From positions 902,696 through 966,695 of the forward strand of contig NZ_JARPUQ010000001.1 of the NCBI RefSeq assembly GCF_029537735.1: 64,000 nucleotides of DNA, in the 5' to 3' direction. The first letter of the stretch is position 1. Each line of letters opens with the position of its first letter. The notes under the pieces are model-generated. The model had not been told where the DNA came from, searched no databases, and worked only from the letters and a program-made list of their open reading frames with translations. Shown piece by piece: positions 1 to 64,000 of the stretch. Source of the DNA: Robiginitalea aestuariiviva (GTDB lineage Bacteria; Bacteroidota; Bacteroidia; Flavobacteriales; Flavobacteriaceae). The translations under genes were made by a program, and so were the position numbers.

Positions 1-552
1 AAATACTAGAGTTGAGGCCCAGGAAAATCCAGCCCAAAGCCAAAGGTATCGTTTAAGATCAACAGGATTGTCGATTAAAAAGAAGTCCATTAGAACTACC
101 CAAATCCACAGTCCAGATCTGAAAAAGAGCATAAGGTTGGCTAAAACAGACCTTTCTAATGTAGTGAACACGCGATAGAGTTCCTGACCTAAATGCTCGG
201 ATATGATTAGTAACAAAAGGACAAGGAAAAGATCCGAATCTAAAAAATTAAAATAAAATATGGCCCAGAAACTTATGGGCAAAACTATTATATAGGCAAG
301 CAAGTGAAATACAAATTGCCCTTCTAATTTGGAGTGCATACCTGACTCGCCTTCCTTTAGTATTTCGCGAGTATTAAAAACATAAAAATCAAACCCCAAA
401 ACATAAATTAGCAAGGCAATTGTAGTTACAACAAGACCAAAAGTTCCAAGGTTTGATTCGTCCATCGAATATTTCCCCAGAAAAAGTAAAAATGCGAATT
501 TTGAAAGCAGAGTCAGTGCTCGTAAGGATATATTCGAAAAACCCGTCTTCAT
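1..552 (-). CDS. Wzx-like polysaccharide flippase, 3' end cut by window edge
   Basis: From the ATG at 552 a minus-strand frame of 184 codons runs to the left edge with no stop, so the C-terminal part lies outside the window. The fragment is very hydrophobic, with likely membrane segments near residues 10-26, 37-58, 79-102, 106-118, 138-160 and 168-184, separated by short charged loops. The short N-terminus running straight into the first helix, and the place just downstream of the pseudaminic acid genes, fit a MOP-superfamily flippase that moves lipid-linked sugar repeats across the inner membrane. That role is inferred from topology and context; no diagnostic motif is visible. Another polytopic polysaccharide protein is possible. 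The DNA is among the most AT-rich in the window. Confidence 0.7.
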   Translation of the reverse strand, partial: MKTGFSNISLRALTLLSKFAFLLFLGKYSMDESNLGTFGLVVTTIALLIYVLGFDFYVFNTREILKEGESGMHSKLEGQFVFHLLAYIIVLPISFWAIFYFNFLDSDLFLVLLLLIISEHLGQELYRVFTTLERSVLANLMLFFRSGLWIWVVLMDFFLIDNPVDLKRYLWLWAGFSWASTLVF

Positions 553-700
553 TAATCAGATTTAGTTTATAACACTCATCGCATAGGATTAAGCACAAAA
601 CATAATTTTATTATGCCCTGACTATAGCTTAGTTATTAGCTTTACAATATTCTAATACTGCGCAATACTTTTATTATCAAAAAGACTAAAGGATCCCCTT

Positions 701-1744
701 TTAAAAATCAAACATATCGAAATCGAGCGGTTCACCCCTTTCAACATCCTTCGTGAATCTTCTTCCCAGAATCTCCTTATAATATTTTGGATGAAGACCA
801 TATCCAGGCCGAATGGACCTTACATTCTCTTCAGTCAAAATATCTCCAGATATAACATCCTTAACAACAAAAAGCGACCTTGCAAACTTCCTATTCTTCT
901 TAACCTTTTCAGAAAGGGTGTAATCCACTTTCCCCAGTAGTTTTTCTGTGTTCCGGACTGCTGTAACCATTTCGCCAAACTCTTGTTCATCAAGCGAAAA
1001 ATCCGCATCAGGACCACCTATAGATTTATCAAGAATAAAATGCTTTTCTATGATCTTTGCACCCAAGGTGGTTGCGGTTACCGGTGCCACCCACCCATAA
1101 GTGTGGTCCGAAAATCCAATAACCACCCCAAACCTGGATCTCATGTCTGTTATGGTGTTTAAATTCGCCAACTCCAATGGGGCAGGATAAGATGAGGTGC
1201 ATTTTAAAATTGAAATGTCATTATTTCCTACCTCTCGGCAAGTATTTATGGCGAGTTCAATGTCGTCTAATGTGGCTATTCCTGTTGAAATTATAATTGG
1301 CTTCATTTTTGAAGCCGCATATTTAATCAAAGGGATATCTTGAATTTCGAAGGATGCAATTTTATAAGCTGGAACATTCAAATCCTCAAGAAAGTCTACT
1401 GCGGTTTTGTCGAAAGGAGATGAAAAGCAGATTAGGCCCTCTTCTGCAGCAATTTTAAATAGTTCCTTATGCCATTCCCAGGGAGTAAAGGCTTCGCCAT
1501 AAAGTTCATAGAGGGTTTTTCCATCCCACAGGGTTCCACCGTCTATTTTAAAATAGTCTTTAGAACAGTTTATCGTTAATGTATCTGGCGTATAGGTTTG
1601 TAATTTAATTGCATCTGCACCAGCTCTTTTCGCTGCGCGAATCGTTTCTATTGCAACCTCTAATTTACCATTATGGTTTGCAGAAAGTTCCGCTATAATA
1701 AAACAGGGGTTGTCACCACCAATATTTTTGTCTCCTATTTTCAT
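701..1744 (-). CDS. pseI: Pseudaminic acid synthase (NeuB family)
   Basis: Condenses 2,4-diacetamido-2,4,6-trideoxy-L-altrose (or a formylated analogue) with phosphoenolpyruvate to give pseudaminic acid in the cytoplasm. The 347-residue length is normal. The N-terminal NeuB barrel shows AELSANHNG near residue 18, then ADAIKLQTYTPDT, TPWEWH, FSSPFD and PAYKIASFE. These wordings are typical of PseI rather than of sialic acid synthase NeuB or legionaminic acid synthase. The C-terminal 60 residues (ARSLFVVKDVISGD to GRRFTKDVERGEPL) are the SAF/antifreeze-like domain. The start overlaps the stop of the upstream formyltransferase by 4 bp, so the genes are probably translationally coupled. It is the last biosynthetic gene before the flippase. 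Confidence 0.93.
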   Translation of the reverse strand: MKIGDKNIGGDNPCFIIAELSANHNGKLEVAIETIRAAKRAGADAIKLQTYTPDTLTINCSKDYFKIDGGTLWDGKTLYELYGEAFTPWEWHKELFKIAAEEGLICFSSPFDKTAVDFLEDLNVPAYKIASFEIQDIPLIKYAASKMKPIIISTGIATLDDIELAINTCREVGNNDISILKCTSSYPAPLELANLNTITDMRSRFGVVIGFSDHTYGWVAPVTATTLGAKIIEKHFILDKSIGGPDADFSLDEQEFGEMVTAVRNTEKLLGKVDYTLSEKVKKNRKFARSLFVVKDVISGDILTEENVRSIRPGYGLHPKYYKEILGRRFTKDVERGEPLDFDMFDF

Positions 1745-2622
1745 TTTAAATCTGTGCTTGACTTAAACAATTCTCCCGTTTCAAATGATATCTCCATATC
1801 AGGGCAAATAATTTCAACCTCCAACGCACCGTTTGAAGTTTTAATGGTTAACGGATTTGTGTGCAGAATTGTACCATTTTTCTGTTCATAATGGTATCCG
1901 ACTGAGCTTGCTTTACTGCTTCTGAAAATAATTCTTTCTCCTTGATAATAGGAAAATGCGCCAGGATAAGGAGGAGCTTGGGCACGAATCCAATTCTGTA
2001 TTCTTTCTCGATACCAATCCCAATCAATTTCTCCATCTTCAGGGGTTCTTTTTCCAAAATAAGTAGCTTGAATCTCATCTTGAGCTATTCCTTCAAAGTC
2101 ATTCATTGATACAAGATCAAAGACTTTATCCACCAGCTTAGGGTATACTTCAGCAAATTTATTTAGTATGGTATAGCCTGTGTCATTGGGTAATATTGGG
2201 ATTTTCTCTTGAGCTAAAATTCGCCCGGTATCGCAATTTTCATCTATGACATGAGCCGTTATCCCTGTTTCTCTTTCGTTATTTATGATGGCCCATACAT
2301 GAGGTGTTCTGCCCCTGTATCGAGGCAATAGAGAACCATGAATATTAAATGCAAGTTTAGAAGGCAATTGTATCAAATCGGATTCAATAAGGAACAAATA
2401 ATTAATGGATACCAGAACATCTATCTCCTTGTCTGCCACAAAGGCTGTACATCGGCCCTTTCTAGGGTTTCCGATAAAAACAGGATAGCTGCTTCTATTG
2501 GCGAAATCTACAATAGCATCTGACCCTGCATCCGTAAACACAAATTCGATTTGGTGTTTAACAGAAAGATGTTTTAGTAATTTGAAGCCGAGACCCCCAC
2601 TTGCGAGTAATCCTATCTTCAT
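1741..2622 (-). CDS. Formyltransferase of sugar-nucleotide type (Fmt-like)
   Basis: A 293-residue protein of the N10-formyltetrahydrofolate-dependent formyltransferase family. It keeps the catalytic triad of the family: Asn93 and His95 in FNIHGSLLPRYRG, and Asp131 in CDTGRIL, matching the N-H-D triad of methionyl-tRNA formyltransferase. An Fmt-like C-terminal domain follows (IRAQAPPYPGAF near residue 220). Lying inside a pseudaminic acid operon, with 4-bp overlaps on both sides, it is unlikely to be the housekeeping tRNA enzyme. I infer that it N-formylates an amino sugar of the pathway, as known for 7-N-formyl pseudaminic acids. It could instead act on another sugar of the same glycan. Confidence 0.8.
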   Translation of the reverse strand: MKIGLLASGGLGFKLLKHLSVKHQIEFVFTDAGSDAIVDFANRSSYPVFIGNPRKGRCTAFVADKEIDVLVSINYLFLIESDLIQLPSKLAFNIHGSLLPRYRGRTPHVWAIINNERETGITAHVIDENCDTGRILAQEKIPILPNDTGYTILNKFAEVYPKLVDKVFDLVSMNDFEGIAQDEIQATYFGKRTPEDGEIDWDWYRERIQNWIRAQAPPYPGAFSYYQGERIIFRSSKASSVGYHYEQKNGTILHTNPLTIKTSNGALEVEIICPDMEISFETGELFKSSTDLK

Positions 2623-3185
2623 GGCGCATTCAGTTTGGAGTGAATTACCACATCAATGAATCTTTTATTATATAAACAATGCTGTTTTAATCGTGCATCC
2701 TCAAAATAGTGAGCCTCTTCCAGCGCATGGTATAAATGCGGTCTTAAATCAAAGGCATAAACATATAATTTATGAAGTCCCAACTCCATAAATCCAAAGG
2801 CTTCGATCAATTCTAAATATTTCTTCCAATGGAATTCGAATTCATTTTCCTCTAATGATGTATTCATTATGAAAGAAATTTCGGCATTAAGATCAGTCCA
2901 ATTTATATGTACCAACCCACCGTAACCGATACACTTTCCATCCTTTGTATATGAAAAAAGATATTGTTCAGGTCTGGATTCCTCAAATAAGGATTTAACT
3001 ACGCCAATAAAGTAATTATCCTGATCTATCGGTTCAAGAGGACGCTCCTGTCTAAGGTGATAAATCTGTTCATTTCGCCATTGCCTAATAGCCTCTCGGT
3101 CTTCCCATCGAATAGGAATAATCCCGTATTTACCTTTGAAAAAAGTATCCTTTCTTACGCTCGCATACTTAGTTGGCCATTCCAT
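2619..3185 (-). CDS. GNAT acetyltransferase, PseH-like
   Basis: A 188-residue GNAT-fold protein. The motif region is CIGYGGLVHINW followed by AEISFIMN, which is the usual GNAT strand pattern of a RimJ/RimL-like subgroup, and the C-terminal part FGLHKLYVYAF-like (residues about 133-145) carries the last core strands. In pseudaminic acid operons the GNAT enzyme is PseH, which acetylates N4 of UDP-4-amino-4,6-dideoxy-N-acetyl-L-altrosamine using acetyl-CoA. That assignment rests on context, since GNAT substrates cannot be read from sequence. Its start overlaps the end of pseF by 17 bp and its end overlaps the formyltransferase start by 4 bp. Because a formyltransferase is also present, it might act at another amino or hydroxyl group. 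Confidence 0.75.
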   Translation of the reverse strand: MEWPTKYASVRKDTFFKGKYGIIPIRWEDREAIRQWRNEQIYHLRQERPLEPIDQDNYFIGVVKSLFEESRPEQYLFSYTKDGKCIGYGGLVHINWTDLNAEISFIMNTSLEENEFEFHWKKYLELIEAFGFMELGLHKLYVYAFDLRPHLYHALEEAHYFEDARLKQHCLYNKRFIDVVIHSKLNAP

Positions 3186-3861
3186 GCATCAGCTTATATT
3201 TTAATTCTGCCAATTGCCAGTCTACCTCATTATCTATATCCTGGACTTCGGTATCCTTGAGTACTATATACCCTGTGTTTTTGGTTATCAGGGCTCCATT
3301 GCTTTTGAATTCTATAGCATCGAACCAATAAAACTGACCACAGTCGTGAAAACGAGGTTCAAGATCCTGGGAGCGCTTAAGAGCATATTCTGTGCTTTCC
3401 CAGAACACCTGAGCACCTGATATTTTCAATGCGCGCTGTATGGGAAAGCCAAAGCAAACAACCGGGAGAACCGTATCAAAGCCCTGTAATAGATTCCTAT
3501 AAGCCGCAACAAGGGTTTTAGCATTCAAAAGTGGCGCACATGGATAAATACAACAGACATTATCAAATGTGCGCTGAAACTCCTCATATCTGGACAAAAC
3601 CTCTATTAGTACTGAGGCGGTGGTAGCAAAGTCATCCGAATTTTCCTTGGACCTGAAAAAGGGCACTTTTGCCCCATATTTTCGAGCTACTTCAGCAATT
3701 TCTTCATCATCCGTTGACACCATTACTTCTTCGAAAAGGCCAGATTCCAATGCGGCCTCTATCGAATAAGAAATAATGGGTTTGCCCAAGAAGTCACGTA
3801 TATTTTTCCTTGGAATTCTTTTGCTGCCTCCACGGGCCGGTATAATGGCCAAATTACCCAT
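3169..3861 (-). CDS. pseF: Pseudaminic acid cytidylyltransferase
   Basis: Activates pseudaminic acid with CTP to CMP-pseudaminic acid. The N-terminus carries the nucleotide-binding signature IPARGGSKRIPRKNI of CMP-sugar synthetases; FLGKPIISYSI and VMVSTDDEEIAEVA follow. The PseF-type core IYPCAPLL, GFDTVLPV and the late FHDCGQFYWFD are present. At 230 residues it has the usual length. I start it at the internal ATG 3861 rather than seven codons upstream, because the signature then begins at residue 4 as in the family. That start overlaps the pseC stop by 8 bp. Confidence 0.92.
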   Translation of the reverse strand: MGNLAIIPARGGSKRIPRKNIRDFLGKPIISYSIEAALESGLFEEVMVSTDDEEIAEVARKYGAKVPFFRSKENSDDFATTASVLIEVLSRYEEFQRTFDNVCCIYPCAPLLNAKTLVAAYRNLLQGFDTVLPVVCFGFPIQRALKISGAQVFWESTEYALKRSQDLEPRFHDCGQFYWFDAIEFKSNGALITKNTGYIVLKDTEVQDIDNEVDWQLAELKYKLMHGMAN

Positions 3862-5038
3862 AAAAAGATCGGATCTTTTCAATTACGTAGTCCTGCTCTT
3901 CATCAGATAGAGTAGGGTACATGGGCAAGCTTATACAGCCTTCATAGTACTTTTCTGCTTGAGGCATATCTCCCTCCTTCCATCCAAATTGCCGATAATA
4001 AGGCATTAAATGGCATGGGATATAATGGATTTGGGCGTAGATCCCCTGTTCTCTTAAATATTCATACAGCCCAAGCCTGTCTTCAACCTCAATAACATAT
4101 AAATGGTAGGCGTGACCTGCAACTATTCCGGATTGCCCCTTAATAAAAGGTGATCCTTTAAAGGCTTTGAAATATTTCTCAGCTATACGCCTTCTTCTTT
4201 CCAGCCCTTGGTTGGCTCGCTTCAACTGTGAAAGCCCCAGCGCACATTGAAAATCAGTAATTCTGTAATTAAATCCTAGTTGTTGCATTTCCATATACCA
4301 GGCTGGATACCCGTCTTCTCCCCCTGCAAAGGCAATGCTGTTGGTGAACTTACTTTCATCCTTTAGGATCCCATGGGTTCGCAGTTGAAGTAGAGTATCA
4401 TAGAGCTCTCGGCTATTGGTGGTAATCATACCTCCTTCTCCAGATGCTATGTGTTTTACCGGGTGAAAAGAAAAGATGGCCAGGTCCGCAAAGTTTCCAT
4501 TGCCACAATTTTGTCTTTCGCCTTTGGAATCCATGAAGTAACCTCCCGGGGCATGGCAGGAATCCTCTATAATCCATAAATCATAGGCTTCTGCCAATTC
4601 TTTAAAGGCTTCCAGATTAACTGCTCTACCGGCAAAATCCACCGGTATGATACCCTTATACGTGCCTTTTGGAGCGTTCTCTAAAATCGCCCTTACCGAA
4701 TTTATATCAAGCAAATAGGTGTTTGGATCAATATCGGCAAAAACGACTTCTCCACCACAGTAACGGACACAATTTGCAGAAGCCGCGAAAGTAATGGGTG
4801 TAGTAATGACTTTATCACCAGGCTGCACATCTAATGCCAGGGCGCACAAGTGAAGTGCTGCTGTACCATTGGAAACCGCTACTGCATATTCAGCGCCTAC
4901 ATAATGGGCAAATGCCTCTTCAAATTCTGAAATTTTAGGGCCTTGGGTTAGGTAGTCCGAAGTTAGGGCCTCGGCAACCGCTTTTATATCGTCCTCCGTT
5001 ATATGCTGTCGGCCATATGGAATTGCTCTTGTTTTCAT
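3854..5038 (-). CDS. pseC: UDP-4-amino-4,6-dideoxy-N-acetyl-L-altrosamine transaminase
   Basis: PLP-dependent aminotransferase of the DegT/DnrJ/EryC1 family, second step of pseudaminic acid synthesis. Visible are AVSNGTAALHLCALAL (cofactor phosphate binding), DFAGRAVNL and IIEDSCHAPGG. The Schiff-base lysine lies in FSFHPVKHIASGEGG, and the C-terminal part contains HIHYIPCHLMPYY-like residues that bind substrate. The ATG at 5038 gives MKTRAIPYGRQHI, the normal PseC start. It shares one base with the pseB stop (TAATG), a classic coupling arrangement; the longer upstream frame is only pseB read out of frame. Length is about 394 residues. Confidence 0.93.
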   Translation of the reverse strand: MKTRAIPYGRQHITEDDIKAVAEALTSDYLTQGPKISEFEEAFAHYVGAEYAVAVSNGTAALHLCALALDVQPGDKVITTPITFAASANCVRYCGGEVVFADIDPNTYLLDINSVRAILENAPKGTYKGIIPVDFAGRAVNLEAFKELAEAYDLWIIEDSCHAPGGYFMDSKGERQNCGNGNFADLAIFSFHPVKHIASGEGGMITTNSRELYDTLLQLRTHGILKDESKFTNSIAFAGGEDGYPAWYMEMQQLGFNYRITDFQCALGLSQLKRANQGLERRRRIAEKYFKAFKGSPFIKGQSGIVAGHAYHLYVIEVEDRLGLYEYLREQGIYAQIHYIPCHLMPYYRQFGWKEGDMPQAEKYYEGCISLPMYPTLSDEEQDYVIEKIRSFYG

Positions 5039-6054
5039 TATTTGGCAAATGAAGGGTCTACGTGTTCTGTTATAAGACTTCTTAATGTGTCTACGGTTTC
5101 CCATTCATCATTCTCACCCGAATTATAACTGAAGCCTGGGGCTACTTTTTTCGCCTTGAAGTTTGTGATGAAATCCTCCAGACTCCACCTATGGGTGGCG
5201 GGTATAATCGCATAATAGGTCCCCAGATCATAGGTGTAAAAGGAGTCAGAAGGGGTAATCATTTCTTCATGTATTTTTTCCCCAGGACGAATGCCAACCA
5301 CAGGCTTAGCCGAGTCCGGACCAATAGCTTCAGCCACATCCAAAATCCGATAAGAGGGTATTTTGGGGACAAACAATTCTCCTCCCCAGGCATGCTCTAA
5401 TGCATGCATAACCATATCCACCCCTCCCTGAAGAGAAATGTTGAAACGAGTCATATTGGGATCAGTAATAGGTAAATCCAACCCTTTCTTTTTGCGTTTG
5501 ATAAAAAAGGGTATAACGCTGCCATTAGACCCCATTACATTGCCATAGCGCACCACTGAGAAGCGAATGGGGTTGTCCCCTTTTATATTATTGGCGGCTA
5601 TAAAAAGCTTATCTGAAGTGAGTTTTGTTGCTCCGTACAGATTGATCGGGGCGCAAGCTTTGTCTGTAGACAGGGCAACTACCCGTTCTACCTGAGTCTC
5701 AAAACAGGCGTCTACCACATTCTGAGCCCCTCCAATATTGGTCTTAATGCATTCCTCCGGGTTGTATTCCGCGAGGTGAACATGTTTCATTGCAGCTGCA
5801 TGAATGACATAATCTACCCCTTTAAATGCTCTTACAAGTCTGGCCTTATCCCGTACATCCCCGATAAAAAAGCGTATTTGGGGAAATTTTTCAAGTGGGT
5901 ACTCCTGAGCCATCTGAAATTGTTTCTGTTCATCCCGCGACAAAATGATCAGTCTTCTAATTTCGGGATGAGTTTTAAAAATATGCTTGGTAAGTGCTTT
6001 ACCCAGAGAACCTGTCCCACCCGTAATTAATAATGATTTTCCTTTGAATTCCAT
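5038..6054 (-). CDS. pseB: UDP-GlcNAc 4,6-dehydratase (inverting)
   Basis: First enzyme of the pathway: dehydrates and epimerises UDP-GlcNAc to UDP-2-acetamido-2,6-dideoxy-arabino-hexos-4-ulose. It is a short-chain dehydrogenase with the NAD(P) motif TGGTGSLG near residue 11. The PseB-specific words HAAAMKHVHLAEYNP and STDKACAPINLYGATK include the catalytic Lys and the YxxxK pair, followed by VRYGNVMGSNGSVIPFF. At 338 residues it is full length. It heads the minus-strand pse operon; the 288 bp upstream (6055-6342) hold no gene. A weak -7-like box (TATTCTTG, minus, 6094-6101) is the only promoter hint I see. Confidence 0.95.
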   Translation of the reverse strand: MEFKGKSLLITGGTGSLGKALTKHIFKTHPEIRRLIILSRDEQKQFQMAQEYPLEKFPQIRFFIGDVRDKARLVRAFKGVDYVIHAAAMKHVHLAEYNPEECIKTNIGGAQNVVDACFETQVERVVALSTDKACAPINLYGATKLTSDKLFIAANNIKGDNPIRFSVVRYGNVMGSNGSVIPFFIKRKKKGLDLPITDPNMTRFNISLQGGVDMVMHALEHAWGGELFVPKIPSYRILDVAEAIGPDSAKPVVGIRPGEKIHEEMITPSDSFYTYDLGTYYAIIPATHRWSLEDFITNFKAKKVAPGFSYNSGENDEWETVDTLRSLITEHVDPSFAK

Positions 6055-6342
6055 TTATTTGCTTTTTAGTATGCTTTTCTTTTGGTCTTCGAACAAGAAT
6101 ACGGTGATTCTCTCCCCTTTTGGGCACATCTTGTGCTTGTTGCTTGCTTTATATAAAACCCTCATCATTGGCTTCATATGATTAAAGGTTTCCTCTTTCT
6201 CAATCTATTAATCTCATCTTTGTCATAGCCCTATGACGTTAAACTCTATAGATATTAATAACTCAAGGCATCTGCTTAAGATGGAGAATTAAGTCCTTTA
6301 TCATATGTTAATCGAGCACTAAAATCATTAGTAATTTATCCT
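6055..6342. other. AT-rich intergenic region between rmlD and pse operons
   Basis: This 288-bp stretch between two minus-strand operons has no convincing coding frame. It must contain the 3' end region of the rml operon and the start region of the pse operon. I see no clear Rho-independent terminator. The only promoter-like string is TATTCTTG on the minus strand (6094-6101), one mismatch from the flavobacterial TANNTTTG box and with no good -33 partner. Confidence 0.5.
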
Positions 6343-7197
6343 CTAATCGAGTTTTGACAAACAGGACCTCAAAGTTTGCCTCCAATGGGGAATTGTAATT
6401 CCTAGATTCTCCTTGATCTTTGCTTTATTCAAAACACTGAAGGAGGGCCTTTGTGCATCTGTTGGATAATCCTGAGTAGTTATAGGGATGACTTTAATAT
6501 CTTTCTGTAATTCTTCAAATATGGCCACTGCAAAATCATACCAGCTTGCCACACCTTCGCTGCTATAATTATAGGTCCCGAATCGATTGGACCCCGAATC
6601 TATAATTTGGAGGATTATAGAGGCTAAATCAATGGCATAGGTAGGTGTTCCTACCTGATCTGCTACAATTCTAATTGAGTCCTTTTCCTTTCCTAAACTA
6701 ATCATCGTTGTAACAAAATTGCGCCCATATTCGGAATACAACCACGACGTCCTTATAATAAAGCGCTGCGGGCAGATCTCCTGAATGAATTTCTCCCCTT
6801 CCCATTTGGTTTGGCCATATACCCCTAATGGATTGGGCTCGTCCTCTTCGGTATAAGGAACCTTCCTCTTTCCGTCAAATACAAAATCTGTGGAGATATG
6901 GATAAGCGTAGTATTGAGCTCCCTGCAGGCCAATGCAAGGTTTTTGGGCCCGACGGCATTGATAAGATATGCCTTCTCAGGCTCGTCCTCGGCCTGATCT
7001 ACCTGGGTATAGGCCGCACAATTAATGCAAAAATCCGGGCGATGCCTATGAAAAAAGGCATTTACCTGCTCCCTGCTGGTAATATCCAGTTCCTCGGCGT
7101 CCGTAAATATAAATTCCCAATCCGCAGACTTCCCCGCATCGCGCTGCAGGGTCTGCCCCAATTGCCCTTTGGCTCCTGTTACTAAAACCTTCTTCAT
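6343..7197 (-). CDS. rmlD: dTDP-4-dehydrorhamnose reductase
   Basis: Last step of dTDP-L-rhamnose synthesis, NAD(P)H-dependent reduction of dTDP-4-keto-L-rhamnose. The Rossmann motif VTGAKGQLGQ begins at residue 5. The family words INCAAYTQVDQAEDEP, HISTDFVFDG and YGQTKWEGE (YxxxK catalytic pair) follow in order, then RTSWLYSEYGRNFV and DQVGTPTYA. 284 residues is normal. The start overlaps the rmlC stop by 4 bp. It is the last gene of the minus-strand operon that begins at 12362. Confidence 0.95.
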   Translation of the reverse strand: MKKVLVTGAKGQLGQTLQRDAGKSADWEFIFTDAEELDITSREQVNAFFHRHRPDFCINCAAYTQVDQAEDEPEKAYLINAVGPKNLALACRELNTTLIHISTDFVFDGKRKVPYTEEDEPNPLGVYGQTKWEGEKFIQEICPQRFIIRTSWLYSEYGRNFVTTMISLGKEKDSIRIVADQVGTPTYAIDLASIILQIIDSGSNRFGTYNYSSEGVASWYDFAVAIFEELQKDIKVIPITTQDYPTDAQRPSFSVLNKAKIKENLGITIPHWRQTLRSCLSKLD

Positions 7198-7739
7198 AAC
7201 CTTGCGCGTTCAAGCTTCGGGAGCAACAGGTCTTTCTCTGATACCAACAATTGCTCGGAAGGCAACTTCCAATCAATGTTCAGGCTAGGGTCATTATAGA
7301 TGATCCCGCCTTCTGCTTCTTTGTTGTAAAAATTATCGCATTTGTAGAAGAAGTCCACATGGTCGGATAACGCGACAAACCCATGTGCAAACCCCCTGGG
7401 AATAAATAGTTGCTTCTTATTGCTCGCACTCAACAGTACCGAAATGTGTTGCCCGAAAGTGTCCGAATCCGGCCTCAGATCCACGGCAACGTCCATTACC
7501 TCGCCACGAAGTACCCGCACCAGCTTGGCCTGGGCAAAATCCCCTGTCTGGTAGTGCAGTGCCCTGACAACTCCCTTTTTAGAGTAAGACTGGTTGTCCT
7601 GTACAAAGTTTATCTGAATGCCTGAGGCTTTTTCAAACCGTTCTTGGTTGTAGGTTTCCATGAAGTACCCGCGGTCGTCTTCAAAAACCGCTGGCTCCAG
7701 AAGAAAGCAACCGGATAGCCTGGTTTCCAAAACTTTCAT
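7194..7739 (-). CDS. rmlC: dTDP-4-dehydrorhamnose 3,5-epimerase
   Basis: Cupin-fold epimerase that converts dTDP-4-keto-6-deoxy-glucose to the L-rhamno form. The diagnostic [13 protein letters not shown] lies near residue 20, with [19 protein letters not shown] containing the active-site His, and [15 protein letters not shown] later on. 181 residues, normal. It overlaps both neighbours, rmlA and rmlD, by 4 bp. Confidence 0.95.
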
Positions 7740-8608
7740 ACCTTTCGGTTTTTAAGCGCTCCCAGCAAGTTGATGCCATACCCGCTCTTGAGCAGTGGGG
7801 TGGCCAGCTTTTCAAACGCACCAGCATCAATATACCCCATTTCGTATGCTGCCATCTCGATCGAGCCAATTTTAAGGCCCTGTCGCTCTTCAATAACCTC
7901 TACAAATTGCGAGGCCTGCATCAGGGACTGGAAGGTTCCTGTATCCAGCCAGGCTGTTCCCCGGTCCAGGATGCTCACATGGAGCTTCCCCCTTCTCAAA
8001 TATTCTTTGTTGACATCTGTGATCTCCAGTTCGCCCCTTTGGCTTGGGGTAATATTCCGGGCGATTTGAACCACGTCATTATCATAGAAATAGATGCCCG
8101 GCACCGCATAGTTGGATTTGGGGTGTTCGGGTTTTTCCTCTATGCTGATGGCCTTCCCTTCTTCATCGAACTCCACTACCCCATAGCGCTCCGGGTCGTG
8201 TACCCTATAGGCATAGATAATTCCGCCATCGGGATTATTGTTTGATTGTAACAACCTGGACAATCCGGAGCCATAGAAGATATTGTCCCCAAGAATCAGG
8301 GCCACCTTATCATTACCGATAAATGAAGCGCCAATAAGGAAGGCCTCTGCCAACCCATTGGGGGCTTCCTGCACGGCGTATTCGAATCGGCACCCGTATT
8401 GTGATCCATCCCCGAGCACTTCCCGGAATAATGGCAGGTCTTTGGGGGTAGAGATAATCAGGATCTCGCGGATACCGGCGTACATTAAGGTGGACAAGGG
8501 ATAATAGATCATCGGCTTGTCATATACCGGCATGAGTTGCTTGCTGATCGCAAGGGTGATCGGATGTAGTCGGGTACCGGAGCCTCCGGCCAGGATAATC
8601 CCTTTCAT
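7736..8608 (-). CDS. rmlA: Glucose-1-phosphate thymidylyltransferase
   Basis: First step of dTDP-rhamnose synthesis: couples glucose-1-phosphate with dTTP. The nucleotidyltransferase signature [13 protein letters not shown] is at residues 5-17, followed by [17 protein letters not shown] and [11 protein letters not shown]. The C-terminal half ([23 protein letters not shown]) is that of the short RmlA enzyme. I chose ATG 8608 because the family starts MKGIILAGG. The longer frame to 8680 reads back into the end of rmlB. Length is 290 residues, 19 bp after rmlB. Confidence 0.95.
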
Positions 8609-8627
8609 ATTAGATTCTTTTTGGGGA

Positions 8628-9689
8628 TTATTCCCCGTAGTACGTGGCGTAATATTCCTGATACGCGCCCGAGGTGACATGATTTAACCAATCGGTATTT
8701 TTTAAATACCAGTCGATGGTCCGGTCAAGGCCTTCTTCAAAAGTAACCGATGGTTTCCACCCCAGTTCAGTATGGATTTTATGGGCATCGATGGCATAGC
8801 GTAAATCATGACCGGGCCGGTCCTTGACAAACGTAATAAGGGACGCTGAGGTCCCTGGTTCACGCCCGAGCTTCTCATCCATCTTGGCGCATAACAGGCG
8901 TACCAGGTCAATATTCTTCCACTCATTAAACCCTCCAACATTATACGTCTCGCCCTCCTTACCGCGGTGGAAGATCAGGTCAATCGCGGCAGCGTGGTCT
9001 TCCACAAACAACCAGTCCCGGGTATAATTCCCATCCCCGTAAACAGGTAGTGGCTTTTGGTTTATGATGTTATTTATGAAAAGGGGGATGAGTTTTTCAG
9101 GAAAATGGTAAGGTCCGTAATTATTGGAACAATTACTCATTACAAAAGGCAAACCATAGGTTTCCCCATAGGCCCTAACAAAATGGTCCGAACTCGCCTT
9201 GGAGGCCGAATATGGGGAATTTGGGGCGTAGGCCGTGTCTTCAGTAAAAAATCCTTCGTCCCCAAGGGTTCCGTACACCTCATCCGTACTCACGTGGTAA
9301 AAATGTTTCCCTTCATATTCCCCTGCCCAATGCTTCTTTGCAACATTCAAGAGGTTGACGGTGCCTATTACATTGGTACGCACAAATGCCAGGGGGTCTG
9401 TAATAGAGCGATCTACATGGGATTCGGCAGCGAGGTGGATGATTCCGTCAAACCGGTATTTTTCAAATAAATCCTCCAAAAACGCCGTGTCTGTTATATC
9501 CCCTTTTTCAAAATGGTAATTGGGGGCAGCTTCAATATCCTTCAGGTTTTCCAGGTTGCCCGCATACGTGAGGGCATCCAGGTTCACAACCCGATATGAC
9601 TCGCTGTACTTAGTGACAAATAATCGAACCACATGGGAGCCGATAAAGCCTGCGCCCCCGGTAATTAATATTGTTTTGGAATAACTCAT
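8628..9689 (-). CDS. rmlB: dTDP-glucose 4,6-dehydratase
   Basis: Second step of dTDP-rhamnose synthesis. An extended short-chain dehydrogenase with [12 protein letters not shown] at the N-terminus. The specific words [33 protein letters not shown] (YxxxK) and [18 protein letters not shown] follow, with [13 protein letters not shown]-like sequence near residue 295 (here [11 protein letters not shown]). 353 residues, full length. The start overlaps the upstream Wzz-like gene by 4 bp. Confidence 0.96.
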
Positions 9690-10687
9690 TGGATATGAAG
9701 TTCTGTGGCTTTCTTATTCAAGAAGCGGATAATGGCTAACAGGAAAAATCCGCCAAGTAAAATCAGGGGGAAAAAGACCACCCGCTTCTGGAACAGGGGT
9801 TTCTGTACCTTATGGGGCTTCCCGAAATTGACTATTGTAATCGCTTCCTTACGGCTTTCCAGCTCCACTCGCTTAGCTTCTGTATCCCTGATAAGTTGGT
9901 TTTTCAGAGAAAAGAGTGAAGGCACGTTCAGGGGTTCTTGGTTCTCCAGTACAAGCCGGCCTTCGGTTGACGCCTGCTCTTGCAGCATCTTTTGGGTATA
10001 GTTCTCAATGAGTACATCGACCTGCCGGATCAGGGAGTCATTGCGTTGAATGCGGTTCATCGCATTTTCGGTATACATTTTGACCAGCTGATTATAGTAC
10101 GGATTGGAGTTGATATAGTCCATCAGTTTATGGGCATAATCCTCCCCAATTTGGGCATCCCGGAAATAAAAGGTAATGCGCTGGTCCTTGGTGGTCTTGT
10201 CCTGGAGTTCACCACGCAATATATCCGAAATCCCCCCATTCCCGTCAAAATCCTTGAGCAACTCCAAAAATTGCATTTCCTGTTCAAAAGCAGAGTTGTT
10301 TTGCGCCTTAAGGGGGACAACCAAAATCTCAAAATCCTTCATCTGCTGCACATCCATCCCCAGGGAGGCGAAAAAGGCAGTGTCTTTGGCCTTTATATCA
10401 GCCTGCACTTCGCTGATAACATCATACAAATAGTTCTTGGTGTCCAGGTTGGGGGTCACAATCACATCCAGTTTTTGCTCGACCCCAACTAAAAGTTTAA
10501 GGCCCAGGCCAATCCCCACACCCAGGATGGTGAGCCCGCCCAGCCAGAAGATGTTTTTCCGTAAATAGACGTAAACGGAGAGCAGGCCCCGGAAAATGCG
10601 GTTAAAGCCTTTGCCGATCAGGGCAAACAGTTGGCCCAGGTCTATTTCGTCCGAGGAGCCCGTAGGGGTGTTGTCTGGTTTAGCCAT
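9686..10687 (-). CDS. Wzz-type chain-length determinant-like protein
   Basis: A 333-residue inner membrane protein with one transmembrane segment near residues 46-67, a long polar region of about 235 residues rich in predicted helix, and a second segment near residues 305-325. This two-anchor layout around a periplasmic domain is that of polysaccharide co-polymerases (Wzz), which set the length of polymerised glycans. The helical stretch just before the second anchor (QLIRDTEAKRVELESRKEA) and the cytosolic DLGQLFALIGKGF near the start support this. It lies in an operon with rmlBACD, so the glycan probably contains rhamnose. It overlaps the upstream gene of unknown function by 8 bp. Confidence 0.75.
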   Translation of the reverse strand: MAKPDNTPTGSSDEIDLGQLFALIGKGFNRIFRGLLSVYVYLRKNIFWLGGLTILGVGIGLGLKLLVGVEQKLDVIVTPNLDTKNYLYDVISEVQADIKAKDTAFFASLGMDVQQMKDFEILVVPLKAQNNSAFEQEMQFLELLKDFDGNGGISDILRGELQDKTTKDQRITFYFRDAQIGEDYAHKLMDYINSNPYYNQLVKMYTENAMNRIQRNDSLIRQVDVLIENYTQKMLQEQASTEGRLVLENQEPLNVPSLFSLKNQLIRDTEAKRVELESRKEAITIVNFGKPHKVQKPLFQKRVVFFPLILLGGFFLLAIIRFLNKKATELHIQ

Positions 10688-12362
10688 GCGCGTTTGAGTT
10701 AAAGATTTGCATCAGTATTTTATCGGTGATCAGATAGGTAGGTTTAACCCCGGCGGTGCCCAGGCCCCCGGAGGCCAGGGTGTGTCCGGTTTTAAGCGGG
10801 TTGTCCGAGGCGTAGTACGCGTAGCGCACCTGCACGTCTTCCCGTATGCTTTTACGTATGCGGGAGGCACTTTGGATCGCTTTCTGGTAATGCACCCCTT
10901 CCATTTCCAGCCCGATCACGTTCCAGGTGGAGTTCAGGAAGAAGGTGAGGATATCTTTGTTCTGCAGGGAAGTTCCCAACACGGTAACCATGGTGCCTTC
11001 GCAGACTTCCAGGCCACAATCCTCAAAATCCGCTTTGCTGAGCTGGTTCGGAAAGGGATAGTTGTCTGCGGTGCCTTCAAAAATATGGGCCGAAGGGATC
11101 ATCAGGTCCCCCTTGTCGCCCTGCAGGATGCCGGCCTTCCCCATGATGGAAATGGAATGCACGTCCAGGTAGTGCAGGTTGCCGTTAATGCGGTAGGGCT
11201 TCAATAATTCGTCTACGCTTTCGTAGGCCTGTTCCCCGAAGGCGTAGTCCATAACCAGGATCACGGGTTTGTCCTTACGGAAGGCTTCGGAGCGCTCGTA
11301 ACAGCAGGCCTCGTCCGTCATGGATCCCGTATCGAAGATCTGCACGTCGATGTTGGCGCCGGAGGTGTCGTCCAGCTGTATCATCCCGTTTTTGGCCGCC
11401 AGGTTGGCCACCTTGGTCCGGAGTTTGTCATTTTCGGAATGGCTCAGGGCCTCAAACACCTCCAGGGCACCGGCCTTGGGCATTTCCTTACCCAGGGCCT
11501 TGCGCGCAAACAGCGTGTTGAGGACGCTGTGCATGTTGGAGCTGATGATGTGGATGGGCCTGCCCAGGAGCCCCTTCCTGTGCAGGGTTTCCTTGATGGT
11601 GTTGGCCCAGCGCTCCCCGTGGATGTGGTGGCCCAGCCGCTCCCGCAGCAGGGCACTGAAGGTTATGGTTCGTTTATCCCCACTGGTACGCTCTTCTATG
11701 GCCAGGCGGCCCAGCCAGTATACAATCTTAAGGAAGCGTTCGGGGTCGGATTTGGTGGCGAGTTTGGCATGAACCTCCATGACGTCCACAAAAGAACGGC
11801 CCAGGATATTGGCGGTGTGGATCAGGGCCACTTCCCGGTCTGCCTGGCTGAGTTTCCCCTTTTGCACGGCATCCTTGAGTTTGCCCCAGTCCCGGATGGT
11901 GGTTTCGTTTTCCTCGTCAATAAGTACCCGCCGGCCAATCTTGTCGGATTCGATAAACAGGAAGGTCAGGTGGGTCAGGATGTCGTAGATGTCCGAACGG
12001 CCCCGGGTGATCTCAATGTTCATCTGCTGCTCGTCGATCCGGTAGCAGTTGCGCCGGCGTTTGGGGGGGACAATGGCCTTAAAATGGGATTTGCCGTAGC
12101 CCTCGTCCGAAGTGAGGTTGATGTATTTGCACTGCTCGATCCCGTGGGGCAGGCGCTCCAGCACATAAATAAGACCCTCCAACTCTGCCTTGTCTTCGGC
12201 AATGGACCCGTAAATCTCCGGGCGCAACTGCAAGAGGGCATTTCTCAGGGTCTCCCCGGAAACCCCCATAGGCTTGTAAAACCCGCGGTTGAGCAGGTGG
12301 CGCATGGTGATGTACATGCGCTCGATGGCGTTGGTGGATTCCTGGGATCGGGTTGTTTCCAT
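10680..12362 (-). CDS. Conserved protein of unknown function, first gene of the wzz-rml operon
   Basis: About 560 residues, soluble, with no signal peptide or membrane segment. From memory it resembles the Bacteroidota family DUF6909, but I cannot verify this. The N-terminal half is helical and charged (TRSQESTNAIERMYITMRHLL). The C-terminal third has alternating beta/alpha character with VILVMDYAFGEQAYE, MVTVLGTSL and, about 75 residues from the end, VIGLEMEGVHY. The last resembles the substrate-binding MEG element of nucleoside phosphorylases. A function cannot be given. ATG 12362 is chosen because a TATTTTTG promoter box lies just upstream; the longer frame to 12479 runs back into the neighbouring gene. 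It overlaps the Wzz-like gene by 8 bp. Confidence 0.75.
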   Translation of the reverse strand: METTRSQESTNAIERMYITMRHLLNRGFYKPMGVSGETLRNALLQLRPEIYGSIAEDKAELEGLIYVLERLPHGIEQCKYINLTSDEGYGKSHFKAIVPPKRRRNCYRIDEQQMNIEITRGRSDIYDILTHLTFLFIESDKIGRRVLIDEENETTIRDWGKLKDAVQKGKLSQADREVALIHTANILGRSFVDVMEVHAKLATKSDPERFLKIVYWLGRLAIEERTSGDKRTITFSALLRERLGHHIHGERWANTIKETLHRKGLLGRPIHIISSNMHSVLNTLFARKALGKEMPKAGALEVFEALSHSENDKLRTKVANLAAKNGMIQLDDTSGANIDVQIFDTGSMTDEACCYERSEAFRKDKPVILVMDYAFGEQAYESVDELLKPYRINGNLHYLDVHSISIMGKAGILQGDKGDLMIPSAHIFEGTADNYPFPNQLSKADFEDCGLEVCEGTMVTVLGTSLQNKDILTFFLNSTWNVIGLEMEGVHYQKAIQSASRIRKSIREDVQVRYAYYASDNPLKTGHTLASGGLGTAGVKPTYLITDKILMQIFNSNAHG

Positions 12363-12376
12363 AGCTAACTCTGGGA

Positions 12377-12384
12377 CAAAAATA
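12377..12384 (-). promoter_or_regulatory. Flavobacterial -7 box for the unknown-wzz-rmlBACD operon
   Basis: On the minus strand the sequence reads TATTTTTG, an exact match to the Bacteroidota -7 element TANNTTTG, 14 bp before the ATG at 12362. No well-spaced TTG at -33 is seen. The overlapping genes downstream suggest that this box serves the whole operon down to rmlD. Start-site position is inferred. Confidence 0.5.
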
Positions 12385-12426
12385 CATTTAATTTTCCTAC
12401 AAGAAAGCAGGGGGAGCCCGATCTCC

Positions 12427-13926
12427 CTATGCCCCGGACAGGGCCGCCAGGCCTTCGGCCAGCTTGCGGTCGTTGGCAAGGCGTTGCACCTTGTTCTGCC
12501 CGCCCAGCTTCCCGATGGACTTCATATAGGCCTGGAACCCGCCTTTGGCAACCTTCCGCACCTTCAGGGTTTGGAGGATATTCCCGTCGATCAGGTCGAA
12601 GTAATAGCTGTTCTGCTGCTGCATGGCCTGGTCCAGCACCTGGATAAAGGTCTCCAGGTCTTCCGGCTCCCGTTCGAACTCTACCCACCACTCGTGGTAA
12701 GGCAACCCCTTTTCGGGCGGGTCGATCATGGGCGCTACTGTGAATTCCGAGACCTGACCCCCGCATTGGTTCAGGGCTGTTTCCATGGCGTATTCCACCT
12801 CCTTGGCAATGACGTGTTCGCCAAAGGCGGATATAAAATGCTTGATGCGGCCCGTCACGATCACGCGATAGGGTTTCAGGGAGGTAAAGGCCACGGTGTC
12901 CCCCAGGTTATACCCCCAAAGGCCGGCATGGGTGGAGAGGATCATCACGTAATTGACCCCCAGTTCCACCTCCCCTATGGTATAGCGCCTGGGGTTGGCT
13001 TCCTGGAATTCGTCGGCCCGGATGAATTCATAGAAGATACCCGCGCTGAGCAGGAGCAACAGGCCCCGTTCCCCCTGCTGGTCCTGGTAGGCAAAGAACC
13101 CTTCGCTGGCCGGGAACAGCTCAATGCTGTCCACATGCCGGCCGATAAGTTCCGTAAAGGTGTTGCGGTAGGGTTCAAAGTTCACGCCCCCATATATAAA
13201 CAGGTTAAAATCCGGGAAGAGCTCCCCTACGGATTTTCCGGTTTGCTTTCGGAGTTTCTCAAAATACATCTGTACCCAGGAGGGAATACCCGCAATAACC
13301 GACATAGGCTGGTTAGCAGTCTCCTCCACAATACGGTCTACCTTGGTTTCCCATTCTTCAATACAGTTGGTCTCCCAGCTGGGCAGGCGGTTTTTTTGGA
13401 GGTAGCCCGGCACGTAATGGGCCGAAATCCCGGAAAGCCTTCCGGTTTGGATGCCGTTTTTTTCGGTGAGTTCGGGGCTGCCCTGCAGGAAAATCATTTT
13501 CCCGTTTACAAAGGCCGAATTCCCCGTCTGGTGAATGTAGTTCAGGATGGCATTGCGGGAGGCCCGTACCTGCTCGCGGATGGATACCCGGGTAATGGGG
13601 ATATACTTAACGCCGGAGGTGGTACCGGAGGTTTTGGCCAGGTACAGGGGCTTGCCAGGCCATAATACATCTTCCTCACCCTGCAGGATGCGGTCTACAT
13701 AGGGCCGGAGTCCTTCGTAATCCCGCACGGGGACCTCCCTGGCAAAATCGGCTGGGGTCTGGATACGGTCAAAATGGTGGTCCTTTCCGAAGGCGGTATT
13801 TCCTGCGGAGCGGATCAATTCCCGGAAAACCCGCTGCTGGGCGGGCACGGGGTTGGCAATCCACCAGGCATTCTTCCGGTGGACATAGGCAGCAAAGATT
13901 CGGGAGGCAATCTCCTTCAGGGTCAT
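12427..13926 (-). CDS. GH3-family adenylate-forming enzyme
   Basis: A 499-residue member of the GH3 family, known best as plant auxin/jasmonate amido synthetases, which adenylate a carboxylic acid and transfer it to an amine. Visible are the N-terminal VRDYEGLRPYVDRI, the ANL-superfamily phosphate loop AKTSGTTSGVKYIPIT, ELFPASEGFFAYQD with the acyl-adenylate region, LWGYNLGDTVAF, and the hinge RVIVTGRIKHFISAFGEHV. Bacterial members occur widely in Bacteroidota but their substrates are largely unknown. ATG 13926 follows the M23 peptidase stop by 2 bp, so the two are probably co-transcribed. The longer frame to 13980 lies in the upstream gene. Confidence 0.88.
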   Translation of the reverse strand: MTLKEIASRIFAAYVHRKNAWWIANPVPAQQRVFRELIRSAGNTAFGKDHHFDRIQTPADFAREVPVRDYEGLRPYVDRILQGEEDVLWPGKPLYLAKTSGTTSGVKYIPITRVSIREQVRASRNAILNYIHQTGNSAFVNGKMIFLQGSPELTEKNGIQTGRLSGISAHYVPGYLQKNRLPSWETNCIEEWETKVDRIVEETANQPMSVIAGIPSWVQMYFEKLRKQTGKSVGELFPDFNLFIYGGVNFEPYRNTFTELIGRHVDSIELFPASEGFFAYQDQQGERGLLLLLSAGIFYEFIRADEFQEANPRRYTIGEVELGVNYVMILSTHAGLWGYNLGDTVAFTSLKPYRVIVTGRIKHFISAFGEHVIAKEVEYAMETALNQCGGQVSEFTVAPMIDPPEKGLPYHEWWVEFEREPEDLETFIQVLDQAMQQQNSYYFDLIDGNILQTLKVRKVAKGGFQAYMKSIGKLGGQNKVQRLANDRKLAEGLAALSGA

Positions 13927-13928
13927 GG

Positions 13929-14798
13929 TCAGTCGAAATCTACGTAGTTGAGCGGATTCACCGGGCGGCCTTCCTGCCACAGTTCAAAATGGAGATGGGG
14001 CCCGGTGGTAAATTCGCCGGTATTCCCGACAGATGCTATCACCTCGCCGGCCCGCACCACATCACCCTGGGATTTGGCCAGGGAACCGTTGTGTTTGTAA
14101 ACAGAAGTGAGGTCGTCCGGGTGTTCCAGGATAATCACATAGCCTGTGGCGGCCGTCCATTCCGCAAAGATTACCCGCCCGTTGGCTACTGCCTTGATGG
14201 GGGTGTCTACGGCTGCCACTACATCTACGGCGTAATGTTTTTGGTCCGGGTCATAACCCTGGGTGACCGTACCGCTTAAGGGGGTATACAGCAACTTGCT
14301 GCCATCGGCCGCGGGCCGTTCAAAAAGGTTGTATTTGTCTTCCAGGGCCACCTGGGCACGCAATACGCTGTCTTCCCGGATGGGGCTGAGGTCAAATTCC
14401 GCAGGGTCCAGCTTGAAGGGTTCAAAAACCGAGTCCCGGGCCAGGGAATCGTTGGCGATATCCCCGCGCAACACACTTCGGATATTATCAATATACCGAT
14501 TGGTGTAATTAAGTACAGTGACCAGGGAGTCCGTTTTAAAGGTGAGTTCGGTGGCCTGCCGCTTCAGGGCCGTGGACGAATAGCCTGGGATGTATTCCCG
14601 CAAAGGGGTAAAGGCGATTAGCAGGGTGGTAAAGGCGATTAGCCCAATAGCAAGGAGGGAACCCGTAACAAAGACATTCAGCCGGCTCAGTTTAAAGGAG
14701 ATCTTTTCCTCGAAGGTGCTTTCGTTGAGGATAACCAGCCGGTATTTGTGGAGGAGTTTGCGTTTGATCTCCTTCCGCCGCTTTTCTTGCTTTGCCAT
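13929..14798 (-). CDS. M23-family peptidoglycan peptidase, membrane anchored
   Basis: A 289-residue protein with a basic cytosolic N-terminus (MAKQEKRRKEIKRKLLHKYR), one membrane segment near residues 42-63, a linker, and a C-terminal LytM/M23 domain. The zinc ligands are in HYAVD (HxxxD) and GPHLHFEL (HxH), with the usual VYKHNGSL and VGNTGEFTTGPH. With all ligands present it could be an active endopeptidase, acting on peptidoglycan in the periplasm, although many flavobacterial relatives are regulators. ATG 14798 is chosen because the frame upstream of it is not family-like. It is divergent from tatA. Confidence 0.9.
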   Translation of the reverse strand: MAKQEKRRKEIKRKLLHKYRLVILNESTFEEKISFKLSRLNVFVTGSLLAIGLIAFTTLLIAFTPLREYIPGYSSTALKRQATELTFKTDSLVTVLNYTNRYIDNIRSVLRGDIANDSLARDSVFEPFKLDPAEFDLSPIREDSVLRAQVALEDKYNLFERPAADGSKLLYTPLSGTVTQGYDPDQKHYAVDVVAAVDTPIKAVANGRVIFAEWTAATGYVIILEHPDDLTSVYKHNGSLAKSQGDVVRAGEVIASVGNTGEFTTGPHLHFELWQEGRPVNPLNYVDFD

Positions 14799-14964
14799 AA
14801 TTCCTGCTGCGTTAAGCCCCTTGGTCCTCCCAGGTGTGCAGGACCTGACAGGGGGCATCGGTTAGCATTTGGGGCTTGAACCGTCTAAAATACATCTTAT
14901 GCCAGAATTAAAGGGGCTAGAATTGGTTTTTTCCGTACATTTACCCTACTTAAACCGAGTTGGA

Positions 14965-15147
14965 ATGAATGCACTTACTTTTTTCCTCGCCATAGGCCCC
15001 TGGCAGATTGCCATCGTTGTAATGGTGGTATTGCTGTTGTTCGGAGGCAAGAAAATTCCGGAACTCATGCGTGGGCTGGGAAGCGGAATCAAAGAATTCA
15101 AGGACGCCTCCCGGGAAGACGATAAACTGGAGGACAAAAAAGAATAG
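14965..15147 (+). CDS. tatA: Sec-independent translocase subunit TatA
   Basis: A 60-residue protein of the TatA/E type that forms the protein-conducting assembly for folded Tat substrates. It has a single membrane helix (IAIVVMVVLLLF) preceded by the conserved GPWQ, followed by FGGKKIPELMRGLGSGIKEFKDA. This is the family hinge and amphipathic helix with FGxxKLPEL wording, and a short acidic tail follows. The start at 14965 gives the normal N-terminus; the longer frame from 14869 would add 32 non-conserved residues. A terminator follows 21 bp after the stop. No tatC is in the window. Confidence 0.93.
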   Translation: MNALTFFLAIGPWQIAIVVMVVLLLFGGKKIPELMRGLGSGIKEFKDASREDDKLEDKKE

Positions 15148-15168
15148 TCCCGTCCGCACTATATGAAT

Positions 15169-15192
15169 AAGCGCCCTGGAGGCGCTTTTTTT
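15169..15192 (+). terminator. Rho-independent terminator after tatA
   Basis: A perfect 7-bp stem (AAGCGCC / GGCGCTT) with a 5-nt loop is followed by a run of T. Confidence 0.9.
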
Positions 15193-15399
15193 ATACCTTT
15201 TGGTATGGTCGAAAGGCCCATTTTTTCAGGTGCTGATCGACAAACCGCGTCCTGACAAAACTACAAGGAAGCGGCTTTCACGACAATTTCGAAACACTTC
15301 ACAACAAAAAATAATCCCGGGGAGGCATAAGCATTACTTTCGGCGTTATGGGATGGAGGGGAACCGTTTCATCAACTCTAGTTTCAACAGAACCAACTC

Positions 15400-17841
15400 A
15401 TGACCCACCCAAGGCGATCTCTGATCTTTATCCTTTGCACGCTGGCCACACTGGCCCTGGGAGCGCAGTCCGATTACTCCGGGAGCGCGGCATATGCCGA
15501 CGCCGGAACCCCGACCGCACCCGGAGCCCTAAGGCAAGCGACGGCATCCCCGACCCTTACTACCTGGGAATCTTTCAGCCAAAAGGCGCGCTCCATGCAT
15601 GTGGGGGCGCGACAAATGGATGGACCCATTGCCCTGCAGCCCGGTTTTTACCTGATTGCAGGGGCTTTTCAGGATTCCAGGAACATCCGCAGGTTGTTGC
15701 GCCAATTCAAGCGAAGCGATTTGGAACCCGGACAGTTTATAAACCCCGAAAACCAGCTTAATTACGTTTACGCCCAAAGCTATACCGACCCTCAGGAAGC
15801 CCTGCATGGGGTGGTTTCCAAGCTTAACGGCGCCTATGAGGGAGACCTCTGGATTCTGGCCGTGGGCCTGGATGCGTCCGAAGAAGAATTGGCCGAAAAT
15901 ACCTACCTGATCCAACAGGATCCCGGCGAAAAAAGCCCCGATAAGCTTATTCGCAAGGCCGATGAATATTTCGATAAGATGTGGTATGCAGAGGCCGCGG
16001 AGCTTTACGAGTCCGCCATTGCCCGGGAACCTTCAAATGCCGATGCCCGCGTGCTGAAAAACGTAGCAGACGCACACTACTTTAATACCAATATGGAGCG
16101 GGCCCTGTACTGGTACGACCGCCTGTACGACCTGCAGTCCGACCGTATGTCTGCCGAAAACCTGTTCCGGTACGCCCATTCCCTGAAAGGAAACGGCAAA
16201 TATGCCCGGGCCAACCGGTTTATGAAACTCTACAACCGCGCCATGGAAACGGAAACCATCCGTCCCAACAAGACTACCCTCGAGGCGCGGCAAACAGCTC
16301 TGGACGATATTCTGAATGCCGAAGATGGTTTCCGCATCAAAAATGTTTCGGTTAACTCCAAGTACTCGGACTTTGCCCCTATGTTCTATGGGGACGACAA
16401 GGTAGTATACGCCTCCTCCGTAGACAGCGCCTTTTTTAATACCAGAAGGTATAAATGGAATGACCAGCCCTACCTGGACCTCTATGTGGCCCGGGTAAAC
16501 GCCGAAGGGGAAGACCTGGGCGGGGCAGTAAAATTTTCCAAAACGCTAAACACCAAATACCATGAGGCCGGGGTTACCTTTTCCCCGGACGGGCAAACCA
16601 TTTACTTTACCCGGAACAATTACAAGAAGAAACTGCGCCGGGACAAAAACGGGGTAAATCATCTGAAGCTGTATATGTCCCATAAAGTGGGCGGGCAGTG
16701 GACCGAAGCCGTGGAACTTCCCTTTAACGGGGAGGACTATTCCACCGGCCACCCGGCGTTAAGCCCGGACGGAAAACAGCTGTATTTTGCCTCGGACATG
16801 CCCGGAAGCATAGGCGAAACCGACATTTTTGTGGTCGATGTGCTGGGAGACGGACAATTTTCGGAACCGCGCAACCTGGGGCCGGAAATCAATACCGAGA
16901 AAAAAGAACTCTTTCCCTTCATAAACGGGGAAAAGCTATACTTCTCCTCCGATGGGCACCTAGGCCTGGGCGGCCTGGACGTTTACGAGGTGTCTTTTGA
17001 CGCCGAAGCGGAATCCGGGTTCCTGGAGGTGCGAAATGTGGGCAAACCCATCAATAGCAATAAGGACGACTTTTCCTTTATTATCAACGAGGATACCCAA
17101 AAGGGTTATTTCGCCTCCAACCGCAGGGGCGGCAAGGGCGATGACGACCTGTATTCCTTCCAGCGCCTGTTCCCCGAAGAAGCCAACGAAAATGCCATTG
17201 CAGGGGTAGTGACCGACCTGATTACGGGTGAAAAAGTCCCCGATGCTATGGTTGGCCTGCTGGATAGCACCAATGTGAAACTCAAGGAAATGGTGACCGA
17301 CGATGGCGGCAGCTTTGTCTTTGAGGACCTCGAAAGCAATACCCGGTATAAGGTGGTGGTAGACGGAGACACCTACCAGCAACAGGAATGGGAGGTAGAA
17401 ACCGGCAACAATGAGCCCGTAAACATGGCCGAAATGCCGTTGCGCAAGCTGGAAGAGCGCATTATAGTGGAACAAGGCGTACGCAAGCTTAAAACGGATA
17501 ATATCTACTTTGACTTTGACCGCTATGCCATCCGGGATGATGCGGCCCGCTCCCTGGACAAGCTGGTCGACACCATGAACGAATACCCGACTATGGTGAT
17601 TGCCATTGAATCCCACACGGATTCCCGCGGAAAACGCGCCTATAACAAGTACCTGTCCGAAAAACGAGCCCAATCCACCCGCGATTACCTGATCCGCAAG
17701 GGAATTGCCCCGGCACGGATCCAAAGTGCCAAAGGGTATGGGGAAGAACGCCTGCTCAATGGCTGTGACGGCAGTGTAGCCTGCAGCGCAGCGCAGCACC
17801 AGCTCAACCGGCGGTCCGAATTTATCGTAGTCAGCATGTAA
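15400..17841 (+). CDS. PorE-like OmpA-family protein (SPOR-like, TPR, WD40-like, OmpA)
   Basis: An 813-residue exported protein with a signal peptide (about residues 1-22, ending LALGAQ). In order it shows a SPOR-like module near residues 83-150 (GFYLIAGAFQD, then INPENQLNYVYAQS), TPR-type helices near 190-300, WD40-like/PD40 propeller strands (EAGVTFSPDGQTIYFTRN, GHPALSPDGKQLYFASD), a carboxypeptidase-regulatory-like fold near 600-680, and a C-terminal OmpA domain (IYFDFDRYAIRDDA, IESHTDSRGKRAYNKYLSEKRAQ) that binds peptidoglycan. TPR-WD40-CRD-OmpA is the layout of PorE, which anchors the type IX secretion system. The SPOR-like module at the front is an addition. It probably links outer-membrane secretion or gliding parts to the cell wall. 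It stands alone, with a terminator behind it. Confidence 0.85.
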   Translation: MTHPRRSLIFILCTLATLALGAQSDYSGSAAYADAGTPTAPGALRQATASPTLTTWESFSQKARSMHVGARQMDGPIALQPGFYLIAGAFQDSRNIRRLLRQFKRSDLEPGQFINPENQLNYVYAQSYTDPQEALHGVVSKLNGAYEGDLWILAVGLDASEEELAENTYLIQQDPGEKSPDKLIRKADEYFDKMWYAEAAELYESAIAREPSNADARVLKNVADAHYFNTNMERALYWYDRLYDLQSDRMSAENLFRYAHSLKGNGKYARANRFMKLYNRAMETETIRPNKTTLEARQTALDDILNAEDGFRIKNVSVNSKYSDFAPMFYGDDKVVYASSVDSAFFNTRRYKWNDQPYLDLYVARVNAEGEDLGGAVKFSKTLNTKYHEAGVTFSPDGQTIYFTRNNYKKKLRRDKNGVNHLKLYMSHKVGGQWTEAVELPFNGEDYSTGHPALSPDGKQLYFASDMPGSIGETDIFVVDVLGDGQFSEPRNLGPEINTEKKELFPFINGEKLYFSSDGHLGLGGLDVYEVSFDAEAESGFLEVRNVGKPINSNKDDFSFIINEDTQKGYFASNRRGGKGDDDLYSFQRLFPEEANENAIAGVVTDLITGEKVPDAMVGLLDSTNVKLKEMVTDDGGSFVFEDLESNTRYKVVVDGDTYQQQEWEVETGNNEPVNMAEMPLRKLEERIIVEQGVRKLKTDNIYFDFDRYAIRDDAARSLDKLVDTMNEYPTMVIAIESHTDSRGKRAYNKYLSEKRAQSTRDYLIRKGIAPARIQSAKGYGEERLLNGCDGSVACSAAQHQLNRRSEFIVVSM

Positions 17842-17864
17842 CCCGGTTCCCCAAAAGAATATGA

Positions 17865-17896
17865 GGGCCTGACACCTGGCGGTGTCGGGCCTTTTT
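17865..17896 (+). terminator. Rho-independent terminator after the PorE-like gene
   Basis: An 11-bp stem (GGCCTGACACC / GGTGTCGGGCC, one G-U pair) with a short TGGC loop is followed by TTTTTT. Confidence 0.9.
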
Positions 17897-18036
17897 TGTG
17901 CAATCTGACCGCAAAGTGTCTCACCCTTAGGGGTATACCGGGTGGTGTTCAGCCAAAATTTAAACCGTTTGTCCGATTCTTTGTGCCTTTTGCAGGAAAA
18001 TTCCCAACTTCGGGTTATCCCGATTCTTATCATGTT

Positions 18037-18198
18037 ATGGAAAACCGTATAGAAGCACCTCCGTCCCTGCTCGCTTCCCTGGGCAGTAAATTCCGGTACC
18101 TGATCAAACGCCATTTCAGAATCCTTTCCTGGCTCTGCTTTGGCATCTGGCTGCTAACGATGTACGCCTTGTTGCATGTTCTGAGTGCGGGATTTTAG
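18037..18198 (+). CDS. Small single-span membrane protein
   Basis: A 53-residue protein from ATG 18037. It has a basic amphipathic stretch (KFRYLIKRHFRILSW) and one membrane helix near residues 30-49, ending in HVLSAGF. It resembles short flavobacterial proteins I associate with DUF6747, but that is from memory and not certain. The longer frame from 17896 would start inside the preceding terminator and is unlikely. It is convergent with the DUF4837 lipoprotein gene and shares a bidirectional terminator with it. Function unknown. Confidence 0.55.
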   Translation: MENRIEAPPSLLASLGSKFRYLIKRHFRILSWLCFGIWLLTMYALLHVLSAGF

Positions 18199-18210
18199 AC
18201 ATTACGCACT

Positions 18211-18245
18211 AAAAAGCCCCATGTGATCACATGGGGCTTTTTTTA
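18211..18245. terminator. Bidirectional terminator between convergent genes
   Basis: A perfect 24-bp palindrome (AGCCCCATGTGA and its complement) is preceded by five A and followed by seven T, so it can end transcripts from both strands. Confidence 0.92.
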
Positions 18246-18262
18246 TTACAAAATAGCTGGGT

Positions 18263-19264
18263 TTAAGGGGAAACGCTAACCACCGTATCGAATTTGACGG
18301 TGCGCAGGATGGCCTCCAGCTCGAACATATAATCCCGTTTATTGGTTGCCGGGGCAAAGGTAAAGCCCTCCAGGACCATTAGCCGGTCCCGTTCCGGGTC
18401 ATTGATGATGTAGGTGAGAAAGGGCCCGGCCATGGGGTAATTCACAATCTCCCAGATCCCGCGAACCTCTACGGCTTTCATTCCCCCGATTTCCGCCGGC
18501 ATCACATAGGGCGCAAAGGCCTTTTCCGTACCCATATAGGTTATCTTATCCGGCACATCAGGACCGGGAATGAAGGCCTCTCCAATAGAGTCCCGCATCC
18601 GGATAATGTCGCGTACCAGGGTAGAGTCGTTTTTGAAAAAACCCCCCGGCAGCTGATAGGCGATAATATTCATGCTGCCCTTCTGGATTTCCCGGTCTAT
18701 CCAGACAAAATTGTCTTCCTGCTTGCCCACCTTATACAGGGACGGGAGTCGCAGCCCTATCCCGAATTTGTCTTTCAGCACCGTCTCCTTGCTCAGGGAT
18801 CGCAAAAAGCGGTCCTGGGACTCCTGCAATTCCATCTGCCGGATGGCGTTTTTGATCTGTGGGGCAAAACTGGAGATATTGGCAATCAGGGCAGAGTCCG
18901 TGGCTCCCTTAATGACCCCGACCTTCTGGGGGGTAGCGTACAGGTCGTCCTGGACCTGCGCCCCGTTAATGCTGTCTTTGGAAACATAGAGCACAGCGCG
19001 GCGGTGGCGCGTGGTGCCACGAAAAACCGAAGGCGGCATGTGTTCCAGCGTAAATTCGGGCTCATCCCAGGTAAGGCCCAGTACGGGGGCGGCAAAAAAC
19101 TCCCTGACCTTATCGCCCACCTGGCCTTCCCACAACCCATTATCCATCACCACTGCCACGGTGTTGATGGCCCCGATGGACTGGGGCTTATACTTCTTTT
19201 TGGGGGAATCCTGACAGCCTGCCAAAACCAGAACACCCAACAACATTCCTATGATCCTATTCAT
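18263..19264 (-). CDS. DUF4837-type lipoprotein
   Basis: A 333-residue predicted lipoprotein. From ATG 19264 the N-terminus MNRIIGMLLGVLVLAGCQDS has a signal peptide with lipobox LAGC, the Cys becoming residue 17. The rest (SIGAINTVAVVMDNGLWEGQVGD, then LPSLYKVGKQEDNFVWIDREI and the late RGIWEIVNYPMAGPFLTYII) matches my memory of the flavobacterial DUF4837 family, whose function is unknown. It is 11 bp downstream of the lytic transglycosylase gene, so it is probably co-transcribed with it and likely acts in the envelope. Confidence 0.8.
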   Translation of the reverse strand: MNRIIGMLLGVLVLAGCQDSPKKKYKPQSIGAINTVAVVMDNGLWEGQVGDKVREFFAAPVLGLTWDEPEFTLEHMPPSVFRGTTRHRRAVLYVSKDSINGAQVQDDLYATPQKVGVIKGATDSALIANISSFAPQIKNAIRQMELQESQDRFLRSLSKETVLKDKFGIGLRLPSLYKVGKQEDNFVWIDREIQKGSMNIIAYQLPGGFFKNDSTLVRDIIRMRDSIGEAFIPGPDVPDKITYMGTEKAFAPYVMPAEIGGMKAVEVRGIWEIVNYPMAGPFLTYIINDPERDRLMVLEGFTFAPATNKRDYMFELEAILRTVKFDTVVSVSP

Positions 19265-19275
19265 GTGGTTTGGTT

Positions 19276-20835
19276 TTAAGATGAACAATTACAGAGTTTA
19301 AGCCGGGTTCCCGGCTGCAGGTTGTTCCCGCTAATACCGTTCCATTCCCGCAGGTTCTCGATAGAAATCCCGGGGTAAAGGCGGGAAATGGTCCATAAGG
19401 AGTCTCCGGGGCGCACCACATGAACCTTGGGCTGGCTCCCGGATGCGGAAGCTGTCTGAGGGGCGGGCTTGGAGCTGGGTTGGACCGATGCAACCGGTCG
19501 CCTGGGGTAAATCGTCAGGCGCTGTCCGACGCGCAGGTTGTCGCTGCGCAGGCCGTTCCAACGTTTGATCTGGCTAACACCCACCCCATAGCGCTCGGCA
19601 ATTTTCCCCAGATAATCCCCGCTGCGCACGCGATAGCGGATGCGGTCCTGGGCCTGCACCAGCTGGGGCAGGGGCTTTTCCCGGGATTCCAGTTCCCGGC
19701 TGGCCCAGGTGTAGATGGAATCTTCATGGGCCACAAAACGGCCCAGGGCCCGGACCGGGAGGCGCAGGGTATAGGGTTTGCCGGCAACTTTTGGGATAAT
19801 ATCCAGCTTATAAGCCGGGTTGAGCAGTTGGATCTCCGCCTCCGGCAAGCCGGTGTATTTGGATATTTGTGCAAAGGTGAGGGTGTTCTTTACCCATACC
19901 GTGTCGGTTTCGAAATAGGGGCGGTGGGCCTGCCGGTAGTTCAGCCCGTGTTCTTTAGCATAGGCAAAAATGTACAGGGTGGCATAGAAAGCCGGTACAT
20001 AGCCCGCGGTTTCCCGGGGCAGGAAGGGACGGATATTCCAGTAGTTGGTGCGCCCGCCGGAGCGGCGGATAGCCTTGTTTACATTACCGGGGCCGGAATT
20101 GTACGCAGCCAGCGCCAGATCCCAGTCCCCGAAAATTTCATAGAGCTTGGAGAGGTATCGGCAAGCCGCCTCGGTGGCCAGGAGGGGGTCGCTGCGCTCG
20201 TCCACATAACTGCTGACCTCCAGATCGTACATTTTACCCGTCCCGAACATAAACTGCCACAGACCTGTTGCTCCAACCCGGGATTTGGCCCGGGGGTTCA
20301 GGGCGGATTCCACAATAGCCAGGTGTTTGATCTCCAGAGGTAAATCGTGTTTGTCCAGGGCCTCTTCAAACATCGGGAAATAGAATTGGCTGGCACCCAG
20401 CATCCGCTCCATCAGGTCCCGCTTGCCAGTGAGAAAGGCATTGATAACGCGTTCCAGGGACGGGTTGTACCCGATATGGAAAGGCGTCTGCTCGTCCAGC
20501 CGGGCCAGGCGTTCCTTCAGCACTTCCGTGGAAACGGCTTTTTCGTTTTCGGAGAGCGCAGTGTCCGTTTCGGCAAGGGCCTCCTGCAACTCCACAAACC
20601 AGTCGCCGGCCCGGCTGAGCTCCTGCAGCCAGAGGCTATCCAGGGCTGCGGCCTGTTCCAGATCGGCCAGGGCGTCGTTCCCGGAGCGCGCCAGGCGAAC
20701 CTCCTGCAGGTCCGGAGGGCCCGAGGGTTTCAGGATGGATGCGGAATCGGAGGCCTTGGCAGGCGCGGCCGGTTCACTTTGGGCCAACGTACCTGCAAAG
20801 GAAAGCAGGGCACACAGGGCCAGGTGCTTTTTCAT
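19276..20835 (-). CDS. MltD-like lytic transglycosylase with LysM domains
   Basis: A 519-residue periplasmic or outer-surface enzyme that cleaves peptidoglycan glycan strands. It has a signal peptide (residues 1-18), a helical region, and an SLT domain with catalytic Glu in AIVESALNPRAKSRVGATG. WQFMFGTGKMY and LALAAYNSGPGNVNKAI follow as in family 1 lytic transglycosylases. Two LysM glycan-binding modules lie at the C-terminus (YRVRSGDYLGKIAERYGV and HVVRPGDSLWTISRLYPG). This layout is that of MltD. The following lipoprotein gene is likely in the same transcript. Confidence 0.92.
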   Translation of the reverse strand: MKKHLALCALLSFAGTLAQSEPAAPAKASDSASILKPSGPPDLQEVRLARSGNDALADLEQAAALDSLWLQELSRAGDWFVELQEALAETDTALSENEKAVSTEVLKERLARLDEQTPFHIGYNPSLERVINAFLTGKRDLMERMLGASQFYFPMFEEALDKHDLPLEIKHLAIVESALNPRAKSRVGATGLWQFMFGTGKMYDLEVSSYVDERSDPLLATEAACRYLSKLYEIFGDWDLALAAYNSGPGNVNKAIRRSGGRTNYWNIRPFLPRETAGYVPAFYATLYIFAYAKEHGLNYRQAHRPYFETDTVWVKNTLTFAQISKYTGLPEAEIQLLNPAYKLDIIPKVAGKPYTLRLPVRALGRFVAHEDSIYTWASRELESREKPLPQLVQAQDRIRYRVRSGDYLGKIAERYGVGVSQIKRWNGLRSDNLRVGQRLTIYPRRPVASVQPSSKPAPQTASASGSQPKVHVVRPGDSLWTISRLYPGISIENLREWNGISGNNLQPGTRLKLCNCSS

Positions 20836-20938
20836 GGGCGTAAAGGATTGAATGGAGTGGGGTTAACGAAAATCGGATATTTTTCCCGAAGTACGAAATC
20901 TTTCCCGTTAAAGTCCCTTCCCATTGAGGGAACTGGGG

Positions 20939-22129
20939 TTACCCCTCCTGTATGGCTGCAATTCCCGGCAGGGTTTTCCCCTCCAGGCTTTCGAGCATGG
21001 CCCCACCCCCGGTGGAGACATAACTCACCTTTTCCTCAAAACCGAATTGTTTTACGGCCGCCACGGAATCGCCTCCGCCCACCAGGGAGAAAGCCCCGTT
21101 TTCCGTTGCCTCGGCCACGTAATCCCCGATAGTGATCGTCCCCCTGGCAAAGGCAGGCATCTCAAAGACCCCTACGGGCCCGTTCCAGAGGATGGTGCGG
21201 GACTGCAGGATCACCTGTCCGAAAGCCTTCAGGGTTTCGGGCCCGGCGTCCAGCCCCTGCCAGCCATCGGCAATGGCATTGGCGGGCATCACCTGGGTGT
21301 TAGCCGAATTGTCGAAGGCATCCGCAGCCACCACATCCGAAGGTAGGTGTACCTCTACACCCTTTGCTTTGGCTTGTTCCAGGATGGACAGTGCCAGATC
21401 AGTTTTGTCCGGTTCACAAATGGAATCGCCAACGGTGCCCCCCTGGGCCTTTACGAAGGTGTAGGTCATCCCACCCCCAATAATCAGGTGGTCGATCTTA
21501 TCCAGAATATTCTCGATGATGGTGATTTTGGAAGACACCTTGGCCCCTCCCAGAATAGCCGTAACCGGCTTTTCTCCGGTTTTCATCACCTTTTGGATGG
21601 CCTCAATTTCCCGGGCCAGCAAATAGCCGAAACACTTTTTGCCCGGAAAGAACTCTGCAACTATCGTGGTGGAAGCGTGCGGGCGGTGGGCCGTGCCAAA
21701 GGCGTCGTTTACGTAGATGTCGCCCCAATGGGAAAGCTGCTCCGCAAAGGCGCGGTCCCCTGCCTCTTCCTCGTTGTGGAACCGCAGGTTTTCCAGCAGC
21801 AGGATTTCCCCGCTTTGAAGGTTCTCCACAGCCTCGGCTACCTCGGGGCCCACGCAGTCCTGAACAAATTTAACCTGAACCCCAATAATCTCAGAAACGG
21901 TTTCTGCAATATGGGAAAGGGACATTTCCGGAGTGGGTTTGCCTTTGGGTCGCCCCAGGTGGCTCATTAGCACCGCACTGCCCCCGTCTTCCAGAATCTT
22001 GATGATGGTGGGCTTTGCGGCTTCGATCCGGTTGGTATCGGTTACTTCAAAAGCGTCATTAAGGGGCACGTTAAAGTCTACCCGTACCAGTGCTTTTTTG
22101 TCGTTAAAGTCAAAATCGTCAATAGTCAT
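20939..22129 (-). CDS. pgk: Phosphoglycerate kinase
   Basis: Glycolytic enzyme that moves phosphate from 1,3-bisphosphoglycerate to ADP. RVDFNVPLND near residue 16, MSHLGRPKGK, ENLRFHNEE, AILGGAKVSSKI and the nucleotide-binding GGGDSVAAVKQFG are all present, ending with STGGGAMLESLEGKTLPG. 396 residues, normal. I start at ATG 22129 (MTIDDFDFNDKKALVRVDF); the frame upstream is not family-like. It is divergent from holB over a 105-bp region that carries a promoter box in each direction. Confidence 0.97.
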   Translation of the reverse strand: MTIDDFDFNDKKALVRVDFNVPLNDAFEVTDTNRIEAAKPTIIKILEDGGSAVLMSHLGRPKGKPTPEMSLSHIAETVSEIIGVQVKFVQDCVGPEVAEAVENLQSGEILLLENLRFHNEEEAGDRAFAEQLSHWGDIYVNDAFGTAHRPHASTTIVAEFFPGKKCFGYLLAREIEAIQKVMKTGEKPVTAILGGAKVSSKITIIENILDKIDHLIIGGGMTYTFVKAQGGTVGDSICEPDKTDLALSILEQAKAKGVEVHLPSDVVAADAFDNSANTQVMPANAIADGWQGLDAGPETLKAFGQVILQSRTILWNGPVGVFEMPAFARGTITIGDYVAEATENGAFSLVGGGDSVAAVKQFGFEEKVSYVSTGGGAMLESLEGKTLPGIAAIQEG

Positions 22130-22152
22130 GTGTCTCGGTTTAAAAGCAACCC

Positions 22153-22160
22153 CAAAAATA
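22153..22160 (-). promoter_or_regulatory. -7 box for pgk
   Basis: The minus strand reads TATTTTTG, an exact TANNTTTG match, 23 bp before the pgk ATG. No good -33 partner is visible, so confidence is moderate. Confidence 0.5.
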
Positions 22161-22221
22161 ACCAATAATCCGCAGGGGTGCGCAGGGCATTGAAAAAATA
22201 AGGCTTCATAGGCAAAAGCCC

Positions 22222-22229
22222 TATCTTTG
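22222..22229 (+). promoter_or_regulatory. -7 box for holB
   Basis: TATCTTTG matches TANNTTTG exactly. The holB ATG begins 5 bp after it, so the transcript would start at or almost at the start codon. Confidence 0.5.
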
Positions 22230-22234
22230 GGACC

Positions 22235-23371
22235 ATGCGCTTCTCGGATATTTTAGGGTTACAACACCTGAAATCCCATCTCACTTCCAGTGCCGATGCG
22301 GGCCGCATCCCGCATGCCCAGTTGTTCGTGGGGCCCGAGGGTTGCGGCGCCCTGCCCATGGCCATTGCCTATGCGCGTTACCTGTTGTGTTCCTCCACGA
22401 CAGATGCGGTGGCATGCCATACCAAGTTTGACCACCTGAGCCACCCGGACCTGCATTTTGCCTTTCCGGTTTCCTCCTCAGATACCGTAAAAAGCCACCC
22501 GGTAAGCGACCATTACCTCTCGCAATGGCGGAGTTTTTTGCAAGAACAACCCTATGGCAACCTCTTTGACTGGTACCGCACCATCGGCATTGAACGCAAA
22601 CAAGGACAGATTGGGGTGGACGAAGCCCAGGACATTTCACGCAAACTGAGCCTGAAATCCTATGAGGGCGGATATAAGATTATGCTGGTTTGGATGGCGG
22701 AACGCATGAACGCCCCGGCCGCCAACAAGCTGCTCAAACTGATCGAAGAACCCCCTGCCAAAACCGTCCTCATCCTGATTGCGGAAGATGAAGAACAAAT
22801 CCTTCAGACCATCCGTAGCCGTTGCCAGGTATTGCACTTTCCCCACTTACCCGAAAGCGTCATTGCCGATGGCCTGGTGGCAAGGGGGGCCAACCGCAGC
22901 GAAGCCATGCAGATTGCCCAGGAGGCCAACGGCAACTACAACAAGGCGCTGGACCTCATGGTTAAGGATTCCGAAGACCTGGTTTTTGAACGCTGGTTCA
23001 TACAATGGACCCGCACTGCCTTTAAGGCGAAGGGAAACAAAGGGGCCGTTCATGAGCTTATATTGTGGAGCCAGGAGGTTGCCAAAACCGGGCGGGAGAC
23101 GCAGAAGAAATACCTGCAGTACTGCCTCTCGGTAATGCGACAAGCCCTCTTGCTCAATTACAAGGCAGACCCCCTGGTGTTTATGAAAATGCACCAGGAC
23201 GGATTTGACCTCAAACGCTTTGCCCCTTTTGTACATGAGCGCAATATCCAGCCCATTGTGCGGGAACTGGAGTCTGCCATCTACCATGTGGAACGCAATG
23301 GCAACGCCCGGATCATCTTCACCGATTTGTCTATAAAGCTCACTCGCCTATTACACGTAAAACCCTCTTAA
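22235..23371 (+). CDS. holB: DNA polymerase III delta' subunit
   Basis: A 378-residue AAA+ clamp-loader subunit. The N-terminus (DILGLQHLKSHLTSS, IPHAQLFVGPEGCGAL) is typical of delta'. The loop GPEGCGAL lacks the Lys of a working Walker A, as expected for delta', which does not bind ATP productively. Later QIGVDEAQDISRKLSLKSYEGGYKI, then NAPAANKLLKLIEEPP and ILQTIRSRCQ carry the sensor-1/SRC motif of clamp loaders. The clamp loader opens the sliding clamp during replication. The DoxX-like gene follows after 12 bp. Confidence 0.9.
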   Translation: MRFSDILGLQHLKSHLTSSADAGRIPHAQLFVGPEGCGALPMAIAYARYLLCSSTTDAVACHTKFDHLSHPDLHFAFPVSSSDTVKSHPVSDHYLSQWRSFLQEQPYGNLFDWYRTIGIERKQGQIGVDEAQDISRKLSLKSYEGGYKIMLVWMAERMNAPAANKLLKLIEEPPAKTVLILIAEDEEQILQTIRSRCQVLHFPHLPESVIADGLVARGANRSEAMQIAQEANGNYNKALDLMVKDSEDLVFERWFIQWTRTAFKAKGNKGAVHELILWSQEVAKTGRETQKKYLQYCLSVMRQALLLNYKADPLVFMKMHQDGFDLKRFAPFVHERNIQPIVRELESAIYHVERNGNARIIFTDLSIKLTRLLHVKPS

Positions 23372-23383
23372 CTATTTGATATT

Positions 23384-23782
23384 GTGGATGTTATAATTTC
23401 TTACGCCCCAGAATTGATCCTTTTGGCCTTCCTGGCCATCACGTTTTTGCAAAGTGGCCTGGACAAGGTACTGGACTGGAAAGGCAATGCCTCCTGGCTT
23501 AAGGATCACTTTTCAAAATCACCCCTGGCGGGGAGTGTTCCCCTGTTATTGGGGATCATTACCATGGTGGAGTTGGCGGCAGGCGCCCTAAGCCTTGCCG
23601 GCGGAGTGGTACTGATGGGAAGCGGGGACAAATCCCTTGGAATATACGCCTGCCTTACGGCCGCTTTGGCCTTGTTGATGCTTTTCTTCGGGCAGCGCAT
23701 GGCCAGGGATTACGAAGGGGCGCGTACTTTGGTGGTTTACCTGATCCCCACTGTATTCTTGCTGGTTTTGCTTCAGGCATAA
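23384..23782 (+). CDS. DoxX-like membrane protein
   Basis: A 132-residue protein with four hydrophobic segments (about residues 8-24, 50-72, 82-99 and 115-131), the layout of the DoxX/DoxD family. AITFLQSGLDKVLDWKGN near residue 18 is the typical first-helix motif. The start at 23384 is GTG. The family's role is not settled; members are linked to quinone chemistry or redox stress. It is probably co-transcribed with holB and shares a terminator with the convergent OmpH-like gene. Confidence 0.72.
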   Translation: MDVIISYAPELILLAFLAITFLQSGLDKVLDWKGNASWLKDHFSKSPLAGSVPLLLGIITMVELAAGALSLAGGVVLMGSGDKSLGIYACLTAALALLMLFFGQRMARDYEGARTLVVYLIPTVFLLVLLQA

Positions 23783-23812
23783 AAAAACCCGGCCGGGGCC
23801 GGGTATATTTTC
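23782..23812. terminator. Bidirectional terminator between DoxX-like and OmpH-like genes
   Basis: The stem ACCCGGCC / GGCCGGGT (23787-23804) has seven A on its left, which become a U-run on the minus strand, and a weaker ATATTTT on its right. It is strongest for the minus-strand gene. Confidence 0.85.
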
Positions 23813-23828
23813 AGGGTCTAAAACCGGG

Positions 23829-24338
23829 CTATTTCTGGTACTCGTCGTTCAGGATTTTGAGAATGGCCTCGGTAACATCCAGGCTTTCCTGCCCGTAGAG
23901 TACACTACTCCCCTCGCCTGCGGCAAAGACATAGGTGTATCCGTTATCCGTCCCGTATTTGGCTATGGTTTCCTTAACCTGGGTAAGCAGGCTATCGGAT
24001 TTCATCTGCCCCATACGCTGCATCTGCTGTTCTTCCTGTTGCAATTGCTGACCTACCAGCTGCGCCCGTTGTTGCAGAGATGTCATTTCTTCCTGGGCTC
24101 TTTGTTGCGAAGAGTTCCTGGAGCGGTTTTGCACATCCTGGGCTTCCAGCTGAAATGCCTGCGAAATACTGTCGCGTTTGCGATTAAAGGTTTCCGCTTT
24201 CAATTGGTAGCTGGATTCCAAATCTTGTTTCCGCTTGTATCCATCCATGAGTTTGGCATAATCCACATGGGCAAACTTGGCTTGCTGGCAACTAACTGCC
24301 AGAGCGGCCACTACCAAAATGCTTAAAATTCCTTTCAT
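23829..24338 (-). CDS. OmpH/Skp-like lipoprotein
   Basis: A 169-residue protein. From ATG 24338 the signal peptide MKGILSILVVAALAVSCQQ has a lipobox (AVSC), so it is probably a lipoprotein. The middle is a long Gln/Arg/Glu-rich helix (SQQRAQEEMTSLQQRAQLVGQQLQQEEQQ) flanked by FAHVDYAKLMDGY and TYVFAAGEGSSVLYG, which is the layout of Skp/OmpH periplasmic chaperones. Classical Skp is soluble, so the lipid anchor is a difference seen in some Bacteroidota members. The longer frame to 24425 has no signal and is not used. Confidence 0.82.
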   Translation of the reverse strand: MKGILSILVVAALAVSCQQAKFAHVDYAKLMDGYKRKQDLESSYQLKAETFNRKRDSISQAFQLEAQDVQNRSRNSSQQRAQEEMTSLQQRAQLVGQQLQQEEQQMQRMGQMKSDSLLTQVKETIAKYGTDNGYTYVFAAGEGSSVLYGQESLDVTEAILKILNDEYQK

Positions 24339-24582
24339 TGTCTGAGAATTAGGGTTGCGGCAAAAATAGGAAAGCCCCTTGGATCCCCTGTGCTTTGCAT
24401 GCGTGTTTTTCGCATCATCATTCAAATCTATGGTTATGCGTCACAACATTGCGTAGGGCTATTTGTTTGAGTGCGTTTTAAAGCCCTGTAATTCGCGATT
24501 GGATTTTTAAGGTCACAGCCTCCGGCTTAGGGCTGTACGCTGGCTCAAACGGCTTTGGATTGGCTTTGGTGGTCCTGACGGC

Positions 24583-25419
24583 TCAGTACCGACGGAAATA
24601 ATACGTTAAGGCCGAATATTGACCCGTAAAGAGGGCGCAACCATTGGAATACATTCCTTTGAAAAACCCCCGGATCATTGGGAATCGTTTTTGGCGATAG
24701 CGCTCGGATAACCAGGCCACATAAAAGGCATCCATCCACATGGGCCGAATTTGTGTACAGGTAAACCCATAAGGCTGCAGGGTATTTTGGATCCCCTGGC
24801 GCGAAAAATGCCACAAGTGGCGAGGCACATCATAGCCGGCCCAATGGCCTGCATAATGCCGAGCATCCCAGGATTGATAATTGGGCAGTGCCAGTACGAG
24901 TAACCCGCCGGGTTCCAGGTGTGCCTGCAACCAGTTTAGCTGTACCTCCAAATCCGGGATGTGTTCCAGCACATGCCAGAGGGTAATGACATCGAACTTC
25001 TGTGCCGCAATAGTATGCAAGTCTGGATGCAATTCCACCCCTTTTTGAAGCGCCTGTTTCCGCGCTTCGGCATTGGGTTCCATTCCTTGGGCCTCGAAAC
25101 CTTTTTCCCGGGCTTTGCGTACAAAGGCCCCGGTTCCGGCACCCAGGTCCAACAGGCGTCCTTGGGTCGGAATGACACGGGCAATGCCTCCTAATTTGCG
25201 GGATAGGTTAAGGGCGCGGGCGCGGGCATAAAACCAGCCCAAAAGACCGCTTCCTCCATCCGTATGGGAAAGGTAGTCCGGGCTGTCGTAATATCGGCTC
25301 AGGTCTTCCGGGCAGGGTCGGGTACACAAGACCCCTTCCGTGCCTGCAGGCACCACATGGAACCCTTCCCCGCTCACCATAAAGTCTCGGGTTTCCATAC
25401 CGCCTTCCTTTTGCTTCAT
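24583..25419 (-). CDS. Class I SAM-dependent methyltransferase
   Basis: A 278-residue protein with motif I of SAM methyltransferases (LLDLGAGTGAFVRKAREKG), then GMEPNAEAR, FDVITLWHVLEHIPDLE and LEPGGLLVLALPN, followed by DVPRHLWHFSRQGI. This wording is typical of the UbiE/COQ5-like subgroup often found near surface-sugar or lipid genes. The N-terminal part (VLCTRPCPEDLSRYYDSPDYL) resembles family members that carry a Cys motif before the catalytic domain. The substrate is unknown. ATG 25419 is my choice; 25464 or 25398 are also possible. It follows mnmG, separated by one parS site. Confidence 0.82.
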   Translation of the reverse strand: MKQKEGGMETRDFMVSGEGFHVVPAGTEGVLCTRPCPEDLSRYYDSPDYLSHTDGGSGLLGWFYARARALNLSRKLGGIARVIPTQGRLLDLGAGTGAFVRKAREKGFEAQGMEPNAEARKQALQKGVELHPDLHTIAAQKFDVITLWHVLEHIPDLEVQLNWLQAHLEPGGLLVLALPNYQSWDARHYAGHWAGYDVPRHLWHFSRQGIQNTLQPYGFTCTQIRPMWMDAFYVAWLSERYRQKRFPMIRGFFKGMYSNGCALFTGQYSALTYYFRRY

Positions 25420-25467
25420 GCTAATATGTTGACCCATTTGCCCTAAAAATAGTATAAAATACAAAAG

Positions 25468-25483
25468 TGTTCCACGTGGAACC
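25468..25483. promoter_or_regulatory. parS-like ParB-binding site, left of mnmG
   Basis: TGTTCCACGTGGAACC matches the parS consensus TGTTNCACGTGNAACA at 15 of 16 places, with a perfect 14-bp palindrome inside. It touches the mnmG stop codon and lies in the gap before the methyltransferase gene. ParB binding is inferred. Confidence 0.82.
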
Positions 25484-27351
25484 TACCTGCCCAGGAACAC
25501 CAGGAGTACGCTCAAATCGCTTGGCGAAACCCCACTAATGCGGGAAGCCTGGGAGAGGGTTGCAGGGCGGATATCGGTTAGTTTCTCCCGGGCTTCAAAG
25601 GAAAGCGACTTTACCTGATGGTAATCAAACCCTTCGGGGATACGCACATTCTCCAGGCGTTGCAGTTTATCCGCATTGGCCTTCTCCTTTTCGATATAGC
25701 CTGCATATTTAACGGCAATTTCTGCCTGCTCTAAAACCTCCTTGCCCAGGCCTTCCGCTTCTACATAATCGGACACTGCTTTCAATTGCAGCATGTGTTC
25801 CATCTGCACCTGAGGACGAGAAAACACCCGGTGCAGTTTATCCGCCTGTGTTACCAGGCTGGACCCTACCTGCTCCAGGATGGGATTTACTTCCTCCGGT
25901 TGATAACTGGTACTATTGATAAAGGCAACCAACGCTTCGCTGGCCTCCTTCTTTCTACACATTTGCCTGAACCTTGCCTCACTGGCCAGCCCCATCCGGT
26001 AACTTTTTTCGGTAAGCCGTAAATCCGCATTATCCTGCCGGAGCAACGTCCGATATTCCGCGCGGGATGTAAACATCCGGTAAGGTTCTTCCGTCCCTTT
26101 GGTAATCAGGTCGTCAATAAGAACCCCGATATAAGCCTCGTCCCGCCTCAGTATGAAGGGATCTTTTTCATTTAATTTCAGATGGGCATTAATGCCAGCC
26201 AACAGACCTTGGGAGGCAGCTTCTTCATACCCCGTGGTGCCGTTGATCTGCCCGGCAAAATACAGATGGGAAACCAATTTCGTTTCCAGGGTATGCTTGA
26301 GTTGCGTAGGCGGAAAATAATCGTATTCGATGGCATAGCCCGGTCGAAAGAATTTTACTTTTTCAAATCCAGCCACGGCCCTCAGGGCAGAAAATTGAAT
26401 ATCCTCTGGCAGGGAGGTAGAAAAACCATTTACATAAACCTCTACCGTATTCCAGCCTTCCGGCTCCACAAAAATCTGGTGCCGATCCTTGCCTGCAAAC
26501 CGATGTATTTTATCTTCTATAGACGGACAATACCGTGGTCCTATACTTTGGATGTTCCCATTAAACATGGGTGAACGATCAAACCCTTCCTTAAGCAGGT
26601 CGTGAACGAGGCTACTTGTATAGGTCATAAAACAGTCCCGCTGCTTTAGGAGCTTCCCGGTATCCAAATAGGAAAACCGATCAGGATTATCATCCCCGGG
26701 TTGAGGAATCATTTTGGAATAATCCAGACTTCTCCCATCTACGCGTGGGGGTGTACCGGTTTTCATCCGGCCCGAGTCAAAGCCAAGGGCGGTTAACTGT
26801 TCGGTTATTCCTGTGCTCGCCCGTTCCCCCGCGCGACCCCCACCAAAATTTTTGATACCGATATGTATCAGTCCATTTAAAAAAGTACCATTGGTCAGGA
26901 TTACCGCCTTTGCCCGCACATCTATACCCAATGCGGTACGTACGCCTACAACGCGATCTCCTTCTACTAAAAGCGCACTTACCATTTCCTGGTAAAAATC
27001 AAGATTTGGCGTTTGCTCCAGCATGGTGCGCCATTCCTCAGCAAAACGCATCCGATCATTCTGGGTGCGCGGGCTCCACATGGCAGGACCTTTGGATTTA
27101 TTGAGCATTTTAAATTGAATGGCGGATCGGTCACTGACAATGCCACTATATCCACCTAAAGCATCAACCTCGCGAACAATCTGTCCCTTGGCGATGCCCC
27201 CCATGGCCGGATTACAGCTCATTTGCCCAATCGTCTGAAGATTCATGGTAATGAGTAGGGTATGCGAGCCCATATTGGCCGCAGCAGCGGCAGCCTCACA
27301 CCCTGCATGCCCGCCTCCGACTACAATTATGTCATAATCCTTTCCGAACAT
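25483..27351 (-). CDS. mnmG: tRNA U34 carboxymethylaminomethyl synthesis enzyme, FAD subunit
   Basis: With MnmE it makes the cmnm5 modification at wobble uridine of several tRNAs. The 622-residue protein has the FAD motif IIVVGGGHAGCEAAAAAANMG, then NPAMGGIAKGQIVREVDALGG, GTFLNGLIHIG and PPRVDGRSLDYSKM. RYCPSIEDKIHRF, GQINGTTGYEEAASQGL and TSRAEYRTLLRQDNADLRLT follow. The end (RISGVSPSDLSVLLVFLGR) is the usual C-terminus. It is flanked by two parS-like sequences. In many bacteria mnmG (gidA) lies next to the replication origin. Confidence 0.97.
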   Translation of the reverse strand: MFGKDYDIIVVGGGHAGCEAAAAAANMGSHTLLITMNLQTIGQMSCNPAMGGIAKGQIVREVDALGGYSGIVSDRSAIQFKMLNKSKGPAMWSPRTQNDRMRFAEEWRTMLEQTPNLDFYQEMVSALLVEGDRVVGVRTALGIDVRAKAVILTNGTFLNGLIHIGIKNFGGGRAGERASTGITEQLTALGFDSGRMKTGTPPRVDGRSLDYSKMIPQPGDDNPDRFSYLDTGKLLKQRDCFMTYTSSLVHDLLKEGFDRSPMFNGNIQSIGPRYCPSIEDKIHRFAGKDRHQIFVEPEGWNTVEVYVNGFSTSLPEDIQFSALRAVAGFEKVKFFRPGYAIEYDYFPPTQLKHTLETKLVSHLYFAGQINGTTGYEEAASQGLLAGINAHLKLNEKDPFILRRDEAYIGVLIDDLITKGTEEPYRMFTSRAEYRTLLRQDNADLRLTEKSYRMGLASEARFRQMCRKKEASEALVAFINSTSYQPEEVNPILEQVGSSLVTQADKLHRVFSRPQVQMEHMLQLKAVSDYVEAEGLGKEVLEQAEIAVKYAGYIEKEKANADKLQRLENVRIPEGFDYHQVKSLSFEAREKLTDIRPATLSQASRISGVSPSDLSVLLVFLGR

Positions 27352-27352
27352 A

Positions 27353-27772
27353 TTAATGTTTCACGTGGAACAATTTCATGGCTGCATCTTCCGCCTTTCT
27401 CATTTTATTCCGTTCGGCATCTGTGCTATCCTGCATTCCCAGAAGATGAAGTATGCCATGTATCATAACCCTGCGCAATTCGTCCTTGAAGTCTACACGG
27501 TAATCCCGGGCATTGTCTTTGACGCGATCGACAGAAATAAAAATATCACCGGTAACATCATCCCCAGCTGAATAATCAAATGTGATGATATCGGTATAAT
27601 AATCATGCTTTAAATATTCTTGATTCATTGCCAGAAGTTCCTCGTCATCCAGAAAAACATATTGGATTTGGCCTGGCTCCCGTTCATATTCCCGAATGAT
27701 CGTTATAATCCATTCGGTATATTTATCGGTATCAGTTAAAGCGAAGTCAGTTTTGCTATGGTAGTCAATCAT
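27353..27772 (-). CDS. ybeY: Endoribonuclease YbeY
   Basis: Metal-dependent RNase for 16S rRNA 3'-end maturation and ribosome quality control. The 139-residue protein has the zinc site in HGILHLLGMQD and the preceding DIITFDYSAGDDVTGDIFIS. The family third His is at HxxxxxGxxD-H in most members; here the end reads MQDSTDAERNKMR, so the third ligand is not obvious, as in other Bacteroidota sequences. The start overlaps the DUF4175 gene by 8 bp. Its last codons contain a parS-like sequence. Confidence 0.92.
   Translation of the reverse strand: MIDYHSKTDFALTDTDKYTEWIITIIREYEREPGQIQYVFLDDEELLAMNQEYLKHDYYTDIITFDYSAGDDVTGDIFISVDRVKDNARDYRVDFKDELRRVMIHGILHLLGMQDSTDAERNKMRKAEDAAMKLFHVKH
27357..27372. 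promoter_or_regulatory. parS-like ParB-binding site inside the 3' end of ybeY
   Basis: TGTTTCACGTGGAACA matches the parS consensus TGTTNCACGTGNAACA at all 16 places. It encodes the end of YbeY (LFHVKH) and lies 6 bp from the mnmG start codon. ParB binding is inferred from the sequence. Confidence 0.87.
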
Positions 27773-30700
27773 TACCTTTAAAATACTGCCGAACCTTATC
27801 CTTGTAACGGCCGCGCAAAGGTAATACTTGTTTATTCAAAATTTCCACCTCTATTTCCTTCTCTTGCAGCAGGATTGGTCTCGAAAAGACCGGGTTGGTA
27901 AATGACCTGATATTGGTTTGGCTTTCTCGTTCTTCCCTTTCGCCTTGTGAGAGCTCCGCATCCTCCAGGCGCAGTAATTGTTGCTGAATACGATTTAATC
28001 GCTCCCCCGTACGCTGGGTTATCCCATTACGCAGTAAATCCGATTCAAACCGTTCCATTTCCTGCAGAATACCCTTAGCCAAGTCCTGATCACTTTTACG
28101 AATCATGTCCTCTAACTGGCGTTCCAGGGCCGCCCGTATCCGTTGCTGCTCCTTATAAATTTCAAATACTTCAGCCAATTGGGTCTCATTTAATCCCTGA
28201 CCCCGTTCTCCCTCCTGAGGATTGCCATTCCCCTGGTCGCCTTGACCCTGATTATCTGATTGCTTATCCCTTTGTTCACCCCTATTCTGTCCCTCTCCCT
28301 GACTGCCTTGAGCCCCGTCTCCCTGAGCGGAACCCGAGGGCGACCCTTTAGGTGTTCCCCCTAGGCCTTCCTGCAATTCTTGTTGACTTTTAATGATATC
28401 CGGCAATTGCATGCCTTCTCCCTGCCCCTGACCTGCGCCCATTTGCAGCGACTGCTGCATATTCTCCAGGATTTCGGCCAAAAGCGCCGCTAAATCATTA
28501 GAGGCCGTAATAACGTACTGGGAATAAGATGTGGCCCGATACCATTGGTTTTCGGCAAGACTTTCTATTCCCTTGTCCAGATTATAGTAAACATCGGTAA
28601 CCTTTTGATTGACCTCTTCTCCCAGTTCGGGTCGTCGTAAGGACAGGGTAAACAGACTGTCATCCACATGTTCAAACAACTCCTTTAATTCCTGTTGGGC
28701 CCGAATGTCGCCGGAGATGCTCATGGTGGCATTTTCCTTATCCCGAACCTGATCGAACAGTAGTTCTTCTTTGAAAGAGAAAACCAATAAATTATCCAAT
28801 ATCTGTCTTAACACTTCCGCATCCTCAGCACTATCGGATGAACTGCCGGACATACTCATGCCTGAAAGGGCATCTGAAAGCTCCTGCATCATACGGGCAG
28901 CATTCTTTTGTGCCCTTTTTGCATCCGAAGGCGCGTTATTCCCGGAGGCATCATTCGCCTCCTCAGGCATTTGTTGCTTAATGGCGTCAAGGGCCTGTTC
29001 CTGATTATCCGAAACCGATTTCTCCTTGCCTTTATCGCGTTTCCAGTCTAAGGGCTTTTGCAGTTGTTGATTGTCACGTTCCAACTCCCCAAGCTCCTTC
29101 CCAATATTTTGAAAATCCTCTATTAAATCCTCCTGTACGTCCGCCTCCCGCTCCGGGTTCGCATAATTAATCTGACCCAACGTATCCTGCTCCCTGGCTA
29201 ATTGGCCAAGCTTCTGGGCCAAGACCCGGCTGCGCTGTTCGACAAAATAACGCTTGGTTAATTCCAGTATTTGTTCCAGGCTTCTTTGATTATTGTTTTG
29301 TTGCCTGGATATTTCCTCTAACCGCTCCTGTAGTTCTTCCTTTTCCAGTTGATCTAACACCTCCTGTAGTTCCTCCATCAGGCGGGCATTTTTTTGAGCT
29401 TCCAGCTCTTGTCGCTCCAGTCGCTCCTGCAATAATTCCTTAAACGGGGTTTTTTCCTCTGTTTCACTGAGGCTTTTGGATAATTCCCGATTGTACTTCT
29501 GCATTAACTCCTCCTGCTGGAACTGACGTTCCATTATATCCCTTAACTCCCTTTGTTCATTATACGAGAGTGTTTTTTGTTCCAGGTTATCCTCTTGCAT
29601 TTGCTCCATGGCTTCACGTAATTCCTGACCCGTCTCAATCTGGTTTTCCATTTTTCGAAACAAGCCCTGTTGCGCCTCAATCCGTTCCTGCCTTAGAATG
29701 AGCTCTCCTTTATTCTCCAACACAAAGGTTTGGCTACGGGTTTCCTTACCGCCCCTTAACCCATCGTTATCGGATACCACAAACTCCAGGGCATATGACC
29801 TGTCTGGCAATACATTCAGGCCTGAAGGATACGTATAATAAAACCGTTCACGTCGGGATTTACCGCCTGGAATGTTCAGCCTGATAACTGAATCAGGCAT
29901 TTCCGTAGGCCAGACCTCAAGTCTTATCCCGTCCAGCCCATAGTCGTCTGCAGCTTCCCCTTCAAAATACAAAAGCCCGGGTTGCAGGGAGTCCATATGC
30001 ATCCGGACATCCAACTCCGGATACTGATCCGTAACCACCGAAATGGCATAGGCTATTTTATCGAAGTCCCTAACGCCTGTATTGGAGGTGCTCAGGGTAT
30101 AATTCTCTGATGTCCTGAAGACCTTTTCCAGGGTAAAAACCTGACCTTCCCTTTTAAAATTCAAGGTATCCCCGCTATCCTTATAAGTTACCGTATCAGT
30201 ATGAACAGCACCTATCTGCCAGGATACTTGTGTTCCTTCAGGCACCGTGGCGTTTCCGCTTCCCCTTAAACTCTCAGCAGGCCGATTTAAATATGTGGGA
30301 TACTCCAAACGCATTTCCATGCGCTCAATCATGGGAACATCAAGCACCTGTAATTGATACCCGCCGGACTGCACAGACCCGGAACGGAAATAAAATTCTG
30401 TAGTTTGAAGTGGTGGCCGTAAGGTATACGTGAACTCCCCCTGAGATGCTTCCATGAGCAAAGGAGAACCGCCGATGACCACTTCAGGATTATCGGGCCG
30501 GATATCCCCAACCGTCCTTACCCGCAACACCACCGTTTCATTCTCAAGTACAACCAGTTTTGTGTTCACCAACTGAAACCTAAATGGTGCCGGAGGGGTA
30601 TATGCCATTTCATAATGCCTTATTCGTTGGTATGACTCCCACCAATCCAGGGCCTTTCCACTTATTGCGAGGATCATTACTATAACTGCAGGAATGGCAA

Positions 30701-31166
30701 GGTACCTGGCGTACCTCCATACAGTCCTCCACGGTAAAGCTTGGGTAAAATTAACCCCTTTCAACGCCTCAGATCGCTGTTCTATACTAGCCAGTAACAA
30801 CTCCGATCGCTCCTGTTCCTGCCCCAATTCTATCAGGTTAAGCAAGCGGTCCCCTATTTTGGGAAAATGCCGACCGATAATCCTGGCGCCTTCCTCTGCG
30901 CTCAGGCCCTTCCGTATGCGAAACAAATACAAAGCCGGGCGCAACAGATAGTGAAGGACCAAACCTAACAGTATCAGGGCTAAAAACCAGAACATCACCA
31001 GACGGGCCCTTTGCCCCATCCAAAGCCAATACTCCAGGCCCGCCATCAGGATGACCAACAAGCCCCCCACAACGAGGGTAAGGATCAGGCCAATTACCAA
31101 TTGCCGTTGATAATACCTGACATAAAACCCTTTCAGTTTGCCTAAAATTTCGTTGTATCGGGACAA
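27765..31166 (-). CDS. DUF4175-family large membrane protein
   Basis: A 1133-residue protein. Two membrane segments lie near residues 22-45 and 56-75, and a third near 155-170. A beta-rich exported part (about 190-500) follows, then a very long Gln/Glu/Arg-rich coiled-coil region (about 500-720), a second helical region, and a low-complexity Gly/Gln/Ser linker near residues 930-985. It fits DUF4175, known mainly in Bacteroidota, with no established function. The topology suggests an inner membrane anchor with a long periplasmic rod, perhaps structural. It begins the run DUF4175-ybeY-mnmG, with an 8-bp overlap into ybeY. It is divergent from alkB. Confidence 0.85.
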   Translation of the reverse strand: MSRYNEILGKLKGFYVRYYQRQLVIGLILTLVVGGLLVILMAGLEYWLWMGQRARLVMFWFLALILLGLVLHYLLRPALYLFRIRKGLSAEEGARIIGRHFPKIGDRLLNLIELGQEQERSELLLASIEQRSEALKGVNFTQALPWRTVWRYARYLAIPAVIVMILAISGKALDWWESYQRIRHYEMAYTPPAPFRFQLVNTKLVVLENETVVLRVRTVGDIRPDNPEVVIGGSPLLMEASQGEFTYTLRPPLQTTEFYFRSGSVQSGGYQLQVLDVPMIERMEMRLEYPTYLNRPAESLRGSGNATVPEGTQVSWQIGAVHTDTVTYKDSGDTLNFKREGQVFTLEKVFRTSENYTLSTSNTGVRDFDKIAYAISVVTDQYPELDVRMHMDSLQPGLLYFEGEAADDYGLDGIRLEVWPTEMPDSVIRLNIPGGKSRRERFYYTYPSGLNVLPDRSYALEFVVSDNDGLRGGKETRSQTFVLENKGELILRQERIEAQQGLFRKMENQIETGQELREAMEQMQEDNLEQKTLSYNEQRELRDIMERQFQQEELMQKYNRELSKSLSETEEKTPFKELLQERLERQELEAQKNARLMEELQEVLDQLEKEELQERLEEISRQQNNNQRSLEQILELTKRYFVEQRSRVLAQKLGQLAREQDTLGQINYANPEREADVQEDLIEDFQNIGKELGELERDNQQLQKPLDWKRDKGKEKSVSDNQEQALDAIKQQMPEEANDASGNNAPSDAKRAQKNAARMMQELSDALSGMSMSGSSSDSAEDAEVLRQILDNLLVFSFKEELLFDQVRDKENATMSISGDIRAQQELKELFEHVDDSLFTLSLRRPELGEEVNQKVTDVYYNLDKGIESLAENQWYRATSYSQYVITASNDLAALLAEILENMQQSLQMGAGQGQGEGMQLPDIIKSQQELQEGLGGTPKGSPSGSAQGDGAQGSQGEGQNRGEQRDKQSDNQGQGDQGNGNPQEGERGQGLNETQLAEVFEIYKEQQRIRAALERQLEDMIRKSDQDLAKGILQEMERFESDLLRNGITQRTGERLNRIQQQLLRLEDAELSQGEREERESQTNIRSFTNPVFSRPILLQEKEIEVEILNKQVLPLRGRYKDKVRQYFKGND

Positions 31167-31181
31167 ATCCTTGTATCTTTT
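31153..31181 (+). promoter_or_regulatory. Probable promoter of alkB
   Basis: TTG (31153-31155), 18 bp, then TATCTTTT (31174-31181), one base from the TANNTTTG box. The alkB ATG is 56 bp further on, leaving room for a leader. Confidence 0.5.
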
Positions 31182-31192
31182 AAACCAAGATA
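31174..31192. repeat. Inverted repeat in the DUF4175/alkB divergent region
   Basis: TATCTT, 7 bp, AAGATA. The left arm belongs to the alkB -7 box. The right arm read on the minus strand gives TATCTTGG, one base from a -7 box for the DUF4175 gene. The repeat may be two facing promoters or an operator over them. Confidence 0.45.
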
Positions 31193-31237
31193 GCCACTAC
31201 GCCCGTAAAAGCGATTAAAAAGGATGTTAAAAGCCCC

Positions 31238-32284
31238 ATGAAGGACCTGAAATACCTAGCCGCTTACAGTATCCCTTTATGTGCCGTCATTGGCCTGGTT
31301 TTTAAAGGCTTATGGGCCTACGCTACCCCCTTATACGCCTTTATTCTGATCCCCTTGCTCGAACTGGCATTTCCACGGGACCACCGGAATCGTACGCCAG
31401 AAGATGCCCAGAAAGCTCAGGTAAATCCCATATTTGACCTGATGCTGTATGTTAATGTGCCCTTGGTTTATGCTATACTTATTGCCGGGATTGCCCTCTT
31501 GTGTACAGAACCATTACCCGCCTGGGAGCAGACTGGTATACTACTGAGCCTGGGCATTGTTCTTGGCGTTAACGGCATTAATGTGGGCCACGAACTAGGC
31601 CATCGCAAATCCCGATGGGAGCGCATACTGGGTAAGATCCTGTTGATACCCAACCTGTACACGCATTTTTTTGTTGAACATAACTTTGGGCATCATTTAC
31701 ACGCGGCTACTCCGGAAGATCCGGCCACGGCGCGTTATAACCAACCTCTTTACTCCTTTTGGTTCTCCTCCATTACCCGGCAGTATCGCAACGCCTGGCA
31801 CATACAGCGCCAGCGTTTAATCCGGGAAAATTGTGGGTTCTGGACCTTGCGCAATGACATGTTGTGGGGGCATTTGGCCCAATTGGCCTACCTTATTGTG
31901 ATTTATGCCTGGCAAGGGCCCTGGGGGATGATATACGCCATGATAGCCGCCCTAGGTGGCGTTTTGCTCCTGGAAACCGTGAACTACGTGGAACATTACG
32001 GCCTCTTGCGTAAAAGACTGCCTTCCGGCAGGTACGAACGCGTACGGGAAATCCATTCCTGGAACAGTGACCATGTAGTAGGCCGAATTGTCCTGTATGA
32101 ACTCACACGCCACTCCGACCACCATTTCAAATCGACTATTAAATATCCCTTGCTGCGCTCCCATGAAACCGCTCCCCAAATGCCTTTCGGCTATCCCACC
32201 TCTATGGTCATTGCCGCCATCCCGCCCTTGTGGTTTTACATTATGAACCCACGCATTCCTGCCGCCATGAAGCCCGCCCTATAG
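31238..32284 (+). CDS. alkB: Alkane 1-monooxygenase-type membrane hydroxylase
   Basis: A 348-residue polytopic enzyme of the non-haem di-iron AlkB family, which adds a hydroxyl to the end of medium-chain alkanes. The membrane segments are interrupted by the His clusters that hold the iron: NVGHELGHR, FVEHNFGHHLHA, TVNYVEHYG and LTRHSDHHF. All are intact and in the right order. No rubredoxin or rubredoxin reductase gene is next to it, so electron partners must be elsewhere. Related membrane hydroxylases or desaturases share the His boxes, but the NYVEHYGL motif favours AlkB proper. It has its own promoter and is divergent from the DUF4175 gene. Confidence 0.9.
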   Translation: MKDLKYLAAYSIPLCAVIGLVFKGLWAYATPLYAFILIPLLELAFPRDHRNRTPEDAQKAQVNPIFDLMLYVNVPLVYAILIAGIALLCTEPLPAWEQTGILLSLGIVLGVNGINVGHELGHRKSRWERILGKILLIPNLYTHFFVEHNFGHHLHAATPEDPATARYNQPLYSFWFSSITRQYRNAWHIQRQRLIRENCGFWTLRNDMLWGHLAQLAYLIVIYAWQGPWGMIYAMIAALGGVLLLETVNYVEHYGLLRKRLPSGRYERVREIHSWNSDHVVGRIVLYELTRHSDHHFKSTIKYPLLRSHETAPQMPFGYPTSMVIAAIPPLWFYIMNPRIPAAMKPAL

Positions 32285-32286
32285 GC

Positions 32287-32316
32287 TTGCCACTTCCCCC
32301 ATCCTCCCTATCTTTG
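32287..32316 (+). promoter_or_regulatory. Promoter of gltX
   Basis: TTG (32287-32289), 19 bp, TATCTTTG (32309-32316), a full match to the flavobacterial consensus. The GTG at 32316 lies inside the box, so that codon would not be in the transcript. This supports ATG 32334 as the gltX start. Confidence 0.7.
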
Positions 32317-32333
32317 TGGCTGAAATACTGTCT

Positions 32334-33854
32334 ATGGAATCTAACGTTCGCGTCCGCTTTGCCCCCAGTCCTACCGGGCCCCTGCATATTGGAGGGGTAC
32401 GCACCGCCCTGTTCAATTACCTCTTTGCCAAACAACATGGCGGGACCTTCATTCTCCGGGTTGAAGACACGGACCAGAACCGTTTTGTGGAGGGTGCCGA
32501 AGCCTATATCATTGAGGCGCTGGATTGGCTGGGCATCCCATATGACGAAGGCCCAGAAAGGCCTGGCACCAAGGGACCCTACAGGCAGAGCGAACGCAGG
32601 GATATCTACCGTGCATACGCCGAAAAGCTCCTTGCCACCGGGTGGGCCTATTATGCCTTTGACACCCCGGAAAGCCTGGAACACCACCGGAAAGAACACG
32701 AATCCAAAGGCAAAACCTTTATTTACAACTGGCATAACCGGGAAAAACTGGACAACGCGCTTACCCTGAGCTCTGAAGCCCTGCAGTCCCGCCTGGCCCA
32801 GGGCGACCCATACGTGATCCGGTTTAAATGGCCGGTAGACCAGGTCCTGGTCCTGGAGGACCTTATTCGCGGCAGCATCCGCATCGATACCAACCTGCTG
32901 GACGACAAGGTCCTGTTCAAAAGCGATGGCATGCCCACCTACCACCTGGCGAATATTGTGGACGACCACCTTATGGCAATCAGCCATGTGATCCGGGGCG
33001 AAGAGTGGTTGCCATCCCTGGCCCTGCACGTACAGCTCTACAAGGCTTTCGGGTGGGAACCGCCCCAATTTGCCCATTTGCCCCTGATCCTGAAACCCAC
33101 TGGCAAAGGAAAACTGAGCAAACGCGATGGGGAAAAACTTGGGTTTCCGGTCTTTCCCTTATCCTGGAAGGAGAGCCAGGGCTATCGGGAGGCGGGATTT
33201 CTCCCGGAAGCCGTCCTGAATTTCCTGGCCATGCTGGGTTGGAATCCCGGTACCGAGCAGGAGCTTTTCAGCAAGGAAGAGCTTATTGCCCAATTTAGCC
33301 TGGAGCGGGTGCAAAAGTCCGGGGCTCGCTTTGACCCGGAAAAGAACAAATGGTTCAACCACCATTACCTGCAGGCGCGCCCCCTGGAAAGCCTGTTGCC
33401 GGAATTCCGCCAGGAGCTTAGCAGACTGTTGCCCGATGCAGGACCATTTGAGGACGCCTACCTGCACCGGGTCCTGGGCCTGATCCGGGAACGCGCCTCC
33501 TTCCTTTGGGAAGCCTGCGAAGCGGGTCGCTATTTCTTTGAAGCGCCTGCAACCTATGACGAAAAGGCCGTGAAAAAACAATGGAAGCCAGAAACCCCTG
33601 ACCGATTGCAGGCCGTGGCTGAAGTCCTTTCGGTCCTGGATGAATTTTCAGGTGAACGGGCAGAGGCGGCCGTTAAGGAGTGGATTGCGGCCTCCGGACT
33701 TGGGTTCGGGCAGGTGATGCCCCCCCTGCGGTTGGTACTGGTAGGAGCGATGCAGGGCCCTCACATTTTCGATATTATGGAACTGCTTGGTAAAGGGGAA
33801 ACCCTTTCCAGGATTGAACGGGCCATTGCCGTGTTGGGAACGACACAAGGGTAA
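32334..33854 (+). CDS. gltX: Glutamyl-tRNA synthetase
   Basis: Charges tRNA-Glu (in many bacteria also tRNA-Gln, although a separate glnS is present here). Class I motifs: HIGG in RFAPSPTGPLHIGGVRTALFN, and KLSKRDG, the KMSKS loop. Also visible are RVEDTDQNR, ISHVIRGEEWLPS, and the C-terminal anticodon-binding region from about residue 330. From ATG 32334 it has 506 residues. The start is chosen because the promoter box overlaps the upstream GTG and the family N-terminus is short. Confidence 0.97.
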   Translation: MESNVRVRFAPSPTGPLHIGGVRTALFNYLFAKQHGGTFILRVEDTDQNRFVEGAEAYIIEALDWLGIPYDEGPERPGTKGPYRQSERRDIYRAYAEKLLATGWAYYAFDTPESLEHHRKEHESKGKTFIYNWHNREKLDNALTLSSEALQSRLAQGDPYVIRFKWPVDQVLVLEDLIRGSIRIDTNLLDDKVLFKSDGMPTYHLANIVDDHLMAISHVIRGEEWLPSLALHVQLYKAFGWEPPQFAHLPLILKPTGKGKLSKRDGEKLGFPVFPLSWKESQGYREAGFLPEAVLNFLAMLGWNPGTEQELFSKEELIAQFSLERVQKSGARFDPEKNKWFNHHYLQARPLESLLPEFRQELSRLLPDAGPFEDAYLHRVLGLIRERASFLWEACEAGRYFFEAPATYDEKAVKKQWKPETPDRLQAVAEVLSVLDEFSGERAEAAVKEWIAASGLGFGQVMPPLRLVLVGAMQGPHIFDIMELLGKGETLSRIERAIAVLGTTQG

Positions 33855-33887
33855 AACCCCTGTAACATTTCACTGGACATACCGACA

Positions 33888-33918
33888 TATTAAGGAAGCT
33901 TTCGTATCTTCCTTAATA
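33888..33918. repeat. 11-bp inverted repeat upstream of the SPFH gene
   Basis: TATTAAGGAAG, 9 bp, CTTCCTTAATA, perfect arms, 21 bp before the SPFH ATG. There is no T-run after it, so it is not a normal terminator; an operator or mRNA hairpin is more likely. Confidence 0.6.
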
Positions 33919-33938
33919 ACCCCTTAAACACTACACCG

Positions 33939-34868
33939 ATGGGAAATATTATTGCCTGGTTACCCGTAATCTTACTGGTCCTTTTCGTTTTTTTCAGCTG
34001 CTTTTTTGTGGTGAAACAACAGACGGCCGCCGTTATTGAACGCTTTGGTCGCTTTCAGAGCATCCGGAATTCCGGGCTACAGATGAAAATCCCGCTGGTG
34101 GACCGCATCTCGGGAAAACTCAGCCTGAAAATCCAGCAGCTGGATGTCATTGTGGAAACCAAGACCCTGGACGACGTATTCGTGAAGCTAAAGGTTTCGG
34201 TTCAATATGTCGTGATCAAGGACAAGGTCTACGATGCCTTTTACAAGCTGGAATACCCGCACGAGCAGATTACTTCCTATGTTTTTGACGTGGTCCGGGC
34301 CGAAGTGCCCAAGATGAAACTGGACGATGTCTTTGTAAAGAAGGACGACATTGCCATTGCGGTAAAATCCGAATTGCAGGATGCCATGCTGGAATACGGC
34401 TATGATATTATCAAAACCCTGGTAACGGATATTGATCCCGATGCGCAGGTGAAAGCTGCCATGAACCGCATCAATGCCTCGGAGCGCGAAAAGATTGCCG
34501 CCCAATTTGAAGGGGACGCCGCCCGTATCCTGATTGTGGAAAAGGCCAAGGCCGAAGCCGAGAGCAAGCGGCTGCAGGGGCAGGGGATTGCCGACCAGCG
34601 CCGGGAGATTGCCCGGGGCCTGGAGGAATCCGTGGAGGTCCTGAACAAGGTAGGCATCAATTCCCAGGAAGCCTCCGCGCTTATCGTGGTCACCCAGCAC
34701 TACGACACCTTGCAGGCCATAGGGGAGGAGACCAACACCAACCTGATCCTGCTACCGAATTCGCCTCAGGCGGGAAGCGATATGCTGAACAACATGGTGG
34801 CATCCTTTACGGCCAGCAACCAAATTGGTGAAGCCATGAAACAACAGAATAAGAAAAAAGAATCCTGA
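33939..34868 (+). CDS. SPFH/Band 7 membrane protein (stomatin-like)
   Basis: A 309-residue protein with one N-terminal membrane segment (residues about 5-27, IIAWLPVILLVLFVFFSCFF), then the SPFH domain (QTAAVIERFGRF, LKIQQLDVIVETKTLDDVFVKLKVSVQY). A long helical tail with an Ala/Glu/Lys-rich part (EKAKAEAESKRLQGQG) and LVVTQHYDTLQAIG-like end follow (here ALIVVTQHYDTLQ). It belongs to the HflC/stomatin-type group that forms large membrane rings. The exact role is unknown. It is followed by a terminator and preceded by a perfect inverted repeat that may control it. Confidence 0.9.
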   Translation: MGNIIAWLPVILLVLFVFFSCFFVVKQQTAAVIERFGRFQSIRNSGLQMKIPLVDRISGKLSLKIQQLDVIVETKTLDDVFVKLKVSVQYVVIKDKVYDAFYKLEYPHEQITSYVFDVVRAEVPKMKLDDVFVKKDDIAIAVKSELQDAMLEYGYDIIKTLVTDIDPDAQVKAAMNRINASEREKIAAQFEGDAARILIVEKAKAEAESKRLQGQGIADQRREIARGLEESVEVLNKVGINSQEASALIVVTQHYDTLQAIGEETNTNLILLPNSPQAGSDMLNNMVASFTASNQIGEAMKQQNKKKES

Positions 34869-34888
34869 CCCCTTGCGCAAGACCCTAA

Positions 34889-34924
34889 AAAAAGCCCCGG
34901 GACTTCCCGGGGCTTTCTTTTTTT
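34889..34924 (+). terminator. Rho-independent terminator after the SPFH gene
   Basis: A long stem AAAGCCCCGGGA / TCCCGGGGCTTT with a 2-nt loop is flanked by A on the left and CTTTTTTTT on the right. Confidence 0.93.
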
Positions 34925-35107
34925 TATGCGATCCGGCCAAAGCAGCCGATTTTAGACCAAAAACTTCGATAAAGGCGTTCTGCGGCATTATAATGGCCTC
35001 TACGCCCAAGCACAAGCAAGGGCGATTAAAAAGCTTGGAAAACGCCTGAAAACATGTGGGTTTTCATGGAATATATCAATTGGTATTCAAAATACAATTG
35101 ATTTTAT

Positions 35108-36796
35108 CTATTCTGCCTTTTGCTCGATTTTAGCCCAGGTATCCCGCAGGGTAACGGTACGGTTGAACACCAACTGCCCCGGGGTGGAATCCCGGTCTAC
35201 ACAGAAGTATCCCATCCGCTGGAATTGGAAACGTTCTCCTGGGTTAGCATCCTTCAGTCCGGGTTCCACCCAGGCCTGGATGACTTGCAGGGAGTCCGGG
35301 TTGATAAAATCGAGGAAGTCCTTGTCTTTATGCTGGTCCGGGGTGGCGTCGGAAAACAAGCGGTCGTACAACCGCACCTGAGCCGGGATGGCGTGGTCGG
35401 CAGCAACCCAGTGCAGGGTACCCTTCACCTTGCGCAGGCTTTCCTCGGTCCCACTGCCGCTGCGGCTCCTGGGGTCATAGGTGCACTGGATCTCGGTAAT
35501 GGTTCCATCGGCATCCTTTGTCACAGTTTCCGCCTTTATGATATAGGCGTTCTTCAGGCGCACTTCCCCCCCTAATTTCAGACGGAAGAATTTTCGGTTC
35601 GCCTCTTCGCGGAAATCTTCCCGTTCAATATAAAGCACTTTGGCAAAAGGGAGCTCCCGGGAGCCGCTCTGCGGGTCTTCCGGGTTATTCTCGGCCTCCA
35701 GCCATTCGGTCTCCCCCTCCGGGTAATTGGTGATGACCAGGCGCACGGGGTCCAGGACACCCATCACCCGGGGCGCAATTTTGTTCAGGTCTTCCCGCAT
35801 GTGGAATTCCAGCAGGGAAACATCCACCACATTCTCGCGCTTGGCAATCCCGATGGTCTCTGCAAAATTACGGATGGCGGCCGGAGTACATCCACGCCGA
35901 CGCAGTCCGGAAATAGTGGGCATGCGGGGGTCGTCCCAGCCTTCTACATGCCCTTCTTGCACCAGCTGCAGGAGCTTCCGCTTACTTACAACCGTATGGC
36001 TCAGGTTGCGGCGGGCAAATTCGCGCTGTTTGGGCCGCAGTCGGTTTTCAGCTACCACCTGATCCAGGAACCAGTCGTACAATTCCCGGTGCGGTTGGAA
36101 CTCCAGGGTACACAGGGAATGTGAAATCTGTTCGATATAATCGCTCTCCCCGTGGGTCCAATCGTACATCGGATAAATACACCAATCGGTATTTGTGCGG
36201 TGATGCGCCTTGTGAAGGATGCGGTACATGACCGGGTCCCGCATGAGCATATTCGGGGAAGCCATGTCTATCCTGGCCCTCAAAACATGGGCTCCTTCAG
36301 GAAACTCGCCGTTTTTCATGCGTTCGAACAGGTCCAGATTTTCTGATACCGATCGGTTTCTGTGCGGGCTGTCGGTACCGGGTTCCGTGGGCGTACCTTT
36401 CTGGGAGGCAATCACCTCGGAGGTCTGGCTGTCTACATACGCCTTGCCATTGCGGATCAGGGCTACGGCCCAGTCATACAATTGTTGGAAATAATCGGAG
36501 GCATAGCGCTCCTCGGCCCACTCGAAACCCAGCCATTCCACGTCTCGCTTGATGGCATCGACATACTCCTGTTCTTCCTTGGTGGGGTTGGTGTCATCGA
36601 AACGCAGGTTTACCGGCGCCTGATACCGTAATCCAAGTCCGAAATTTAGGCAAATGGAACTGGCGTGGCCAATATGCAGGTACCCGTTGGGCTCCGGTGG
36701 GAAACGGAAACGAAGTTGCTCCCGGGAATACCCGGATTTGAGATCATCTTCTATGATGTGCTCAATGAAATTCAGGGATCTGGAACCCTCTTTCAT
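35108..36796 (-). CDS. glnS: Glutaminyl-tRNA synthetase
   Basis: A 562-residue class I synthetase of the GlnRS subgroup. FRFPPEPNGYLHIGHA holds the HIGH motif, and HTVVSKRKLLQLV holds the KMSKS-type loop. FDDTNPTKE and YPMYDWTHGESDYIEQISHSLCTLEF are diagnostic of GlnRS, and the C-terminal beta-barrel anticodon domain is present. Having both glnS and gltX means glutamine is charged directly. Bacterial GlnRS is thought to have come from eukaryotes by transfer; this copy looks ordinary. Confidence 0.97.
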   Translation of the reverse strand: MKEGSRSLNFIEHIIEDDLKSGYSREQLRFRFPPEPNGYLHIGHASSICLNFGLGLRYQAPVNLRFDDTNPTKEEQEYVDAIKRDVEWLGFEWAEERYASDYFQQLYDWAVALIRNGKAYVDSQTSEVIASQKGTPTEPGTDSPHRNRSVSENLDLFERMKNGEFPEGAHVLRARIDMASPNMLMRDPVMYRILHKAHHRTNTDWCIYPMYDWTHGESDYIEQISHSLCTLEFQPHRELYDWFLDQVVAENRLRPKQREFARRNLSHTVVSKRKLLQLVQEGHVEGWDDPRMPTISGLRRRGCTPAAIRNFAETIGIAKRENVVDVSLLEFHMREDLNKIAPRVMGVLDPVRLVITNYPEGETEWLEAENNPEDPQSGSRELPFAKVLYIEREDFREEANRKFFRLKLGGEVRLKNAYIIKAETVTKDADGTITEIQCTYDPRSRSGSGTEESLRKVKGTLHWVAADHAIPAQVRLYDRLFSDATPDQHKDKDFLDFINPDSLQVIQAWVEPGLKDANPGERFQFQRMGYFCVDRDSTPGQLVFNRTVTLRDTWAKIEQKAE

Positions 36797-37062
36797 ACGT
36801 CAAAATTAAGGCGGTAAAGGTAGGAAAAATGCTGCTCATCCCCGCAAACACGTACCTCATCCATACAAAAGGACCCGTTTCACAACAGTTTTAATCCGAC
36901 CGACAACAATAAATTCAGTATGGGCGGCCCTTGAGCCATATTTGTTATGTATTGATAGGTTCGGACCCTTCCGGTCGAGCGGCATAAAATTCCCGATTAA
37001 AGGGATGTGTACCGGAAGCCGACCTTTCAAAGTAGGGCAAACCAAAAGTTGTTAACGCTTAA

Positions 37063-39327
37063 ATGAACCCCGTCATGGACAAAAAATTACGCCTCGTCAC
37101 AGCCCTACTGTGCGGATGCCTGTGGATCCAATCCGGATCTGCGCAGGTGCTTAATGCCCCGGTGGCCGCTCCCAACCAGACCCCCCCGGCCGGATCTACC
37201 CCATGGTCTGCCGCCTGTGCTTCTGCCAGCTTCAATGACTATTGGGTAAACTTTACCTGGAGCCCACCCCTGGTAAATGCCGATAACGAATTCATTCTGG
37301 AACTCTCCGATGCCGACGGGAACTTTAGCAGCCCCGTAGAATTGGCGCGGGATGGCTCCAAGAATACCACCTTTGATTTCTATTTCCAGTTCGCCCTGCC
37401 CACGGATACCCGCGGGGAGGGATACCGCCTGCGCGTCCGCAGTACCAGTCCGGCACAAACGAGCCCCACCTCACCGGCCTATCCCATGTACTACCTGGAC
37501 GTGAACAGCGGCATTACCATTCGCCCCCAGGGGCAGGCCGATTTTGGCAACGGGACCGCCCAGGTCTGTGATGGCAACTCCATTACCCTGGAAGTCTATA
37601 ACCTGGCAAATGCCGATACGTATCAGTATAACTGGTACCGCAGCGGCACCTTGTTGGCAGACAAGGGCCCGTCCATTTCCGTCACCCAAGGCGGGATGTA
37701 CAATGCCGAAATCGATTATGGCGCCTGCTCCGGTTCGGGCAATACGCTTTCCAACCTGATTGATGTGACCTCGGGCACCAGCCTGGGGATTGCCATCAAC
37801 CCGCCAGCCAAAACCGAGCTGTGTGCGGGGGAAACCCTTTTGCTGGAGGCGAATATCTCCGGCCAGGGGCTCACCTACACCTGGCTGAAGGACGGCAGCC
37901 CCATTACCGCGCCCACCGTAGACAATTCTACTTATACCGTGGATGCCGGCGTGGCAGGCTTTGAAGGGGATTATCAGGTAGAGGTCTTTGGCCCAGGTGC
38001 CTGTGTAGAGCAATCCGCCGCCGTAAGCATCGGGAATGCCGGAAACTTTACCGTTTCCCGCGACAACCCGGCCTCCGTTGTGGTACTGCCCGGGCAAAAC
38101 ACCACCCTGCAAGTAACTTCCAGCGCCTCAGGCGTAACCTACCAATGGTATAAGGACGGCAGCCCGGTTACAGGCGCTACCGCCAATACCCTGGTTGTAA
38201 CCGATACCCAAACCGGCAGCTATTTTGCGCGGGTTTCCCTGACGGGGGGGGCCTGTGCGTCTACTTCCGTAGATTCTGAAGCCGTAACGGTTGTTGCCCC
38301 GGCGTCCCTGGAAATGGACATCGCCTACAGCGGCTCCTATGCGGACTGTGCCAACACCAGTGTAGTGCTTGAAGTTACCGAAATCCGTGCCCTGGATGGT
38401 GGTGGCAACGCCACTGTGGTTACCGCAGACATCCTGGCGGGCATGAGCTTCCAATGGAGCCACGACGGGACCCCGGTAAGCGGGGCAACCGCGTCCTCCA
38501 TCAGCCTGGCGGATATTGCCGAAAACGGCTCCTACACCCTGGAGGGCAGCATCTCTTCCTACAATACCACCTCAAACAGCCTTTCCGTGAACCTGAGGGT
38601 AGATGAAAATCTGGCCATCAGCAGCAGCCAAAACACCGTCTGCGGCCCGGCCGAACCGGTTTCCATCACCACCACCACAGATTTGACCGGGGTAACGTTT
38701 GACTGGTTCCGGGACGGGGTTAACCTGAACCTGGGCACGGCCAGTATAGACGTGGGCACCCCCGGTACCTACCAACTGGTGATTCAGCGCAACGGCTGCC
38801 CGGTCCCTTCTAACGAAGTGACCCTGACCGGCCTGGATGAAAACCTGATTACCCTGGACCCGGGCACCGATGTACGGATCCCCGAGGGCACCACCCGCAC
38901 GGTAAATGCCTCCGGCGGAGACACCTATCGCTGGCTGGACAGCAACAATATTGAATTGAGTACGGCCTCCTCATACGCCTTTAGCGAGGCAGGACAATAC
39001 CTCCTGATCGCTACGATTGGCGGTTGTGAAGTGGCCCGTCCCATCACCATTTCCTATCTGGACACCTTCCGGGTACCCAATGTGATTTCGGTGAACGGAG
39101 ACGGGATTAACGACCAGTGGATCCTCCCGAACACCTATTCCGGGAAGTCCGATGTAATCGTGACCATTTACAACGATAAAGGAGAGGAAGTATTTAACGA
39201 GTCGAATTATCAGAACAACTGGCCGGCCTCTGCCACCAGCTTCGCTTCTCAGAACATGGTGTTCTATTATAAAATCAGAAGTGCCGGTAAAGTTCTCAAA
39301 CAAGGAACCATTACCGTTATACGCTAA
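37063..39327 (+). CDS. sprC: SprC-like secreted protein with type-B T9SS sorting domain
   Basis: A 754-residue secreted protein, first gene of the spr operon. The signal peptide is about residues 1-27 (LVTALLCGCLWIQSGSAQ); a start at the second Met (37075) is equally good. A fibronectin-like part (YWVNFTWSPPLVNADNEFILELS) comes first. Four or five Ig-like/PKD-like modules follow with YQYNWYRSG, LTYTWLKDGSPI, VTYQWYKDGSPV, MSFQWSHDGTPV and VTFDWFRDGVNL, ending in a type-B sorting domain from about residue 669 (VPNVISVNGDGINDQW, then VTIYNDKGEEVF). Order and layout match Flavobacterium johnsoniae sprC, upstream of sprD, sprB and sprF. It is thought to support SprB function. sprD follows after 8 bp. 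Confidence 0.85.
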   Translation: MNPVMDKKLRLVTALLCGCLWIQSGSAQVLNAPVAAPNQTPPAGSTPWSAACASASFNDYWVNFTWSPPLVNADNEFILELSDADGNFSSPVELARDGSKNTTFDFYFQFALPTDTRGEGYRLRVRSTSPAQTSPTSPAYPMYYLDVNSGITIRPQGQADFGNGTAQVCDGNSITLEVYNLANADTYQYNWYRSGTLLADKGPSISVTQGGMYNAEIDYGACSGSGNTLSNLIDVTSGTSLGIAINPPAKTELCAGETLLLEANISGQGLTYTWLKDGSPITAPTVDNSTYTVDAGVAGFEGDYQVEVFGPGACVEQSAAVSIGNAGNFTVSRDNPASVVVLPGQNTTLQVTSSASGVTYQWYKDGSPVTGATANTLVVTDTQTGSYFARVSLTGGACASTSVDSEAVTVVAPASLEMDIAYSGSYADCANTSVVLEVTEIRALDGGGNATVVTADILAGMSFQWSHDGTPVSGATASSISLADIAENGSYTLEGSISSYNTTSNSLSVNLRVDENLAISSSQNTVCGPAEPVSITTTTDLTGVTFDWFRDGVNLNLGTASIDVGTPGTYQLVIQRNGCPVPSNEVTLTGLDENLITLDPGTDVRIPEGTTRTVNASGGDTYRWLDSNNIELSTASSYAFSEAGQYLLIATIGGCEVARPITISYLDTFRVPNVISVNGDGINDQWILPNTYSGKSDVIVTIYNDKGEEVFNESNYQNNWPASATSFASQNMVFYYKIRSAGKVLKQGTITVIR

Positions 39328-39335
39328 CCCAACCG

Positions 39336-41483
39336 ATGAAACGCAAATTCCTGTTCTTGATGGTATGGATTGCCCTGCTTCCGCAACTGAGCGCCCAGGA
39401 GGACAACCCTTTTATCGCCTACGACGTGCCGTCACAGAACTTGTTGAAATTCAACAGGTTTTTGATCAACCCCACTTTTTCCACGGTGCGGGAAGACAAA
39501 TCCTATGTGAATTTGCTTCATCGAAACCAAGCGGTATCTTTTGACGATAACAACCAGATGTACTTCCTGAGCTACAGTGGCCGGATCGGCGACCGTTCCG
39601 GCCTTGGGCTCAGCCTGTATACCCAACGGGAAGGTACCCTGAGCAACTACGGGGTACTGGCGAATTACGCCTATGGGGTAAAACTGAGCGACAAGAGCAA
39701 CTTTACCTTTGGCGCCAATCTTTCCTATTACAATAGCGGGTTTGATGAGAGCCGGGCCAACCCGGTGGAAACAGACCCTTTCCTGAGTGGATTCCAGGAC
39801 AGTTCCTTTCTGACCTTTCAACCCGGATTTAACCTCTCTTACGGGGCTTTCGATTTTGGTATGTACGCAGAAAACCTGATCGATTACAACCTGAAAACCA
39901 ACGAAGCCATTACGAGCTTTAAAGACAAAACCTTCTCCGGGCACCTCCAATATACCCATCAGTTTCAAAACGATTCCGGGGTGTTTGAAGGTGGTCGCCT
40001 GATGCCGCTGGCACGAGCCAGAAAGGTAGGGGAAGACGACTTTGTGCTGGGCGGAAACCTTATCCTGGACCTGCCCAAGGTGGGTTGGTTACAAGGGGGT
40101 TACGATAGTTTTTACGGCGCCTCTGCCGGTATCGGGTTCAACCTGAACCGCAGGCTTTCCATTGGCTACACCATGGAAAAAGGCCTCTCCGACAACTTTG
40201 ACAACTTTGGGGTAACCCACGAGATATCCTTTGCCTATTCCTTCACCCCGAACCTTACGGAAGACCGGGTTATGCTGGAAGACGGTTACGAGGATTCCCT
40301 GGTGGAGGCCTCCCCCGAAGACAGCCCGGAAAGCGCCACGGAAAAAGACGCAGAAATCGCAGAATTGAAACGGCGGCTTTCCGAGAATGATGACATCCTT
40401 GCCGAATTGATGTTCCGTCAGGATTCCCTGGAACAAAACCGACAGCGCGACCTGGAAAAACGCTTCGAGATGGTGATGCGCATGGTGCGGCAGGAAACCG
40501 GGGGTAACCGCCCGGACCTGGAGGAAAAGGCGCGTCAGGTGTACTACCTGAACAACCAGAAGGACGAACTGGCTGAGGTTTCCAAAGCAAATATTCCAAC
40601 TGGTATTAATGAGGCTGTCGCTGAAGATACGGCCCCCGTAAACACCGGCATGCAGCCCGAAGAAACCCGACAGGAAACCGCCGTGGTGGCCGTGCAGGAG
40701 CCCACCCGCAAGGAGGTTGTCCGCAAGGACGACATCCAGCCGGTGCAGGCTGTAGCCGCACAACAGGCGCCTGTTCGGAAGGCCATGGAAACGGCCCAGG
40801 CCACCACAGCAGTTAAACACCGCAAGTTCCGCGACCTGAACGGCGTAGAAGACGGGTACTATGTGGTTGCCAACGTGTACCGGGGCACCAAATACATGCA
40901 CGCCTTTGTGGAGCAATTGCAGCGAGAAGGCCTGGACGCCGCCATTATCGACAACCCCAACAACGGCCTCAAGTACGTGTACCTGAAGCGCTTTGACCAG
41001 TGGAAGGATGCCGAAAGCGCCGTAAAAACCGGCCTGCAAGGCCAGTACACCGACCAGATGTGGGTAATGAATGTTGCCAACCGCTATACCAATGAGGCCT
41101 ATGCCGCCAATGCAGACCGCATCCGGGAAGCCTCTGCCAAATACGAGCGGGATGTGTTGCGCCAGAATGTAATTGTGCGCGACAAACTGGCCGAGAAAAA
41201 CCAAACCGAAGACCAGCAACCCGGGATGGGCGGGTATACCGACTATTACCTGATCGTCAATGTTTTTGCCAACCCCAACAATGCCAACCGTTTTGTAAGG
41301 ACCCTGAATGCACAAGGCCTGAGCGCAAGCTACTTTATCAATCCGGAAAACAACTATCGCTACGTTTACCTGAAGCGCCACGACAATTGGAACAGCGCTT
41401 TAATATCCTATTACTCAAAACTCAATAACGCGTACGATGACAATATGTGGATTATGCGCGTGACCCCAAATCTTATCGCCTAA
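39336..41483 (+). CDS. sprD: SprD-like PorP/SprF-family outer membrane protein with SPOR-like repeats
   Basis: A 715-residue protein. It has a signal peptide (1-20, ending LSAQ) and a PorP/SprF barrel up to about residue 310 (QNLLKFNRFLINPTFSTV, SGRIGDRSGLGLSLY, GASAGIGFNLNRRLSIGYTME, AYSFTPNLTEDRV). A coiled coil follows near 345-400 (EIAELKRRLSENDDILAEL), then a disordered linker and two SPOR-like modules, GYYVVANVYRGTKYMHAFVE to YVYLKRFDQW and DYYLIVNVFANPNNANRFVR to YVYLKRHDNW. PorP/SprF proteins attach or secrete T9SS adhesins; the C-terminal modules probably reach into the periplasm. It sits between sprC (8 bp) and sprB (ATG immediately after its stop). Confidence 0.85.
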   Translation: MKRKFLFLMVWIALLPQLSAQEDNPFIAYDVPSQNLLKFNRFLINPTFSTVREDKSYVNLLHRNQAVSFDDNNQMYFLSYSGRIGDRSGLGLSLYTQREGTLSNYGVLANYAYGVKLSDKSNFTFGANLSYYNSGFDESRANPVETDPFLSGFQDSSFLTFQPGFNLSYGAFDFGMYAENLIDYNLKTNEAITSFKDKTFSGHLQYTHQFQNDSGVFEGGRLMPLARARKVGEDDFVLGGNLILDLPKVGWLQGGYDSFYGASAGIGFNLNRRLSIGYTMEKGLSDNFDNFGVTHEISFAYSFTPNLTEDRVMLEDGYEDSLVEASPEDSPESATEKDAEIAELKRRLSENDDILAELMFRQDSLEQNRQRDLEKRFEMVMRMVRQETGGNRPDLEEKARQVYYLNNQKDELAEVSKANIPTGINEAVAEDTAPVNTGMQPEETRQETAVVAVQEPTRKEVVRKDDIQPVQAVAAQQAPVRKAMETAQATTAVKHRKFRDLNGVEDGYYVVANVYRGTKYMHAFVEQLQREGLDAAIIDNPNNGLKYVYLKRFDQWKDAESAVKTGLQGQYTDQMWVMNVANRYTNEAYAANADRIREASAKYERDVLRQNVIVRDKLAEKNQTEDQQPGMGGYTDYYLIVNVFANPNNANRFVRTLNAQGLSASYFINPENNYRYVYLKRHDNWNSALISYYSKLNNAYDDNMWIMRVTPNLIA

Positions 41484-44400
41484 ATGAGACCAGCCACACT
41501 CAGATATGCGTTTATCCCCCTGTTACTCCTTTGGGCAGTAGCAGGCTTCGCACAGGAATTCAACTCCTTTGATATTCGTTACCAAAACAATATCAAGGGA
41601 GATCTGACTTTTATCGCCAACAACATTGTGAGCCGGGACGATGGAAGCGGGTCCCCCGAGGACCCGTACAACGCCACCGGAAGCGCCTCCACCTACAATG
41701 ACTGGCTCAATATGCAGTACATTGACGTGGACTCGGATCCGAGCACGTTCAGTTCCAGTGCTGCCACTTTTACCTTTCCGGAGGCCAGCTGTAATCTGAT
41801 CCGGTATGCCGGACTTTACTGGTCCGCCACTTACCCCAGCGAGCAGGCCGGCCAGGCCGTAGGCACTAACCGGCAAAGCGACTTTAACCAGGTTAAGTTC
41901 CAGGTGCCAGGCGGCACCTACGTGGATATAACGGCCGATGAGGTCATTTACGACGGATTTACCAGCGCGGACAATTCCGTGCGCCAGAACAGCCCCTATG
42001 CGTGCTACGCGGACGTAACCAGCATTGTTTCCGCCCTGGCCAACCCCGAAGGCGAATACACCGTGGCAAATATTCGCTCCGTAACGGGTTCCCTGTCTCC
42101 TGGAGGCGGGGCGGCCGGGGGCTGGACGCTGGTGGTGGTCTTTGAAAACCCTACCCTGTCCGGGAAGCTGATCACGACCTTTGACGGCTTTGCCCGCGTG
42201 CGCAGCCAGAACCCGACGGTAGACATTAACTACTCCGGTTTTAACACCATCCCCGCCGGCCCGGTGCGCGCCGATATTGGCGTTGCCGCCCTGGAAGGGG
42301 ACAACCGCATTACCGGCGACCAGCTGCAAATCAGCGCCGCCAGCGTAGCCGGTTTTACCAACATCAGCGACGCAGCCAACCCGGTAAATAACTTTTTCAA
42401 CAGCAACATTAGCGAAGATGGCAGTGTAGTGACCGCCCGTAACCCCAACAGCGTGAATACGCTGGGGTACGACACGGACATGTTCCTTCTGGCCAACCCG
42501 CTGAACGCGGTAATCCCGAACAACGAAACGGCCGCTACCTTCCGGTTCACCTCTACCGGAGACCAGTACTACCCGTTTTTCAACTCGTTTAACATCGAGA
42601 TCATCGAGCCCAACATTGTGCTCGAGAAACGCGTGGAGGACATTGCGGGCAACGACATTACCGGGGCCGGCGTAAACCTGGGCCAGTTGCTGGATTACGT
42701 GCTCACCTTCCAGAATATCGGCAACGACGGGGCCACGAACTACACCATTCGGGACATCCTGCCTATCAATGTTACCCTGGATGAGACCAACATGACCCTG
42801 CCGGCCGGGGTAACCTATACCTACGATCCGGGCACACGAGAAGTGATCTTTACCATTCCGGATAACCTGGTGGAAGAAGGGGACCCCACCTACAGTATTC
42901 GCATGCGCGTTCAGGTGGCCGAGAACTGCTTCGATTTTATCGATGCCTGTACGGACCTGATCCAGAACCTGGCGTATTCCACCTACCAGGGGGTAATCAA
43001 CAACAACCAGATTACCGACGACCCCAGTGTTTCGGACTTTGACGCCTGTGGTTTTGTAACCCCGGGGGCCACCAACTTCCTGCTGGACGACCTGGAAAAC
43101 TGCGATTTCTCCCGTACGGTAGAGCTCTGCGGAAACGACGTATTACTGGATGCCGGGGACAATTTTGACAGCTATGTCTGGTATGTGGATAACAATGCCG
43201 ACGGGCTAATCGACGCCGGCGACACCGTGATTACCGACGGAGACCCGGACAACGACCCCAGTACCCTGCTGGTTACCGAAACCGGACAGTACATCGTAGA
43301 CAAAATTGTGGCCGACCCCTGTAAGGGCTTCGAGGAAATCATCACCGTAACCCTGCCGGGCCAGACCCAGACCAACCCAATCATAACCCTGATCAACGAC
43401 CCCAACAATACCGTTGACGGGGAAGTGGTTACCTGCCCCAACGACGGGGACCTGCTGCCCAAGATCTTCCTCTGTGGGCTGAATGACACGGAACTCATCG
43501 AAATCAACATCCCGGATGCCACCAGCATTGTTTGGGAAAAACTGGACGAAGCCAGTTGTGCGGATGCCGGGGACGACTGTGCCAACAAAAACTCCGCCTG
43601 CACCTGGAACCAGGTAGACACCGGTTTTGATTTCCTGGCCTCGGATGCCGGGGAATATCGGGTAGTGATCAACTACCAGAACGGATGTTTCACCCGCTTT
43701 TACTTCAACATCTTTAAAAACCCGCTGGACCCGCAGTATACCTCCCAGGATATCATCTGCGCCTCCCCGGGGAATATTACTGTAACCAACATTCCCGCGG
43801 ATTACGAGTTCCAGCTGCTGGACGCCACCAACGGGAATGTACTGGTGCCTTACAGCGCCGGCAACGGACCCAGCTTTGACATCGCTACCAATGGCGCCTA
43901 CACCGTAGCCATGCGCCAGGTTGGGGTAGTGGACGGATGCGAATTCTTTGTAGAAAACATCGGAATCCTGTCCCGGGATTTCCAGGTGACCATGACCCCT
44001 ACCGCAGCGGACTGCTCCGGTCTTGGCTCCCTGGCCATCTCTGTGCTGGATGTGGAACCCCAGTACTACTATGAAATTTCCCAGGGGGGAACCCCTGTGG
44101 ATACTTTCGGGCCCAGTGCGGACAATAATTACACTTTTGCCGGGCTGAACCCCGGGGTGTACGACGTGGAAGTCTCTACAGACGACGGCTGCCTGCACAC
44201 CCAGCAAATCACCATTGAGGACAATAGCGATCTGGAGCTGACCGCCCGGATTTCCCAGCACATTACCTGTAAGGAAGGGAACATCCTGATGGAATCCACC
44301 GGCGGGAAGACCCCGCACACCTATGCCATCTGGTCTTATGTGGACGACGACGGGGTAACCCAGATTTCCTACCCGGACCCCTCTGCCATCCCGGCTTCTG

Positions 44401-47400
44401 CCTTCCAGACCAGCCAGATCTTTGATATCTGGGATCCGGGAACCTACACTTTTGTAGTGGTGGACCGCAATAACTGTTTTGACATCTCCAACCCGGTTGT
44501 AATTGAATTCCGCCCAGCTGCCGAATTCGACGCTACCACGGTTACTGATGTTCTGTGTTATGGAGAGGCCACCGGGGCGATTCAGTTCAATCTGATAAAC
44601 AGCAATGGATACCAGCTTACCTACTACCTGTTTGACGCTACCGGATTCAACGAAAACAACTACAACTACGCCAATGCCCTGGCCACTAATGCCTCCGGGT
44701 ATTTCCCCGGCCTCACAGCCGGCGACTACGTAATCGTAATCAACCAGCGCAAGGGTAGTGCTTCCTGCGATTATTTCGAGTATCAGACGGTGTCCCAGCC
44801 CCAGTTTGCCTTGAGTGCAGACGCGGTGCTCACCCAGGCCTATACCTGCCTGCAGGACGGTATTATCCAGGCCCAGAACGTGATCGGGGGAACGGCCCCC
44901 TACGAGTACAGCCTGGACGGGGTTAACTTTGGCGCTTCCGACACCTTTACCGGCCTGACTGCCGGCACATACAGCATTACCCTGCGGGATGCGGCCGGGT
45001 GTACTTTCGTAACCGCCCCCATCACGATTGATCCGCTCCTGGCGCCGGACGACCTGGTTTTTGCCCCTACGGCAGTAACCTGCCCCGACCAGACTTCGGA
45101 TGTAACCGTGACCGTTTCCAACGGCACTGCGCCCTATACCTTCGAAATTATTGCCCCGGCCGCCGGGGTGCCGGACAGCGCTTCCGGGAACTCGGCCTCC
45201 TTTAATGGCCTGGCCCCTGACACCTATACCTTCCGGGTAACCGATGCCAACGGCTGTACCTACCAGGAGAACCTGACCATTAACCCCATTACGCCTATTG
45301 CCGTAAACGGGCAACAAATCAGCACCGTAAGCTGCTTTGGCGGCGCAGACGGGGAGGCCGTATTCAACGTGGCCGGCTTTGCCGCCTCCTTTGATTACAC
45401 CGTTAGCGGGCCCGCAAGTTCTTCCGGCACTGCGGAGACCAACGGCACCATCTCCCTTACCGGCCTTGCCGCCGGCACTTACGACATTACAGTTACCGAT
45501 ACAGATACCAACTGTACGGATACCGCTTCCGTAACCATCGAGGCTCCGGCCAACCCTCTCGCCTTTACCTTTACCACTACAGCTATTAGCTGTGTAAGCG
45601 ACGGCGCCGTGACCATCTCCGCCACAGGAGGGTGGGGCAGCTACAGTTATAGCCTGACCCAACCCGATGCAACCGTACTCGGACCTCAGGGCAGCGCTAC
45701 GTTTAACAACCTGACCCAGGCGGGAACCTACACCATTACCGTAGCGGATGCCAACGGATGTGTGGCCACAGACACCTTTGGCCTGGTGGCTCCGTCCCTG
45801 CCCGTAATAAGCCTTGACGCAGCCACAGACCTGTGTTACGATCCGGCCACAGGGGTTACCCTTACCGCCAACGTAACCGGAGGCACTGCCCCCTTCTCCT
45901 TCAGCCTGAACGGCGGGCCCGGACAGTCTTCCAACACCTTCTCGGGCCTGGCTCCGGGGAGCTACACCGTAATAGTGGCGGACAGCAACGGCTGTACGGA
46001 CACCTCTGCCGCAGTAACCGTAGCCCCCCAGCTTTCCGCTTTGGCGGTACTGACCAAGGAACTGGATTGTTCCGCCAGCCCCGACGCCGTTATTGACGTA
46101 ACCATAAATGGCGGCTACGCTCCCTTTACCTACCAGGTAAACGGCGGGGCTTCCGTGGCCGTAGCTGGTAATGCATTTACCTATACCACCGCAACGGATG
46201 GCACCTTTACCTTCACCATCACCGATGCGGAGGGATGTACCACCCAGACCGCAGTAACTGTTAGCCCCATCACCAACCCCGTGGCCACGCATACCGCAGT
46301 GGACCCGACCTGTGCGGGGGATGCCGATGGCTCTGTTACCATTACCGTGGACCCGAATTTTGGCACTGCCCCCTACCAGATCGATTTCAACGGGGCCGGG
46401 TTCAGCAACCAGACGGTTTACAGCAACCTGCCTGCAGGGACCTACACCTATCAGGTGCGGGATAGCAAAGGTTGTTTGTACTCCGGTTCGGTAACCCTTA
46501 CCGCCCCGGACCCGATTGCAGCCGATGCCGTACTGATCCAGGCCTACACCTGTTTGCAGGATGGTTCTATCCAGGTTCAGAATGTAACCGGGGGAACACC
46601 CGGCTACACCTATAGCATTGACGGGGTAACCTTCCAGGCCTCCGACACCTTTACCGGGCTTACCGAGGGCTCCTATACCATCACGGTACAGGATGCCTCC
46701 GGGTGTACCTTTGTGACCGTACCGGTGGTGATTCCGCCCCTGGACCCGCCCACGGACATCAGCTTTAGTGCCACCCCTCCGTATTGCCCCACGCAAACTT
46801 CGGACGTGACCCTTACCGTAACCGGGGGCACTGCGCCCATCACCTACGAAATCATTGCCCCGGCTGCAGTAAACAACGGCAACAATAATGTATTTGCCGG
46901 CCTGGCTCCGGATACGTATACCTTCCGGGTTACGGATGCCAACGGCTGTTCCTATCAGGAAAACTTCACCATTAATCCCGTAACCCCTATTGCCGTAACC
47001 GGATCCCTGGTCAACAATGTGAGCTGTGTGGGCGGTGCCGATGGTGCAGTAGACTTTGCAGTGACCGGATTTGCTTCTACCTACGCCTATTCCGTAAACG
47101 GAGGAGCAACGGTAACCGGGCAATCCGCTGGGGTAATTAACCTGACCGGCCTTTCCGCAGGCACCTATACCATTGCCGTAACCGACGAAACCACGAATTG
47201 TACCGATACCGCTGCCGTAACGGTAAGCGAACCGGCCACCCCCCTTGCCTTTACCTTTGCAGTAACCCCCCTAACCTGTGTGGCAGACGGTGCTGTAAGC
47301 ATCACCGCAACAGGCGGATGGGGCTCCTATACCTATCAACTGGAGCAACCGGACACCAGTGTTTTGGGCCCGCAGGGCAGCAATACCTTCTCCGGCCTTA

Positions 47401-50400
47401 CCCAAACCGGCACGTACACCATTACCGTTGAAGACGCCAACGGATGCGTGGTAACCGACACCTTTGACCTGGTTACCCCCTCCAGCCCGGTGGCGAGCAT
47501 TGATGCCGCATCCACCCTCTGCTTCAGCACGCCCGCCGGCGCCACGATTGTAGTGGGCGTGACCGGAGGCACCGCTCCCTTCTACTACAGCATGAACGGC
47601 GGGGCCCTGCAGACGTCCAACACCTTTGCAGGCCTGGTTCCGGGCAACTATACCTTTACCGTTACAGATAGCAACGGTTGTACGGACACCGTGGCCCAGA
47701 CTATAGAGCCGGAGCTTACCGGCAATGCCGTCCTGCTGAAGGACCTGGATTGTACGGTTTCTCCCGATGCCGAAATTGACGTTACGGTAAGCGGCGGATA
47801 TGCGCCCTTTACCTACGAAGTGGACTACAATGGCGGCGGCTTTGCCCCCTACGCAGGTGCATTCCCCTATACCACGGCTGCCGCTGGCACCTACCAGTTC
47901 CGCATTACAGACAGCCAGGGCTGTGTGGCCCTGACCAATACGGTAACGGTGAGCCCGATTGTGTTGCCCCAGGCCACAGCCTCTACCATTGACCCCACCT
48001 GTAACGGGGATTCCAACGGAATCATTGAAATTGAAGTGGACCCCAACTTTGGGCAAGCGCCTTATCAGGTGGACTTTAACGGGATGGGCTACAGCAACCA
48101 GACCGTCTATACCGGGCTGCCTGCCGGCACCTACAACTATACCGTACGGGACGCCAAAGGATGTCTGTACACCGATAGCGTAACCCTGAATGATCCGCCC
48201 CTGTTCGATGCCAACATCACAGTAACCGATGTATCTTGTAGTGGCACCGTGGGCGGTGGAGACATTCCTGGACGTATTGATATCTCCATCATTAGCGGTG
48301 GAACCCCTGGCTTTACCTATACCCTGTACGACCAGTCCAACAACATTGTACCGGTAACCGGGTCTAACCCCATTGTGACTTCCAGTACCACGGTGAGCTT
48401 TGACGGCCTGCTATTCGGGGATTACTACGTGCGCATCATTGATGCCAACGGATGTGAATTCTACCAGAACCCGGTGCGGGTGCGGGCTAACCCGTTCCTG
48501 ACCCTGGATTCTTCCGTGATTGCGGATTGTGCCACCGGAGGAACCGTAACCCTGTCTGCCGACGGCGGATCCGGAGATTACACCTTTAGCATTTATGGTC
48601 CCGGGACCCCTCCGGATAGCGAAACATCCGGCCCGGGTGCCCTGGAGGAACAAGCCGTATTCCTTGGCCTGAACGCCGGACAGACCTATGTGTTTGAAGC
48701 CATTGACAACTCTACCTTGTGTACCAGTTATGTGGAGGTGGCCATCCCCGCCCTTTCCGGGATTGAGGTGGTTCCCACCCCTGCCGTTACCGATGTAAGC
48801 TGCTTTGGGGATACCAATGGCTCCATTGCCTTCCAGTTCCAGAACTTTGACGGCAGCGTTACCGATATCAACTACTCCATCCTGGAGGCCCTTACCAATA
48901 ACCCCACAGGGTTTACAGGCACGGTTACCGGCCCTGCCGGAGGCCCGACGCCCCTGGAGACCGTTACCGGCCTGGCGCCCGGGGATTATGTGCTTTACTT
49001 TGAAGAGGCCACCAGCCCCTTCTGTTCCAATACCTACGATTTCCGGATTTTGGAGCCTTCGCCCATCACCTTCAACATCGTAGACCAGAACAACGCCAAC
49101 TGTAATGAGGACGCCCAGGTTACCGTACAGGCAACCGGAGGTTCCGGCGGCTTTACCTATGCCTTTGTACAGGATGGGGTAGCCCCCGTACCCGGCGACT
49201 TTACCGCTAGCAGCTACGCCGAACTGGACCCGGCCGTGAACACCAACTGGGATGTTTACGCCATGGATGTTAATGGATGTATGACCCCTCCCCTGGATGT
49301 GGTAATTGCTGCAGATCCCGAGCCGGTGATTTCCGGCGTTACCTACCAGTGTACTGCGGACGAAGGCGATATGGTTATAGACGTTACCTTGGATATAGCC
49401 GGGGTAGCCCCCTATTTCCTGAGTCTGGACGGCGGCGCTTTCCAGTCTTCTTCCCTGGTAAATGCAGGGGATGTCCAAACCCTTACCGGTCTGAGCTCCG
49501 GCACGCATACCATTACCATCCGCGATGCAAATGGGTGCGGGAACACCATCAATGTAGAGATCTATCCGCCTTCGCACCTGACCACCGAGGCCCTGATCCA
49601 GCCTACCTGTGCCCTGGATGACGGACAAATCCTCCTTACGGCCTATGGTGGCTCGGGGGCTTACCAATACGAACTCTTTCTGGGTGGGGTAAGCGTAACT
49701 GGCGCGCCCCAGGCCAGCCCGCTCTTTACCGGGTTAGGGCCGGGAACCTATACGGCCTTTGTATACGACACCCTGGCTTCCGGTTGCGACGCTTCATCCA
49801 GTATTGTATTGAGCGTGCCCACCACTGTGGCCTTTACCACCAATATTACCGATGTAAGCTGTAATGGCGGCGCAGACGGCATTATTGAAGTGGTCCTGGA
49901 TCCCGGCATGGACAACCCGCCCTATACCTACCAACTGTTTGACGCCCTGGGCATCGTGCCCATTACCGGGCCGCAAACCAGCCCGCTCTTTACCGGGTTG
50001 GCCCCCGGCGATTACACCGTAAGCGTTACCTCCGGCCGCAGCTGCCAGACTACTGAAGTGGTCACTGTAGGCGAGCCGCCTCTGGTAACGGCCACAGCTG
50101 CCGCCACGGACTTTGCCTGTAACGCAGACAATTCCGTTGCCCAGGCTGTCATTACCGTAACCGGAGGAGGAGGCACTGCCCCCTACCTGTACAGCATAGA
50201 CGGGGTAAACTTCCAAACAGCCAATACCTTCAACATCAGCGACACCGGCGCGTCACAGACCTTTACCGTTTACGTTCGGGATGCCAACGGGTGTATGGAT
50301 ACCGATTCCATTACCATCGACCCGCTGCCGGTTATTACCGATGTTAGTGTAAGCCAGCTGGTTGCCATTACCTGTGCCAACGACGAGCAGGTACGCGTAA

Positions 50401-53400
50401 CCGTAACCGGTGGCTCCGGAGATTTTGACTTTGAACTCCTGCCCCCGGGAAGCGCCCCGGTTCAATCCCCCGGCGCCGGCGTATACACCGCCGACTTTAA
50501 CCTGACAGCCCCAGGAGACTACGTCTTCCGTATTACCGATAACACCACCGGATGTACCTTCACCTCAGCACCTTATACCGTAGCCCCCTACGACCTGATC
50601 GAGGCTGTGGCTACGGCTGTAACCCCGGTAGATTGCTTTGGCGATGCCACCGGTGAACTCTCGCTGCAGGTGAACAACTACACCGGGAATTACACCTATC
50701 AGGTCTTTGACGGGGCCGGTACCCCGGTAACCGGCGTTGTAGCTGCCAGCACGGCAACCAACCCCATCCTGATCGGAAGCCTCTCCGGAGGAAACTACTA
50801 CGTGGAAGTCATTGCAACAGATGCACCCTTCTGCGACGATCTCTCCAATACGGTAACCATTGCCTCCCCGGCAGCCCCGGTGAGCCTGGTGGAAACCGCC
50901 AACATCAATGCCAATTGCAACACCGGTGCCCAGGTAACCGTGGCTGCCAGCGGCGGAACCCCAGGCTACACCTATGCCTTTGTGCCCACAGGGAATGTGC
51001 CTGTGGCAGGAGATTACTCCACCAGCGCTACCGCAACCCTGAGCCCGGCTTCCTACCCGGCCGATTACGATGTGTACGTTCAGGACAGCAATGGATGTAC
51101 CACCTTTATCACCGTGACGGTAGATGAGGACCCCCTGCCGACCGTTACCGCCCCGGTTTATGCCGTGGACCAGTGTACCTCCGACGGTACCAGCTATACC
51201 TTTACCGTAGCCGGTACAGGCGTAGCCCCGCTTAGCTACAGCATTGGCGCAGGATTCCAAAGCTCCACCACCTTTACTGTAAGTGCCCCGGGCACCTACA
51301 CCGTAACGGTGCGCGATGCCAACGGCTGTACCGCTACCGATACCATTACCATCCTGCCCCCGCTGGCCCTCACGCCTCAGCCTACAGCACAGCCTACCTG
51401 TGCGCTGAACGACGGGGAGATTACCATCGCTGCAACCGGCGGTTCCGGTAGCTATGCCTACGACCTGCTGGATAACGGCGGGGTTAGTGTGATCGGTGGG
51501 GTGCCTCAGGCCTCCCCGGTATTCTCCGGCCTGGCTCCGGGTAACTACACCGCCGTGGTATACGACACTTCCGGTACCGGTTGTGATGCCCAGGCACCGG
51601 TTTCCCTGGAAACGCCCACCCCGGTGGCCTTTACCACAACCGCACAGGATGTAAGCTGTGCCGGTGGAGCCGATGGCGTAATCACCGTTACCCTCGATGC
51701 CGGACAGGACAACCCGCCCTATTCCTACGAGCTCTACGACGGCTCCATGGCTCTGGTGGCAGGCCCCCAGGCTTCCAATGTATTTACCGGCCTGGTTGCC
51801 GATAACTATACCGTACGGGTTATCTCCGGACGCAACTGTGAGGCCAGCCAGGCACAACCCGTGGCTGAGCCAGCACCTATGGCGGTTTCGGCAGTAGCAA
51901 CGGCTTTTGCCTGTGCCGCGGATAATTCTGTGAACACGGCTACCATCACGGCCACAGTACCGGCAGGTGCAGGCACTGCACCCTACCTGTACAGCCTGGA
52001 TGGCGTGAATTTCCAAACCTCCGCTACCTTTGAGGTGGCCGACACCGGGATGGCACAAAACCTGACCGTGTACGCCCGGGATGCCAACGGTTGTATGGCC
52101 ACGGCCCCGATTACCCTGGAGCCGCTGAACACCTTTACCGCAGCGGTAAGCCAGAACATCGCCATTACCTGTATCAATCCCGAGGAAGTGCTGATTACCG
52201 TTACCGACGACGGCAACCCGGCCAACACCTACACCTTCGAGTTGCTGCCTATAGGCAACCCGGATGGGGTGCTGACCGCTACGCCCACCAATACCTCGGC
52301 TATTTTTGAACTGAGTGCCCCTGGTAGCTATGTCTTCCGGGTTACAGATAACGCTACCGGCTGTTATGTGACTACCGCCCCTTATGAGGTAGCACCCTAC
52401 GACCTGGTACAGACCCAGATTACCCCGGCCACCCCGGTGACCTGCTTTGGTGGCACAGACGGGTCCCTTACCCTGGAAGTGAACAACTATACAGGCACCT
52501 ACGATTACGAGGTGTTCTTTGCCGACGGTACCACCACCGGCATATCCGGCAGCGCGGATACCGGGGTAAACCCGATTACCATCAATGGCCTCAGTGGCGG
52601 CAACTACTATGTGCGTATTACGGAAACCGCAGCGCCCTTCTGTACGGAAGACAGCAATGTGATTACCATCGTGTCTCCGGATATGCCGCTGACCACTGCC
52701 GTAAGCCAACTGGCCGACGTAACCTGTACCAACGACCAGGGCGAAGTGCTGGTAACCCCCACCGGCGGATATGCCCCCTATGACCTGGTGCTGACCAACA
52801 CCACAACCGGGCAGGTATACACCGCCAATGATGTGGCCGGCTATGTGTTTACAGGCCTTAGCGAAGGCGCGTACACCGTTTCGGTAACCGATGCGGCCGG
52901 GTGTGTGGCCAACGATGCCATTACCCTGGTACAGCCTGTACCGGTAAGCGCGGATATTACAGCCGCCCCCAACGTCCTGACCTGTTACGGGGATACCGAC
53001 GGGGTGGTGACCGCCATCAACGTGGCTGGCGGATCCGGCAACTATCAATACCAGCTGAATTACTACGATGCTACCGGAACCACCATCGAGTTCACCTCCG
53101 GTGAGCAAAGCAGCCCGGTATTCACTGGTCTGGGTGCAGGCACCTACAGCATCACCGTAACGGACGGATGGAACTGCGACGTGGAAACGCCCCAGGTTAC
53201 CATTACCGAGCCTACGGATGTCATGAGCAACCTGGTGCAGTCTGCGATGCTGACCTGTACCACCAATGCCGAACTTATCCTGACCGCAAGCGGCGGGACC
53301 GCACCCTACGAATTCAGTACTGATGGGGTGAATTATACGCCCATGTCCGGAGGGGATACCCACACCTTTAGCGTGGCAGATGGCGTTTACCAATACTACG

Positions 53401-54929
53401 TACGCGATGCCCAGGGCTGTGAAGCAGACCTTTCCAACCAAATCAGCGTGGATCCGGTACCGCCCCTGGAAGTCACCATAGACGAAAGTGCGGCCCTGAT
53501 CAACTGTACGGGCGAGATGACCGCTTCCCTGGTGGCCACCGCTACCGGCGGGCTCGGCAACTACCAGTACGAGCTCTTTGGCGACGCCGCCCTAACCAAC
53601 CTGCTTAGCGGTCCGCAACCGGACGGCACCTTTGGCGGGCTGGGCGTAGGCAGCTATTGGGTACGGGTAACCAGCCAGGATTGCGAGGCGGTATCCAGTG
53701 AAGTGATTATCACGGAACCGGCACCCCTGCAAATTGACCTGGAAGAATTCACCAACGTGACCTGTGCGGGAGAGGACGACGGTACCATTACCGTGGAAGT
53801 ATCCGGAGGCACCGGCAACATCCTCTATGCCATTAGTCCGAACCTGGACCAATTTGACGATGCCAACGTGTTTACCGGCCTGGCTGCAGGGGTATACGAT
53901 GTGATTGCCCAGGACGAAAACGGGTGCTTTATCACCTTCCAGTTCACTATTACCGAGCCCATGCCGCTGCAAGCGGATGCCGTATCCACCCCCGAGGTGT
54001 GTGCCGGCAGCGCCGACGGTACCATTGAGCTGACCATCAGCGGCGGTACTGCACCGTACCAAACCGCATTCAATTCCAACCTGGATAGCGCCTTTGGCCC
54101 GGCCCAGACCACCTTTACCGACCTGGCCGCCGGCACCTATGTGATCTTTGTGCGGGATGCTCAGGGCTGTGAAACCAACGTTATTATTGAGGTTGAGCCC
54201 GGCGTAAACCTGAACGCCACGGTAACCCCGGTATACGAATGTACGGGCAACATCCCCAACAATTACCTGGAGGTATTGCTGGAAGACCCCAGCCTGAGCG
54301 ACCAGGTGATGTACGCCCTGGATTCCACCGACCCGGCAGACATGCAACTGGATCCGGACTTTACCAACCTGGCCCCCGGCCCGCACTACCTGGCTATTTC
54401 CCATGCCGGCGGATGCGTTCAGACCGTGGATTTCGAAATCGAAGGCTTTGAGCCCCTTACCCTGGTGCTGGAGCAACAGACCATTAACGAAATCACAGCC
54501 ATTGCGGATGGCGGCGCCCCGGAGTACACCTTCTTCTTCAACGGAGAGGACTACGGCACGGACAACACCTACAACATTACCGAAACCGGGACTTACCTGG
54601 TCGAAGTAGTAGACCAGAACGGGTGTGTGGCCCAGGCTGAAATCTTTATGGAATTCATCGATATCGAATTCCCGAACTATTTCACGCCAGACGGGGATGG
54701 AAACAACGATTTGTGGTTGCCTGACAACATGGAAGGCTTCCCTGAAATACTAATCAAAATATATGATCGTTATGGTAGAGTAGTTGCTGAACTTTCCTAT
54801 GGAGTACCCGGATGGGACGGCACGTACAACAGCAAGGAATTGCCTACCGGAGATTACTGGTATGTCGTGAAGCTCAACGGCGAGCGCGACCAACGTGAAT
54901 TTGTGGGCCATTTCACTTTATATCGATAG
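41484..54929 (+). CDS. sprB: Giant cell-surface adhesin SprB
   Basis: A 4481-residue mobile adhesin that moves along the cell surface during gliding in F. johnsoniae, where it is larger (about 6500 residues). The signal peptide is 1-24 (LLLLWAVAGFAQ). A N-terminal region follows to about 370, then a DUF11-like module near 378-500 (VLEKRVEDIAGND, LDYVLTFQNIGNDG). About thirty SprB-type repeats then share the pattern VxCxGxxDG, YTY/YEL, FTGLAPGTYT and VxDANGC. The last 85 residues are the type-B sorting domain (FPNYFTPDGDGNNDLW, LIKIYDRYGRVV, GWDGTYNSKELPTGDYWY). The protein is acidic and poor in Lys and Arg. Its ATG directly follows the sprD stop. Two higher-order repeat blocks are listed separately. 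Confidence 0.92.
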   Translation: MRPATLRYAFIPLLLLWAVAGFAQEFNSFDIRYQNNIKGDLTFIANNIVSRDDGSGSPEDPYNATGSASTYNDWLNMQYIDVDSDPSTFSSSAATFTFPEASCNLIRYAGLYWSATYPSEQAGQAVGTNRQSDFNQVKFQVPGGTYVDITADEVIYDGFTSADNSVRQNSPYACYADVTSIVSALANPEGEYTVANIRSVTGSLSPGGGAAGGWTLVVVFENPTLSGKLITTFDGFARVRSQNPTVDINYSGFNTIPAGPVRADIGVAALEGDNRITGDQLQISAASVAGFTNISDAANPVNNFFNSNISEDGSVVTARNPNSVNTLGYDTDMFLLANPLNAVIPNNETAATFRFTSTGDQYYPFFNSFNIEIIEPNIVLEKRVEDIAGNDITGAGVNLGQLLDYVLTFQNIGNDGATNYTIRDILPINVTLDETNMTLPAGVTYTYDPGTREVIFTIPDNLVEEGDPTYSIRMRVQVAENCFDFIDACTDLIQNLAYSTYQGVINNNQITDDPSVSDFDACGFVTPGATNFLLDDLENCDFSRTVELCGNDVLLDAGDNFDSYVWYVDNNADGLIDAGDTVITDGDPDNDPSTLLVTETGQYIVDKIVADPCKGFEEIITVTLPGQTQTNPIITLINDPNNTVDGEVVTCPNDGDLLPKIFLCGLNDTELIEINIPDATSIVWEKLDEASCADAGDDCANKNSACTWNQVDTGFDFLASDAGEYRVVINYQNGCFTRFYFNIFKNPLDPQYTSQDIICASPGNITVTNIPADYEFQLLDATNGNVLVPYSAGNGPSFDIATNGAYTVAMRQVGVVDGCEFFVENIGILSRDFQVTMTPTAADCSGLGSLAISVLDVEPQYYYEISQGGTPVDTFGPSADNNYTFAGLNPGVYDVEVSTDDGCLHTQQITIEDNSDLELTARISQHITCKEGNILMESTGGKTPHTYAIWSYVDDDGVTQISYPDPSAIPASAFQTSQIFDIWDPGTYTFVVVDRNNCFDISNPVVIEFRPAAEFDATTVTDVLCYGEATGAIQFNLINSNGYQLTYYLFDATGFNENNYNYANALATNASGYFPGLTAGDYVIVINQRKGSASCDYFEYQTVSQPQFALSADAVLTQAYTCLQDGIIQAQNVIGGTAPYEYSLDGVNFGASDTFTGLTAGTYSITLRDAAGCTFVTAPITIDPLLAPDDLVFAPTAVTCPDQTSDVTVTVSNGTAPYTFEIIAPAAGVPDSASGNSASFNGLAPDTYTFRVTDANGCTYQENLTINPITPIAVNGQQISTVSCFGGADGEAVFNVAGFAASFDYTVSGPASSSGTAETNGTISLTGLAAGTYDITVTDTDTNCTDTASVTIEAPANPLAFTFTTTAISCVSDGAVTISATGGWGSYSYSLTQPDATVLGPQGSATFNNLTQAGTYTITVADANGCVATDTFGLVAPSLPVISLDAATDLCYDPATGVTLTANVTGGTAPFSFSLNGGPGQSSNTFSGLAPGSYTVIVADSNGCTDTSAAVTVAPQLSALAVLTKELDCSASPDAVIDVTINGGYAPFTYQVNGGASVAVAGNAFTYTTATDGTFTFTITDAEGCTTQTAVTVSPITNPVATHTAVDPTCAGDADGSVTITVDPNFGTAPYQIDFNGAGFSNQTVYSNLPAGTYTYQVRDSKGCLYSGSVTLTAPDPIAADAVLIQAYTCLQDGSIQVQNVTGGTPGYTYSIDGVTFQASDTFTGLTEGSYTITVQDASGCTFVTVPVVIPPLDPPTDISFSATPPYCPTQTSDVTLTVTGGTAPITYEIIAPAAVNNGNNNVFAGLAPDTYTFRVTDANGCSYQENFTINPVTPIAVTGSLVNNVSCVGGADGAVDFAVTGFASTYAYSVNGGATVTGQSAGVINLTGLSAGTYTIAVTDETTNCTDTAAVTVSEPATPLAFTFAVTPLTCVADGAVSITATGGWGSYTYQLEQPDTSVLGPQGSNTFSGLTQTGTYTITVEDANGCVVTDTFDLVTPSSPVASIDAASTLCFSTPAGATIVVGVTGGTAPFYYSMNGGALQTSNTFAGLVPGNYTFTVTDSNGCTDTVAQTIEPELTGNAVLLKDLDCTVSPDAEIDVTVSGGYAPFTYEVDYNGGGFAPYAGAFPYTTAAAGTYQFRITDSQGCVALTNTVTVSPIVLPQATASTIDPTCNGDSNGIIEIEVDPNFGQAPYQVDFNGMGYSNQTVYTGLPAGTYNYTVRDAKGCLYTDSVTLNDPPLFDANITVTDVSCSGTVGGGDIPGRIDISIISGGTPGFTYTLYDQSNNIVPVTGSNPIVTSSTTVSFDGLLFGDYYVRIIDANGCEFYQNPVRVRANPFLTLDSSVIADCATGGTVTLSADGGSGDYTFSIYGPGTPPDSETSGPGALEEQAVFLGLNAGQTYVFEAIDNSTLCTSYVEVAIPALSGIEVVPTPAVTDVSCFGDTNGSIAFQFQNFDGSVTDINYSILEALTNNPTGFTGTVTGPAGGPTPLETVTGLAPGDYVLYFEEATSPFCSNTYDFRILEPSPITFNIVDQNNANCNEDAQVTVQATGGSGGFTYAFVQDGVAPVPGDFTASSYAELDPAVNTNWDVYAMDVNGCMTPPLDVVIAADPEPVISGVTYQCTADEGDMVIDVTLDIAGVAPYFLSLDGGAFQSSSLVNAGDVQTLTGLSSGTHTITIRDANGCGNTINVEIYPPSHLTTEALIQPTCALDDGQILLTAYGGSGAYQYELFLGGVSVTGAPQASPLFTGLGPGTYTAFVYDTLASGCDASSSIVLSVPTTVAFTTNITDVSCNGGADGIIEVVLDPGMDNPPYTYQLFDALGIVPITGPQTSPLFTGLAPGDYTVSVTSGRSCQTTEVVTVGEPPLVTATAAATDFACNADNSVAQAVITVTGGGGTAPYLYSIDGVNFQTANTFNISDTGASQTFTVYVRDANGCMDTDSITIDPLPVITDVSVSQLVAITCANDEQVRVTVTGGSGDFDFELLPPGSAPVQSPGAGVYTADFNLTAPGDYVFRITDNTTGCTFTSAPYTVAPYDLIEAVATAVTPVDCFGDATGELSLQVNNYTGNYTYQVFDGAGTPVTGVVAASTATNPILIGSLSGGNYYVEVIATDAPFCDDLSNTVTIASPAAPVSLVETANINANCNTGAQVTVAASGGTPGYTYAFVPTGNVPVAGDYSTSATATLSPASYPADYDVYVQDSNGCTTFITVTVDEDPLPTVTAPVYAVDQCTSDGTSYTFTVAGTGVAPLSYSIGAGFQSSTTFTVSAPGTYTVTVRDANGCTATDTITILPPLALTPQPTAQPTCALNDGEITIAATGGSGSYAYDLLDNGGVSVIGGVPQASPVFSGLAPGNYTAVVYDTSGTGCDAQAPVSLETPTPVAFTTTAQDVSCAGGADGVITVTLDAGQDNPPYSYELYDGSMALVAGPQASNVFTGLVADNYTVRVISGRNCEASQAQPVAEPAPMAVSAVATAFACAADNSVNTATITATVPAGAGTAPYLYSLDGVNFQTSATFEVADTGMAQNLTVYARDANGCMATAPITLEPLNTFTAAVSQNIAITCINPEEVLITVTDDGNPANTYTFELLPIGNPDGVLTATPTNTSAIFELSAPGSYVFRVTDNATGCYVTTAPYEVAPYDLVQTQITPATPVTCFGGTDGSLTLEVNNYTGTYDYEVFFADGTTTGISGSADTGVNPITINGLSGGNYYVRITETAAPFCTEDSNVITIVSPDMPLTTAVSQLADVTCTNDQGEVLVTPTGGYAPYDLVLTNTTTGQVYTANDVAGYVFTGLSEGAYTVSVTDAAGCVANDAITLVQPVPVSADITAAPNVLTCYGDTDGVVTAINVAGGSGNYQYQLNYYDATGTTIEFTSGEQSSPVFTGLGAGTYSITVTDGWNCDVETPQVTITEPTDVMSNLVQSAMLTCTTNAELILTASGGTAPYEFSTDGVNYTPMSGGDTHTFSVADGVYQYYVRDAQGCEADLSNQISVDPVPPLEVTIDESAALINCTGEMTASLVATATGGLGNYQYELFGDAALTNLLSGPQPDGTFGGLGVGSYWVRVTSQDCEAVSSEVIITEPAPLQIDLEEFTNVTCAGEDDGTITVEVSGGTGNILYAISPNLDQFDDANVFTGLAAGVYDVIAQDENGCFITFQFTITEPMPLQADAVSTPEVCAGSADGTIELTISGGTAPYQTAFNSNLDSAFGPAQTTFTDLAAGTYVIFVRDAQGCETNVIIEVEPGVNLNATVTPVYECTGNIPNNYLEVLLEDPSLSDQVMYALDSTDPADMQLDPDFTNLAPGPHYLAISHAGGCVQTVDFEIEGFEPLTLVLEQQTINEITAIADGGAPEYTFFFNGEDYGTDNTYNITETGTYLVEVVDQNGCVAQAEIFMEFIDIEFPNYFTPDGDGNNDLWLPDNMEGFPEILIKIYDRYGRVVAELSYGVPGWDGTYNSKELPTGDYWYVVKLNGERDQREFVGHFTLYR
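44823..48190 (+). repeat. Higher-order repeat A in sprB, two copies, period 1704 bp
   Basis: Residues about 1114-1680 and 1682-2236 of SprB are two copies of one 568-residue unit. The matching Cys codon in YTCLQDG lies at 44847 and again at 46551. The same order of sub-modules recurs: VNGQQISTVSCFGG / VTGSLVNNVSCVGG, VSPITNP / VSPIVLP, and DPNFGTAPYQIDFNGAGFSNQ / DPNFGQAPYQVDFNGMGYSN. It has diverged, so it is not a recent perfect duplication. Confidence 0.85.
48783..52720 (+). repeat. Higher-order repeat B in sprB, two copies plus a partial third
   Basis: A different unit from block A. The Cys codon in VSCFGD/VDCFGD/VTCFGG is at 48801, 50634 and 52443, that is 611 and 603 residues apart. 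Shared order: CFGxTNGSIAFQFQN-type module, NANCNEDAQVTVQA / NANCNTGAQVTVAA, QPTCALDDGQI / QPTCALNDGEI, GGADGIIEVVLDPGMDNPP / GGADGVITVTLDAGQDNPP, then ACNADNSV / ACAADNSV. The third copy breaks off after about 90 residues. Confidence 0.85.
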
Positions 54930-54948
54930 TTGACCACATAACCTAAAC

Positions 54949-55911
54949 ATGCGCAGGAGCCTTTATTTTGTAGTGATGATGCTGGGGTTGCTCAAAGTCG
55001 CAGGACAGGAGTTAAACTCTCCGCAACTTTCGCAGTACCTGGCGGACAACCCCTTTGTACTGGCACCTACGTATGCGGGGATAGGAGACCATGTAAAGGT
55101 GCGCCTGAACGGGTTAAGCCAGTGGGTGGGCATCAAGGATGCCCCCCAGACGCAATCCCTTGCAGCCGATGCGCGCATCGGAAACCGTTCCGGTCTGGGG
55201 GTTTTCCTCTATAACGACCGCAACGGATATACTCGCCAGCAGGGGGCGCGGCTCTCTTTTGCCCACCACCTGACCCTGGACCGGTACGAAGACGAATTCC
55301 TCTCCTTTGGGATTTCGTATAACTTCAACCAGTTCCGCATCGATATTGAGCAATTCCGCGAGGCCAATGGGGACCCGTTTAATGACCCCAGCGTTACGGA
55401 CGACCGCTCCACCAGCAACCACAACTTCGATGTGGGGGTCATGTACCGCTACAACAAATTTTATGTGAGTGTGAATGCCTCCAACCTGCTGGACAAGGAC
55501 CTGACCAGCTTTAATCCTGTTTTTGAGCCGAACCACCTGCGTAACTATTACGTATACACGGGCTTCCGCTACTCCAAAAACAAGAATAGCCGGCTGGAGA
55601 TCGAACCTTCTGCCCTGTATAAGATCTTTGAAAGCGACGGCCGGAGCGAAACCGACCTGAACGTAAAGCTCCGCCTCTACGACTTTGAGGACTACTACTA
55701 CGGGGGGATCAACTACCGCTTTTTGAATGACCAGATTGGCCGTCCGCTCTATATTGCGCCTTTCGTGGGCTTTAAAAAGAGCAACTTCTATTTCGGCTAT
55801 TCCGTACAGGTGATTCTGAACGACATCCTGGCCTACAGCTACGGTACCCACGTGGTTACCGTGGGGATGGACCTCTTCCAGGGCTTGAGCAATTGCCGCT
55901 GTACCTACTGA
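54949..55911 (+). CDS. sprF: SprF-like PorP/SprF-family outer membrane protein
   Basis: A 320-residue protein with a signal peptide (about 1-19, ending KVAGQ) and the PorP/SprF barrel. The characteristic start is FVLAPTYAGIGDHVKVRLNGLSQWVG, with DARIGNRSGLGVFLYNDRNG next, LSFGISYNFNQFRI in the middle and VILNDILAYSYGTHVVTVG near the end. In F. johnsoniae SprF is needed to secrete and display SprB. It follows sprB by 19 bp, the conserved order. No clear terminator is seen behind it. Confidence 0.9.
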   Translation: MRRSLYFVVMMLGLLKVAGQELNSPQLSQYLADNPFVLAPTYAGIGDHVKVRLNGLSQWVGIKDAPQTQSLAADARIGNRSGLGVFLYNDRNGYTRQQGARLSFAHHLTLDRYEDEFLSFGISYNFNQFRIDIEQFREANGDPFNDPSVTDDRSTSNHNFDVGVMYRYNKFYVSVNASNLLDKDLTSFNPVFEPNHLRNYYVYTGFRYSKNKNSRLEIEPSALYKIFESDGRSETDLNVKLRLYDFEDYYYGGINYRFLNDQIGRPLYIAPFVGFKKSNFYFGYSVQVILNDILAYSYGTHVVTVGMDLFQGLSNCRCTY

Positions 55912-55932
55912 TCCCGGTTCCTGCATTTTCCC

Positions 55933-55940
55933 TAGTTTTG
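55933..55940 (+). promoter_or_regulatory. -7 box for folB
   Basis: TAGTTTTG matches TANNTTTG, 16 bp before the folB ATG. No clear TTG at -33, so it is tentative. Confidence 0.45.
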
Positions 55941-55956
55941 CACAAATCCATGGGTT

Positions 55957-56316
55957 ATGGGCATTATTCGCCTCGAAAATGTGCGGCTCTACGGCTTTCA
56001 CGGCTGTTTGAAGGAAGAAGCCAAAATAGGCTCTGATTATCGGGTAGACCTGGAAATCACGGCAGACCTGGACCGCGCCAGCCGCTCGGACCAGCTGGAA
56101 GACACGGTAGACTATGTACACCTGCAGCGCATCATCCGGGAAGAAATGGCCCGGCGCACCAAGCTCATCGAAACGGTCGCTGCCCGCATCCTTGACCGGA
56201 TAATGGAAGAGTTGCCCACCGTACAAACCTCCCGGGTTTGCGTTTCCAAGATCAACCCGCCCATTGGGGGCGATGTACAACAGGTAACCGTTGAACTGTC
56301 TAAAATACGGGACTAA
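55957..56316 (+). CDS. folB: Dihydroneopterin aldolase
   Basis: Folate biosynthesis enzyme that cleaves dihydroneopterin. A 119-residue protein with RLYGFHGCLKEEAKIGSDYRVDLEI, which holds the conserved catalytic Glu. The middle has DTVDYVHLQRIIREEM and LIETVAARILDRIM, and the end has VSKINPPIGGDVQQVTVEL with the conserved Lys-x-x-Pro-Pro. Length and order are normal. ATG 55957 gives the short N-terminus usual for the family. Confidence 0.94.
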   Translation: MGIIRLENVRLYGFHGCLKEEAKIGSDYRVDLEITADLDRASRSDQLEDTVDYVHLQRIIREEMARRTKLIETVAARILDRIMEELPTVQTSRVCVSKINPPIGGDVQQVTVELSKIRD

Positions 56317-56331
56317 ATATGCAAATTTGGG

Positions 56332-56362
56332 TTTCGAGGTGGCCTAAAATATATTAACTTTG
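56332..56362 (+). promoter_or_regulatory. Promoter of tRNA-Cys
   Basis: TTTC (56332-56335), 19 bp, then TAACTTTG (56355-56362), which matches the flavobacterial -7 box. The mature tRNA starts 18 bp later. Confidence 0.6.
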
Positions 56363-56380
56363 TAGCCCAATTCTGAATAG

Positions 56381-56451
56381 GGCATCGTGGCCGAGTGGCT
56401 AGGCACAGCTCTGCAAAAGCTTGTACAGCGGTTCGAATCCGCTCGATGCCT
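56381..56451 (+). tRNA. tRNA-Cys (GCA)
   Basis: A complete 71-nt cloverleaf. Acceptor arms GGCATCG and CGATGCC pair; D arm GCC/GGC; anticodon GCA at 56413-56415 in loop CTGCAAA; T arm AGCGG / CCGCT with loop TTCGAAT. The discriminator base is T (U73), as in tRNA-Cys. CCA is not encoded. The first pair of the anticodon stem is a C-U mismatch. Confidence 0.95.
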
Positions 56452-56454
56452 CTG

Positions 56455-56487
56455 AAAAAACCTCCGGAAATTCCGGGGGTTTTTTTA
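56455..56487. terminator. Bidirectional terminator between tRNA-Cys and the LysE-type gene
   Basis: The stem CCTCCGGA / TCCGGGGG has an A-run before it and seven T after it. It follows the tRNA by about 5 bp and abuts the stop codon of the convergent gene. Confidence 0.88.
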
Positions 56488-57153
56488 TTCCCGTATCATT
56501 TCAATGCGTTGTTCCAGGGCTCGGCGTTCGCTGGGCAGGAAGCCTTCCAGGATCAGGATAATCCCGCATATCACCAGCAGGATACCCAGGATTTTCTTGA
56601 GCCAGTGGATCCGGTGGCGCGTCAGTTTGCTGCGCAATTGTTTGGCCAGTAGTATTTTGACAATATCTGTGGCCAGGTAGGTGGCCAGCATGGCAGTAAA
56701 GAAGGTAATGATGCGGTGGGAGTCATTTTCAAGGCTTGGACCCACAATGATGATCACCCCCAGCCAGAAGACCAGGACCCCGATATTGATAAAATTCAGG
56801 AGGAAGCCCTTTACCATAAGACCCAGATAATCCGTACCCCGGGTCACAAAATTGGGGTTCTTGCCTTTAAAGTCCGACCGGAACACCGTGGCCAGCCCAT
56901 ACACCAAAAGGATAACGCCCCCGAAAACATAGAGCCCCGGCTGGTTACTCAGGTTTTCCAGTAACTGGTAGCTACTGAAGTAGGCAATGACCAAAAAGAG
57001 GATATCCGCCAGGATAACCCCGATATCCAGGCTTAACCCCGCCCGGAAACCTTTGGTGGCGCTGGTTTCAAGCAGGACAAAAAACACAGGGCCTATCATG
57101 AAGCTCAACAAGAACCCCAGGGGAATGGCTGCCTGTATATCGTCCCAAATCAC
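56485..57153 (-). CDS. LysE-family amino acid exporter-like protein
   Basis: A 222-residue protein with about six membrane segments. AIPLGFLLSFMIGPVFFVLLE at the N-terminus and FRAGLSLDIGVILADILFL follow the LysE/RhtB pattern (GPxxxxxL, then GxxxGxxxxD). Members export amino acids or their derivatives; the substrate cannot be read from sequence. It is the third gene of a probable rnr-GIN-LysE operon, 3 bp after the GIN-domain gene. Confidence 0.85.
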   Translation of the reverse strand: MIWDDIQAAIPLGFLLSFMIGPVFFVLLETSATKGFRAGLSLDIGVILADILFLVIAYFSSYQLLENLSNQPGLYVFGGVILLVYGLATVFRSDFKGKNPNFVTRGTDYLGLMVKGFLLNFINIGVLVFWLGVIIIVGPSLENDSHRIITFFTAMLATYLATDIVKILLAKQLRSKLTRHRIHWLKKILGILLVICGIILILEGFLPSERRALEQRIEMIRE

Positions 57154-57156
57154 TTT

Positions 57157-57855
57157 TTACATCCGTTTTATGGTTCCGCCAAATACGGTTTTTTCATCCA
57201 TTTTATCCGGGTTGCCGTACACGAGCACCTGCCCCCCGGCCTTTACCGTGGCCTGTACATAGTCCGAGGCATGGATTTCTGCCATAGACCCCGCATTCAC
57301 ATTCACCGTGCAAAACCCGGTCTTAAAGTCTTTTCCGCGGTATTCCCCGCCGGTATTGATCTGAACGTCCTGGTTCTGGGAGGTCCCTGAGGCGGTAATG
57401 ATACCACCGGTCACGGATTTAACCAGGAATTGGGTGACTTCTGCCGCCACGCGGATTTCCCCGCCTTCCTGGGCTTTTACCTCCAATACGTCCTGCCGGA
57501 TTACCGTTTCGGCCCGGATCAGTGCATCCTCATTCACATCGATTATGCGGGGTGCACGGGTATAGTAGATATCGACAAAGGTGCGGTATCCGCTGAAGAT
57601 GCGGGTAATCTGCATGCGGATTTTCAGTACCCCGTCCGTGTTGACCACAGCTACCTTATCCGTGTCCTCGCCCCGGATAACCGCCTGGTTCCTGTCCGAA
57701 GGGATCAGGTTTACCGACAGCCCGTCAAATACCTTAAGTTCGTGGTATTCCCCCAGCGTATGGGTAATGGTTCCTTCCTGCCCCACCGCGGGAAAAATTC
57801 CCCACAATAGCGCCATGCACCATACCAGCCATGTTTTTAGGTAACCCATAGGCAT
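57157..57855 (-). CDS. Secreted head-GIN domain protein (DUF2807)
   Basis: A 232-residue exported protein. The signal peptide is about residues 1-25 (LVWCMALLWGIFPAVGQ); the third residue is also a Met, so the true start may be 57849. The body is a repetitive right-handed beta structure, VFDGLSVNLIPSDRNQAVIRG, LKIRMQI, IIDVNEDALIRAETVIRQDV, then GGIITASGTSQNQDVQINTGG and MAEIHASDYVQATVKAGG. These are the stacked strands of the putative auto-transporter adhesin head-GIN fold. Function unknown in detail; likely surface or periplasmic. Confidence 0.85.
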   Translation of the reverse strand: MPMGYLKTWLVWCMALLWGIFPAVGQEGTITHTLGEYHELKVFDGLSVNLIPSDRNQAVIRGEDTDKVAVVNTDGVLKIRMQITRIFSGYRTFVDIYYTRAPRIIDVNEDALIRAETVIRQDVLEVKAQEGGEIRVAAEVTQFLVKSVTGGIITASGTSQNQDVQINTGGEYRGKDFKTGFCTVNVNAGSMAEIHASDYVQATVKAGGQVLVYGNPDKMDEKTVFGGTIKRM

Positions 57856-57881
57856 CTCTTTTCCAGGTGCCGGGGAACCCC

Positions 57882-60068
57882 CTATCGTTTGCCGATCAGG
57901 GCAAAATCCAGGTGGCGTTTGATCAGGTCGGTGTGTTTGACCATCACGCGAACCTCATCCCCCAGCTGGTAAACGGAACCTTTGCGTTCCCCTACCAGGG
58001 CATACTGCCTTTCATCAAAGGTATAATAATCATCCTTTAAATCCCGGATCCGGACCATGCCTTCGCACTTGTTTTCGACGATCTCCACGTAAATACCCCA
58101 TTCGGTTACCCCGGAGATCACCCCATCGAACTCCTGGTCGCGATGGTCTTCCATGAATTTTACCTGCATGTACTTCACTGAATCCCGCTCGGCATTGGCT
58201 GCCAGGATTTCCATGCTGGTGGAATGTTTGGCCTTTTCCTCATAGGTCTTTTCGGCCGGGGTCTTCCCGCCCTTCAGATAGTGGTCCAGCAACCGGTGTA
58301 CCATCACATCCGGATAACGGCGGATGGGGGAGGTAAAATGGGTATAATAGTTAAAGGCCAGGCCGTAGTGTCCGATATTCTGGGTACTGTATTCGGCCTT
58401 GCTCATGCTTCGGATAGCCAGGGTATCTACCAGGTTTTGCTCCTTTTTCCCTTTTACATCCTCCAGCAACTGGTTAAGCGAACTGTTCAGGGATTTCGGA
58501 TTTTTAAAATCCAGGCTATGGCCAAAGCGCTTCACAATACCGTTCAGCACCATGAGCTTATCTTCGTCCGGACGGTCATGAACCCTATAAATAAAGGTCT
58601 TAACCGGCTGTTGCTTCCCGATAAAGGCCGCTACTTCCCGGTTGGCCAGCAACATAAACTCCTCAATGAGTTTGTTGGCATCCTTGCTTTCCTTTACATA
58701 CACCCCTACAGGCTGGTTGTTCTCGTCCAGGTGGAATTTAACCTCCACCTTATCGAAAGAAATCGCGCCATAGTCCATCCGCCGGCGGCGCATGATCTTG
58801 GCCAACTGGTCCAGGGTGGTAATCGCATCCACCAAAGCCCCTTTTACCTGATATGCCCCTTCTTCCCGGATGGAAACCGTTTCGGGGATCTCGCCTTTTC
58901 CGGTTTCTATAACATGCTGGGCTTCCTCGTAGGCAAAACGCTCGTCCGAGTGAATAGCCGTACGGCCAAACCACCGCTTTTTCACCTGCGCATTGGCATC
59001 CAGTACAAATACGGCAGAAAAGGTGTATTTATCTTCGTGGGGCCGCAGGGAGCAGGCATTATTGGAAAGGATTTCGGGCAACATGGGCACTACCCGGTCT
59101 ACCAGGTATACCGAGGTGGCGCGCTCATAAGCTTCCTCTTCCAGCAGGGTATCTGCCTGCAGGTAATGGGATACATCGGCAATATGGATACCTACCTCCA
59201 CGTCCCCGTTCTCCAGGGGGCGAAAAGACAGGGCATCGTCAAAATCCTTGGCGTCTTTCGGGTCGATGGTAAAGGTGAGTACATCGCGGAAATCCTTTCT
59301 GCGGGCTACTTCAGCCTCATCGATACGAGTATCCAGCGCATTGGCCTCGGCCTCAACTTCCGGCGGAAAACGATAGGGTAAACCATATTCGGCCAGGATG
59401 GAATGGATTTCGGTATCGTGTTCCCCCGGAATTCCGAGTACCTCGATCACCTTACCGAAAGGCGAATCTGCATCTTCAGGCCAATCCAGCATTTCCACCA
59501 GCACCTTTTCATGCTCCTTGGCTCCCTGCAAGTCATCCAGACGCACAAAAATATCGGTATACATCCGGTGGTCTGTAGGGCGTACAAAGGCAAAACTCTT
59601 ATACGTATCCACAATCCCGACAAAGGCGGTCTTCTTGCGCTTTACCACCTTGAGGATCTTTCCTTCCGGCCGGCTTTGTTTACGCTTCTGAAACAATTGT
59701 ACCTCCACGGTATCTCCGTGAAAGGCCCGATTCAGGTTGGGATAACTCACAAAGATATCCTCCTCCAGTTCTTCGGTAACCACATAGCCGTTCCCCTGGG
59801 AGTTTACATCCAGGGTGCCCGTAAAACTGGTGGGAACATATATGGCTTTGTACTTGCCGCGTGCGGGTTGGGCAATCCGATTCTTTTCGGCCAGTTGCCC
59901 CAGGCGTTTGATCAGCAGGTTTCTTTGGTCGGTACTGGTAATCTGTAGTTGTGCGGCAATTTGCTTGTAATTAAAGCTCTTTTGAGGTTCCGCCTCCAGT
60001 ACGGTGAAAATTCCCTTGGTAACTTCATTGTTCAAGTGGTTCTTCGCCCGCTTCTTCTTCTTCGACAT
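57882..60068 (-). CDS. rnr: Ribonuclease R
   Basis: A 728-residue processive 3'-5' exoribonuclease that degrades structured RNA. A basic N-terminus (SKKKKRAKNHLNNEV) with a winged-helix-like part comes first, then two cold-shock domains, and the RNB domain with catalytic Asp residues in TIDPKDAKDFDDALSF. HIADVSHYL and RMDYGAISFD are next, then the HFTSPIRRYPDVMVHRLLDHYL motif, and the C-terminal S1 domain (FDGVISGVTEWGIYVEI). It is the first gene of the rnr-GIN-LysE run and faces a 604-bp intergenic region. Confidence 0.95.
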   Translation of the reverse strand: MSKKKKRAKNHLNNEVTKGIFTVLEAEPQKSFNYKQIAAQLQITSTDQRNLLIKRLGQLAEKNRIAQPARGKYKAIYVPTSFTGTLDVNSQGNGYVVTEELEEDIFVSYPNLNRAFHGDTVEVQLFQKRKQSRPEGKILKVVKRKKTAFVGIVDTYKSFAFVRPTDHRMYTDIFVRLDDLQGAKEHEKVLVEMLDWPEDADSPFGKVIEVLGIPGEHDTEIHSILAEYGLPYRFPPEVEAEANALDTRIDEAEVARRKDFRDVLTFTIDPKDAKDFDDALSFRPLENGDVEVGIHIADVSHYLQADTLLEEEAYERATSVYLVDRVVPMLPEILSNNACSLRPHEDKYTFSAVFVLDANAQVKKRWFGRTAIHSDERFAYEEAQHVIETGKGEIPETVSIREEGAYQVKGALVDAITTLDQLAKIMRRRRMDYGAISFDKVEVKFHLDENNQPVGVYVKESKDANKLIEEFMLLANREVAAFIGKQQPVKTFIYRVHDRPDEDKLMVLNGIVKRFGHSLDFKNPKSLNSSLNQLLEDVKGKKEQNLVDTLAIRSMSKAEYSTQNIGHYGLAFNYYTHFTSPIRRYPDVMVHRLLDHYLKGGKTPAEKTYEEKAKHSTSMEILAANAERDSVKYMQVKFMEDHRDQEFDGVISGVTEWGIYVEIVENKCEGMVRIRDLKDDYYTFDERQYALVGERKGSVYQLGDEVRVMVKHTDLIKRHLDFALIGKR

Positions 60069-60672
60069 TCAGGATTTTATTTCGGGCGAAATTACAAATA
60101 ATATCGCTAGCTGATTCCCAGACCAATACCGGGAACACAGCGCTTCATTCACAATCTTATACATATCTATATTTTTTTCTTTTTAAAATGAATGATTTTT
60201 GGGTATGATTATAGGGTGTTAATAGCGTGTAGAAAAACCTTGGCGGAAATTTGGAGAAACGGTTATTAAATAGCTATTAACAGAAAATCCCATCCCCAGA
60301 ATACTGGTATTACGTCTATTAATAGATTTCTAAACGGGTTTTCATAACCGCTATTAACGGGTTTTCCGGATTCTTTTTGGAGGTTATCCCTGTTCATTGG
60401 TTTTTCGCAACCTATAATAATCGGGGTAGAACTCCTGAAAACCTATGCTAGGATATCTGGGGAAAGATGCGTAATGAAGAAATCTCCCGGAATATCAAAG
60501 AGATCTTTTCAAATACTTATAGACAATTTCTTAACGTCTTCTTAACGCTATTATTGCAGCGCAGCGAACAAACTTCTTTGTGGCCTGTCTGCCTGTTGTG
60601 CCGGGTTAAAAATCAGCGGAATCCGCTACGGGTTTTGTACCTTTACCCTGCGCACCTGAAAAAAACATCCCT
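60069..60672. other. 604-bp AT-rich intergenic region with repeats, between divergent rnr and rpiB
   Basis: No supported gene. A 69-codon frame at 60467-60676 has no family features. Visible are GTTAATAGCG or its complement near 60218, 60273 and 60350, the palindrome CTATTAATAG (60316-60325), the direct repeat AACGGGTTTTC (60333-60343 and 60356-60366), and TTCTTAACG twice 11 bp apart (60528-60536, 60539-60547). A TACCTTTA string at 60638-60645 might be an rpiB promoter box. It could be a complex control region or a replication-related site. Confidence 0.55.
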
Positions 60673-61104
60673 ATGAAAATCGCAATTGGAAACGACCATG
60701 CCGGTACCGAATATAAACTGGCTATAATAGGTTTACTCAAGTCCATGGGGATTGAGGTATCGAACTATGGTACGGATGGTTCGGATGCTGTGGATTACGC
60801 AGATTTCATTCACCCCGTAGCCAGCGACGTGGCTTCCGGCGAGGCGGACTTCGGCATTATTATCTGCGGCAGCGGCAACGGGGCGGCCATGACTGCCAAC
60901 AAACACCAGGAAATCCGGGCGGCCCTTTGCTGGAACAAGGAGATCGTATCCCTGGCCCGCGAGCATAACAATGCCAATATCCTGAGTCTCCCGGCCCGCT
61001 TTATTGCCATTCCTCAGGCCCTGGATATGGTGCGCACCTTTCTCAACACCCCGTTTGAAGGCGGCCGTCACCAGCGCAGAATTGAGAAAATCCCGTGTAT
61101 GTAA
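60673..61104 (+). CDS. rpiB: Ribose-5-phosphate isomerase B
   Basis: Interconverts ribose 5-phosphate and ribulose 5-phosphate. A 143-residue RpiB/LacAB protein with IGNDHAGTEYK at the N-terminus, HPVASDVASGEADFGIIICGSGNGAAMTANK-type core (catalytic Cys in IICGSGNG), and AALCWNKEIVSLAREHNNANIL. The end is FEGGRHQRRIEKI. It is unrelated to RpiA. It begins a plus-strand run with the cation transporter after 21 bp. Confidence 0.95.
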   Translation: MKIAIGNDHAGTEYKLAIIGLLKSMGIEVSNYGTDGSDAVDYADFIHPVASDVASGEADFGIIICGSGNGAAMTANKHQEIRAALCWNKEIVSLAREHNNANILSLPARFIAIPQALDMVRTFLNTPFEGGRHQRRIEKIPCM

Positions 61105-61125
61105 GGGAGTGCAGAAACCGGCCGT

Positions 61126-62037
61126 ATGTCGCATAACCACAGCCATCACCATCATCACAAGGAACTGCAGGGTAAAAACCTGTTGATTTCCATCTTCCTG
61201 AACATCCTGATTACTGCAGCCCAGATTGTGGGTGGGTTTATGTCGGGCAGCCTGGCATTGTTGTCGGATGCCCTACATAATTTCAGCGATGTCGTATCCC
61301 TGGTCATCAGCTATATTGCCAACCGCCTGGGGCGCCGGGCAGCCTCTTCCCGAAGGACCTTCGGGTACAAACGGGCCGAAATCATTGCGGCATTTGTGAA
61401 TTCCGCCTCCCTGATCGTGGTGGCGGTATTGCTGATCAAGGAGGCCGTAGAGCGCTTCCTGGAACCCCAGCAGATCGGATCCGTTATGGTAATTGTCCTG
61501 TCATTGCTGGGCATCCTGGCCAACGGGTTCAGCGTATGGCTCCTGCGCAGCACGGCCGAAGGGAATATGAATATGCGCTCGGCCTATCTGCACCTGTTTA
61601 CAGATATGCTGGCATCTGTAGCCGTTTTGGTGGGGGGCCTGCTCATGTATTTTTTCGGGTGGTACTGGATAGACCCGCTGCTCACCATTCTTATTGGACT
61701 CTATCTCATTTATATGGGGTATGACCTGCTGAAATCGTCTACGCGCGTACTCATGCTATTTACGCCGGACAGCATAAAGGTTCAGGAAATCGTGGCCTCC
61801 ATCAGCGCCATGGAACCGATCAAGAATGTACATCATGTTCACATCTGGCAACTCAATGAGGATGAGGTGCACCTGGAAGCCCACATCGATTTTCAGGAAG
61901 ACATCCTGCTTTCCGAGTTCGATCGCATCCTGTGCGATATAGAAGCCAAGGTACATAACGAATTCGGCATCAACCACGTGAACATTCAGCCGGAGTTCGG
62001 GAAGTGCGACAGCAAACAAGTCATTGTGCAGGACTGA
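61126..62037 (+). CDS. Cation diffusion facilitator (zinc-type)
   Basis: A 303-residue metal/proton antiporter with six membrane helices. The metal site residues are in LLSDALHNFSD (HxxxD) and LHLFTDMLAS (HxxxD), which is the Zn-type pattern. The N-terminus is His-rich (SHNHSHHHHHKEL), a likely metal sensor. The cytosolic C-terminal domain begins near residue 205 (KVQEIVASISAMEPIKNVHHVHIWQL) and has the CDF dimerisation fold. Probably exports Zn or Cd from the cytoplasm. It is 1 bp before the acetyltransferase start. Confidence 0.92.
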   Translation: MSHNHSHHHHHKELQGKNLLISIFLNILITAAQIVGGFMSGSLALLSDALHNFSDVVSLVISYIANRLGRRAASSRRTFGYKRAEIIAAFVNSASLIVVAVLLIKEAVERFLEPQQIGSVMVIVLSLLGILANGFSVWLLRSTAEGNMNMRSAYLHLFTDMLASVAVLVGGLLMYFFGWYWIDPLLTILIGLYLIYMGYDLLKSSTRVLMLFTPDSIKVQEIVASISAMEPIKNVHHVHIWQLNEDEVHLEAHIDFQEDILLSEFDRILCDIEAKVHNEFGINHVNIQPEFGKCDSKQVIVQD

Positions 62038-62038
62038 T

Positions 62039-62482
62039 ATGGAGATCCGGATCAAACGTTTTCAGGAATTAACCCCGGAGGAGTTATACGCCCTTTTGCA
62101 ATTGCGAAGCGAAATCTTTGTGGTGGAGCAGGAGTGTATTTACCTGGATCCGGATGGGAAGGACCTCAAGGCCCTGCACGTTCTGGGGATGGAATCTGGC
62201 AAACTCGTGGCCTACACCCGTCTTTTTGCACCTGGGGCCTATATGGAACAAGCCAGTATTGGCCGCGTGGCCGTTCGGATGGAAAACCGGGGGAAGGGGC
62301 TGGCACGCCAGATTATGATCGCTTCAATGGATGCGATTGGGCAACATTACCACACGGCACACATCGCCCTGTCCGCCCAGCGTTACCTGGAGGATTTTTA
62401 TCGGGACCTGGGCTTTGAAGCTACAGGGGAACCGTATCTGGAGGATGGTATCCCCCACATTGAAATGCATCGGGTGCCCTAA
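62039..62482 (+). CDS. ElaA-like GNAT acetyltransferase
   Basis: A 147-residue GNAT protein from ATG 62039 (MEIRIKRFQELTPEELYALL). The pattern LRSEIFVVEQECIYLDPDGKDL and IGRVAVRMENRGKGLARQIM (the acetyl-CoA loop) is that of the ElaA family, with HIALSAQRYLEDFYRDLGF following. Substrate unknown. It overlaps the convergent small gene by 4 bp and is probably co-transcribed with the metal transporter. The longer frame starting at 62024 lies inside that gene. Confidence 0.88.
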   Translation: MEIRIKRFQELTPEELYALLQLRSEIFVVEQECIYLDPDGKDLKALHVLGMESGKLVAYTRLFAPGAYMEQASIGRVAVRMENRGKGLARQIMIASMDAIGQHYHTAHIALSAQRYLEDFYRDLGFEATGEPYLEDGIPHIEMHRVP

Positions 62483-62856
62483 GTGATCTTTATGGGCTGC
62501 TTGTTGTTCAGGTTCAGTTCCTGCAACAGGGTATGGGTAAACTTGTAATGCCCCCTGAAGGTGATGATGCGAAAGCGGTTCGATTTCATCCGGCTGAGCG
62601 TATCGAGCAACAGCCACTTGGACTTCAGCAAGGTTGGCGCATCGGACTTCAGGCTCAGGTCAAAGAGGTATTTCCGACCGTTTTTTATAGCCGTGATATC
62701 CGGCGTGACGGAATTCCCGGTACTTTGCTTGATAAAGGACTTGGGGGTTTCATACCCGTCCATATCCGCCTTGATGTTTTGAAAGCCGCGCGCTTCCAGG
62801 TGTTCAATCGACTTCTCCAGTAGTTCCTGATGTTCTTCTTTTTGTGGCTTGATCAT
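62479..62856 (-). CDS. Small protein of unknown function, possible PD-(D/E)XK-like fold
   Basis: 125 residues, soluble, basic at both ends. TPDITAIKNGRKYLFDLSLK has the spacing of a PD-(D/E)XK nuclease-like core (PD, then acidic-x-Lys), though the acidic residue next to Lys is replaced. I do not recognise the family. It is convergent with the ElaA-like gene, overlapping its end by 4 bp, and stands alone on the minus strand. Confidence 0.5.
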   Translation of the reverse strand: MIKPQKEEHQELLEKSIEHLEARGFQNIKADMDGYETPKSFIKQSTGNSVTPDITAIKNGRKYLFDLSLKSDAPTLLKSKWLLLDTLSRMKSNRFRIITFRGHYKFTHTLLQELNLNNKQPIKIT

Positions 62857-62943
62857 AACGTATAAAATACAAATTCTCAGGTCATATCCAAATCTGACGA
62901 AGGGATTAACATAAGATTATTGTATTCAGGGCCAGGAATTTAA

Positions 62944-64000
62944 TCAGAGATAGACCGTCTTCCCGCTGCGGGCGGAGGCATCGGCAGCCAGTACAATCTG
63001 CAGGCTGTGAACGGCATCGTTCAGGTGGTCTGTCAGATCCAGATCTTGCCGGATGGCCTTCAGGAAATATTCCTGTTCCAGGCGGCAAAGGCCATCGTGG
63101 TCCGGTTCGTCTGCCGTACTGACAATTTCATCCTCCCGCGCGAAGTTTCCATCGGCATCCAGCTGGCTGTGGTGCAGGCGCAGGCTCCCGGTTTTGGAGT
63201 GCCCTTCAATATCGTCCGAATCCCCTTTTTCAGAATCCTGTATGGAGACGCAGCCGCGCGGCCCGATCACATCCTTTACAAAAAAGGCGGTTTCGCTCAT
63301 CATAGGCCCCCAACCCGCTTCGTACCAGCCTACGGAGCCGTCTTCAAAGCGAACCTGCAGCTGGCCATAGTTGTACATGTCTTTATCGATTTCGTCGCTT
63401 AGGTGGGCTCCTATGGCGCTCACGCTTACCGGGCGCGAACGGGTCATCAGGCACATGATGTCTACGTAATGCACCCCGCAATCCACAATGGGCGACATGG
63501 ATCGCAGCAACTGTTTGTGGGTGTACCACTGCTGTCCCGAACTCTGTTGGTTCAGGTTCATGCGCATCACCAGGGGCTTTCCGAGTTCCCGGGCCAGGGA
63601 TACAAATTTTTCCCAGGCGGGGTGTACCCGAAGGATGTATCCCACCACCATTTTTTTGCCTTTTTCCAGCGCCAGGTTTACCAACTCCCGTGATTCGGCA
63701 ACGGTTAGCGCCAGGGGTTTTTCTACAAACACATGGCAATGGTGATCCAGGGCCTGGCGCACCAGGGCGGCGTGCGTATCCGGATAGGTGTTTACGGAAA
63801 CGGCATCTGCGGGTCCGTGGGCCAGTGCTTGGTCCAGGCTGGAAAAGGTGGGATATCCACCCAGTTCGGCCGAGAGCCTTTCCCGGCTTTCCGGGTTGCG
63901 GCTTACCAGGCCAACCAATTGAAAGCCGTCCAGCTGGTGGTAGGCGCGGGCATGGCTGGTTCCCATGTTCCCGCATCCCACAACGATGATTTTTATTGGG
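62944..64000 (-). CDS. Gfo/Idh/MocA-family oxidoreductase, 5' end cut by window edge
   Basis: The frame stays open to the right edge: before the GTG at 63981 it reads PIKIIVV, so the true start lies beyond the window and the Rossmann motif is GCGNMG. The rest is typical: LVGLVSRNPESRERLSAELGG, then NTYPDTHAALVRQALDHHCHVFVEKPLALTV, which holds the conserved EKP. The later part has YYTHKQLLRS-like and DCGVHYVDIMCLM residues of the substrate domain. These are NAD(P)-dependent sugar or inositol dehydrogenases; the substrate is unknown. At least 352 residues are present, close to full length. Confidence 0.9.
   Translation of the reverse strand, partial: PIKIIVVGCGNMGTSHARAYHQLDGFQLVGLVSRNPESRERLSAELGGYPTFSSLDQALAHGPADAVSVNTYPDTHAALVRQALDHHCHVFVEKPLALTVAESRELVNLALEKGKKMVVGYILRVHPAWEKFVSLARELGKPLVMRMNLNQQSSGQQWYTHKQLLRSMSPIVDCGVHYVDIMCLMTRSRPVSVSAIGAHLSDEIDKDMYNYGQLQVRFEDGSVGWYEAGWGPMMSETAFFVKDVIGPRGCVSIQDSEKGDSDDIEGHSKTGSLRLHHSQLDADGNFAREDEIVSTADEPDHDGLCRLEQEYFLKAIRQDLDLTDHLNDAVHSLQIVLAADASARSGKTVYL

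Follow-up and report, generated by a model that had tools for sequence, protein, structure and literature searches.

What do two 16-bp palindromes resembling parS, the chromosomal centromere site, do at the two ends of mnmG, and do they mark a place of chromosome segregation close to the replication origin? An earlier note, made on the 64-kb stretch of DNA analysed here (the window), had claimed both such a pair of sites and an origin-proximal segregation locus around them. We examined these claims in the window, in the whole genome from which it comes and in genomes of the order Flavobacteriales and beyond.

Two parS-like sites at the ends of mnmG

On the minus strand the genes and sites of the locus run in the order DUF4175-like large protein, ybeY, parS, mnmG, parS and SAM methyltransferase (Table 1). 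Both sites are present where the earlier note placed them, one inside the end of ybeY and the other touching the mnmG stop codon, with which it has base 25483 in common. The site at 27357 lies wholly within the end of ybeY and encodes the C-terminal residues ...KLFHVKH. The scores of 16 of 16 and 15 of 16 given by the note hold against the degenerate consensus TGTTNCACGTGNAACA, to which the site at 27357 has no mismatch and the site at 25468 has one; they do not hold against the strict consensus TGTTTCACGTGAAACA, where the mismatches rise to one and three, respectively. A third match to TGTTNCACGTGNAACA at up to two mismatches was absent from the window, again as the note had it, and its view that chance is unlikely to produce the pair agrees with an expectation of 0.11 such matches in the window and with the single shuffle, out of 100, that gave two or more.

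Table 1. Features of the mnmG locus and of the candidate origin, in window coordinates.
Feature	Position	Strand	Sequence or family match	Remark
Candidate oriC	60069..60672			AT-rich, 604 bp, separating the divergent rnr and rpiB; at the GC-skew minimum
YTATYAACR repeats	60217-60225, 60274-60282, 60351-60359			in the gap
rnr (RNase R)	57882..60068	-	Pfam RNB, E 1.2e-110	
rpiB	60673..61104	+	Pfam LacAB_rpiB, E 8.1e-56	
Large protein	27765..31166	-	weak DUF4175-like match, below the Pfam cut-off	upstream of ybeY
ybeY	27353..27772	-	Pfam YbeY, E 2.6e-27	last codons form the parS-like site
parS-like site 1	27357..27372		TGTTTCACGTGGAACA	inside the ybeY 3' end, 5 bp before the mnmG start codon
mnmG (gidA), 622 aa	25483..27351	-	Pfam GIDA, E 5.7e-159	bracketed by both sites
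parS-like site 2	25468..25483		TGTTCCACGTGGAACC	in the gap separating mnmG from the methyltransferase gene, at the stop codon of mnmG
SAM-dependent methyltransferase	24583..25464	-	Pfam Methyltransf_23, E 2.8e-30	3' side of mnmG

Across the whole genome (3,221,834 bases in four contigs) only two places match TGTTNCACGTGNAACA with at most one mismatch; these are 1.9 kb apart, both at mnmG, and comprise the only exact match of the genome (27357) and its only one-mismatch match (25468). The genome-wide count that the note had called for thus finds sites of this quality confined to the mnmG flanks and not spread evenly. At the two-mismatch level nine additional places appear, scattered over three contigs, and the backward control pattern is commoner there, with 23 matches against 11 per strand over the whole genome; we therefore treat this level as noise and only sites with zero or one mismatch as meaningful. 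Both sites are very probably parS, predicted docking sites for ParB.

Two other features of the window are recorded here. A 4481-aa open reading frame (41484-54929) directly precedes a PorP/SprF gene (54949-55911, Pfam), which together look like a giant surface protein with a type IX secretion partner. The low-GC stretch formed by positions 1 to about 6000 and C1:894-902 kb (0.31-0.44 against about 0.55) is perhaps acquired DNA.

A distant parAB and a nearby predicted replication origin

The genome has a ParB: a single ParB-family gene was found (TIGR00180, 166.4 bits, C3:93150-93683), directly after parA. Judged from their translations and not from a family search, the genes that follow it encode a membrane protein, DapB and LepB. 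The protein aligns with Thermus Spo0J 1vz0 (E 1.2e-50) and displays a visible GERRYRAS motif, which we take to have a role in CTP binding. Its closest solved structures are ParB/Spo0J chains. PDB chains of Noc, a ParB relative with its own binding site, also match and score close behind, so the family match alone cannot tell the two apart; however, the type of the site (parS) and the ParA neighbour of the only ParB-family gene found set it apart as ParB and not Noc.

In model bacteria parAB usually lie near parS, and the earlier note expected them close to the sites. Here they are on another contig. Given the place of mnmG at C1:928-930 kb of the 1,502,859-base contig C1, the distance to parB must be about 666 kb or more and that to dnaA (C2:1277533) about 593 kb or more. 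The same separation is seen in all 17 complete Flavobacteriales genomes, where parS lies 0.72-1.91 Mb from dnaA and 0.62-2.20 Mb from the best ParB match (five of the chromosome lengths used are rounded); a second, weaker ParB-like match occurs in three of the 17, in one of them (G109) about 285 kb from parS. Outside the order the distance between dnaA and parS varies, from ~34 kb (G321) through about 265 kb (G455) to about 1.0 Mb (G300), and in G569 a second, shorter DnaA match (C1:611061-612122, 432.6 bits) is about 29 kb from parS. The latter genome also has a full DnaA match at 415 kb.

The GC skew, which the note had proposed as a comparison, was read from forty sampled 20-kb stretches and the window. 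It is negative in 15 of 17 stretches from the start of C1 to the end of the window and positive in all nine from C1:967 kb to the end of the contig, while on C2 it is positive to about 1.0 Mb and then negative. The local cumulative minimum falls at ~C1:963-964 kb (window about 61,000), ~33 kb to the right of mnmG and the sites, a position precise only to some tens of kb because gene direction and unusual genes also shape the skew of the window. This turn from negative to positive makes the sites origin-proximal. dnaA was rejected as a marker of the origin, as it lies on C2, beyond the skew maximum. Neither outcome that the note had named as refuting it, a genome lacking ParB or a motif spread evenly away from the skew minimum, was observed, and its interpretation is supported except for the expected nearness of parA and parB. 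With parAB and dnaA far away, the locus is very probably an origin-proximal centromere and not a complete segregation locus.

Skew in eight complete relatives follows the same pattern. With rpiB taken as the origin and three spanning samples set aside, 21 of 22 samples to its left were negative and 20 of 23 samples to its right were positive; measured from parS, 21 of 24 left samples were negative and 20 of 24 right samples positive. The fit is poor in G095, where two of three samples to the right of parS are negative; in G019 the sign is wrong in two weak samples.

At the skew minimum lies the gap between rnr and rpiB, which we propose as a candidate oriC. The lowest-GC stretches of window positions 20-64 kb fall within it, as do three of the five YTATYAACR copies in the window, and in each of the 17 complete Flavobacteriales genomes rpiB is 3-55 kb from an exact parS. 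These repeats are common to relatives: 42 copies were counted in fourteen rnr-rpiB gaps where 2.2 would be expected, a count that is partly circular because the motif was derived from the same 14 gaps. Among 11 held-out Flavobacteriales rpiB loci, the part of the locus upstream of rpiB contains one or more copies in ten and three or more in four (L318, L319, L320 and L324); L325 has none. Outside the order, four rpiB-like matches have zero or one copy anywhere. Three YTATYAACR copies within 600 bp were found nowhere in 833 kb of samples from the genome itself or in 1.6 Mb of samples from the eight relatives. The canonical DnaA box TTATCCACA is absent from the gap and does not cluster near the skew minimum, with two perfect boxes in the sampled stretches of C1:860-1020 kb.

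Conservation of the bracket and its possible explanations

Of 296 sampled genomes of the order, 131 contain the exact sequence TGTTYCACGTGRAACA and none contains the backward control. ParB was found in 229 of the 296 and in 127 of the 131 with parS, the four exceptions being genomes that are 54-83% complete. When the hand cross-tabulation from which the latter count comes is restricted to good genomes (>=90% complete, <=5% contaminated, n=226), exact parS is present in 118 of 175 genomes with ParB and in none of 51 without. The ParB-negative genomes are nearly all of endosymbiont size (0.3-0.6 Mb) and from one family (f16), so the association partly reflects shared descent; and 57 of the 175 good ParB-positive genomes lack the exact site, so within part of the order the motif either drifts or is missing.

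Within the order, mnmG stands next to the exact site in 29 of 30 fetched exact-parS loci, and the remaining locus (L041, at a contig end) shows ybeY. We also examined 80 mnmG loci chosen by the MnmG protein and not by the motif, a redundant set in which ten are titled Flavobacterium and several Chryseobacterium. With at most one mismatch, a site lies within 500 bp 5' of mnmG in 74 loci, within 500 bp 3' in 68 and on both sides in 67. The flanks (79 kb) hold 175 sites, mnmG itself (149 kb) none and the remaining 521 kb 12, and seven rearranged control palindromes gave zero or one match each in the same loci. The methyltransferase is a conserved 3' neighbour, with a match in most of the 80. At up to two mismatches a site is near mnmG in 79 of 80; the exception, L160 from a Capnocytophaga MAG, has mnmG without sites and without its usual neighbours, and another contig of the same MAG carries three sites beside a methyltransferase homologue without mnmG. 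This case concerns one 5-kb contig and may be a binning error.

Some relatives carry the sites in arrays of 3-12. L124 (Flavobacterium sp. MC2016-06) has 12 parS-like sites upstream of mnmG, at distances of about 150-1200 bp; five are of the CACATG type and about 117 bp apart, like a tandem array. CACATG or CACAAG cores also stand beside mnmG in L137, L141, L142, L144 and L150 (Kordia, Tenacibaculum and one uncultured), a possible drift in ParB specificity. Two MAGs titled Limnohabitans and Chitinophaga (L104 and L138) have Flavobacteriaceae-like mnmG loci with the same bracket and 73-75% MnmG identity, and are probably mislabelled or contaminated.

Beyond the order, exact sites are present in 298 of 395 genomes of the phylum and the backward control in two. 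In 30 genomes chosen for having an exact site somewhere, a site with at most two mismatches is within 1.5 kb of mnmG in 24; two of the other six have exact sites at a distance of about 8-18 kb from it. Among parS loci of the same class, mnmG is within 1.5 kb in 15 of 22 and not in seven.

We hold with high confidence that the locus is a chromosomal centromere, with its parAB at a distance, that it lies ~33 kb from the origin, and that its bracket has been kept by selection. By analogy with the known parABS system, ParB made from the parAB operon elsewhere on the chromosome would recognise each 16-bp site, load there and spread, and ParA would move the loaded origin regions apart, with replication starting at the rnr-rpiB gap, about 33 kb from the sites, where the GC skew would place it. 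The two-sided placement at mnmG would be inherited and kept by selection acting on the DNA, even to the point of forcing the C-terminal residues of YbeY.

Three other explanations were weighed against the centromere, and the operator, terminator and peptide-constraint readings were each rejected as the main explanation. The palindromes could be operators for a regulator of mnmG or ybeY, bound by a CACGTG-binding protein unrelated to ParB, and the position of one site just before the mnmG start codon (the other following its stop) would suit such a role; yet the full 16-bp parS motif is matched, sites form arrays in some relatives and are also present on the 3' side of mnmG, the Capnocytophaga MAG has sites without mnmG and mnmG without sites, and high-quality genomes that lack ParB lack the sites as well. 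We consider this very unlikely. Still less probable is that the palindromes act as RNA hairpins, for instance terminators after ybeY and mnmG. They do stand near two stop codons, one with a short T run nearby, but in 194 sites with at most two mismatches the would-be loop CACGTG is nearly invariant and the arms show no covariation, C being paired with A at positions 5 and 12 in 39 cases; since these sites were picked by the motif, most positions were thereby fixed.

Among the 77 loci in which ybeY was found, 40 have a site overlapping its end, as does L124, which a 600-bp limit had missed; the tails there read like MFHVEQ. The remaining ybeY loci have an intergenic site and a different YbeY ending, and two sites are read in another frame. 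Because the site is intergenic where it does not code for the YbeY end, the DNA is what is kept. The idea that a conserved C-terminal FHVE/K peptide produces the motif as a side effect, as the coding of that tail in the overlapping loci might suggest, is thus largely refuted and scarcely credible, the more so as in the window the 3' site does not code for protein and a site follows mnmG in 68 of 80 loci.

Relation to known systems and significance

The arrangement resembles chromosomal parABS (Spo0J/ParB-parS) in its 16-bp palindromic site, its ParB and ParA and the clustering of sites near a skew-defined origin, and differs in that parAB and dnaA are 0.6 Mb or more from the sites and the sites bracket mnmG. 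In the available part of a study of 12 gut strains that include two Bacteroidetes, origins were placed by parS clusters and GC skew and did not always coincide with dnaA (PMC10197239), so a parS near the origin and away from dnaA is already known. Bacteroides caecimuris and Muribaculum intestinale from that work resemble the present case, a parS cluster and GC skew marking the origin; in contrast, neither mnmG nor a two-sided placement of sites is mentioned in that part of the source. gidA (mnmG) is listed among the classical origin genes in the available text on an ancestral origin cluster of gidA/gidB, parA/parB and dnaA (PMC2099444); here mnmG is likewise such a gene and stays with parS, whereas parAB and dnaA have moved away.

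In the literature searched, which took in few subscription journals, nothing was found that describes parS at mnmG for the Bacteroidota, nor the long-conserved two-sided mnmG bracket, its separation from parAB or a parS serving as the tail of YbeY. A bolder proposal, which we regard as unlikely though worth stating, is that parS-mnmG-parS is an ancient, phylum-wide fixed centromere unit of the Bacteroidota, left in place at the origin when parAB and dnaA moved away; that the gap upstream of rpiB is the Flavobacteriales oriC, with YTATYAACR as non-canonical initiator boxes; and that the bracket around mnmG serves a separate function, for example as a pair of ParB loading points that would coat the gene and tie its expression to replication or segregation.

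Taken together, these observations describe a centromere parted from its own segregation genes and yet pinned to one gene over a long evolution, and the overlap with parS accounts for the variation in the C-terminal tail of YbeY here. The parS bracket offers a sequence marker for the true origin in a large group where complete genomes are commonly rotated so as to begin at dnaA. The findings make chromosome segregation in the Flavobacteriales directly testable and name a candidate oriC.
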